Origin: an uncultured Clostridia bacterium | GTDB lineage: Bacteria > Bacillota > Clostridia > Christensenellales > Borkfalkiaceae | Length of the DNA stretch: 37,111 nt | Direction of reading: 5' to 3' | NCBI GenBank assembly: GCA_944362555.1 | Contig: CALVTL010000017.1 | Location: forward strand, 1-37,111 | Shown here: positions 1-37,111 of the stretch, in pieces | Numbering within the stretch: the first letter of the stretch is position 1 | Layout: every line of letters starts with the position of its first letter | Made by a program: the position numbers and the translations under genes | Notes under the pieces: generated by a model | The model's database searches: none | Told to the model about the DNA's origin: nothing | What the model saw: the letters and a program-made list of their open reading frames with translations, nothing else

Positions 1-895
1 TTCAATCTCCAATTCTTTTTTGCGGTTTTCCAAGTCGGAAAGCCGCTTTTTTGTACTTTCAAGCACGATACCCTGCTGAATGGCGTTCAGCATATTGTCT
101 ATGCAACTCTCCACGTCGGAGAGTTGCGCTTGCAGAGCGGGGAGTATGGAACTGCCCTGCATTTGCAAATCGTATAGCTTGTACGAAAGCTGCTCCATCA
201 GCTTATCGTCCATAATCTTATCCATTACGGCTTTGATGACGGCGTTTTCAATCTTCTCTTTGCCGATAGCTTTTTTGTCGCAGGTGTGTCTTTTCTTTGT
301 GTTCACGCACTTGTAGTAATGATAGACTATGCCTTTTTTGCCCTTGCCACTGTCGCCTATCATCATCGCCTTACACTTGCCGCAGAAAAGGTGTGTGGTC
401 AGTAAATATTCATCTTCTGCTTTATGGATTGCAGGCGCGCGTGTTTACGGCAATGCGTTTCTGCACTTTCTCAAACAGGTCTTTGTCAATGATAGCGGGA
501 ATTGCGTCCTCAATCACAATGTCTTTGAAACGGTATTCGCCGATATACTTGCGGTTGGAGAGCATTCTGCGCACGTTGTTATAGCCGAGCGGCTTTTCGT
601 ATGCCTTTTTACCTGCCTTCTTTTTCATCCGCACGGTAATGCCCACGCCGCGTGCGTTCATATCGTCGATAATCGTCTTTATCATCTCGCCGTCGGCATA
701 TCTTTGAAAAATCTCTCTCACGAACGGCGCTTTTCTTTCGTCAATCTGCAAGTGCTGTTCGTCATCGAGATAGTAGCCGAGTGGAGTAATGCCGCCGTTC
801 GACATTGCTTTTAAGGCATTGTCCGTCATGCCGCGGTTGACTTTCTCCGCAAGCTCAACGGAATAGTATTCGGCATAGCCTTCTTGTAACAATTA
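1..895 (-). pseudogene. large serine recombinase remnant, 5' truncated and frameshifted
   Basis: The remnant matches the middle and C-terminal part of a large serine recombinase and is clearly related to the intact recombinase at 32957-34477. Homology begins abruptly at about 895 with the segment EGYAEYYS, so the catalytic-serine resolvase domain (about the first 120 residues) is missing. A stop codon lies directly upstream in frame. The recombinase domain continues through NRKYIGEYRFKDIVIEDAIP to about 430. There the frame must shift (two bases lost or one gained) to continue as HKAEDEYLLTTHLFCGKC, the start of the zinc-ribbon domain. A coiled-coil segment runs off the window's left edge. 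Without the catalytic domain it cannot be an active recombinase. The frameshift alone could be an assembly error, but the 5' truncation is unlikely to be. Confidence 0.85.
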
Positions 896-1151
896 TGGCA
901 TCTATCGCCTCGACAAACTTGCTCCCGAAATCGCCGAGCGTTTCCCCTTCAAAGTCGAACACGGAAAGGAATGCAAGCACCCCGAATGTGTTATAGAATT
1001 CTTTGGCAAGATCATATCCGATCCGATTGCCCTTCTTGATCGCTGCATACGCGCTCTTTCCTGCGCAGAGATCCCCCAAAAGCGACGGAGGCAGACGTGT
1101 AATTGAGGATACAGGAAATTGAGCGGTTTGCAAAAGAGAAATCCATCTCAT
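896..1151 (-). pseudogene. unidentified gene fragment abutting the recombinase remnant
   Basis: An open frame of about 85 codons ends exactly where recombinase homology starts. Its most protein-like part is IKKGNRIGYDLAKEFYNTFG followed by an acidic stretch (VFDFEGETLGDF). The spacing of small and hydrophobic residues vaguely resembles a helix-turn-helix segment, but I do not recognise the family. No convincing ribosome binding site precedes the ATG at 1149-1151. The stretch 1152-1325 holds only broken frames in all readings. I read this as a remnant fused to the recombinase piece by a deletion or insertion junction. It may instead be non-coding. Confidence 0.3.
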
Positions 1152-1325
1152 AATAAAAAGGAGGTTTTTGAGAAAGAAGTTGACGGGTCCTGCAAAAATT
1201 TCTACAAATTTTTTTCATACGATCGTAGATCCGCTCCATTGCATTTGACTTTCTGTTGTTTTGCCAAGTTTTTGATCCTCCATTTTGATTTCCTTGAGAA
1301 TTACAATCGAACGGATCTTACACGG

Positions 1326-1366
1326 AAAAAAAGGAACCCACCGACTCTTGCCGGTGGGACCCTTTT
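1326..1366 (-). terminator. Rho-independent terminator after the cytoplasmic GH31 gene
   Basis: CCCACCG (1337-1343) pairs with CGGTGGG (1352-1358). The arms are flanked by an A-run at 1326-1332 and a T-run at 1363-1368, so the structure can terminate in either direction. It directly follows the TAA at 1367-1369 of the GH31 gene and closes the 12.5-1.4 kb operon. Confidence 0.85.
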
Positions 1367-3880
1367 TTAAAGATAAAATTTGACGGTGTATTCCCTGCCG
1401 ACGTCGGTGCGGAAGGTGAGGAAGGTTACGTCCGAATCGGGCGCGGGCATCCCCGTGCCGAGCGGGAAGGCGCCCGCCTCCTTGGGCGTGCGCACAAAGC
1501 CGACTTCCGTCCCGTTCACGGTGACCTTTTTCACCTTTCCGCATTTGAGCTCGTGGAACTTGACGGCGATCTCGCGCTCCGCACAGGCGCGCGTGCCTTC
1601 AAACGTGCCCTCCGCCGCGGACATGGTCACGGCAAACGCGTTCTCCCCCGCAAGATAGCGGACATGATACCCCGTCTTGCGGTACGCCCCACCCATGTAC
1701 GCGGTCGTCTCCCCGTCGTCCTCATAGAGGCACCCCGTGTCCGAGGCGTACTTATCGGGATAGCAGTCGAAAACAAGCCTGTCCCACTTCTGTTCCTTGG
1801 TGTTTTTCGCCTCGTATGCGAGCGGAATGAGCGAACCCAGCCGCACGAACAGCGGCATTTCGCGCAGGCCGTACGATTTGCGGATGGTCTTGCCGCCCAT
1901 GTATACCTTGCCGTCGAACGCGTCCAGCCATCTGCCTGCGGGAAGATAGACGGACACTTTATCGCCCTGTTCGAGTTCCTTACAGAACAGCCCGATCGAC
2001 GCCTCGCCCCCCGCCTGGAAGTATTCGATGACGACCTTGTGTGTCCTTCCGCCCTCTACGACATTGAGCGGGAAGCGCATCGCGGAGTGCAGCGTCTTGT
2101 CCTCGAACACCTTTTCGCCGTCCACCCACACCGTCGCGCCGTCATCGCAACTGACAAAGAGCTGCGTATCATGTTCAAACCGCACTTCCGTTTCAAACCG
2201 CGCCGAGAAATCGTACACGGGCACGCCCTTTTCGGGTGCCTCGTGATTTAGCACCATATTGAGCATGGGATACTCCGCCCGCGCAAGCGGCGCGCCCTCG
2301 CATTCTCTGCCGTTATAATAGGTTGCTTTGACGGGCGTGACGAAATTCCCCCTCGGTACGGGGAAGGATTCCCTGCCCACCACGGGACGGATGAGCAGGT
2401 CCTCCCCCAGCATATACTCATTTTCGCACCTGACGGCGCGCCTGTCATGAGGATAGCTCCACCCCAAGCGGCGGAAGATGGGCGTGCCCGTCTCATAGTT
2501 CTCGTGCGCGGCATTGTAGAGAACGGGCAGCAGGCGATAGCGCAGGTTGTTGTACTCCCGCACAATGTTTATCGTCTCCTCGTCATACACCCACGGGTCA
2601 CGCGGGCGCTTGACAGTGTTCGTGCAGTGCGGGCGGAACACGGGCGAGAGCGTTCCGAACTGCATCCAGCGGACAAACAGCTCCTTTTCGGGGTCGCCGA
2701 TGTGCCCGCCGCAGTCGGAATTCACGTAGGCGATACAGTTCTCCGACGCCCTGATCATGGTCGCCACTTCCCGCGCGAGGGAATCTTCGTCGCAGAAGAT
2801 ATCCCCCGTCCACTGGATGGAGTAGCGGTGTGAGGCAGTGTCTTTGATGCCCTGATAGCACCCGTTGACGACGTTGACGACGTTCCCCATGATGACGGGA
2901 CGGCGGTAGACCTCTTTGCTGCCCGCCTTTTTCTGATAAAAGTGCCGCGTGATGTCGGTAAAGAGATACAGCCCGAACGTTTCCCAATACACCTTGTCGG
3001 AGGCGGACAGAAGATGGGTGCTCCAGTTGCGGTCGTACCACCAGGTATCCAGCCCCAATTCCATGAGCGATTGCAAATTCTGCTCGCGGTAGGCGATCTC
3101 TTCGCCGTCGAACACGCTCTTCGTCCCCGCAACGGGCTCCGGGTGGTCGTTGAACATCACTTCCACGCCATGCTCGTGCGCGAAGGAGAGAAAGCGCGCC
3201 ATATCGGGAAAAAGCCCGGTGTTGATGTCATACCCCCAGCCCTCGGCGCAGTCCCGCCAATCGGTATCGATGACCATGTTGTCGAGCGGGATGTTGTACT
3301 TTTCATAATCGAGAATGAGCTTCTTCGCCTCCTCCTCGGAATAGGCGTAGTACTTGCTCTCCCAGCCGCCCAGCGTGGAGAGGCGGACGAACTCACTCCT
3401 GCCCGTCAGCTCCACATACAGGCGGCGCAGCTTTTTGTAGTCCTTGCCGCACAGGAGAAGGTAGATATCCTGTGTGTTTTCTTCGACGACGTACTCTCCC
3501 TTTCTGTCCGCGGAGTACCCGCCCTCGGGGACGAGGATCCGGGGGCTGTCGGCGACCATGAATACTTCGGGCGTCTTGTCAAGAGGCGGAAGTTCGCCGC
3601 TGTTTGCCGCCTTGCGGTGGGTATACACCCGCTTTCCGTTCTTTTCGAGCTTGATGCCCGAAAGGCTCTTTCCGTCCTCGGGCAGATAGAGTTCATACTC
3701 CCCGAAACAAAGAACGCTCCCCTCCTGTGAATAGGCGATGCGCGCCCCTTCACACTGCGCGCGCGAGGGGATGAAGAAGGTCGCCCGATCGCAAAACCCC
3801 TTCTTCCCCGCGCGCTCGATACGCACCACGTCTTCGTTCAAAAGCTGTACGCGAAGATTGCCGTAGATGATCTGCTCCAT
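1367..3880 (-). CDS. cytoplasmic glycoside hydrolase family 31 enzyme with PA14-like insert
   Basis: The 837-residue protein has no signal peptide. Family GH31 retaining alpha-glycosidases include alpha-glucosidases, alpha-xylosidases and alpha-galactosidases. The barrel starts near VIDTDWRD. The likely nucleophile is Asp283 in WWYDRNW and the likely acid/base is Asp360 in HRYSIQWTGD. NSDCGGHIGDPE and FRPHCTN are further barrel motifs. After the barrel comes a PA14-like insert (FSARFETEVRFEHDTQLFVS onward), then a DUF5110-like C-terminal part with LYEDDGET. I chose the ATG at 3878-3880 because AAGGAG lies 8 bases upstream; a longer frame to 3940 has no such site. It is last in its operon, 80 bases after the MgtC-like gene. 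The lipoprotein at 25920-29009 is a secreted relative with the same active-site motifs. The exact sugar specificity is not assignable. Confidence 0.9.
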   Translation of the reverse strand: MEQIIYGNLRVQLLNEDVVRIERAGKKGFCDRATFFIPSRAQCEGARIAYSQEGSVLCFGEYELYLPEDGKSLSGIKLEKNGKRVYTHRKAANSGELPPLDKTPEVFMVADSPRILVPEGGYSADRKGEYVVEENTQDIYLLLCGKDYKKLRRLYVELTGRSEFVRLSTLGGWESKYYAYSEEEAKKLILDYEKYNIPLDNMVIDTDWRDCAEGWGYDINTGLFPDMARFLSFAHEHGVEVMFNDHPEPVAGTKSVFDGEEIAYREQNLQSLMELGLDTWWYDRNWSTHLLSASDKVYWETFGLYLFTDITRHFYQKKAGSKEVYRRPVIMGNVVNVVNGCYQGIKDTASHRYSIQWTGDIFCDEDSLAREVATMIRASENCIAYVNSDCGGHIGDPEKELFVRWMQFGTLSPVFRPHCTNTVKRPRDPWVYDEETINIVREYNNLRYRLLPVLYNAAHENYETGTPIFRRLGWSYPHDRRAVRCENEYMLGEDLLIRPVVGRESFPVPRGNFVTPVKATYYNGRECEGAPLARAEYPMLNMVLNHEAPEKGVPVYDFSARFETEVRFEHDTQLFVSCDDGATVWVDGEKVFEDKTLHSAMRFPLNVVEGGRTHKVVIEYFQAGGEASIGLFCKELEQGDKVSVYLPAGRWLDAFDGKVYMGGKTIRKSYGLREMPLFVRLGSLIPLAYEAKNTKEQKWDRLVFDCYPDKYASDTGCLYEDDGETTAYMGGAYRKTGYHVRYLAGENAFAVTMSAAEGTFEGTRACAEREIAVKFHELKCGKVKKVTVNGTEVGFVRTPKEAGAFPLGTGMPAPDSDVTFLTFRTDVGREYTVKFYL

Positions 3881-3960
3881 ATTGTTAGCTCCTTTTGTAT
3901 GTTTCCGAAATTTGCAGCCCCGTCCATGTGGAAAGAGCATAGAATCACTCTGCGCAGCGT

Positions 3961-4611
3961 TCAGCCTTCGTCGCAGCGTTCAAGCGATTTGATGAACGGA
4001 TTTTCCGCCATGATCTCCTGCAGACGTGCCGAGGAATACTCCTCATCCGTGTTCAGCGTGGCGTGATACACCGTTTCCCCGCCCTTACGTTCAATCACGA
4101 GGCGATTGAATCTGTCCGTCTGAAAGAGTTCTTTGATCTTTCCGCATTCTTCTCCGCCGTTCACAAAACAAATTTTGATCTGGTAGTACTTTTTCGTGCG
4201 GAAAAAGCGGCATTTTACGTGCATCAGGCACTGCACCGCGATCAAGATCACCGCCGAACCCGTTGCGAACAGGTACATCTCCGCACCCGCCGCCATGCCG
4301 ACGCCCGCCGTTGCCCAAACACCCGCAGCGGTTGTAAGCCCGTGGATCTCGTGTTTGCGGTAGACGATAATGCCCGCGCCGAGAAAGCCCACGCCCGTGA
4401 CGATCTGCGCCGCAACGCGCGCGGCGTCCGCTTCCGCAGAATCCCCGAAACCGTATTTGGATACCACCATAATGAGTGCCGCACCCGCACATACGATGGT
4501 GTGTGTGCGAATGCCCGCCTCCTTATAGCGGAGCTTGCGCTCATACCCGATAGCGAACCCTAACACCACCGCAAGCAGCACGCTTGCGAGATACTTCCAT
4601 TCTTCCATCAT
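3961..4611 (-). CDS. MgtC/SapB family membrane protein
   Basis: The 216-residue protein has an N-terminal membrane domain typical of MgtC: LAVVLGFAIGYERKLRYKEA, then GIRTHTIVCAGAALIM, and GVGFLGAGIIVYRKHEIHGL with a following ATAGVGMAAG helix. A soluble C-terminal domain of about 75 residues (KIKELFQTDRFNRLVIERKG) follows, like the regulatory domain of longer MgtC relatives. MgtC proteins are linked to magnesium stress and to ATP synthase control in some bacteria; many Firmicutes relatives have no known role. The start codon follows the GH3 stop codon with no spacer, so translational coupling is likely. Two adjacent ATG codons (4609-4611 and 4606-4608) are possible starts. Its presence in a glycosidase operon is unusual. 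Confidence 0.9.
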   Translation of the reverse strand: MMEEWKYLASVLLAVVLGFAIGYERKLRYKEAGIRTHTIVCAGAALIMVVSKYGFGDSAEADAARVAAQIVTGVGFLGAGIIVYRKHEIHGLTTAAGVWATAGVGMAAGAEMYLFATGSAVILIAVQCLMHVKCRFFRTKKYYQIKICFVNGGEECGKIKELFQTDRFNRLVIERKGGETVYHATLNTDEEYSSARLQEIMAENPFIKSLERCDEG

Positions 4612-6603
4612 TCAAATCAGGACTTCGATCTTCCCGTCCGCAATGCGCACCTTCGCACAAAGGCGGATATCCGAAACCGACGCGCCAACCATGATCTCGT
4701 AAATACCGTCCGTGACTTCCCATCTGTCGTTTGCAGTGGACCAATGCGCGAACGCACGCTCGCACAGACGGTGCGCGACCTGCGCCCTTCCGCCCGCACA
4801 CACCTGCGTTTTGGCGAACGCTTTGAGCTCCTTTTTGGGGCGGTAGACGAGCGGCGCGCACTCCCGCACATACACCTGCGAGATCTCCTTGCCGTCCCGA
4901 TTGGAAATATTTTCAATTTCATATCCGATTTCCAGCGCCATGCCATCCGCTTTAAGACGCAGACCGCTGTATGTAAATGCGGAGTAACTCAACCCGTACC
5001 CGAACGGATACAGCACGGGCACATCGTAACTGTCGAAATAGCGGTAGCCCACATCCAGCCCCTCCGCATAGCGCGTGACGCCCGCGCACCGATAGGCATT
5101 TGCCGCGGGAACATCGGAAAGCGAGAGCGGGAAGGTCTCCGAAAGTTTGCCGCTCGGGTTGATCTTTCCGGTGAGGATATCCGCGATCACCTCGTCTCCT
5201 CCCATGCCGGAGAAGCCCGCGAACACGATCGCCTGCACTTTGTCCGCCCATGCGCTCATATCCACCGCGCCGCCCGCGAACACGACGACGACCGTCTTTG
5301 CGCACTGCTGCGCGATCTCGAGGATGGCGCGCTCCTGCACGTCGGGCAGACGCAGTGTCTCGCGGTCCCCCGCCTCGTATTCGAACGCGCCGCCCGTCCC
5401 CACGCACACCACCGCGACTTCGTTTTGCGCGGCAAGCTGCAAAGCCGTACGCGCGTTCTGCATATTGGAGTTGACGCCGTCGTAGCGAAACGCGCCCTCG
5501 TACACTGTTTTGCAGCCGCACTGCGCAAGACGCGCAGGCAAATCAAAGGAAGTATCCAGCCACTCCACGCACGCCGAACCGCCGCCGCGCTGCATATCCA
5601 CCGTGTCGGGTTTGGCGAAACATCCCCCCACCATGACCGAGGTCCCGCCGCAGATCGGCAATACGCCTTCGTTTTTCAGCAACACCATGCCCTCGGAGGC
5701 GATGCGCTTTGCCGCAAGCCTGCGCTCCGCCTCGGTACTCTGCGCCGTCTTTCCCTTGCGCATCTCCTTGCAGCGCGCGATGAGCCCGAGAACTCGCTCC
5801 GCGCAGGCGTCCAGCTCCTCCTCGGAAAGCTTCCCCGCGCGGTAGTCCGCGCACAGTTTGTCGTAATTCTTTTGGGAAAATGGCATCTCGAGATCAAGCC
5901 CGGCCTTGGCAGACGCAGTCCTGTCGCGCACAGCGTCCCAATCCGAGAAGATCGCCCCGTCAAACCCAAACTCCGCGCGCAAAACGTCAAATCCCTTCTT
6001 ATATTCCGCGCCGTAAGTGCCGTTGATGCGGTTGTAGCTGCACATCACGCTCACGGGATGAAAGGCGCACGCCATCTCGAAGGGCGCATAGTAGATCTCG
6101 CGCAGAGTGCGTTCATCGACGTCGCTCGTCTGATGCAGGCGGTCATACTCGAGGTTGTTGCAGCAGAAATGTTTGAGACACACGCCGACGCCCCTCTTCT
6201 GTACCCCCTCGATATAGTGACCCGCAAGCGTACCGGCAAGGCAGGGATCCTCCGAAAAATACTCAAAATTCCGCCCGTTCAAGGGATGGCGCTTGATGTT
6301 TACCCCGGGCGCGAGCAGGATGTCCACGCCGCGCTCAAGGCAGTCGTCCGCAAGGCATTCGCCCATCTCCTGTGCGCACTCCGTGCTCCAGGTGTTTGCA
6401 AGGAGCTGGATGGCGGGATACCCCACCGCGGGGATAGTCTCCGTCTTGCCAAACCTCTCGCGTTCCGTACGCAGCCCCACGGGCCCGTCCGATACCATGA
6501 TCTGCGGCAGTTTCCCGCCGAAGTCCTCCGTATACCAGCGTCCCTTTCCGCAGATGAGACGCAGCTTTTCCTCCGCAGTCAATTGTTTTACCGTTTTCAT
6601 CAT
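4612..6603 (-). CDS. glycoside hydrolase family 3 (beta-glucosidase-like), cytoplasmic
   Basis: The 663-residue protein has no signal peptide. GH3 enzymes are retaining exo-acting glycosidases, commonly beta-glucosidases or beta-xylosidases. The N-terminal barrel contains VSDGPVGLRTER, a KHFCCNNLEYDR segment matching the family KHF-N motif, and the nucleophile motif GAIFSDWDA, in which Asp221 is the expected nucleophile. The second alpha/beta domain includes GMVLLKNEGVLP and VVFAGGAVDMSAW. The C-terminal fibronectin-III-like domain includes GYGLSYSAFTYSG and KISQV-like strands up to the end. It starts 2 bases after the GH78 stop codon, with which it is certainly co-transcribed. With the rhamnosidase it could trim rhamnosyl-glucosides. 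Substrate is inferred, not shown. Confidence 0.92.
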   Translation of the reverse strand: MMKTVKQLTAEEKLRLICGKGRWYTEDFGGKLPQIMVSDGPVGLRTERERFGKTETIPAVGYPAIQLLANTWSTECAQEMGECLADDCLERGVDILLAPGVNIKRHPLNGRNFEYFSEDPCLAGTLAGHYIEGVQKRGVGVCLKHFCCNNLEYDRLHQTSDVDERTLREIYYAPFEMACAFHPVSVMCSYNRINGTYGAEYKKGFDVLRAEFGFDGAIFSDWDAVRDRTASAKAGLDLEMPFSQKNYDKLCADYRAGKLSEEELDACAERVLGLIARCKEMRKGKTAQSTEAERRLAAKRIASEGMVLLKNEGVLPICGGTSVMVGGCFAKPDTVDMQRGGGSACVEWLDTSFDLPARLAQCGCKTVYEGAFRYDGVNSNMQNARTALQLAAQNEVAVVCVGTGGAFEYEAGDRETLRLPDVQERAILEIAQQCAKTVVVVFAGGAVDMSAWADKVQAIVFAGFSGMGGDEVIADILTGKINPSGKLSETFPLSLSDVPAANAYRCAGVTRYAEGLDVGYRYFDSYDVPVLYPFGYGLSYSAFTYSGLRLKADGMALEIGYEIENISNRDGKEISQVYVRECAPLVYRPKKELKAFAKTQVCAGGRAQVAHRLCERAFAHWSTANDRWEVTDGIYEIMVGASVSDIRLCAKVRIADGKIEVLI

Positions 6604-6605
6604 TC

Positions 6606-9020
6606 TTATAACCTCTTGAAGATTTCGTTTGCACGTTGAAGCATTTGAGGGAAGTCGGCAAGTTTCATCTTGCCCTCCATGTCGCGGAACTCCGCCATGA
6701 ACTGCAAGGTCTTGGGCTCGCCCTTCATCCAGGCAATTTCGCTGCCCGTGAAGATGCCGCCGAACACCTCGTTGAATGCTCTCGTCGCCTTGGGATTTTC
6801 AAACACCTCCAAAACGGTGCTCTCGGGCGTGAAGGGTTCGCAAGAAAGCCCCTCCGAATCGCGCACAAAGGTGTGTTTGCCGCCCGTGACAAAAAGGGGC
6901 GCCTCGCCGGGGAGCACGATCTCCGCCTCGGTATGCTCCGGAATTTCCACAACGTATGTGATTTTTCCGTCCTTTTGGACGTATTCCGAACGGATCTTGC
7001 CGCGCACGCTCTCGTACTCCGCTTTCAGGCACGGCAGCCCCCTGACGGGGTGCGGCGCGACGAAAATTTTTGCAAAGCCCGCCTCCTTTGCCTCGATGCC
7101 CGCGATGCGGCGCCACACAAATTCCATGACAGAGCCGTAGGCATAGTGATCGAAGGAATTCATCCCGTGGCGGTGAGAGGGCGCGCCGTCATGCGTCACG
7201 GCATCCCACCTCTCCCAGATGGTCGTCGCGCCCATATCCACCTCGTACAGCCAGCCCGGGCAGGCGCTATTCATGAGTACTTTTCGCGCCGTTTCCCAAT
7301 ACCCGTTGTCGGCGAGCGCAAACAGGAGATACGGCGTTCCGACAAACCCCGTCGTGACGCGAAAACCATGCCGCACGACATTCGCGTTGAGCTCGGCGGC
7401 AAGCCGCGGGCGAAACCGCTCGGGAACGACGGAAAAATGCAACGCGACCGCCTCCGCGGTCACCGTGGAAAAGGCGAGCCTGCCGCTTGCGGTAAAATAT
7501 TCCCTCCGGATGCGCGAGAGGTGACGTTCGTACTCTTTGCGGAATTTTTCCGCATCCCGATCCCCGAGGATACGGGCAGAGTCGGCGACGATGCGCAGGC
7601 TCACCGCATAAAACACGTTTGCGAGATACCACACGTCCGTTCCGCCGCCCGCGTCCCCGAAACAACGCTCCCCGTCCATGGCAAGCCAGTCGCCATACTG
7701 ATGCCCGCTTGCGACGAGCCCGTCTTTCAGATGCTTCCGGACGGCGCGCAGATGGCGCTTCATTGCCTCGAAGTTGTCCGAAAGAAAGCATACGTCCCCG
7801 TACATTTCATACAATGTCCACGGGATCATCGTTACGCAGTCACTCCAGAGGGCATCCGACGTCCCCTCCGCAAAAATATCGGGCACGACAAAGGGAACGC
7901 CGTCCTCCGTCTGATCGGCACGAAGATCGGCAAGCCACTTTTTCATGAAGGCGCGGATGTCGAAGTTATACGCCGCCGTGCGGCAGAACACGTTGATGTC
8001 TCCCGTCCAGCCGAGACGCTCGTCCCGCTGCGGGCAGTCGGTGGGAATGTCCACAAAATTATTGCGCTGGCTCCACACGATGTTCTTTATGAGCCTGTCA
8101 AAACGCGCGTTTCCCGCTTTGATCGTCCCCGTCTGCATAAGGCGGGTATGCCGCACGACGGCGCAAACGCACTCCGGAGGAAGGCGGGCGCCCTCCATGC
8201 GCAGATAGCGGAATCCGTGATAGGTGAACTCGGGCGCAAAGAGATGGCTGCCGCGAGCCCGCAGGACGTCCGTCGCCCGTGCGGTGCGCAGATTTTTCGT
8301 GTAGAAGTTCCCGTCGCCGTCCAACGCCTCCGCATAGGTGAGCGTGAGTTCTCCGACAAACGACGCGTCCGTTTTCACTTCCGCCACGCCCGCAATATTC
8401 TGCCCGAAATCGAACACGTACTCTCCTCTCGGCGTCGTAAACACACGCTCGGGCGGGATGCGCTCGATGTCGCACACGCATTCGCACTGCTGCGGGATGA
8501 GCCGTTCTTTGGGATAGGAGACAGCACACGTCGTGAGAGGACTTTGCGGCGCGATAAAGTCGTGCACCTCCCCATCGTAGAGGCTCGAGGCGCGGATATG
8601 ACTTTCGCGCGCCGTCCAGTCCTTTCCGGTGGCAATGACCGTCCGCCTTCCGGAGCCGTCGGTGAGCACAAGTTCTGCAAGCGCGGCGGGGCAGTCGCCG
8701 TAGAGATGCGACTTACCTGCCCAGCCCAGACGGCCGCAGTACCAACCCTCCGCAACGGTGATGCGCAGAATGTTCTCCCCCTGCATGACAAGTGCAGAGA
8801 CGTCGTACTCCTGCACCTGCAGACGGCTGCCGTAAGAGGTCCAGCCGGGCGTGAGTCGCGCACAGCCCGCGCGTCCGTCGTTCAGTTCGGCGATATACAG
8901 TCCCAGTGCCGTCGCCCGCAGGCGCGCGGACACGGGGCGGGACGTGCAGAAAAAATTTCTTTCAAGGACGAATACGCCACAGTCCTGCGCAACGCCCAAA
9001 AATATACCGCCGATCCTCAT
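6606..9020 (-). CDS. glycoside hydrolase family 78, alpha-L-rhamnosidase, cytoplasmic
   Basis: The 804-residue inverting exo-rhamnosidase candidate has an N-terminal beta domain resembling Bac_rhamnosid_N (ALGLYIAELN, TPGWTSYGSRLQ, WYCGRLGW). A concanavalin-like domain follows (EYVFDFGQNIAG, FTYHGFRYLRMEG). The (alpha/alpha)6 barrel carries the signature DCPQRDERLGWTGD at residues 328-341, with Glu334 a likely catalytic-site acid, and TTIWERWDA plus HGMNSFDHYAYGSV later. A C-terminal beta domain follows, and about 80 further residues (from TPESTVLEVFENP to the end) that I do not recognise. I chose the ATG at 9018-9020, which overlaps the MATE stop codon as ATGA. The frame stays open to 9221 inside the MATE gene, which I take as incidental. 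No signal peptide is present. Confidence 0.93.
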   Translation of the reverse strand: MRIGGIFLGVAQDCGVFVLERNFFCTSRPVSARLRATALGLYIAELNDGRAGCARLTPGWTSYGSRLQVQEYDVSALVMQGENILRITVAEGWYCGRLGWAGKSHLYGDCPAALAELVLTDGSGRRTVIATGKDWTARESHIRASSLYDGEVHDFIAPQSPLTTCAVSYPKERLIPQQCECVCDIERIPPERVFTTPRGEYVFDFGQNIAGVAEVKTDASFVGELTLTYAEALDGDGNFYTKNLRTARATDVLRARGSHLFAPEFTYHGFRYLRMEGARLPPECVCAVVRHTRLMQTGTIKAGNARFDRLIKNIVWSQRNNFVDIPTDCPQRDERLGWTGDINVFCRTAAYNFDIRAFMKKWLADLRADQTEDGVPFVVPDIFAEGTSDALWSDCVTMIPWTLYEMYGDVCFLSDNFEAMKRHLRAVRKHLKDGLVASGHQYGDWLAMDGERCFGDAGGGTDVWYLANVFYAVSLRIVADSARILGDRDAEKFRKEYERHLSRIRREYFTASGRLAFSTVTAEAVALHFSVVPERFRPRLAAELNANVVRHGFRVTTGFVGTPYLLFALADNGYWETARKVLMNSACPGWLYEVDMGATTIWERWDAVTHDGAPSHRHGMNSFDHYAYGSVMEFVWRRIAGIEAKEAGFAKIFVAPHPVRGLPCLKAEYESVRGKIRSEYVQKDGKITYVVEIPEHTEAEIVLPGEAPLFVTGGKHTFVRDSEGLSCEPFTPESTVLEVFENPKATRAFNEVFGGIFTGSEIAWMKGEPKTLQFMAEFRDMEGKMKLADFPQMLQRANEIFKRL

Positions 9021-10312
9021 GAATGCTCCTTCTGCGGCTTGCGGTGCCGCGATTTTTGATAGACAAGCACACTCACGCCCGCACCGATAAGAAAGACCGC
9101 TATCTGGGTGAGCGGGAGCGCCGCCCAGATGCCGTCCATCCCCAGACCCATCGGAAGAAGAACGAGGAAGAGCGGCGTGAAGATGAGCGGGTCGATATAG
9201 GTGCAAAGATTGGCAAGCCACACTTTTTTATGCGAGTAATGCAAGGCGCACAAAAACTTGACCGCGGCTTTGAACGGATAAGAGAATGCGTAGATGATGA
9301 GCCCGCTGCGCATGAACATCTCCGCCTGTGCGGACACCGCGAAAAGCCTTGGAAGACACCAGATCATGAGCGGCGTAATGAGTGCGAACAGGACGGAAAG
9401 CACGGCAAGCAAGATGATCGCACTGCGCACCGCGCGTTTTTTCTGTGCGATGTCGTCCGCGCCGACGCAGTAGCTGATGACGGGCTGCACGCCATCGCAC
9501 ACGCCCTGAAAGACGTAGTCGTATGTATAGACGGCATAGCTCATCACCCCGTAGGCGCTCACCGCCGCCGTTCCGCCTGCCATCAGGGCGAAATAATTTG
9601 TGAACAGCAGCACGAGCGAGGAGACAAAGTTGACGCCGAAGGGCGCGAGCGAAGAGCGCAGGATCTCCCCCGCAAACGCCATGTTACACTTGTTGCCGCG
9701 CCCGATGCGATAGGAGCACAGCCCGAACAACATGACTGCCGCCTGCGCGGCGACCGTGGAGACGGCGACACCGTACAACACATACCTTTGCACAAGCAGC
9801 CAATCAAGGAGAATATGGATGACGAGACCCGCCGCCGTGTAGAGCATGGCGTGGCCTGTCTTTCCGTCGCAGCGGAGCAACACCACCAATCCCGCACCCG
9901 ATACCTGAAAAATGCTGCCGAGCGTGACAACAAAGGCATAATTTTCGGCATATTCCAGCACGCGCCCCTCTGCACCCATTCGCGCAAGGAGCGGGGAATA
10001 GCTGAAAAAGAGCACAAGCGTCGCCGCGATCCCCGCCAAAAAGAGCAGCACCAGCGACGTGCGCCGCGCGTTCTCCGCGCGCAGCTCCTCTCCCCTGCCG
10101 CGCAGGTTGCTGACGATGACCGAACCGCCCACGCCGATGCCCGTTCCCAACGATGTGATGAACGCCACGATGGGCCAGACGATGTTGATGGCGGCGATGC
10201 CGTCGTCACCGGCGGCGTTCCCGATGAACAGTCCGTCGATGTTCGTATACGCACCCACGAGCACCATGGAGATGACGGAGGGCAGGATGTATTTTGTCAG
10301 ACTGAATTTCAT
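9017..10312 (-). CDS. MATE family efflux transporter
   Basis: The 431-residue protein is a multidrug and toxic compound extrusion (MATE) family member with about 12 hydrophobic segments in two repeats. The N-terminal half begins ILPSVISMVLVGAYTNIDGL and continues with FIGNAAGDDGIAAINIVWP, typical of the family's first two helices. The second half has SAYGVMSYAVYTYDYVFQGV and CDGVQPVISYCVGA. These transporters export organic cations, drugs or metabolites using a sodium or proton gradient. The gene overlaps the HAD gene by 4 bases upstream and the GH78 gene by 4 bases downstream, so it belongs to the glycosidase operon. An exporter here may remove an aglycone or another by-product; that is inference. 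The substrate is unknown. Confidence 0.92.
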   Translation of the reverse strand: MKFSLTKYILPSVISMVLVGAYTNIDGLFIGNAAGDDGIAAINIVWPIVAFITSLGTGIGVGGSVIVSNLRGRGEELRAENARRTSLVLLFLAGIAATLVLFFSYSPLLARMGAEGRVLEYAENYAFVVTLGSIFQVSGAGLVVLLRCDGKTGHAMLYTAAGLVIHILLDWLLVQRYVLYGVAVSTVAAQAAVMLFGLCSYRIGRGNKCNMAFAGEILRSSLAPFGVNFVSSLVLLFTNYFALMAGGTAAVSAYGVMSYAVYTYDYVFQGVCDGVQPVISYCVGADDIAQKKRAVRSAIILLAVLSVLFALITPLMIWCLPRLFAVSAQAEMFMRSGLIIYAFSYPFKAAVKFLCALHYSHKKVWLANLCTYIDPLIFTPLFLVLLPMGLGMDGIWAALPLTQIAVFLIGAGVSVLVYQKSRHRKPQKEHS

Positions 10313-10989
10313 AAAGCTGCGTTGAGAAGCGCGGGAAGCGCGGAGACATCGTCAAGATAGTCATCCGCCCCCGCGACGCTGCCGACACAGATGCTGCGGA
10401 TACCCCCCGCGCGGGCGAATGCAATGTCCGTAGCCGTATCGCCGACCATACACATCTCCCGCGGGGAGAAACCGTATTTTTCTGCGATCTCGCGGATGAC
10501 GGCGGGATCGGACTTTGCGGGATGCACGCCGTCATCGCAGTACACTTCTTCAAAGAGTTCAAAAATCTGCAGCCCTGCAAGGCAGAGGCGCGTGATCTCC
10601 GGAAAGTCCGTTGTGACGGCAAAGAGCAATAAGCCGCTCCTGCGCAGGGATATGAGCATTTCTCGCAAATTTTTACAGGTCGGAACGACCTCTCCTTCCC
10701 CCGCAAATTCCAAAAAGAGCGCCTTCATCTCCTCCGCCGCGATCTGTGCGCCGCGCTCGGGGAAGAGGCGGCGGACGACAAGCGCCATCTGCGCGTACGT
10801 TCCCGCGCAGAGCACGCCGCCATTCCGGACGCTGCCGTCTTTAAGCCCCACCGCCTCTTTGAGCGCCGCCGCACGTTGCGGCGCACCGAGGCGCGCGGCG
10901 AGCGACGAAAACGCCCTTTCGGCGACGGGTACCCAGAAGGGCGAGAACTGCATGAGCGTACCGTCTTTGTCAAACAGTACCGCGCGCAT
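10309..10989 (-). CDS. HAD superfamily hydrolase (phosphatase-like)
   Basis: The 226-residue protein has the four HAD motifs: the nucleophile motif LFDKDGTL near the N-terminus (Asp7 and Asp9), the threonine motif in LFAVTTDFPE, the lysine in HPAKSDPAV, and GDTATDIAFARAGG for magnesium binding. A helical cap lies between the first two motifs. It resembles phosphoglycolate- or sugar-phosphate-phosphatase-like members, but substrate cannot be read from the sequence. The start ATG overlaps the last base of the MBL stop codon (TGATG), and its own stop overlaps the MATE start. In this operon it could dephosphorylate a sugar phosphate; this is inference. Confidence 0.88.
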   Translation of the reverse strand: MRAVLFDKDGTLMQFSPFWVPVAERAFSSLAARLGAPQRAAALKEAVGLKDGSVRNGGVLCAGTYAQMALVVRRLFPERGAQIAAEEMKALFLEFAGEGEVVPTCKNLREMLISLRRSGLLLFAVTTDFPEITRLCLAGLQIFELFEEVYCDDGVHPAKSDPAVIREIAEKYGFSPREMCMVGDTATDIAFARAGGIRSICVGSVAGADDYLDDVSALPALLNAAL

Positions 10990-11810
10990 CAGAATGTGAC
11001 CTCCATACCGTCGTACGCGACGAGATAACCCTCCTGTTCGGCAATGGCGCGCATTTCGTCGTACGTCTGCCCGCCGTTGTGCGAAAAGTGGCTGAGGACC
11101 TTTACGGTGTGTCCGTCCGCCGCGCCGAGCGCACACAGCCTTGTAAACACTTCCTTCACCGTCTGCAAACTCATGTGTCCCTGTCTCCACGCGCCCCCAA
11201 AGCCGAGGCATCCCGTGCAGTCAAATGAGATAAGATCGAGCGTTCCGAATGCGGCAAGCCCCGCAAACGTCTCCTCGGGAAACATCCCCGTATCATGCGC
11301 GTACAACATCCGCTTACCGTCCTTTTCCACCGCATAGACAACGGGCGATGTGGACGCATCGTGATCGGCAGGGAGCGGCAGAACGTAAAATCCGCCTGTG
11401 GTGATAAATTTCTTCCCCGCCTCCACACGCATTGCAGACGCATTGCTGTCCTCTTTTTTGACAAACGGCAGCAGTTTTTTATACCCGTCCTCCGCCGCAT
11501 AGAAACGGATGGGCGGGTGCTCGTGGCTGTACGGCTTTGCCGCGATCTCTACGTCGTCCGGGTAGAGATGGTCGCAGTGGCTGTGCGTGATGAGGCAGTC
11601 GCGGACGCCGTGCAGGTCGAGCCCGTACCGCTGCGCATGACTCACGGTGTCCGCATTGTAATCGAACAGCAGCGCGCCGTCAAGGAGCGCCTGTTGGCGG
11701 GAGCGGACGTTCCGCCCGCCCGCAAGACGCGACTTTGTGCACACACCGCACCGGCAGAACAATGCGGGCACGCCCTCATACGCTGCCGTCCCGAGATATT
11801 TGAGTTTCAT
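10989..11810 (-). CDS. MBL-fold metallo-hydrolase, PhnP-like
   Basis: The 273-residue protein has the metallo-beta-lactamase metal motif THSHCDHL, a later PADHD histidine, YAHDTGMFP and SHFSHNGG. Near the N-terminus GVPALFCRCGVCTKSR carries a Cys cluster like the structural zinc site of PhnP, a cyclic phosphodiesterase of phosphonate breakdown. No other phosphonate genes are present, so a PhnP reaction is not implied; a related phosphodiesterase or lactonase is possible. The start at 11808-11810 overlaps the SGNH stop codon (ATGA). The frame upstream to 12005 runs inside the SGNH gene and is not needed. Confidence 0.88.
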   Translation of the reverse strand: MKLKYLGTAAYEGVPALFCRCGVCTKSRLAGGRNVRSRQQALLDGALLFDYNADTVSHAQRYGLDLHGVRDCLITHSHCDHLYPDDVEIAAKPYSHEHPPIRFYAAEDGYKKLLPFVKKEDSNASAMRVEAGKKFITTGGFYVLPLPADHDASTSPVVYAVEKDGKRMLYAHDTGMFPEETFAGLAAFGTLDLISFDCTGCLGFGGAWRQGHMSLQTVKEVFTRLCALGAADGHTVKVLSHFSHNGGQTYDEMRAIAEQEGYLVAYDGMEVTF

Positions 11811-12499
11811 TGTATTCTCCGTTCCATATTCTTCTCTTGGTTTTCCGCGGCAGGCTGCACACTCCTTTCCGCGCCAACGGCACGCAGGAACGCCCGCGCA
11901 ATGACCATGCTCCCCACCCAGCCGGGATGCACCCTGTCCCATGTGATAAAGGCGGGGTAGCGATATTTTAAGATCTCCGCAAACGATTGCTGCAGATCGA
12001 CACACAAAGCCCCGCGCTTTGCCGCCTCTTCCTTCATGATCGCGCCATATTCGTCCATGCGCCTGCGCATGGGGTCACGCCCGTTCGGCTCCAGAAAGTA
12101 CGGCGTCATGAAGATCGTCTTCGCCTCGGTACGGTCCGTCATCGCGGCGAGATTTTTGCGGTATTCCTCGGGCGGGACTGCGTATTCGGGCTGACAGGGA
12201 CTGTCGAACTGCCGCCACACATCGTTGAAGCCGACGCACAACACCACCCAATCGGGCGAGAGCGCCGCGACGTCCGTATCCCAGCGTGCAAGCAGATCGC
12301 GTGAGGTGTCACCCGCGTTGCCCATGTTGACGCAGCGCAGCAACAACTCCGGATAGTCGAGCGTGAGGAAGGTGTCGACAAGCCGCACAAAGCCGTTGCC
12401 GAGCCCGCCCCACAACCCTTCTCCGACGGGGCGCTTTCTTCCGTCATCCGTAACGGAGTCGCCTGCAAATACGATCTTTTGCCCCTGTTCCAACAGCAT
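11807..12499 (-). CDS. SGNH/GDSL-family hydrolase, cytoplasmic
   Basis: The 230-residue protein is a small SGNH hydrolase, a family that includes carbohydrate acetylesterases, with no signal peptide. Block I is FAGDSVTD with Ser15 as likely nucleophile. Block II is a glycine in NMGNAGDTS. Block III is CVGFNDVW with the oxyanion Asn. Block V is DRVHPGWVG with the Asp-His pair. It is the first gene after the promoter at 12535-12562 and leads the cytoplasmic operon. A role in removing acetyl groups from imported oligosaccharides fits the family and context but is inferred. The last residues overlap the start of the MBL gene. Confidence 0.9.
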   Translation of the reverse strand: MLLEQGQKIVFAGDSVTDDGRKRPVGEGLWGGLGNGFVRLVDTFLTLDYPELLLRCVNMGNAGDTSRDLLARWDTDVAALSPDWVVLCVGFNDVWRQFDSPCQPEYAVPPEEYRKNLAAMTDRTEAKTIFMTPYFLEPNGRDPMRRRMDEYGAIMKEEAAKRGALCVDLQQSFAEILKYRYPAFITWDRVHPGWVGSMVIARAFLRAVGAERSVQPAAENQEKNMERRIQ

Positions 12500-12534
12500 G
12501 AAATACCTCTTATAACGATACTGTATGATATTTT

Positions 12535-12562
12535 ATTATACACCGCCACGGCGTCCTGTCAA
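12535..12562 (-). promoter_or_regulatory. sigma-A promoter of the cytoplasmic glycosidase operon
   Basis: On the minus strand TTGACA (12557-12562) and TATAAT (12535-12540) are separated by 16 bases. Both hexamers match the consensus perfectly. The promoter sits in the 99-base gap between the SGNH lipoprotein gene and the cytoplasmic SGNH gene, about 36 bases upstream of the latter's ATG. No clear operator overlaps it, so control may come from read-through or a factor acting elsewhere. Confidence 0.85.
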
Positions 12563-12598
12563 GCCCTTCTGCCGACGCGCCGTTCCACGCGGAGCGGC

Positions 12599-13699
12599 TC
12601 ACTTATCCTCGATGATGCAGCCCGCCTTTTCGAGCTCTGCCGCATAGACTTCGACATAGGCATCGAGCGTGGGATGCAAGCCGTCTGCACGGAGATATTT
12701 CGCCGTTATCAGATCTTCCACGTCGATAAACGTGATCCAGTCCTTATGTTCGCACCACGCCTGCATGGCATCGTTCAGATCGGTCACGATCTGGTTGTAT
12801 GAGCCCCATGTGCGCTGGGCGACGGAAAAGTACCAGATGTGCGTTTCCGGCATTTTATCGTGCATGAGCGAAAACATCCGCTGCGCGCTCTCGATCACCG
12901 TCTCCGTGGAATCGCCGTCATCGCCGAAATTATTGGTGCCGATGTTCATGACGAGGTTCTTCGGATCCATATTGTGAAGGAACACCCTGTCGAGCATGAT
13001 CTGCTCCCAGTCATACGTCGTCGTGGAACCGATACCTGCGATCTGCGCGTCCTTCCCCGCATAGATGTCATTGAAATTCGTCCAGAAACTGGGACCGTCA
13101 AAGAAGGAATCGCCGACGAAGACCGTCGTCTTGCCATCCGTTCCGTCGCTGTCATACAAGTCGGCAGAAGTTTCGGCGCGCTCTTTATACCAAGCGATAT
13201 TCCCCTCCCAACGATAACCGACGCGGTTGACGGTCTTGCCGATGACGGTGAAGCTGTCCGTACTGCTGCCCGCACTCACCGTAACGGGGAACCTGCCGTC
13301 CTTGAGTGCCTTGACGGTATGCGCCTCGGCATCCAGCGTAAGCGCCGTTTCGTCATAGGTAAACTTGACCTCCTCCGTTCCGTTATAGATGAAGGTGAAC
13401 TCGGAGGCGGGATAATTCCTGCCCGTCCAGGAGTAGACGTCCGCAAGGACAAACGGGCTATCCGGCTCCTCCAAAGCGGGAATAACGGTATCCTTGCGCG
13501 AAATTTCCCTCTCGCCCTGCGCGTCGGCAAAGAGTTTTCCGCAATCCGGGCATTCCCAATACGCGATATTGCCGTCTTTCCCCACTTCCGCTTCGATGCG
13601 GGGGACTTCGACGAGCGAATGCGTATGCTGCGGCTGTGTGCAGCCTGCCAGCATGGCGGCAAACATCACCGCCAACAGAGCACATGAAATTTTTTTCAT
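12599..13699 (-). CDS. SGNH/GDSL hydrolase lipoprotein with Cys/His module
   Basis: The 366-residue lipoprotein has a lipobox LAGC with the lipidated Cys20. Residues 24-75 form a module beginning HTHSLVEVPRIEAE with ECPDCGKLF, a pair of cysteines typical of a small zinc or disulfide knuckle. An Ig-like beta domain follows (VTVSAGSSTDSFTVIG). The C-terminal SGNH domain has VFVGDSFFDG, then MNIGTNNFGDDG, and RADGLHPTLDAY as blocks I, III and V. It probably acts as a surface esterase, perhaps deacetylating a polysaccharide. It begins 65 bases after the CBM9 gene, beyond a weak terminator-like stem, so it may be made in smaller amounts than the genes upstream. Confidence 0.87.
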   Translation of the reverse strand: MKKISCALLAVMFAAMLAGCTQPQHTHSLVEVPRIEAEVGKDGNIAYWECPDCGKLFADAQGEREISRKDTVIPALEEPDSPFVLADVYSWTGRNYPASEFTFIYNGTEEVKFTYDETALTLDAEAHTVKALKDGRFPVTVSAGSSTDSFTVIGKTVNRVGYRWEGNIAWYKERAETSADLYDSDGTDGKTTVFVGDSFFDGPSFWTNFNDIYAGKDAQIAGIGSTTTYDWEQIMLDRVFLHNMDPKNLVMNIGTNNFGDDGDSTETVIESAQRMFSLMHDKMPETHIWYFSVAQRTWGSYNQIVTDLNDAMQAWCEHKDWITFIDVEDLITAKYLRADGLHPTLDAYVEVYAAELEKAGCIIEDK

Positions 13700-13727
13700 A
13701 ACAAGACCTCTTTTCCCTTATTTTGAA

Positions 13728-13755
13728 AGAGCGGGGCGGATCACCGCCCCGCTCT
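13728..13755 (-). terminator. strong stem-loop with poor U-tract after the CBM9 lipoprotein gene
   Basis: GAGCGGGGCGG (13729-13739) pairs perfectly with CCGCCCCGCTC (13744-13754) around a 4-base loop. On the minus strand the stem is followed only by TTTC and then an A-rich stretch, so termination is probably partial. It lies between the CBM9 lipoprotein gene and the SGNH lipoprotein gene. Confidence 0.65.
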
Positions 13756-13764
13756 CCCGTCTGA

Positions 13765-16700
13765 TCATTGTGCGGAATTGTTTGTGACCGTGATGTCGGA
13801 GAAACTCCAATAGTTGTACGCCGTCCAGAACGTGATGGTGGTGGCCTCGTCGGCGGAACAGGTCGTTTCGCCGATCTTCACCCAATCCGTTCCGTTGAGC
13901 GCATAGGCGGTGATCGCAGTGCCCTTGCGCTCGAATTTGAGCCTGACGCCCGCGCCGTCCTGCTTGGCGAGCGGCGTCATCCATGCAAGCGCCTCCTGCG
14001 CGTCGCCGTCGCTGACCGAAGGAATGATATTGTCCGCCTGCGAGCCGAAAGCAAGCACCGCCGCGCCGCCGTTGGTATCCCAAGGGCCATTGTTCCAGCC
14101 GATCGCAAGTCCGTGATATGTCTCCGCCTCCGCGTTCTCCGCCATCGTAATGCCGAACACGCGCCAGCTTGCACTGTTGGCAAGATCGTTGATCTGCTTC
14201 ACGGTCACTTCAAGCGTCACATCCTTGCTTGCAGCCGTCGCCCCGGAAAGAATGAGCGACGCGCTTGCAGGATATTGAGGCCCCTGCATTCCCACGGTTG
14301 CGCTGCCGAGCGAAACGGAGTAGGAATATCCGTCTCCCTCGCGGACCGCCTGCGGCGAAGTATATTCGGGATAGCGCACGCCCTTGACGAAGTTGGCGTT
14401 GAGCACGAGTTCCACGTTGCCGTTTTCCCCGACCGTCACCGTGCCATCCATATATCCGCTGCAGCTCACAGCATAGCGCCCCGTATAGATGGTCTCGCTT
14501 CCGAGCGACGCCTTGCCGTCCGCATCGACCGTGACCGTATAGCTGGCTGCGGGAGAACCGAGGTATTCCAGCGCGATCTTCGTTCCCGCCAAGGTACGGG
14601 CGCCGTCGAGCCCGTAAGCAGCGACGCTGACCGTACCGACGGCGACCGGCTTGCCCTCTTCCACCTGCTCGTTGTTGGTGACGGTGAAATCGGAGAATTG
14701 CCAGCAGTCATACGCCGACCAGAAACCGAGCTTTGTCATATCGGACGCGCCGCACGTCGTCTTGCCGAGCTGTACCCAGGTTTCCCCGTTCTTTGCAAAG
14801 AGCGTGATGTCCGTACCCTTGCGCTCGATGCGCATACGGACGCCCTCGCCCTTGACGAGCGGCGTCATCCACGAGAGCGCCGCCTGCGCGTCGCCGTCGC
14901 TGACCGAAGGAATGATATTCTGCGCCTGCGAACCGAAGGCAAGCACCGCCGTGCCGCCGTTGTTTGACCATGCCGTATTATTCCAACCGATGGAGAAGCC
15001 TCTGTCCCCCGCCAGCGTGACACCGAACACGCGCCAGCTCGCGCCGTCGCCGAACTCCCAGCTCAACCGCACGGTGAACTCCGCCTCGATGTCCGTGCTT
15101 CCGCGCTCTGCCGCCGAAAGGTCGAGCACCGCCTCGGCGGGATTGGTCGGCGAAAGGCTCGCCTTGCCGCCCACCTCGATGGACTTGACAAAGGTCGCCT
15201 CGCCGTTTACCACCGTCTTTTCCGCGCCCAGAACGATCGCCGAATCGTTGCGCTCCGCCGTTGCGAAGTCCTCGATCAGATAGAGGGTCATATTGCCGTT
15301 CTCATCCAGCGTAGCGAAGTCGGTGACATACCCTTCGCAGGTGACAAAGTAATCGCCGATGAACATCTTGCCGTCCACCGTGAACGTGCCGCCCGCAGCT
15401 ACCTCGGCAGTATACGAACGGTCGATAAAGGCGTCGAACACGAAGGCGATCTGCGTCCCTTCGGGAAGGGCTGCCGCCGCGTTCCCCTGCGCGTCGTATA
15501 CCTTGATCGTGCCGGAAGTGAGCGCGACGGGCGTGTATTCTTCGATCTCGAGTACGATCTCCAGCGTCTCGCCGAAATAGCGGGGCAGGAAGATGGACGT
15601 GCCGTCATCCACGTCGGCAGTCCTGTCCGTTCCGTTGATGGTAAGACTCCTGAATCCGCAGTCCTCGTCCGCCTCGATGGTCAGTTCGACGGGCATCCCG
15701 GGAAGATACTCCTCCTCGTCGAAATACAGCGTGCCGTTTTCGACTTTGATGCTGTCTCCCGAGACCGTCGTTCCGTTGACGCGGACATTTACGGGCGTAG
15801 AAGAGAGCTCCGTGAACGTTGCGCTGATCTCAAGATCCTTCGTCACGTTATTGAGCGTAAACCCGATCGCATAGCCGTCTGCGTCATAGCTGATGGCGTT
15901 CGTGACATCCTCTCCGTTTACATACAGCCCCGTGAGGCGGGAGTCGCCCTCGTTGACGATAAAGCTTGCGGAATGTCCGTCCACCGCATAGCTGTACCCG
16001 TTTGCCTCCCGGACCGTGCCCAGGGAGGAAGAGCTCTCGATGGTCACGGAATGCGTCTTGGCGCCGTTTTCTCCGAACGGGTAGGAATGACTCGGATTTC
16101 CCCATTCGTAGCCGGCAAGTTGATGCTCGCCGAAGCTGAACCAATCGCGCCCTGCAGTGTAATCCATCGTATCGTAATCGAGCGAACTGATGAGCACGGG
16201 GTTGATGTACAGATTTTCGAGCGAGCTGCGCTCCAGCCTGAGATGGTCGGTGAACGCATACGGGATAAAGAACTCCATCGTATAGCCCGTGCAGGTATCC
16301 GAATTGACGGCGCCGTTTTTGGTCTGCACGCCGAGCACGGGCATCTTGTCGTACGTCGTGCTCACGGCGCCGCGCCCGCCGAGCGCCGCACCTTCGCCCA
16401 TCTTGACGGAGAGCGAACCGTCCGAACAGAGGTTGATCTCAAAGGAGCCCCTGTCGTCGATATTCGTGACGCCGTCCACGGCGAGATACAACTCGATGCC
16501 GCTGTTGATATAGATGGACCTGTCGGGATTCACCCAGTTGTGATTGCTCTCGTCGACGTCAAAGACGATATACAACCCCTTTTCGCCGTAAGCGGTCGTC
16601 ATTTTGAGTTCCGCCGTTCCGACGCCCGCCCCCGCGCGTTTTGAAAGCTCGAGCCACGTTCTGCCTGCCTCGTTGTAGATCGCCTCGTCGAGCACGCCGT

Positions 16701-16872
16701 CGATGGTCATCCCCTCGTCGCACTCCGCGCGCGGCGTTACGGGGTTGGTGAAGGTGTACTCGTCGTTGTTGAGCGTGGGTTCCTCCCCCGAGCAGGCGGC
16801 GATGCCCGCCGCACAGGTGCAGAGCATTCCCGCAAGGGCGCCGATCATGATCTTTCTTGTGATATTTTTCAT
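13765..16872 (-). CDS. CBM9-like lipoprotein with two tandem beta-sandwich modules
   Basis: The 1035-residue protein has a lipobox GIAAC (Cys27). Residues about 45-270 resemble a family 9 carbohydrate-binding or DOMON-like domain: TIDGVLDEAIYNEAG, TTAYGEKGLYIVFDV, INSGIELYLAVDG and GYTMEFFIPY. A stretch of Ig-like or bacterial-repeat domains follows, with VNGEDVTNAISYDADGY and VNGTTVSGDSIKVENG. Two copies of a unit of about 295 residues then fill 449-740 and 745-1035. Each has a small prealbumin-like beta domain (GTIKVYDAQG / GTVSVAAYGL) and a LamG-like sandwich with WRVFG, GIGWNN-like and SDGDAQ motifs. No catalytic residues are evident. It is probably a glycan-binding surface protein. The start ATG at 16870-16872 has AAGGGG upstream. 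Confidence 0.8.
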   Translation of the reverse strand: MKNITRKIMIGALAGMLCTCAAGIAACSGEEPTLNNDEYTFTNPVTPRAECDEGMTIDGVLDEAIYNEAGRTWLELSKRAGAGVGTAELKMTTAYGEKGLYIVFDVDESNHNWVNPDRSIYINSGIELYLAVDGVTNIDDRGSFEINLCSDGSLSVKMGEGAALGGRGAVSTTYDKMPVLGVQTKNGAVNSDTCTGYTMEFFIPYAFTDHLRLERSSLENLYINPVLISSLDYDTMDYTAGRDWFSFGEHQLAGYEWGNPSHSYPFGENGAKTHSVTIESSSSLGTVREANGYSYAVDGHSASFIVNEGDSRLTGLYVNGEDVTNAISYDADGYAIGFTLNNVTKDLEISATFTELSSTPVNVRVNGTTVSGDSIKVENGTLYFDEEEYLPGMPVELTIEADEDCGFRSLTINGTDRTADVDDGTSIFLPRYFGETLEIVLEIEEYTPVALTSGTIKVYDAQGNAAAALPEGTQIAFVFDAFIDRSYTAEVAAGGTFTVDGKMFIGDYFVTCEGYVTDFATLDENGNMTLYLIEDFATAERNDSAIVLGAEKTVVNGEATFVKSIEVGGKASLSPTNPAEAVLDLSAAERGSTDIEAEFTVRLSWEFGDGASWRVFGVTLAGDRGFSIGWNNTAWSNNGGTAVLAFGSQAQNIIPSVSDGDAQAALSWMTPLVKGEGVRMRIERKGTDITLFAKNGETWVQLGKTTCGASDMTKLGFWSAYDCWQFSDFTVTNNEQVEEGKPVAVGTVSVAAYGLDGARTLAGTKIALEYLGSPAASYTVTVDADGKASLGSETIYTGRYAVSCSGYMDGTVTVGENGNVELVLNANFVKGVRYPEYTSPQAVREGDGYSYSVSLGSATVGMQGPQYPASASLILSGATAASKDVTLEVTVKQINDLANSASWRVFGITMAENAEAETYHGLAIGWNNGPWDTNGGAAVLAFGSQADNIIPSVSDGDAQEALAWMTPLAKQDGAGVRLKFERKGTAITAYALNGTDWVKIGETTCSADEATTITFWTAYNYWSFSDITVTNNSAQ
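13975..14950 (-). repeat. two-copy 888-bp tandem coding repeat
   Basis: The two C-terminal units of the CBM9 lipoprotein gene are repeated at DNA level. The sequence CGTCGCCGTCGCTGACCGAA recurs at 14001 and 14889, an 888-base (296-codon) period, and sits inside a 31-base exact match. Neighbouring codons also match at many positions. The copies therefore arose by in-frame duplication and remain similar enough to recombine. Confidence 0.8.
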
Positions 16873-16891
16873 AATTACCCCTTATGCAAAC

Positions 16892-18769
16892 TTATTTCCC
16901 GAGGATCCTGATCTCGGAGATCCCGACAAGTTCCTGTCCTTCCGGAACGTCGATGGTGACGCGCAGCTTTGTTACGGTGTGCCCGTTGAACGCGGCGTAC
17001 GCGGCGGCTCCGGGCGTGATATAGATGAACGAACCGTCCAGATCGAGCACGCGCGCATACTGCTCGGAATCGAAGGGCACCTCGTCGATGTAGCGGACAT
17101 ACTCCACGCCGTTCTCGTCCTCGCAGATCATCTCGAGCTTGAAGGAGCGAAAGGCGTTTTCAAACATTTTGGAATTGTATACCATCACCGCGCGGACCGT
17201 GCGGGCGCTCTCAAAGGAGAACTCGAAGGAAGTCGTCCCCGTGATCTCCGTCTCCTTCACATACTTGGAAATAAAACTGTACGACGCGTTGCGGTAGATG
17301 GAGAGCAGTCCGTCGTTGAGGAAAGATGCGGAGGAGCCCTCGGCGAGCGAGCCGCTCACGGAGATCTGTGCCTCGTCGGCAATGTTCGTATATTCCACGC
17401 CGGGCGCGCCCTCGAGCGCGGGTTGTTCGGACACGGTAGGTCCGTTGACATACATGACGTCGAGTGCGTTTCCGGTTTCGTCCTCCGTCGTCACCCATGT
17501 CACTTCGTCGATCGCCATATTGCGCGCCGCGGAGGGTGCGGCGGGGTTATTGTGACGGTGGTAGACGATATAGAGCTTGCCGTCCATCGTCACGAAGGAA
17601 TGGTGACCGGGGCCGGAGACGTCCTCGTTGTTGCCGCTGTCGTTGGAGAGGAGGTGTCCGTTTTCCGCCTCGGTGAGTTTGCGGAAGGGACCGAGCGGCG
17701 AATCGGCAACGAGCTGAATGACGGAATAAGGCGCCATATCGAACGACTCGATGGAGAGCGTAAGATAGTACTTTCCGTTGTGCTCGACCATCTCGGGTCC
17801 CTCGTTGCACCCATTGTTGGCGCTCTCATAGGAAACGTGCTCGGCGGCGACGCCGTTGCGCACCTCGTTGATGAAATCCTCGACGGTGTAATACGTCGGA
17901 ACGGCGAGGATGGTGAGCGTATCCCACTTGGGTTTGAGCCAGTTCTCCATCTCCACACCCATCACGCGGTTGGAACTCGTATTGTCCGCCCAAAGAAGGT
18001 ATTTGACCTCGTTCCCCTCCTCGTCCGTTGTGACGAAGGGATGCGGGTCGATGGTGCCGTAATAACCGCCGCGCGACGAAAGACTTGTGGCGATGTCGGC
18101 GTTCTCCTCATGCCACGTTCCGTAGATCGTGGGATCGAAGAATGCGTACTTCGCATAGTAATGCGGGTAGTCCTCGCGGTCGTACGTGTGCACGTTCTCC
18201 TCTCCTACGCTTTCGGGATCGGTGAAATCGAGCATATTGAAGGGCCCCTCGGGGCTGTCGGAGACGGCTGCGTACATCAGATAGTACCCGTCGCCCTGGT
18301 ATTTTCCGTTTGCGGAGGTGTCCGGATCGGGCGATGCGCTGAAATACATGATGTAGCGCTCGTTATCCTCATCGTACACGACCTCGGGTGCCCATACCGA
18401 CGTCCATGTCGCGCGCGAGATCTCGTTGTAGCTCTCGCGGATGTTCAGCGTACCGCCGACGGGCTCCCAATTCATGAGATCTTTGGAGCGCGCCGCATCC
18501 ATGGAGTTCTCGGTGCGGTAAAGGTAATAGTAGCCGCTGCGCGCCGTGTCGTCCAGAACGAAGGGATCGGCGCCGTTCACCTTGTAATCGTTGCGGTAGA
18601 AGAGCTCCTGTTCGTACAAGGGATCTCCGAACTCGTCGTCGGTCTCCCCGTGATAGTGAGGAAGTTCATACCGAGGGAGCGAGGCGTATTCATCGCCGGA
18701 ACACCCGACCGCCCCCGCCACACAGCAGATCGCGAGCACTGCCGATATTGCCAAGTTGATTTTTTTCAT
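16892..18769 (-). CDS. glycoside hydrolase family 43 lipoprotein with discoidin-like domain
   Basis: The 625-residue protein has lipobox AVGC (Cys23). The five-blade propeller of GH43 (alpha-L-arabinofuranosidases, beta-xylosidases, arabinanases) shows the base Asp68 in NGADPFVLDD, WAPEVVYDEDNERYIMYFSA, the pKa-tuning Asp in TIDPHPFVTTDEEG, and the general acid Glu323 in CNEGPEMVEHNGKYYL. From about residue 470 a discoidin/F5-8C-type beta domain (ISVSGSLAEGSSASFLNDG, TSFEFSFESARTVRAVMV, VGISEIRILGK) probably binds sugar. I chose the ATG at 18767-18769, preceded by AGGAG; the frame upstream to 18868 overlaps a stem-loop and lacks a start signal. The gene follows the transporter genes after a strong hairpin. 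Confidence 0.9.
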   Translation of the reverse strand: MKKINLAISAVLAICCVAGAVGCSGDEYASLPRYELPHYHGETDDEFGDPLYEQELFYRNDYKVNGADPFVLDDTARSGYYYLYRTENSMDAARSKDLMNWEPVGGTLNIRESYNEISRATWTSVWAPEVVYDEDNERYIMYFSASPDPDTSANGKYQGDGYYLMYAAVSDSPEGPFNMLDFTDPESVGEENVHTYDREDYPHYYAKYAFFDPTIYGTWHEENADIATSLSSRGGYYGTIDPHPFVTTDEEGNEVKYLLWADNTSSNRVMGVEMENWLKPKWDTLTILAVPTYYTVEDFINEVRNGVAAEHVSYESANNGCNEGPEMVEHNGKYYLTLSIESFDMAPYSVIQLVADSPLGPFRKLTEAENGHLLSNDSGNNEDVSGPGHHSFVTMDGKLYIVYHRHNNPAAPSAARNMAIDEVTWVTTEDETGNALDVMYVNGPTVSEQPALEGAPGVEYTNIADEAQISVSGSLAEGSSASFLNDGLLSIYRNASYSFISKYVKETEITGTTSFEFSFESARTVRAVMVYNSKMFENAFRSFKLEMICEDENGVEYVRYIDEVPFDSEQYARVLDLDGSFIYITPGAAAYAAFNGHTVTKLRVTIDVPEGQELVGISEIRILGK

Positions 18770-18793
18770 TCTTTTCTCCTTAAAATTTTTCTT

Positions 18794-18832
18794 CACGCAA
18801 TTTCTCACGAACCGACGTGAGAAATTGCCGTG
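18794..18832 (-). other. long intergenic stem-loop between permease and GH43 genes
   Basis: CAATTTCTCACG (18798-18809) pairs perfectly with CGTGAGAAATTG (18816-18827) around a 6-base loop. The stem extends by CACG/CGTG on the outside across one bulged base. It sits in the 95-base gap between the permease stop and the GH43 start. No immediate U-run follows on the transcribed strand, so RNA processing or 3' stabilisation fits better than termination. Confidence 0.75.
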
Positions 18833-18864
18833 ATTTTCAGCATAGGCCTGTTTTGCTGCGGCGA

Positions 18865-19809
18865 TCACTCCTTGCCGCCGCCCACTGCGATGCCGTTGAT
18901 GAAGAGTTTCTGCGAGAAACAGTAGATGACGATGAGCGGAAGCATTCCGAGCACCGCGGCGGCACAGTGCACATTCTCCATGCCCGTACCCGTAAACACG
19001 GTGCTGACGCGGCTCAAAAAGAGCTGCAGCGTGATATACTCGTCCTGACCGTTGAGATAGAGCAAGGGGCCCATGTAGCTGTTGTATCCGCCGACGAATC
19101 CGAAGATGAACTGCGCCACGAACGCGGGAACGGCGAGCGGGATCATCATGCGGAAAAAGCAGCCGAACTGACCGAGCCCGTCGATGCGCGCCGCCTCGAA
19201 GATCTGCTTGGGAACACCGTCGAAATACATCCGCAGGAAGAACATTGTCCCCACGCTGCCGAAGAGCCCCGGCACAATGAGCGGAAGCACCGTTCCCGTC
19301 CAGCCGATCATCGAATAGAAGATATACGAGATGATGCCGAATGCGCCGAGCGGGATCATGGAAACAAACACTTCCACGACAAACAGCTTTTCCTTGCCGG
19401 GGAATTCCAGCTTGGAAAAAGAATACGCCGAAAGCCCCGAGACGATCAGCCCCGTCACGAGCGGGATGAGGGTGATCCAGAGCGTGTTGAGAAAGCCGAG
19501 CGCAAACGAGGAAATGCCGTTGCTCCAGGCGTAAGGATCCTGTTCAAAGACGTCGATGTATGGCTGAACGGTAAACTGCGGCCACCAGACAAAGCTCATC
19601 GTCGACGTCAGTTCCCGCTGGGAAGTAAAGGATGTCGCCAGGATGGTGTACATGGGCAGGAACAAAAAAATGCAGTAGATCGCGAGCACCGTATAGCCGA
19701 CGATCTTCCCCACGATACCCTTCTTTTTGCGCTTTGCGGCAAGAGCTGCCGCGGGAGCGGGCGCCCCCGCCCCATCGAACTGCGTCGCCTGCAATGTTTC
19801 AGTTGACAT
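18865..19809 (-). CDS. CUT1 sugar ABC transporter permease (MalG/UgpE-like)
   Basis: The 314-residue inner-membrane protein has six predicted helices after a cytoplasmic, Ala-rich N-terminus. The first helix is in VGYTVLAIYCIFLFLPMYTI. The conserved EAA loop that contacts the transporter ATPase is EAARIDGLGQFGCFFRMMIP. The C-terminus KLFINGIAVGGGKE is typical of MalG-like permeases, which often end in a G-x-x-x-G-A-V-K-G pattern. The gene overlaps the preceding permease by 11 bases. It imports oligosaccharides with the binding protein at 20861-22750. No ATPase gene is in the window. Confidence 0.95.
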   Translation of the reverse strand: MSTETLQATQFDGAGAPAPAAALAAKRKKKGIVGKIVGYTVLAIYCIFLFLPMYTILATSFTSQRELTSTMSFVWWPQFTVQPYIDVFEQDPYAWSNGISSFALGFLNTLWITLIPLVTGLIVSGLSAYSFSKLEFPGKEKLFVVEVFVSMIPLGAFGIISYIFYSMIGWTGTVLPLIVPGLFGSVGTMFFLRMYFDGVPKQIFEAARIDGLGQFGCFFRMMIPLAVPAFVAQFIFGFVGGYNSYMGPLLYLNGQDEYITLQLFLSRVSTVFTGTGMENVHCAAAVLGMLPLIVIYCFSQKLFINGIAVGGGKE

Positions 19810-20836
19810 CTTTCATCCTCCTGTTGCGGATGCGGAACAAGATCATGGAGGCGATGCCCGTGAAGAGGAAGAGCACCCAGCTGATGACGGAAGCGCAGGA
19901 GGCAAACGCGTCCTCCGTGCGCACGACGCTGTCGCCGATCAGCCAATACACGAGCCGCATGAGCGTAAGCCCCATGTTCTCCGGTCCGCCGATGTTATCG
20001 CCCCAGCCCTGCGGCGCGATGAGGGCAGCCATGTCGTAAGTGAGCAGCCCCGCCCCCACGCCCGCAATGAGCAGATAGAACGTCGTGGGCGAAATGGAGG
20101 GCAGCGTGATATAGCGGAATTTCTGCCATTCGTTGGCGCCGTCGAGCGACGCCGCCTCGTAGAGCGTGGGATCGACCGCCGCAAACGCCGCACGGTACAT
20201 GACGATGCCGTAGCCGGGCGCCTGCCAGACGATGGCGAGAATGATGATCCACGGGACCGCCGTCGGCTCGTTGAGCCAGTCGACGTCGGTACCGAAGAGT
20301 GCGTTGATGAGTCCGAAATTTCCGTTGAACACCCACCGCCACATGAGCGAGACTGCAACGCCCGAACAGATATACGGAACAAAGAAGAGTACCATGAACA
20401 CGTTCGAGCCGCGCCACTTTTTGGAAAGCAGCCAGCTGATGCCGATGGCGATGGAAAGCGAGATCAGCTGTGCGCAGGCGATCCAGAACGTGATCCCGAG
20501 AGACTTGTAAAAGTACCCGGAGACGTTGATCGCGAACTCGTTCGGATAATAATTCGGATCGAACACCAGCCAGAAGGCGCGGAAATCGTTCCAGACAAAC
20601 GGGTCAGTCAGATCGTAGATATTGATGTTGAAGAACATCGCTGTGAACGATATGACGAGCGTAAACCCGCTGAATATCACAAATCCGACGAGCGGTAGCA
20701 ACGCGAGAACGAACGCGAATACCGACTGCGGCGTCCATTTGCGCTTTTTTTTCAGATTGCGTCCGCGCGCCGCGGCAGGCTCCCCGACTGCGGGGATGTC
20801 CGCCTCGGCGGCGATCGTTTTTAAGCGGTCTGTCAT
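19799..20836 (-). CDS. CUT1 sugar ABC transporter permease (MalF/UgpA/LplB-like)
   Basis: The 345-residue protein has a 30-residue basic cytoplasmic N-terminus (GRNLKKKRKWTPQ) and then about six helices. The first is VFAFVLALLPLVGFVIFSGF. The EAA loop is YEAASLDGANEWQKFRYITL with the expected Asp-Gly. The periplasmic-side insertion after helix 1 (FNINIYDLTDPFVWNDFRAF) is usual for MalF-type partners. It starts 24 bases after the binding-protein stop codon and overlaps the second permease gene by 11 bases, so the three genes form one transporter unit. Confidence 0.95.
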   Translation of the reverse strand: MTDRLKTIAAEADIPAVGEPAAARGRNLKKKRKWTPQSVFAFVLALLPLVGFVIFSGFTLVISFTAMFFNINIYDLTDPFVWNDFRAFWLVFDPNYYPNEFAINVSGYFYKSLGITFWIACAQLISLSIAIGISWLLSKKWRGSNVFMVLFFVPYICSGVAVSLMWRWVFNGNFGLINALFGTDVDWLNEPTAVPWIIILAIVWQAPGYGIVMYRAAFAAVDPTLYEAASLDGANEWQKFRYITLPSISPTTFYLLIAGVGAGLLTYDMAALIAPQGWGDNIGGPENMGLTLMRLVYWLIGDSVVRTEDAFASCASVISWVLFLFTGIASMILFRIRNRRMKDVN

Positions 20837-20860
20837 CTTTTCCTCCCTTACCTCCCGGCA

Positions 20861-22750
20861 TTATCTGCCGTAGATACGAAGATTCATGAGCTCGAGCGCG
20901 TTGTTCGCCGCCGTCTTTACCTCATTATAAAACTGCGTAAGTGTCTTGCGCCCATAGCGGACGTCGCTGTTGAAGACGGACGACCAGTTGTTGATCCAGG
21001 TGGACTGATCGAAGTATCCCCAGTCGCCGATGTCCGAATTTCTGGAAGCGAACACCGCCGCCCACACGTTATCGGAGAGTCTGTCCTCCGATTCGAGATA
21101 CTCCGCGCTCATGGCATAAGAGGTCTGGTTGGGGACCATGGTGTTCCCCTGCGCGAGGATCTTCTGCCCTTCGGGACCGACCAGCCAGGAGACGAACTTG
21201 ATGGCTGCGTCGTACTCTTCGGAATCGGAATTGCGCGGGATGGAGACCATATAGTTGCGCGAGCAGCTCACCGCCTCGCCGACGATGGGCGTGCCGTTCC
21301 ATGCCGTTTTCACGTCGCCCGTGTACACCTCGTTGTCGTATTCCTTGCCGATGACTTTGAGGTATTCGTTGGCGAACTTGCCCTCACCCGAGGTGATGCC
21401 ATCCGCATAGTACACTCTGCCGCCCTCAAACTCGCGGTACTGCGCAAGGGGCGCCATGTCCCACTTGCCCGCGAGCGCGCTGCCCGCGTAGCTGTTCCCG
21501 CGCGAGAACGCCTCGTTGATCATGGGGCAGTCGTTGCCCGTCAAAAAGCGCTTGGAACGGTCGTTCGTATCGGGGGAAGCGACGCCGTAGCCATAGTTCC
21601 CGCCGTCCACTTCCGCCGTTTCGGGCGCCATAAGGCTCTGGAACTCGACGATAGCGTCGAGCTGCGAGGGCATGATATAGAGCGAAGGCTCCTCCCCCTG
21701 CGTCAGGCGCGTCTTTTCGCTCGCGTTCTCGTTGATGAACATGGCGTCCTCATAGAAGAGCAGATCGCCCTGCGCATACTCCGTGCCGTTGACGGTGATG
21801 CTGTCGGCGAGCACCAGGAAGTTGTCGGTGTCCTGCGTAATGGTGAGCTCATACTCGCCCGTCTCCTCGTTCCAGCCGATGCAGTCGCCGCCGACCGACC
21901 AGCCGTAGTTGAACCACCACTCGGAGAGATACCCGTACTCATACGCCCTGTAATCCTCCCAGCCGGTCTGGAAGCTCTTTGCAAGGCAATGCAGCTCCTC
22001 CCAGCTCATGGGAATGCGGTTATTGAACACTTTGACGACGTTCTCGCCGTTCTCGTTGAGCGATGCCTTATCGGCAAGGTCGCCCCCGACAAATTCGGGC
22101 ATATACTCCGCATAGCCGTGCGCCTTGAGATTTGTGCCGTGCTCCTGATTGTAGTCCGAAAGCTCCTCTTCCGGAACGGAGATGACGACGATGTCACGCA
22201 GCTCCATGATCTCGGTGTTATAAAAGAGCACCTGCGGGTCGTCACCGATGGGCAGCGCAACGAGATCTGTCCCCGCGCCCGCCGTGAGCCGTCCGTCCTG
22301 ATCGGGCGTGGCGGTGAAACGGAGGCGGTTTGTCATCCCCTCGGGGATCTCCGACCACTTTATGGTGTTTTGGACGTCCGCCGTGAGGTATTCGTCGAGC
22401 GGAAGAAGATAATCGAGTGCGGCGATCTGCTTGAACTGCTCTTCGTGGATAGTGACAACATTATAGCGGCAGTCGCGTGCAAGCAGCGTGGTGAGGTTGG
22501 ACATGGTGCCCGATTCATACTTGGGCACAACGTACACTTCGTCCGTCAGCCCCTGTCCCTTGTTGTATGCGTCGACAAGTTCACGATAAGCCTCGAGGTT
22601 GTAAGTATCGTAGACGACGGCATATTCGATGACGACGGTATCCTCCGACGCTCCGGGAGGGAGCTGAGGCCCGCCGCAGCCCGCCGCAAGGACGGAGACT
22701 GCCGTCATAACGCCGGCGGCACACGCCGCCACTAATTTTTTTCCTTTCAT
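20861..22750 (-). CDS. extracellular sugar-binding lipoprotein of the ABC transporter
   Basis: The 629-residue protein has lipobox LAAGC with Cys25 and is anchored outside the membrane. It is a family 1 extracellular solute-binding protein: VVIEYAVVYDTYNLEAYREL, a DAYNKGQG segment, YDAAIKFVSWLVGPEGQKIL and GNTMVPNQTSYAM near the end are typical closing segments. At 629 residues it is much longer than usual CUT1 binding proteins (about 420-450), with inserts in the middle (for example NGENVVKVFNNRIPMSWEEL to YYADGITSGEGKFANEYLKV). Longer binding proteins of this sort often take larger oligosaccharides; that is inferred. It is followed 24 bases later by the first permease gene. Confidence 0.92.
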   Translation of the reverse strand: MKGKKLVAACAAGVMTAVSVLAAGCGGPQLPPGASEDTVVIEYAVVYDTYNLEAYRELVDAYNKGQGLTDEVYVVPKYESGTMSNLTTLLARDCRYNVVTIHEEQFKQIAALDYLLPLDEYLTADVQNTIKWSEIPEGMTNRLRFTATPDQDGRLTAGAGTDLVALPIGDDPQVLFYNTEIMELRDIVVISVPEEELSDYNQEHGTNLKAHGYAEYMPEFVGGDLADKASLNENGENVVKVFNNRIPMSWEELHCLAKSFQTGWEDYRAYEYGYLSEWWFNYGWSVGGDCIGWNEETGEYELTITQDTDNFLVLADSITVNGTEYAQGDLLFYEDAMFINENASEKTRLTQGEEPSLYIMPSQLDAIVEFQSLMAPETAEVDGGNYGYGVASPDTNDRSKRFLTGNDCPMINEAFSRGNSYAGSALAGKWDMAPLAQYREFEGGRVYYADGITSGEGKFANEYLKVIGKEYDNEVYTGDVKTAWNGTPIVGEAVSCSRNYMVSIPRNSDSEEYDAAIKFVSWLVGPEGQKILAQGNTMVPNQTSYAMSAEYLESEDRLSDNVWAAVFASRNSDIGDWGYFDQSTWINNWSSVFNSDVRYGRKTLTQFYNEVKTAANNALELMNLRIYGR

Positions 22751-22837
22751 TGTTTCCTCCTGATATATTGATTTTCACAAATTCTTATCGGGGCCCCGCC
22801 GCGCATGACGGCGGCTTTGCACGCTGCCGCGCCCGAT

Positions 22838-22867
22838 CCGTAAGGGAGTAAAATTGCTCCCTTACGG
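22838..22867 (-). other. 11-bp stem-loop upstream of the sugar-binding protein gene
   Basis: CCGTAAGGGAG (22838-22848) pairs perfectly with CTCCCTTACGG (22857-22867) around an 8-base loop. It lies in the 129-base gap between the 995-residue lipoprotein gene and the binding-protein gene. On the transcribed strand it is followed by ATCGGGC rather than a U-run. A processing or stability role is more likely than termination. Confidence 0.7.
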
Positions 22868-22879
22868 GATAGAGACGCG

Positions 22880-25867
22880 TCACGCCTCATTCTCTCTTGT
22901 GAGCGCAAACCCGGAGACCTGCCAGGTGTCATAACTGCCGCGGAAGGAAATTTTGCCCGCGTCGTCCTCTTCGCACGACGCCTTGGCGAGTTCAACGAGC
23001 TTGTTTTCCGCATCGTAGCCGTACAGCGTGATCTGCGTTCCCTCTTTGACGATGCGCAGCTTGACACCCGTCTTTACCGCGTCGATCGTGTTGCAGAATG
23101 CGGGAAGATCGATCTGGTCATTGTCACCGTCGAGCGTATCCTGCGCAATCACGCGCACCTTTCCGACTGCATCCGCCGTATCGTTCGTATTGTAGATGAA
23201 CAGGAACCCGACGTTCGCCTCGGTCAGCGTGACGGAGAACCTTCTCCAGCCGCCGCCATCCGCTGTCGTTTCCGTCTGTTTGAGCATGAAGTCGAAAGCG
23301 TAATCGCCGTCGGCGTTCATGTTGAGCGTCGCCTTGGCGGAAGCCGAACCGCTGTCCCCATCGGGGCCCGTCGCTGTGCCGCCCAGGGTGATGGTGCCCG
23401 CCTGCGCGTCGATGACGACCGCTTTGCCGCCGCGGTCCGCCGTGGCGTAGCTGTAATCGAGCGTGACCTCATACTCCTGTGTTTCCCCGGCGACGATCGT
23501 AAATGTTGCCGACGTGAGATAATAGTCGATGGCAGAAGTGACGGTATAGGTGCCGACCTGGAGATTGCCCTCGAGCGCGAGCACGCTGCCCTGGAGCGTG
23601 AACGCAACTTCCTTGCCGTTACGATCGGTCACTTTGAGAAGGTCGGCGGAAAGCGTCCCTTGCCCGGAGAGCTTGACGGTGACCTTGACATTCTCGATGA
23701 GCACGGGGATCTTGACGGGTGCCGTGATCTCCTTGCCCGAGAGATCGTACATGATGCCGCTTGCGTTCGCGAAGTATGCCTCCGTGCCCTCTGTGGTCGC
23801 GGTGGGCGGCACTTCCGCATGGAAGGTGAACCCTTCGGTGAACGTAAATGCGGAGAACTGCCAGGTGTCGTAGCTGCCGCGGAAGGAAAACACGTTCTCC
23901 GCCTCGGCATCGCATTCCGTCTGCGCGAGCTGAACGAGCGTGCCGTCTGCATTGTAGGCATACAGCGTGAGATATTCGTTGGCGCGGACGATGCGGAACT
24001 TCACGCCTGCCTGCAACTGCGCGAGCGTGTTGCAGCAATCGGGAAGCGCGATCTGGTCATCATCGCCGGCGAGCGTATCCTGCGCAATCACGCGCACCTT
24101 TCCGACTTTCGCCGCCGTATCGTCCGTATTGTAGATGAACAGGAACCCGACGTTGGAATCCGTCGTTGTGACGGAGAACCTTCTCCAGCCGCCGCCGTCC
24201 GCTGTCGAATGCGTCTGTTTGAGCATGAAGTCGAAGAACCAGATATCGTCCGTCGCGCCATAGACGGGATTGAGCGTCGCCTTGGAGGGGGCGTTAGGAT
24301 TGGTATTGCTGCCCCCGAGCGTGATCGTCTTTTTCTCGGTATCGACCTGCGTGGCGCTGCCCGTGACGTCGATACGCGCATAGTCAAGCGCGATGGACGC
24401 GGTGTAGTTCTGCGTATTGGCCGGGACGATGGTGAACTTCGCGGGAGCGGAGTAGAACGGAAGAGAGCAGGTGATGGTGTATTCACCCGTGCGCAGATCG
24501 CCTTCGAGCGAGATGACATTGCCCTCGACCGAGAACGCGACCTCCTCTCCCGCGGCGTTCTTGATGGTGAGGTCGTCCTCGGTGAAAGTTCCGCCCTCTC
24601 CGAGCGTGAGCGTGATCTTTACATTCTCGATGAGCACGGGGATCTTGACGGGCGCCGCGATCTCCTTGCCCGAGAGATCGTAATAATTTCCTTCCGCGTC
24701 CGTGAAGTATGCCTCCGTGCCCTCCGTCGTGGCGGTGGGAGGCACTTCCGCCGCATACTCAAGGTCGGTGACCTCCATGGCGGAGAGCTGCCAGGTGTCG
24801 TAGCTGCCGCGGAAGGAGAACACATTCTCCGCTTCGGCGGCGCACACCGTCTGCGCGATCTGCACATAGCTGCCGTCGGAGTTCACCGCATACAGCGTGA
24901 TCTGCGTACCTGCTTTGATGACGCGCATCCTGACACCCGTCTTTACCGCGTCGACCGTGTTGCAGCAATCGGGAAGCGCGATCTGGTCATTGTCGCCGTC
25001 GAGCGTATCCTGCGCGATCACGCGCACCTTTCCGACTGCCGCCGCCGTTTCGTTCGTATTATAGATCAACATAAAGCCGACATTGGAATCGGTGAGGGTG
25101 ACGGAGAACCTTCTCCAGCCGCCGCCGTTCGCTGTCGTTTCCGTCTGTTTGAGCGTGAAGTCGAAGAAATAGGATCCGGACGAAGGCGTCTCCTCCGCGA
25201 TGAGCGTCGCCTTGGCGGACGCGCCCCCGTCTACATCGGGAGCGGTGTTGGAGCCGCCGAGCGTGATGGTCTTGTTTACATGGTCGATCGCAGCGCCGCT
25301 GCCGCCGCGATCGAGCGACGCATAGAGGTAGTTGAGCACGATGCCGCTTGTCCCGCCGATGACGGAATCCTTCCCCTCCTGCACGGCAAACTCCGAGGTA
25401 TAGCTCTCGTACCCCTCTTTGGCGACCGTGAGCTTATAGTATTTCCCGACAACGGCATCAGAGAGGGTGAACTTGCCCGTTGTCTCGTCGTAGGCGACCT
25501 TCACATCGTCGTCGTTTACGGAGACGGTGACGCCACGATAGTCGGTGACCGCCTCGCCGTATTTTTTGAGCTGCACCTGTCCGGACGCCGTTCCGTAGAC
25601 GATCTCGGGCGCGGGTTCCTCCTGTCCGCATTCACACTCGCCGTCGATATAGACGTGCTGCCCGCGGCTGGATTCATCGATCGCGCCGTCGTCGGGACAG
25701 ACCTTCCAGTGCTCGTCCTCATCCTTCCCCCACTGCGTGTAGGCGTGCTGATGCTCCGGTGTGGGCGGAGGCGTCTCTCCGCCGTCGGTACATCCTGCGA
25801 ACACGCCCGACATCAGACCGCACGTCAATGCAAGCGCCGCAAAAGGGATCAGTCTTCTCTTTTTCAT
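22880..25867 (-). CDS. modular lipoprotein with three tandem beta-sandwich units
   Basis: The 995-residue protein has lipobox FAGC (Cys26). Residues about 36-85 form a Cys/His module (HQHAYTQWGKDEDEHWKVC, then GECECGQEE). A carboxypeptidase-regulatory-like domain follows at about 90-175 (GQVQLKKYGEAVTDYRGVTV). Three similar units begin at about 180, 492 and 804, each with LGGSNT or a similar turn, GGGWRRFSVTLTDSNVG, IYNT, KVRVIAQDTLDGDNDQI and SFRGSYDTWQ. Linkers between units carry TEAYF, YDLSGKEI and IPVLIENVK. No catalytic residues are obvious. It is probably a non-catalytic glycan-binding protein at the cell surface. It lies between the GH31 lipoprotein and the transporter genes. Its unit resembles that of the CBM9 lipoprotein near DTWQFS. 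Confidence 0.75.
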   Translation of the reverse strand: MKKRRLIPFAALALTCGLMSGVFAGCTDGGETPPPTPEHQHAYTQWGKDEDEHWKVCPDDGAIDESSRGQHVYIDGECECGQEEPAPEIVYGTASGQVQLKKYGEAVTDYRGVTVSVNDDDVKVAYDETTGKFTLSDAVVGKYYKLTVAKEGYESYTSEFAVQEGKDSVIGGTSGIVLNYLYASLDRGGSGAAIDHVNKTITLGGSNTAPDVDGGASAKATLIAEETPSSGSYFFDFTLKQTETTANGGGWRRFSVTLTDSNVGFMLIYNTNETAAAVGKVRVIAQDTLDGDNDQIALPDCCNTVDAVKTGVRMRVIKAGTQITLYAVNSDGSYVQIAQTVCAAEAENVFSFRGSYDTWQLSAMEVTDLEYAAEVPPTATTEGTEAYFTDAEGNYYDLSGKEIAAPVKIPVLIENVKITLTLGEGGTFTEDDLTIKNAAGEEVAFSVEGNVISLEGDLRTGEYTITCSLPFYSAPAKFTIVPANTQNYTASIALDYARIDVTGSATQVDTEKKTITLGGSNTNPNAPSKATLNPVYGATDDIWFFDFMLKQTHSTADGGGWRRFSVTTTDSNVGFLFIYNTDDTAAKVGKVRVIAQDTLAGDDDQIALPDCCNTLAQLQAGVKFRIVRANEYLTLYAYNADGTLVQLAQTECDAEAENVFSFRGSYDTWQFSAFTFTEGFTFHAEVPPTATTEGTEAYFANASGIMYDLSGKEITAPVKIPVLIENVKVTVKLSGQGTLSADLLKVTDRNGKEVAFTLQGSVLALEGNLQVGTYTVTSAIDYYLTSATFTIVAGETQEYEVTLDYSYATADRGGKAVVIDAQAGTITLGGTATGPDGDSGSASAKATLNMNADGDYAFDFMLKQTETTADGGGWRRFSVTLTEANVGFLFIYNTNDTADAVGKVRVIAQDTLDGDNDQIDLPAFCNTIDAVKTGVKLRIVKEGTQITLYGYDAENKLVELAKASCEEDDAGKISFRGSYDTWQVSGFALTRENEA
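22905..25330 (-). repeat. three-copy 930-939 bp tandem coding repeat
   Basis: CCAGGTGTC with its surrounding GCCGCGGAAGGA recurs at 22922, 23861 and 24791, giving periods of 939 and 930 bases (313 and 310 codons). The blocks around GCGCGATCTGGTCAT and AACCTTCTCCAGCCGCCGCC are nearly identical between copies. The last unit lacks the trailing linker. Similarity at DNA level suggests recent duplication or ongoing gene conversion. Confidence 0.85.
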
Positions 25868-25919
25868 ACTCTGTTTTCCTCCTTATGATTTCAAAAGCTC
25901 TTGCTTTTTCATCCGTTCG

Positions 25920-28900
25920 TTATTGCTGCGATGTCTGCCGCGCATAACAGCCGTACAGCATGATCGCCGCGTTGTTCTTCAACATCGTTCCCGCGGGATA
26001 GGAAGTGCTGTCCTGCTTGGACGTGGCGACGGCAGCAAAGGTCACATACAGCGTTCCGTCGGCGCTCTCGGGGCAAGAGATGACGACCTTTTGCGTCCAC
26101 TCGTCGTCGATGTTCCCGAACGTGACCGTCTGCACATTGCCCGCGCGGTCGCGCACCGTCACCTTTGCCGTAGAGAGATTTCCTCCCAGGATGAGCGCAT
26201 ATTCCGCCCCCTCCCCGACGGTATCGATCTCAAAGGTGAAGTACTGCATCGTGTAGATGGCACCGTGGCTCTCCGCCGCCCCGCCGTAGGTGTACGACTT
26301 TTTGACGGAGCCGGAAACCGAGCCGATCGACACGTCGGAGCCGCCGAACGAATTAGAGCCACCCGCCGGGCTCGCTTCCGGATAGCTGAACACGTCCCCC
26401 TCCGAGAGCGCGCCCGTGCCGCCGTTGTCGCCGTAAGTCACCCAGCCGATGTTGCCGCTTGCGGAAAGATCGACTTCGGACACCTCGCCCCCCTTGGAGA
26501 GCGTGAAGGGCGTTTCGGAATCGTCGTACGCCTCATTGCGCGCGGAGCTGGACATACTGCCGAAATACAGTTCGATCTCATACGTCTTGCGCACCGAACC
26601 GCTGAACGAGAACACACTGACATCCCCGTCCGCCGCCGCGCCGCTGTATGCGAACGGCTCCGCCGAGCGATCCTGCACAAACCGCTCCACTTCCTCCGCA
26701 GAGAGCGCTTCACCGTTGACTTTCACCTGCGTCAGCGCTCCCCAGCCGGGATTTTTATGCACGCGGAGATTCCATGTCCGCTCTTCAAAGGCAAGGTCCC
26801 CGTCAAAATTGCGCTCCGCCGCGCCGATCTCCACCACGACCGCCTTCTTTTCGCCATCGTACGCCATGGAAATATCCGTCGTGCGGTACAGCCCGTCCTG
26901 ATAGGCGACCGTCTTGGTGTCGTCCTCATAGAGGCGGGTTTGAGCGTCATAATTGATGGAGGGATATACGTCCAGCGTCAGTTCGCTCCAATCGTACTGC
27001 GAGGTATTCTTCCCGTTGCGCGCAAGGGCGACGAGCGCGCCCTCCCGCACAAAGACGGGCGAGGTATCGATGCCGTGCGTCACCGTACAGGTGTAAGGCC
27101 CCGTGAAGCGCTCCCCCGTCCATACGTCGATCCACGTTCCGTCCGGGATGAACACCGTGCGCGACGCCTCGTTCCCCACTGCCTCCGCGATGGGCGCAAC
27201 GAGGATATTGTCGCCGAGGAGATACTCGTCGTTGCGCGCCGCCTCCACATACTGCGGGTAGGCAATATCCACCCGCCGCATGATGGGAAGCCCTGTATCA
27301 TAGTTCTGCCGCGCCAGATCGTAATAGAGCGGCAGCAGGCGATAGCGCATATCCTGATAGGTCTTGAACACCTCCTCCGCCTTGTCGCCGAACAACCAGG
27401 GCATCCGCCCCGGTTCAGTATTCGTGCAGTGTACGCGGCTGATGGAGGAGAGCATCCCGTATTGGATCCAGCGGATATACTCCTTCTCCGAAAGAGACTC
27501 GACGTGTCCGCCCAGGTCGGAGGACATATACGGGATACCGATCTCTGCGCCGCCGCGGATGGCTATGGCGATTTCCTGCGCAAGGTCGCGCATCCTGCTT
27601 CTGATGTCACCCGTCCACTGGATGGAATAGCGGTGTGCCGAGAGATCGGAGGCATACCGCAATTCGCCGTTCATGACGCCGTCCACGTTCCCCATGATGA
27701 CGGCACGCTGCGCATATTCTCGGATGTCGGCAATGCTGTTATAGTAGTCCTCCGTGATCCAGTGATAGGCGTACATTCCGAACGCATAGACGGAGATCTC
27801 CGGATCGCAGGACCGAAGCGCGACCGACCAATTCCGGTCGTACCACCAATAATCGACGCCGAGAGAGAGCAGGAGGGTGAGGTGCTCGCTCCTGTATTCG
27901 ACCTCTTCGCCCTCCAGCCCGTTGAGCGTGCCATCCACCGGCTGCGGATGGTCGTTGAAGCAGATCTCCACACCCAGCTCCTCACAATCCTCCAAAAACT
28001 GCGCCATGTCGGGGAAGAGATCGGTGTTGATGTCATATCCCCAGCCACCCGAACTGTCCCGCCAGTCGGTATCGATGACGAGCACGTCGATCGCATACCC
28101 GCGGTCGAGGTAGTCCTTGATCTGCTTCAAGGCCGTCTCCGACGTATAGGCATAGTAACGGGAATCCCAATATCCGAGCGTGGAGAGATTGACCATCTCC
28201 GTCCTGCCCGTGAGGTTCACATAGTCGGCGCAGAACTGCGTATAGCTCCCCTGCGGGAGAAACACAAAGACGTCCGTCGCCTCGCTCATAAAGCTCCAGC
28301 CCTGCAATTCCTCCTCCGTCGTCGGGCTGTACCCTTCGTACGAGGGGATGATGCGGGGCGAATCGGTAAAATACCAGCTCGTGAGCGCATCCGACGGGCT
28401 GGGAAGATAGACATTTGTGTCCGTTCTGCCCGTGTACGCCCAGAGCTCGTTGCCGTCTGCGTCCAGAATAAAGGCATCCTCGGCGTCGCCCCCGTCCGGC
28501 ACCACGACGGTGTAATTTTCCGTGACGACCTTCGTCGCGCCACCCTCTTCAACGACCTCCCCTTCCGTCCCCGCCCATGCAAGGCGGTTGGTGACGATCC
28601 AGCTCTCCCTGTTCTCGAACATCCCGTTTTCCGTTCTGTCCTCGATTCGGACGAGGGTATCGGAGAGGAGCTGAACGCGCACGTCCCCGATCTCGTAACT
28701 CCCTTCAAAGGGCGTCGTCGTAACGGGCTTACGCGTGTGCTCGGGCGTTCTTTCGTACCCGCACACGGTGCACACGCCGTCCTTCATGGCGTGCAGCCCC
28801 ATGTCGCCGACCTCATCCGCATGACCGCACGTCGACGCGCGCCAGTGATAGTAGGCGTCCTGCGACCAATCGGAGGAATAGGTGTGCGTGTGCTGCGTTT

Positions 28901-29009
28901 CGGACTGTTCGGGCGGATCCTGCTGCCCGGTGCAGCCCGCAAGAAGACTCCCCCCGAACAGCACCGCGCCAAAAATCGCAGCCGATCTTTTCAAATGCTG
29001 TTTCACCAC
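25920..29009 (-). CDS. glycoside hydrolase family 31 lipoprotein
   Basis: The 1029-residue lipoprotein has lipobox LLAGC (Cys26). A Cys/His module follows at about 37-90 (QHTHTYSSDWSQDAYYHW, CGHADEVGD, GVCTVCGYE). The GH31 barrel has VLVIDTDWRDSSGGWGYDIN, likely nucleophile Asp391 in WWYDRNW and likely acid/base Asp468 in RYSIQWTGDI, plus SSDLGGHVESLSEKEYIRW. A DUF5110-like domain (TLDVYPSINYDAQTRLYEDD) follows. Residues about 850-1029 form an extra beta-rich domain (LSASGNIGWVTYGDNGG) that I do not recognise. Secreted GH31 would cut terminal alpha-linked sugars at the cell surface. It starts 40 bases after the repressor gene with a strong AAGGAGG site, so it is co-transcribed with it. Confidence 0.9.
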   Translation of the reverse strand: MVKQHLKRSAAIFGAVLFGGSLLAGCTGQQDPPEQSETQHTHTYSSDWSQDAYYHWRASTCGHADEVGDMGLHAMKDGVCTVCGYERTPEHTRKPVTTTPFEGSYEIGDVRVQLLSDTLVRIEDRTENGMFENRESWIVTNRLAWAGTEGEVVEEGGATKVVTENYTVVVPDGGDAEDAFILDADGNELWAYTGRTDTNVYLPSPSDALTSWYFTDSPRIIPSYEGYSPTTEEELQGWSFMSEATDVFVFLPQGSYTQFCADYVNLTGRTEMVNLSTLGYWDSRYYAYTSETALKQIKDYLDRGYAIDVLVIDTDWRDSSGGWGYDINTDLFPDMAQFLEDCEELGVEICFNDHPQPVDGTLNGLEGEEVEYRSEHLTLLLSLGVDYWWYDRNWSVALRSCDPEISVYAFGMYAYHWITEDYYNSIADIREYAQRAVIMGNVDGVMNGELRYASDLSAHRYSIQWTGDIRSRMRDLAQEIAIAIRGGAEIGIPYMSSDLGGHVESLSEKEYIRWIQYGMLSSISRVHCTNTEPGRMPWLFGDKAEEVFKTYQDMRYRLLPLYYDLARQNYDTGLPIMRRVDIAYPQYVEAARNDEYLLGDNILVAPIAEAVGNEASRTVFIPDGTWIDVWTGERFTGPYTCTVTHGIDTSPVFVREGALVALARNGKNTSQYDWSELTLDVYPSINYDAQTRLYEDDTKTVAYQDGLYRTTDISMAYDGEKKAVVVEIGAAERNFDGDLAFEERTWNLRVHKNPGWGALTQVKVNGEALSAEEVERFVQDRSAEPFAYSGAAADGDVSVFSFSGSVRKTYEIELYFGSMSSSARNEAYDDSETPFTLSKGGEVSEVDLSASGNIGWVTYGDNGGTGALSEGDVFSYPEASPAGGSNSFGGSDVSIGSVSGSVKKSYTYGGAAESHGAIYTMQYFTFEIDTVGEGAEYALILGGNLSTAKVTVRDRAGNVQTVTFGNIDDEWTQKVVISCPESADGTLYVTFAAVATSKQDSTSYPAGTMLKNNAAIMLYGCYARQTSQQ

Positions 29010-29049
29010 AATTCATCCTCCTTATCGTTTGATTTTTACCGTCTGCGCT

Positions 29050-30009
29050 TTATTTGCTGATCTCGACGGGGAAAATTTCGCGGACGATCTTCCCGTCGTA
29101 CTTTTCGATCTTCCGGATGAGGAGCTGCGCGCTCCGCCTCCCGATAGCGCTCAACCTGCCGCCCACGCTCTTCACTTTGCGGCAATACGGCAGATACTCC
29201 GAAAAACGGTCCACTCCGTAAATTTCGCCGTAAAAGTTCTTTACCGATTCCATGCTTTCCTGCACGCTCGCCGCGATCTCATCGTTGAAACAGAAGATAA
29301 AGTCGTTCCCGTTCTCCTGCACGCTCTTTTTGATCTTCTCCAGCGACTGCTCGCGGGTATAGTAGTTGAAGGAATACACGTTGCAGGACAGTCCGCCCGT
29401 TTTGAGCGCGGCGATAAATCCCTCCTTCCTGTCCTCGCTGATCGCATTTTTGCCGTACGCGACATAACAGGGGCGCTTGGCACCGCAGGCGATCGCCTCC
29501 TGCGCCACCAGTCTGGAACACTGATAGGCATCCGAATAGATGGCACTCACCCGCTCGGAACGCGGCTTGAGCCCGCACAAAAAGAGCGGGATCCGGTTCT
29601 GTTCGCAGTAGTCGATCGCCTCGTCCGTCACATCGAGAAAGGAAAGGATGCCGCACGCGCCGTTCTGGATGCAGGAAATGATGTCCGGAACATCCAGCAC
29701 CGTGCGCACAACGGAGACGAGCGGACGATAGCCCTTTTCTCCCATGTAATCGGTGCAGTGATCCATACAGATGGCGAAAAAGGGATTGGTAAGCGAATTG
29801 ACGACGACCGCGACGATGTTGGAGCGCTTGGAACGCAAAAAACCTGCAATGCGGTTCGGGACATACCCCATCTCCATTGCAGTCTGCTTTACCTTTTCTT
29901 TCATCGCGGAGCTGATGTCCGAGCAGTCGCGCAGCGCGCGGCTGACCGTATTTTTCGAAGTTCCGACCCTCTCCGCAATATCGTCTAATGTGACCACCTT
30001 CTTCTCCAT
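29050..30009 (-). CDS. LacI family transcriptional regulator
   Basis: The 319-residue protein has an N-terminal LacI helix-turn-helix: VTLDDIAERVGTSKNTVSRA, with hinge helix VPNRIAGFLRSK. A periplasmic-binding-protein-like effector domain follows: SNIVAVVVNSLTNPFFAICM, NGACGILSFLDVTDEAIDY, GAKRPCYVAYG and the DEIAASVQESM segment. Such proteins repress sugar operons and release DNA on binding a sugar. It is the first gene of the surface operon, so it is probably autoregulated, with palindromes upstream as candidate operators. The C-terminal region (GGRLSAIGRRSAQLLIRKIE) is typical of the family. The inducer is unknown. Confidence 0.93.
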   Translation of the reverse strand: MEKKVVTLDDIAERVGTSKNTVSRALRDCSDISSAMKEKVKQTAMEMGYVPNRIAGFLRSKRSNIVAVVVNSLTNPFFAICMDHCTDYMGEKGYRPLVSVVRTVLDVPDIISCIQNGACGILSFLDVTDEAIDYCEQNRIPLFLCGLKPRSERVSAIYSDAYQCSRLVAQEAIACGAKRPCYVAYGKNAISEDRKEGFIAALKTGGLSCNVYSFNYYTREQSLEKIKKSVQENGNDFIFCFNDEIAASVQESMESVKNFYGEIYGVDRFSEYLPYCRKVKSVGGRLSAIGRRSAQLLIRKIEKYDGKIVREIFPVEISK

Positions 30010-30053
30010 ACACGCCTCGCTTTTCCGATCGATTTCTTCCGTTAAGTTTTATT

Positions 30054-30092
30054 TCTGCTCTCCTGACGGAGAGCAGAAAGGGCGCCCTTTCT
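30054..30092 (-). promoter_or_regulatory. hairpin plus 18-bp palindrome in the repressor leader
   Basis: TCTGCTCTCC (30054-30063) pairs with GGAGAGCAGA (30068-30077). Overlapping it, AGAAAGGGCGCCCTTTCT (30075-30092) is a perfect palindrome with a central CG, the symmetry of LacI-family operators. The stem and the palindrome share bases and so exclude each other as RNA structures. It is 45-85 bases upstream of the repressor ATG. Confidence 0.55.
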
Positions 30093-30123
30093 GAATTTTT
30101 CATGTTTTGTAAAAAGCGTAGCA

Positions 30124-30141
30124 TACATTATCAGTAATGTA
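30124..30141. promoter_or_regulatory. inverted repeat TACATTA-4-TAATGTA, possible operator
   Basis: TACATTA (30124-30130) and TAATGTA (30135-30141) form a perfect inverted repeat with a 4-base spacer TCAG. On the minus strand it contains GATAAT, a candidate -10 for the repressor operon, and it lies about 115 bases from the repressor ATG. It could be a binding site of LacI or of the former LysR regulator. Confidence 0.4.
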
Positions 30142-30319
30142 AATAGAAATCAGAAAAATTTCTTACGGAAAATTTTGGGGGGATCCTACCCCTCCGTTTT
30201 TTACCTGTTTTTAACAAATTGTATGGATTTTTAAATGAATCCCCCATCTCTCCGCCAAGCCCGTTACGTTATCGGTATTGCTGGAAAAACACTTTTTTCA
30301 TGTTGTAATGTAAAAAGCG

Positions 30320-31141
30320 ATGCCTGCAAAACGCGCCTTGCCGCGACGATGTTCGCAGCCTGCCATAACGTACCAGATACGCTCGCTCGAAAATGAGCTC
30401 GGCGTCAAGCTCTTTCATCGCACGGCGCGCAGCGTTTCACTCACACACGATGGTGAACTGCTGCTTCCCGAAGTGAACGATCTCGTGATCCGCCTCCATG
30501 CCGTCGAAAACAAGTTCGTTCCCTTGCAGATCGGTTGCATAGGCGATACGCTTTTCGGACTTTTGCCGGATGTCTTATATCGGCTCTCTTCCGAAGAACC
30601 CGCGCTTCATCCCATCATCCGCTCTGTTCCCGCACCGCAGATCGCCAAGCAGATAGAGGAAGGCTATGCCGATATTGTTCTCGGAATAAAGGAAAAGCTC
30701 CCCAAAGGGAGCCGTATCCGATATGTGGAGCTCATCAAAACGCCGCTCGTATGTGTCTGCGACCAGACACACCCGCTTTCGGAGCGGGAAGATGTGCGTC
30801 TTGCCGAGCTCGAAGATCATGCGCTCATCTTTTTTCACCCCGCTGTCTGTACGGCAGAAATCGCCGCACTGCAATTAGAACTCGGAAAAGGTCGCAACCC
30901 CGAAAGCATCTTCTTCTGCGATGAGCTTGCAGAAGCGTGTACGCTTGCAAGGGCAGGTTTTGGCGCGCTTGTGCTGCCTCTTATCCTCGTTCCCGATTTT
31001 TTGCCGGGGCTTGTGAAAATACCTGTTTCCGATTATCCCGCCCTGTCTTTCGGCGTGTATCATAAACCCGATGCGGAGCTTTTGCAAAAGAAGTTCATCT
31101 CTCTTCTCCGAGAGCGATTGGAAGTGCCACCGAAAATTTGA
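30320..31141 (+). pseudogene. LysR family regulator, N-terminally truncated
   Basis: The 273-codon frame encodes most of a LysR regulator. SQPAITYQIRSLENELGVKL and FHRTARSVSLTHDGELLLPE are the recognition helix and wing. The effector domain begins LQIGCIGDTLFGLLPDVLY and ends near LLRERLEVPPKI. The first helix of the family's helix-turn-helix, about 20 residues, is missing: the frame meets a stop codon just before the ATG, no ribosome binding site is present, and the first residues (MPAKRALPRRC) do not fit the family. Most likely a 5' deletion or a frameshift has inactivated it. The gene is divergent from the repressor operon. An active shortened protein cannot be excluded. Confidence 0.75.
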
Positions 31142-31163
31142 GACGATCGATGATTAAGAATAC

Positions 31164-31204
31164 AAAGGGGTTCGGAAACATATCCGAGCCCCTTTCTGTT
31201 TTCT
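31164..31204 (+). terminator. Rho-independent terminator after the LysR remnant
   Basis: AAAGGGGTTCGGA (31164-31176) pairs with TCCGAGCCCCTTT (31183-31195) around a 6-base loop, with one G-U pair. The stem is followed by CTGTTTTCT. It lies 22 bases after the LysR stop codon. The following stretch to 31441 is AT-rich and holds no gene. Confidence 0.85.
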
Positions 31205-31381
31205 CGCTTGAAAGTGCAATCCCTGTTGGTATTTGATTTTCTATAAGAATTGCGTATCGACGAAGTTTTCTTCTACATTGAATCGGCTGCTTTGATCGTA
31301 ATCAGAATTTTGTGTCCATTTGAACGCTTATACCCATCGGGGGATTTTTATTACGGATTTCAAAAATGGAATAGATAAATC

Positions 31382-31434
31382 AATTATAGAAAATAATTAC
31401 TACTATAATAGCAATTCTATAAGGAATAATTGCT
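31382..31434. repeat. two adjacent AT-rich dyads upstream of the first ATPase gene
   Basis: AATTAT and ATAATT (from 31382) form one dyad. GCAATT and AATTGC (from 31411) form another with an 11-base spacer. The two elements start about 30 bases apart and are also loosely similar to each other. They end just before the -35 of the ATPase promoter, so they may be binding sites. Confidence 0.4.
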
Positions 31435-31441
31435 AAAAGCC

Positions 31442-31470
31442 TTGCATGAAGTAAATTTCTATGCTATACT
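31442..31470 (+). promoter_or_regulatory. promoter of the first ATPase gene, extended -10
   Basis: TTGCAT (31442-31447), 17 bases, then TATACT (31465-31470), with TG one base before the -10. The ATG follows at 31490 with AAGGAGG between, so the leader is very short. Confidence 0.75.
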
Positions 31471-31489
31471 ATCCGCAAGGAGGGCAACT

Positions 31490-32929
31490 ATGTCAATCGT
31501 CAACCGTGAAAATGTTTTAGACCTTTTATATTCCTACAACCCGTGGTGGCGGACGGGCTTTATTCAGAAGGAGTTCGTCAAACCCATGCACCGCTTTGCC
31601 TATTTTGAGGCGTTCCGCTGCATGATGCGTGAGGATATCCGCCGCTCCGTCGTCCTGTGCGGCGCCAGGCGCACGGGCAAGACGACCATCATGTATCAGG
31701 CGATCTCCGCGCTTTTGGAGCAGGGCGTTTCCCCCAAGGATATCCTCTTTGTCTCCTTCGATCACCCGCTTTTAAAGCTGTGTTCGGTGAATACCGTCAT
31801 GGAGACCTTCCGTTCCAATATCTCCGCCAGCGAGACGGTGTATTGCTTCTTCGACGAGATCCAATACACCGCCGACTGGAACAACTGGCTGAAGATCTTA
31901 TACGACACCGACCCGAAAATCAAGATCATGGCGACGGGCTCGGCAAGCCCCATCCTCTCGGACAAGACGAGCGAGAGCGGTCTGGGGCGCTGGAAGGTCA
32001 TCCACGTGCCGACGCTCTCCTTTTACGAATACTGCGAACTGCTGCACATTTCCGTGCCGCCGCTGCCGCAGGACATCAAGCCAACGCAGCTGTATCTGCG
32101 CGACGAGCGCGAACAGCAGGACATTTTGCGCAAGCTCTCCGCGCTGCAAGTGCATTTTATCCGCTATCTGCAAGTGGGCGGCTTTCCCGAGCTCGCTTTG
32201 AGCAAGGACGATCTGTACGCTCAGCGCGTTCTTCGGGAGGATATCGTCGATAAGGCATTGAAGCGCGATATTCCCGCCATCTACGGCATCCGCAATATTG
32301 CCGATATTGAGCGCATCTTTTTGTACCTCTGCTACAATTCTTCCAATATTATCAACTTGCAGACGATGGGCAAGGAGATGGACGGCGTCAGCCGCACGAC
32401 CATCGAAAAGTATATCGGGTATCTGGAGAGCGCCAGCCTTATCTATGTGAGTCCGCTCGTCACATTAGACGCAAAGAAGGTTTTAAAGAATCAGAATAAG
32501 ATCTACATTGCCGACGCAGCCATGCGCAACGCCGTTCTGATGAAGGACGACATCACCAACGATCCCGAGGAGCTGGGGCTGATTGCGGAAACCGCCGTCT
32601 ATAAGCATATCAAGGCGTTTTACTATGAAGATGCGCCCACGGTCGGTTACTACCGCGGCGGCGGGAAGGGCAAGGAGATCGATATCGTCGTCAAGTCGGA
32701 GCGCTTTGAGCCGATCATGATCGAGGTCAAGTACCGCGAACAGGCGAAGATCGCGGAGGACGACGCCATCGTGACGGAGGCGGGCGCAAAGCATCCCAAC
32801 CTCGTCATCACCAAGCGCCCGGAGGACTTCGGGCTTCATTCCTACGGCGAAAAGAGCGTCTACCGCATTCCCGCCCCTGCGTTCCTGTACCTTCTCGGCT
32901 ATGTAGAGCAGGCGAGGAATGGGAAATAA
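31490..32929 (+). CDS. AAA ATPase with DUF4143-type C-terminal domain
   Basis: The 479-residue protein starts with NPWWRTGFIQKEFVKPMHRF, typical of one subgroup of ATP-binding proteins of the AAA_14 type. Walker A is CGARRTGKTT, Walker B is CFFDEIQY, and a sensor-like MATGSASPIL follows. The winged-helix-like middle includes NLQTMGKEMDGVSRTTIEKY. The C-terminal domain has KEIDIVVKSERFEPIMIEVK, resembling a PD-(D/E)xK nuclease core. No function is firmly known for this family; related genes are often repeated within a genome. I chose the ATG at 31490-31492 because of the AAGGAGG site; a TTG start at 31430 would lie upstream of the promoter. The recombinase gene follows after 27 bases. Confidence 0.88.
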   Translation: MSIVNRENVLDLLYSYNPWWRTGFIQKEFVKPMHRFAYFEAFRCMMREDIRRSVVLCGARRTGKTTIMYQAISALLEQGVSPKDILFVSFDHPLLKLCSVNTVMETFRSNISASETVYCFFDEIQYTADWNNWLKILYDTDPKIKIMATGSASPILSDKTSESGLGRWKVIHVPTLSFYEYCELLHISVPPLPQDIKPTQLYLRDEREQQDILRKLSALQVHFIRYLQVGGFPELALSKDDLYAQRVLREDIVDKALKRDIPAIYGIRNIADIERIFLYLCYNSSNIINLQTMGKEMDGVSRTTIEKYIGYLESASLIYVSPLVTLDAKKVLKNQNKIYIADAAMRNAVLMKDDITNDPEELGLIAETAVYKHIKAFYYEDAPTVGYYRGGGKGKEIDIVVKSERFEPIMIEVKYREQAKIAEDDAIVTEAGAKHPNLVITKRPEDFGLHSYGEKSVYRIPAPAFLYLLGYVEQARNGK

Positions 32930-32956
32930 GTTCGATTTGTGAAAGGAGACGTTGAA

Positions 32957-34477
32957 ATGAAAGCCGTAATTTACGCCCGATTTAGTTCGGAAAAACAGAA
33001 TGAGGCGAGTATTGAAGGGCAGCTCCGCGAGTGTATGGAGTACGCCAACTTCAACGGGATAGAGGTCATCGGGAATTACATAGACAGGGCGCAGTCGGCA
33101 AAGACCGATCATCGCCCCGAATTCCAGCGCATGATCAAGGACAGCTACAAGCGCCCGTTCGACTGCATTCTTGTTTGGAAGCTCGACCGTTTTGCCCGCA
33201 ACCGCTACGATTCCGCCTACTACAAGAACATTCTCAAAAAGAACGGCGTGCGCGTCATTTCCGCAAAGGAAAGCATCTCGCAGGGTGCGGACGGCATTCT
33301 GCTGGAGGCTATCCTCGAAGGCTATGCCGAATTTTATTCGGCGGAGCTTTCCGAAAAGGTCAAGCGCGGCATGACGGAGAACGCACTCAAAGCAAAGAGC
33401 AACGGCGTGCGCCCGCCCTTCGGCTACTATGTGGATGATACCGACCACTATCAGATCGACGAAACGCTTGCGCCTATCGTACGAGAGATCTTCACGCGCT
33501 ATCTCGACGGGATGCGCGTCAATGATATCGTCAAACTGCTCAATGAGCGCGGCATCAGTCACAAAGGCTTCGAGATGAAGTATAACGCCGTATTTCGTAT
33601 TCTCACCAACCGCAAGTATATCGGCGAGTACAAGTTTGGCGATATCGTCATCCCTAACGCCATTCCCGCGATCATCGACGAGGCGACTTTCAACAGCGTG
33701 CAGCAGCGCATGGCGCGCAATAAAAAGGCCCCTGCCATGCACAGGAGCGAGGACGACTATTTGCTGACGACGCGCCTCTTTTGCGGAAAGTGCGGCGCAA
33801 TGATGACGGGCGTTATCGGAACGAGCCATACTTCTCGGCAGTACCGATATTATAAGTGCAACCACGCGAAACAGGGCAAGTGCGACAAAAAGTCCGTCCG
33901 CAAGGAGTGGCTGGAAGAGCTTGTGCTGGACGAGATAAAGGACTTGCTTTCAAGCGACGAAGTCGTGGGAGAACTTGCCGACCGCGTTTATGAATTGCAG
34001 CAGCAAGAGGATAATGCAGCAGCTTCTATCCAGACGCAGCTCACGGGTGTGGAGACCAAGCTGAACAATCTTGTGGAGGCGATCGCGCAGGGGATTTACT
34101 CTTCCTCGACGAAGAAGGCGCTGGACGAGTTGGAAGAGCGCAAGCGAAACCTTGAAATTGAGCTTTTCGAGGCGCAGATGCGTAACCCGGTGCTCTCTAA
34201 GGAACAGATATTGTTTGCGCTCCATAACTTCCGCAAGATAGACATCTCCACACAGGAAGGCAAGCAGCGGCTGATTGACGGCTTTGTAAACAGTATTTAC
34301 TTATATGACGACCATTTTGTCATTACATACAATTACAAGGGCCAGAGCAAGACGGTAACGTTTGAGGAACTGAATCGTTCGCCTTTCACCTCAAAGGGGT
34401 CACCAAACAGGACTCAGTTGAACTGTTATGCGTGCTTAACAACCGCATCGTTTCAAGTGACTTGTCCCATTCCATAA
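32957..34477 (+). CDS. large serine recombinase, apparently intact
   Basis: The 506-residue protein is a large serine recombinase of the kind that moves integrative elements and phages. The catalytic domain begins MKAVIYARFSSEKQ with Ser10 as likely nucleophile, and includes ILVWKLDRFARNRYD. The recombinase domain has NRKYIGEYKFGDIVIPNAIP. The zinc ribbon has LFCGKCGAMMTG and YYKCNHAKQGKC. A coiled coil follows (TQLTGVETKLNNLVEAIAQG). I chose the ATG at 32957 with GAAAGGAG upstream; a GTG at 32939 is unlikely. The last 28 or so residues after EELNRSPF (CYACLTTASFQVTCPIP) look unlike the usual end, and the stop codon lies in a terminator. The gene may thus have gained a new 3' end by recombination. 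It is related to the remnant at 1-895. Confidence 0.92.
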   Translation: MKAVIYARFSSEKQNEASIEGQLRECMEYANFNGIEVIGNYIDRAQSAKTDHRPEFQRMIKDSYKRPFDCILVWKLDRFARNRYDSAYYKNILKKNGVRVISAKESISQGADGILLEAILEGYAEFYSAELSEKVKRGMTENALKAKSNGVRPPFGYYVDDTDHYQIDETLAPIVREIFTRYLDGMRVNDIVKLLNERGISHKGFEMKYNAVFRILTNRKYIGEYKFGDIVIPNAIPAIIDEATFNSVQQRMARNKKAPAMHRSEDDYLLTTRLFCGKCGAMMTGVIGTSHTSRQYRYYKCNHAKQGKCDKKSVRKEWLEELVLDEIKDLLSSDEVVGELADRVYELQQQEDNAAASIQTQLTGVETKLNNLVEAIAQGIYSSSTKKALDELEERKRNLEIELFEAQMRNPVLSKEQILFALHNFRKIDISTQEGKQRLIDGFVNSIYLYDDHFVITYNYKGQSKTVTFEELNRSPFTSKGSPNRTQLNCYACLTTASFQVTCPIP

Positions 34478-34508
34478 AAGAGCTCCCTTTCGGGGGCTCT
34501 TTTATTAT
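34476..34508. terminator. bidirectional terminator between the recombinase and a small gene
   Basis: AAAAGAGC (34476-34483) pairs with GCTCTTTT (34496-34503), with CCC/GGG extending the stem inside and TTATTATT after it on the plus strand. A-run and T-run flanks let it work both ways. It serves the recombinase (stop at 34475-34477) and the converging small minus-strand gene. Confidence 0.85.
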
Positions 34509-34509
34509 T

Positions 34510-34715
34510 CTATAGCGGATATTTCTTTTCAATATCGAAATCCAGCCCAATTTTTCTGCTCCTTTCCATGCCCGGATGATCTCCAAGCACTCCGTGTATG
34601 CCGTTTGTTCTCCGTATTGAAAACTATTTTCACCTGCCCCTTTTGAATCCTTTAACTCTTCCAAATATAACAGCAAAAGCTCTGCGAGGTAAACAAAAAT
34701 TTCTTCCGCTTCCAT
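34510..34715 (-). pseudogene. small mobile-element-type protein, frameshifted near its end
   Basis: The frame starts MEAEEIFVYLAELLLLYLEE and has GENSFQYGEQTAYTECLEII. It resembles small proteins of about 65-70 residues in Clostridia mobile elements, from memory, which end in a pattern like LDFDIEKRYPL. Here the matching ending LDFDIEKKYPL with a TAG at 34510-34512 lies in another frame. One base appears lost at about 34543-34548 (CCAGCCCAA on the plus strand). As read, the frame runs on through the terminator into the antisense of the recombinase to 34386. Function is unknown. It begins one base after the stop codon of the gene at 34717-35085. A sequencing error would explain the shift equally well. 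Confidence 0.65.
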
Positions 34716-34716
34716 C

Positions 34717-35085
34717 TCATGCGATCTCCCTGTTCATGATCTCTTCATAATCCAAATATCCGCGGCAAATGCAGCACTCATATATCTTGTCAATGAGCTT
34801 GCTCTTGCGGTCATAATAAGCATTCTTCCGCCAATGCACATCCTGCATGATCGCCGTATCCGTCCGCCCTTTCCGCAATCCGTTGATCATACGAAGGACA
34901 TCCGAATCCCGTTCCCTTCCGCGGATATCCTCGAAGATCTCGCATATCGCCTTGTCCTCTTCTGTTATTTTGATTTGGAGGTTCCGCTTACTGACCTGAA
35001 ATTCCGCCGCTTCCTTTCCTTCTTTAATTGCTTTTATGACGAACGGATACCTTTTTACGATCTCCTCTACCCTCTCTTTCGTCAT
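34717..35085 (-). CDS. small phage-type regulator, possibly ArpU/RinA-like
   Basis: The 122-residue protein has no signal peptide or membrane segment. The middle to C-terminal part, MINGLRKGRTDTAIMQDVHW followed by YDRKSKLIDKIYECCI, has the layout of a helix-turn-helix as in phage ArpU or RinA-type late regulators: a short helix, a turn, then YYxxKxxxIDxIYE. The N-terminus (VEEIVKRYPFVIKAIKEGKE) is charged and helical. The assignment is by pattern and tentative. It is followed one base later by a second small gene, so the two form a pair. Both fit the remains of a prophage or integrative element next to the recombinase. Confidence 0.6.
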   Translation of the reverse strand: MTKERVEEIVKRYPFVIKAIKEGKEAAEFQVSKRNLQIKITEEDKAICEIFEDIRGRERDSDVLRMINGLRKGRTDTAIMQDVHWRKNAYYDRKSKLIDKIYECCICRGYLDYEEIMNREIA

Positions 35086-35121
35086 GATAACATCTCATCC
35101 GCTTTCGTTTGACATTATCAT

Positions 35122-35150
35122 AACATATTATCTTTCACATTTTTTCCCAA
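35122..35150 (-). promoter_or_regulatory. possible promoter of the small-gene pair
   Basis: On the minus strand TTGGGA (35145-35150), a 17-base spacer, then TATGTT (35122-35127). A second -10-like TATGAT overlaps just downstream. The hexamers match consensus only partly. The ATG is about 37 bases downstream. Confidence 0.4.
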
Positions 35151-35208
35151 CTTTTTGCGGTTTTACCATTTTTTAACAGAGAGTTTTAAGAGTGCGCCCT
35201 GTGATCCT

Positions 35209-35237
35209 AAAAAAGCCCGGCGTCGTAAAACGCCGGG
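35209..35237 (-). terminator. Rho-independent terminator of the second ATPase gene
   Basis: CCCGGCG (35216-35222) pairs with CGCCGGG (35231-35237) around 8 bases. On the minus strand the stem is followed by CTTTTTT. It lies 52 bases after the stop codon of the ATPase gene at 35289-36638. Confidence 0.88.
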
Positions 35238-35288
35238 TCAATTTGTATCTGTTGTCATAGAACGGTTTCAGATCGCTGCACACATCCT

Positions 35289-36638
35289 TCAAAACGCGAA
35301 CTTGGACAGCGGAAGGACGGCATCCCCCGGAACTTCTTCGTTCAGAAACATTGCCATGTAGATCGGATAATACACAATATTTCCGTCCACGGAGACGTTT
35401 GCGGAAGAAAAAACGAATGCCTCCGGAATGCCGTATTCAGCCACCCCAATTACGTTGTCGAGTGCAGAATGGCGCGTATAATCTTTTCCGCTCTTCACTT
35501 CGATGGGAAGAACTTTCCCGTCATGTTCGACCACGAAATCCAACTCGCCGAATTTTTTGCCGATATAGTAATACGTTTCATATCCATGCGCAAACAGCTC
35601 CTGGGCAATAACATTTTCAAAAATGCCGCCTTTATTGATCCCCGCCTCTCCGTTTACGATCCGTAACTTTGTCGCTTTCCCGTACATGGTAGTGAGCAGT
35701 CCTACGTCCGATAAGAAAAGTTTGAACAGCGAAGCCTTTTCGTTGAGAGAAAGCGGCAGCATGGGCTCTGTCACATTATAGCTTGCGATGGCAACGCCGG
35801 CAGCGGTCAGCCATAAAAAGTCGTCCCTCATGCGATCGTAACGGGCGCCCTTCTCCACATCGGAAACATTGAACCGCTTATTCTTTTCATTGAGTTCGGC
35901 AGGGATCATGTCGTAGATACGGGTAAGGAACAGCCGCTTTTGTTCGGCCTCGTACTTTGTAAAATCCTGTTTATACTGCTCGATGATCGACCGATGCTCC
36001 ACGATGACGTCGTCAATATTATTTGTCCGCTGATACACGTCGACCGCGGCGGGCATTCCGCCAATGATCAGATACAGATTAAAAATCTGGTTGAAACGGT
36101 CATGGATCACCCGATCCACGGGCTGTCTGTTCATATAACACGACTTCAAGTCCGCCATGATCTTTTCATCCACATGGAACAGCTGCAGAAATTCCTCAAA
36201 ATCCAGCGGATACATGGTCAGCGATTGCAAATATCCGACAGGCGCCGACCTGATATTTTTGATCTCTACTCCGAGAAGGGAACCGCTCAGGATATAGCGG
36301 AAGCGCCCGTCCTCTACCAAAAATTTGATGGCGGTCACAATTTCGGGAAATTCCTGGATCTCATCAAAAAACAAAAAGGACTTGTACGGGATCAACGGCT
36401 TTTCGGAAAGAAGGGAAAGTTTCAGAATGAGATCGTCCACCGATGTGAACCCGCGCAAAATCTCCAATACGCCCTTATCCCGGATCAGATTGAACTCGGC
36501 ATAAGCCTCTCCGCGCTCTTCCAGCACGGAACGAATGATAAACGTCTTTCCGACCTGCCTCGCACCATAGAGAATGAGTGCCTTTTTACTGTTGTCAAAC
36601 CAATGCCCGATCTCTCGTTCGATCTTTCTCTTTAACAT
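35289..36638 (-). CDS. AAA ATPase with DUF4143-type C-terminal domain
   Basis: The 449-residue protein belongs to the same broad AAA_14/DUF4143 group as the one at 31490-32929, but is clearly a different subgroup. Walker A is LYGARQVGKTF, Walker B is LFFDEIQEFPE, and a sensor-like YILSGSLLG follows. YPLDFEEFLQLF is the typical next motif. The C-terminal part has YYIGKKFGELDFVVEHDGKV and LPIEVKSGKDYTRHSALDN, the D-ExK core of a PD-(D/E)xK-like fold. The start ATG is preceded by GGAGG. Its promoter and three evenly spaced repeats lie directly upstream. Biological role is unknown; toxin or regulatory functions have been proposed for some relatives, which I cannot confirm here. Confidence 0.9.
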   Translation of the reverse strand: MLKRKIEREIGHWFDNSKKALILYGARQVGKTFIIRSVLEERGEAYAEFNLIRDKGVLEILRGFTSVDDLILKLSLLSEKPLIPYKSFLFFDEIQEFPEIVTAIKFLVEDGRFRYILSGSLLGVEIKNIRSAPVGYLQSLTMYPLDFEEFLQLFHVDEKIMADLKSCYMNRQPVDRVIHDRFNQIFNLYLIIGGMPAAVDVYQRTNNIDDVIVEHRSIIEQYKQDFTKYEAEQKRLFLTRIYDMIPAELNEKNKRFNVSDVEKGARYDRMRDDFLWLTAAGVAIASYNVTEPMLPLSLNEKASLFKLFLSDVGLLTTMYGKATKLRIVNGEAGINKGGIFENVIAQELFAHGYETYYYIGKKFGELDFVVEHDGKVLPIEVKSGKDYTRHSALDNVIGVAEYGIPEAFVFSSANVSVDGNIVYYPIYMAMFLNEEVPGDAVLPLSKFAF

Positions 36639-36658
36639 TTCACTTCCTCCATATCTGC

Positions 36659-36687
36659 ATTATAACATAGATTTGACAAAAATACAA
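36659..36687 (-). promoter_or_regulatory. promoter of the second ATPase gene
   Basis: On the minus strand a perfect TATAAT (36659-36664) lies 17 bases downstream of TTGTAT (36682-36687). The leader to the ATG at 36638 is about 14 bases and includes the GGAGG. The first of three TGACAAAAAT repeats overlaps the -35 and spacer. Confidence 0.65.
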
Positions 36688-36751
36688 TATATTAACGCTA
36701 TATTTTTGACAAAAATCCATAACAATTATCGCCGCATTCTGACAAAAATCC
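36674..36751. repeat. three TGACAAAAAT iterons at exact 33-bp spacing
   Basis: TGACAAAAAT begins at 36674, 36707 and 36740, so the spacing is 33 bases twice. The second and third copies extend to TGACAAAAATCC. The spacing is close to three helical turns, so a protein could bind all three on one face. The first copy overlaps the ATPase promoter, which suggests operator sites. A minus-strand frame (36640-36855) reads the repeats as an 11-residue pattern with DFCQ, but the promoter lies inside it, so I prefer the DNA-site reading. Confidence 0.7.
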
Positions 36752-36864
36752 AAAAATATATCACTGACCTTATAAATTTTGATACTTGACAACTCATCCG
36801 GGACGAGGGTTTTTCCGATGAGAGTATTGATCGGCACCAACGTCCTTTGTTCCATATCGTCACC

Positions 36865-36928
36865 CGGCGGCTGCGGAATGGCAGCCGCCGAAAAATCGGA
36901 CCTTCCCGCGGGAAGGTCCGGCGTTTTT
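36865..36928. terminator. two adjacent hairpins, the second a bidirectional terminator
   Basis: CGGCGGCTGC (36865-36874) pairs with GCAGCCGCCG (36881-36890). CGGACCTTCCC (36897-36907) pairs with GGGAAGGTCCG (36910-36920), followed by GCG and TTTTT on the plus strand. On the minus strand the second stem is followed by ATTTTT. It probably ends the secreted protein gene at 36988-37110. The rest of 36752-36987 holds no credible gene. Confidence 0.8.
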
Positions 36929-36987
36929 GTGGGGGGTGAATCATACTATTCCGTGCAACTGTTGAGAGGGTGAATTGTTTCTAACGT

Positions 36988-37110
36988 TTATGCCCAAACG
37001 GGGGTGAGGGTGTATTGCGTTTCACTTTCGAGGGGGAACGTTGCGCCTGCGGGGAGCAGGAAGGTTTCCCCCGTGTTGTCATTTGTCACCTGCCAGCCTG
37101 CGAACGTGCC
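36988..37110 (-). CDS. C-terminal end of a secreted repeat protein (InlB/Listeria-Bacteroides repeat-like)
   Basis: Only the last 40 codons are in the window; the gene enters from the right edge. The sequence contains GTFAGWQVTNDNTGETF, then LLPAGATFPLESETQYTLTP and ends VWA with TAA at 36988-36990. The pattern of an FAGW turn, a later AGATF and a C-terminal LTPVWA is that of the beta-grasp InlB B-repeat or Listeria-Bacteroides repeat found in surface proteins. The full protein is probably secreted or anchored; nothing can be said of its N-terminal domains. Confidence 0.75.
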   Translation of the reverse strand, partial: GTFAGWQVTNDNTGETFLLPAGATFPLESETQYTLTPVWA

Positions 37111-37111
37111 G

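Follow-up and report, generated by a model that had tools for sequence, protein, structure and literature searches.

A lipoprotein gene of 995 codons, here called REP, lies among genes for glycoside hydrolases and a sugar importer in the window that we analysed, a 37,111-nucleotide stretch of an uncultured Clostridia bacterium (family Borkfalkiaceae; contig CALVTL010000017.1). What does a large, repetitive protein of no named family do in such a locus? A preliminary description, made from the sequence alone, had proposed that it captures glycans and feeds the transporter, as a counterpart of SusE/SusF. We examined this proposal through the architecture of REP, the predicted fold of its units and their occurrence in relatives.

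Architecture of REP and its locus

REP occupies 22880..25867 and starts with a signal peptide (25790..25867) whose lipobox, recognised by a pattern match also used for the unit proteins below, ends at Cys26. Both the 995-residue lipoprotein and its neighbours are as previously described, with a GH31 lipoprotein gene (25920..29009) on one side and a solute-binding-protein gene (20861..22750) on the other. The strand had been left unstated; REP and all features given below are on the minus strand. Long plus-strand ORFs opposite the locus genes (e.g. 25761-29060 and 23660-25888) were set aside as genes because they mirror minus-strand genes that have family matches or relatives. The lipobox, together with a Clostridia relative, suggests that REP is located at the cell surface.

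After the signal peptide comes a short N-terminal stretch containing His, Cys and Trp (25604..25750), and residues 3-88 taken whole align with the GH31 lipoprotein at 32.6% identity. The C-terminal part of each of the three units that follow is a domain of about 190 residues, predicted to be concanavalin A (ConA)-like, at 24752..25345 in unit 1, 23819..24406 in unit 2 (the domain modelled below) and 22883..23473 in unit 3. Units 2 and 3 begin with a EVPPTATTEGTEAYF linker followed by a beta-rich, probably Ig-like piece (24407..24751 and 23474..23818), whereas unit 1 is led by another stretch (25355..25603), which resembles CarboxypepD_reg/PEGA weakly and below the cut-off. GGGWRRFSV occurs at residues 248, 558 and 871, KVRVIAQD at 280, 590 and 903, and SFRGSYDTWQ at 351, 661 and 974, giving a spacing of 310 and 313 residues between units. 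The three motifs and three units noticed earlier are thus present, but the units share 50-62% amino-acid identity (56-62% in the core domain alone) rather than being near-identical, and the longer form GGGWRRFSVTL is exact in two of them, unit 2 reading GGGWRRFSVTT. The repeat is beyond chance, as judged from BLASTP between units (E 5e-83 to 5e-115) and from DNA repeats of 275 nt (81 and 88% identity) and 136 nt (71 and 79%).

REP belongs to a one-strand series of genes: a LacI-family regulator (29050..30009), the GH31 lipoprotein, REP itself, the extracellular solute-binding protein (SBP_bac_8), ABC permeases A (19799..20836) and B (18865..19809), a GH43 lipoprotein (16892..18868) and a second lipoprotein of 1035 residues, Q (13765..16872). 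The gaps flanking REP on both sides hold no terminator-like site on the minus strand, and Rfam and tRNA scans of the whole window found nothing. The ConA-like domain is not confined to REP, as Q carries two further copies (14665..15291 and 13768..14421) behind a CBM9-like head (16060..16785). The head is matched only by Pfam CBM9_1, below the gathering cut-off (E 0.037; 14.3 bits against 23.4); CBM9_1 matched one of eight aligned CBM9-like heads, and the CBM9-like profile had no significant match in PDB. DUF1349 was also below the cut-off on Q (E 0.077). In the available text of PMC5320581 and PMC10318527, Gram-positive polysaccharide utilisation loci (gpPULs) are defined by a carbohydrate transport system, a transcriptional regulator and at least one polysaccharide-degrading enzyme. 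The ABC importer genes and LacI, assigned by Pfam, supply the first two here, and GH31 and GH43 genes are present, with polysaccharide degradation putative for either.

Predicted fold of the unit

The AlphaFold2 model of the unit 2 domain alone (pLDDT 79.3, pTM 0.81) gave 250 Foldseek matches in PDB at E<=0.001, the best with E 1.5e-6. Among the 50 matches listed, TM to the query is moderate (0.38-0.61) and sequence identity is 6-16%; they include legume lectins, ERGIC-53, GH131, GH32 and GH43 enzymes and 3mep, a structure of DUF1349 type, as well as sialidases and botulinum neurotoxins, where the similarity is of fold only. A two-domain model gave a similar list. The unit is thus predicted to be a ConA-like lectin/glucanase beta-sandwich, a jelly-roll of two antiparallel sheets. 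Structure prediction with a fold search had been proposed as a check on glycan capture, to be counted against it if a non-binding structural domain came up. The outcome is a lectin/glucanase-type sandwich, but it does not cleanly separate these two possibilities because the matches include, besides sugar-binding lectins, enzymes of GH32 and GH43 in which the ConA-like portion may have a structural function.

No Pfam, NCBIfam or PDB sequence match was found for the unit domain. Against PDB, neither a 5-row profile nor whole REP had any match, and a 51-row profile had two non-significant ones; when five proteins of the locus were scanned against NCBIfam, REP and Q had nothing above the cut-off. 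Pfam CBM families did not match the unit, in line with the earlier remark that it resembles no named carbohydrate-binding family. Laminin_G_3 matched one of 51 units (E 0.037), and no curated ConA-like sequence family was assigned. No SusE/F family of Pfam was matched and no SusE/F structure is among the 50 listed fold matches, so the claim of a counterpart concerns role only. A scan of viral contigs found no relative.

Distribution of the unit in relatives

The genome itself bears nine units on three proteins, and of the 398 family genomes examined, 17 have the unit. As a control, the unit profile matched 35 of 1511 ORFs and none of the 1511 reversed ORFs. Excluding two second copies of a gene, 33 matching ORFs remain, 26 of which start with a plausible lipobox (one contig-end match discounted). 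Unit proteins in relatives contain one to five copies and reach 2005 residues, or 2113 with an iterated profile. Pfam matches on six further unit proteins include no enzyme family; whole-protein matches above the cut-off to PFU (relative L046) and DUF1416 (relative L053) were taken as chance because neither has a significant stretch of its own.

Thirteen of the 15 loci with a unit match in relatives also hold a homologue of the solute-binding protein, a permease or GH43 (L042/L043, the same record as L010/L011, being counted once), and the other two sit on contigs of 6,443 and 3,980 bases. We also reversed the test, starting from GH43 and taking the 15 best loci in the genus, the window itself excluded. 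The unit is found in the cluster at nine of these by the stricter count (E<=1e-6) and at 14 with the iterated profile, a figure partly in-sample, as four of the five added loci had contributed to that profile; the one outside its sample (G150:C37) has a best E of 2.4e-9. The fifteenth locus carries another repeat lipoprotein. At weaker GH43 loci (C7 of the own genome, G156:C23 and G138:C1), the adjoining lipoprotein has no detectable unit. It is also evident that the unit protein in relatives usually follows GH43 and a CBM9-like gene, which is the place of Q here and not that of REP, and the CBM9-like head fused to the units in Q is a separate neighbour gene in many relatives.

A putative role in glycan capture

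With a lectin-like domain present three times in a cluster for cutting and importing sugar, REP most likely holds sugar chains on the outside of the cell. We consider it probable, at roughly two chances in three, that REP is the product of a gpPUL and, as a lipid-anchored, non-catalytic protein, captures glycans, similar to SusE/F in role only. The support obtained by computation consists of the repeats, the lipobox, the predicted fold, the recurring cluster and the lack of a nearly invariant acidic residue. Three ConA-like sandwiches on beta-rich spacers would stand out from the membrane and may hold a poly- or oligosaccharide with a gain from multivalency; the co-anchored GH31 and GH43 enzymes could then trim the held glycan at the surface, and the products, if the genes are co-expressed, would be handed over to the binding protein and ABC importer encoded next to REP. 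The proposal of glycan capture feeding the transporter thus gains from the fold and from frequent linkage to the ABC sugar importer, GH43 and the CBM9-like gene, but the placement directly beside the solute-binding-protein gene, on which it had leaned, is seen in few relatives.

A broader reading, held tentatively at somewhat below even odds, is that the unit is the first member of a carbohydrate-binding family not described before, and that gpPULs use the large repeat lipoproteins as dedicated proteins for binding glycans at the surface. They would be kept in an SBP-permease-permease-GH43-CBM9 cluster of this clostridial family, with Q in the usual place, REP as an extra copy ahead of SBP, and the sandwich sequence and copy number turning over fast.

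Conserved residues and alternative roles

The units could instead be enzymes of the ConA-like superfamily, resembling GH16, PL7 or DUF1080, and the fold is common to a GH131 glucanase and to the enzyme VvEG16, which possesses a catalytic nucleophile. Catalytic residues had earlier been described as not visible. One Asp is invariant in the 5-row and 8-row alignments, but its invariance is lost in larger sets. In alignment A2 (51 unit rows; six of 57 collected units omitted as by-eye near-duplicates, and a 79-residue fragment dropped before counting), the four nearly invariant columns are R61, G72, G119 and R126, none of them Asp or Glu, and no invariant column among 10 close units is acidic. 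Aromatic residues invariant among these 10 units are W561, Y666 and W669 in REP numbering. Moreover, the unit matches no Pfam family of GH16-, PL7- or DUF1080-like type, and tandem copies are unusual for enzymes. We therefore regard a divergent lyase or hydrolase as very improbable.

The most conserved residues of A2 may be structural, and this look of the columns fits a spacer or scaffold, in which the sandwiches merely extend GH31 and GH43, or keep them at the surface through contacts between proteins, without binding any glycan. The top fold matches include enzymes of GH32 and GH43 that have ConA-like parts, not all of which are binders, and the available text of PMC11216935 proposes Ig-like spacers in the DUF1735 lipoproteins that Bacteroidota PULs encode. 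Units 2 and 3, however, already own a separate spacer-like piece next to the ConA-like domain, in Q this domain is joined to a CBM9-like head, and copy number varies among relatives, all of which makes a spacer or scaffold unlikely. A large, repetitive, predicted surface lipoprotein, with homologs of the lengths given above, might also be chiefly an adhesin that attaches to host mucus, food particles or other cells, and capture nutrients only secondarily; the linkage to importer genes and GH43 at 13 of 15 loci argues against this, and we consider it quite improbable.

Relation to known systems

As a putative glycan-capturing protein, REP shares with SusE/SusF and other Bacteroidota surface glycan-binding proteins a lipid anchor, an apparently non-catalytic nature, Ig-like spacer and beta-sandwich domains, and an importer in a glycan locus, whereas no sequence relation was found, REP is clostridial and its partner is an ABC importer rather than SusC/D. 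Sequence homology to ConA-like structures (3mep, GH32/GH43 enzymes, legume lectins) was likewise undetected, although the predicted fold is common to them and the unit. Lipoproteins with DUF1735 and Laminin_G_3, described in parts of PMC11216935, are PUL lipoproteins that combine an Ig-like spacer with a ConA-like domain, as in REP, but REP has tandem units and no match to DUF1735, which that text reports as exclusive to Bacteroidota. Sas20 of Ruminococcus bromii is a multi-domain glycan-binding surface protein from a gut member of Clostridia, as REP putatively is, and differs in being starch-specific, in amylosome complexes and built of two different domains (PMC9112005, available text). The gpPULs of PMC5320581 and PMC10318527 likewise join a regulator, glycoside hydrolases and an ABC importer, but the available text attributes surface polysaccharide binding to enzyme-borne CBMs, while a separate multi-unit candidate recurs here. 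For Blautia producta, that of PMC10318527 describes a gpPUL without a surface glycan-binding protein and has CBMs on enzymes often taking that role. If the proposed role is true, a recurring, separate multi-unit lipoprotein would change the picture of gpPULs for one clostridial family, and the unnamed, compact domain is amenable to direct glycan-array testing.

History of the repeats

A recent triplication of the REP units was considered and rejected. Orthologous units across two genomes share 71-80% protein identity, higher than the 56-62% between units within a genome, so the units are older than the split of the two genomes. The central block (alignment columns 62-145) is an exception, the window's own units being more alike there than orthologues are. 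When columns were shuffled, a procedure that treats them as independent, the observed score was reached in 0 of 1000 shuffles at third positions and 0 of 1000 at all positions, compared with 56 and 17 of 1000 in the relative. This likeness among the window's own units points to local gene conversion in the central block.

Repeat architecture and genomic context

The gene of the three-unit lipoprotein (REP), at 22880-25867 on the minus strand, codes for a protein of 995 aa that starts with a signal peptide and a lipobox, assigned by pattern match, that ends at Cys26. All three motifs named in the preliminary description recur at spacings of 310 and 313 aa. The repetition is certain, but the "near-identical" units of that description were overstated, because they share 50-62% amino acid identity in unit alignments (E 5e-83 to 5e-115) and the DNA repeats in the gene (136 and 275 nt) are 71-88% identical. 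Each unit closes with a predicted ConA-like domain of ~190 aa as its C-terminal part (REP residues 174-372, 488-683 and 799-995). Units 2 and 3 start with a EVPPTATTEGTEAYF-type linker followed by a beta-rich piece, and the start of unit 1 differs from these, showing weak CarboxypepD_reg/PEGA similarity below the cut-off.

On one strand of the window are found, in order, LacI, a GH31 lipoprotein, REP, the solute-binding protein (SBP) of an ABC sugar importer, two permeases, a GH43 lipoprotein and a second lipoprotein (Q, 1035 aa, 13765-16872, minus strand), followed by a GDSL hydrolase and, farther along, GH78, GH3 and a second GH31. No terminator-like sites were found on the minus strand in the gaps adjoining REP, and the locus likely forms an operon. 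The nearest solved structures by sequence are 4qqs (GH43) and 7wj9 (GH31 alpha-xylosidase), and the mixture of enzymes suggests a plant heteropolysaccharide as a possible substrate. In a relative, an extra CBM9-like and GDSL lipoprotein gene lies between GH31 and REP (L010 3539-5407), which is absent there in the window.

REP residues 3-88 show 32.6% identity (E 3e-7) with the start of the adjoining GH31 lipoprotein (25920-29009), and a short stretch containing His, Trp and Cys directly after the lipobox (25604-25750) is common to both. CTEAGxxAYxxCxxCGK-type repeats occupy this position in relatives, and the stretch is possibly a surface spacer or a metal-binding module. Very long plus-strand ORFs at 25761-29060 and 23660-25888, antisense to well-supported genes, most likely result from codon usage.

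A predicted ConA-like domain and its possible function

REP has no match above cut-off in Pfam or NCBIfam, and sequence profiles retrieved no significant PDB relative of the unit. When 51 units were compared singly with Pfam, the matches were scattered and weak, including PFU in five (best E 0.024) and Laminin_G_3 in one (E 0.037); the ConA-like domain is without a name in the libraries tried. Structure prediction gave pLDDT 74.8 and pTM 0.67 for spacer plus domain (8 sequences) and pLDDT 79.3 and pTM 0.81 for the domain only (10 sequences), with 183 and 250 Foldseek matches in PDB, respectively, at E<=0.001. Among the 50 matches listed for the domain-only model are endo-levanase BT1760, a GH43 xylosidase, legume lectins, ERGIC-53, GH131, 3mep (3mep_A giving the best TM to query, 0.61), sialidases and botulinum neurotoxins, the last being fold similarity only (9-15% identity); matches are named by whole entry, multidomain entries included, so that the aligned portion may be any part. 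These proteins carry a ConA-like jelly roll.

The fold search proposed earlier for one unit returned a ConA-like fold with lectins among the matches, but also enzymes. Sugar binding would fit the predicted fold but is not proved by it, because the ConA-like part of such enzymes may be structural. That the unit is itself an enzyme is unlikely, because only R61, G72, G119 and R126 are nearly invariant in the 51 units and no Asp or Glu is invariant among 10 close units; one Asp is invariant in two smaller alignments (5 and 8 rows). We consider REP to be a multivalent glycan-capturing lipoprotein with a probability of about two in three, and its main rival, a pure spacer or scaffold, to be rather improbable.

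In the SusE/F position of Bacteroidota, lipoproteins with Ig spacers and Laminin_G_3 are described in PMC11216935, and multi-domain binding proteins are known in Clostridia, e.g. Sas20 (PMC9112005). For Gram-positive polysaccharide utilisation loci (gpPULs), PMC5320581 found Sus proteins to be without close homologues in the Roseburia group, and PMC10318527 reports no SGBP in the Blautia producta locus. Among the titles and abstract starts of the open-access papers listed, we found no description of REP.

Linkage of the unit to the importer and GH43 cluster

Among 15 relative loci picked for a unit match, 13 carry an SBP, permease or GH43 homolog on the fetched stretch, and the two exceptions come from contigs of 6,443 and 3,980 bases. 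A reverse test starting from GH43 is less biased than picking loci by the unit. A search of 103 genomes of the genus gave, apart from the window, 15 best related GH43 loci (E<=4.4e-100). The unit is in the cluster in nine of these at E<=1e-6 and, with an iterated profile, in 14, four of the five added being in-sample and one of the 14 (G144:C415) being truncated where its contig stops. The remaining locus (G138:C13) bears a 1301-aa lipoprotein with three repeats picked by eye. By profile comparison these match the repeats of G140 (probability 97.9, E 6e-13) and not the unit profile (probability 2.4), and the G140 repeats give a weak hhalign match to the unit profile (probability 63.7, E 9e-6) and an HMM match at E 2.1e-4 before their inclusion (1.7e-10 after). 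Of the seven GH43 loci that rank next, three (G190, G200 and G159) show a weak unit, which in G159 sits on a protein distant from GH43; another three (the own genome's C7, G156:C23 and G138:C1) encode a lipoprotein with a CBM9 or REP head but no detectable unit, and in the last, G170, the contig ends too early. More distant GH43 loci thus retain such a lipoprotein without a recognisable unit. In another locus (L009, G000:C36, 6697-10110), a single ORF, as judged by eye, runs from an AraC-like regulator N-terminus through a GH43 fragment to a CBM9-like/SGNH lipoprotein, as if produced by deletion or assembly error.

Placement beside the SBP gene had been taken as a sign of function, and the relatives speak partly against this. 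The order in most of them is SBP, permeases, GH43, a CBM9-like gene and then the unit protein, whose place in the window is taken by Q; REP's position directly before SBP recurs in G163, in G162:C44 and in C27, a second locus of G156. REP thus belongs to a family of cluster proteins, though in an atypical place, which leaves the odds for glycan capture unchanged, since these depend on cluster and fold and not on where exactly REP lies. In Q, ConA-like units are fused to a CBM9-like head, whose sole match, CBM9_1, is below cut-off (E 0.037) and seen in one of eight aligned heads; the head is a separate neighbor gene in many relatives and has a long tail in others. The fusion links the unit to this head, itself a presumed binding module.

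Distribution and evolution of the units

The own genome encodes nine units on three proteins: three in REP, two in Q and the other four in a lipoprotein of 1406 aa, whose gene is on a separate contig in the neighborhood of GDSL-type genes and of a GH43-like reading frame. Counting this genome each time, the unit is matched in 17 of 398 genomes of the family (15 with the first profile). In wider samples it is matched in 3 of 396 genomes for the order and in 2 of 391 for the class, one of these two being marginal (E 8e-6). In the fetched loci 35 of 1511 ORFs match, compared with none of the 1511 when reversed. Two of these matches duplicate genes already counted; a plausible lipobox is present in 26 of the remaining 33, one further match inside a contig-end fragment being discounted.

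Orthologous units are closer to each other than paralogous units, so the triplication is old. In a central block (within 22883-25345), the window's units resemble one another more than they resemble their orthologues; 0 of 1000 shuffles reached the observed score (for the relative, 56 with third positions and 17 with all positions), and this suggests local gene conversion in that block. Compared with the relative (L010/L011, duplicated as L042/L043), identities are 76% for REP and 78% for Q, and 87% for SBP, 92% for permeases and 90% for GH43. The repeat proteins are not alone in this greater divergence, because GH78 (73-74%), LacI (77%) and a HAD protein (79%) diverge about equally.

Lipoproteins of ~320 aa near several unit proteins (L046 471-1436, L050 11837-12814, L052 6536-7513 and L009 1399-2370) show weak, sub-threshold unit matches (E 0.015-0.11) and are possibly single-domain cousins.
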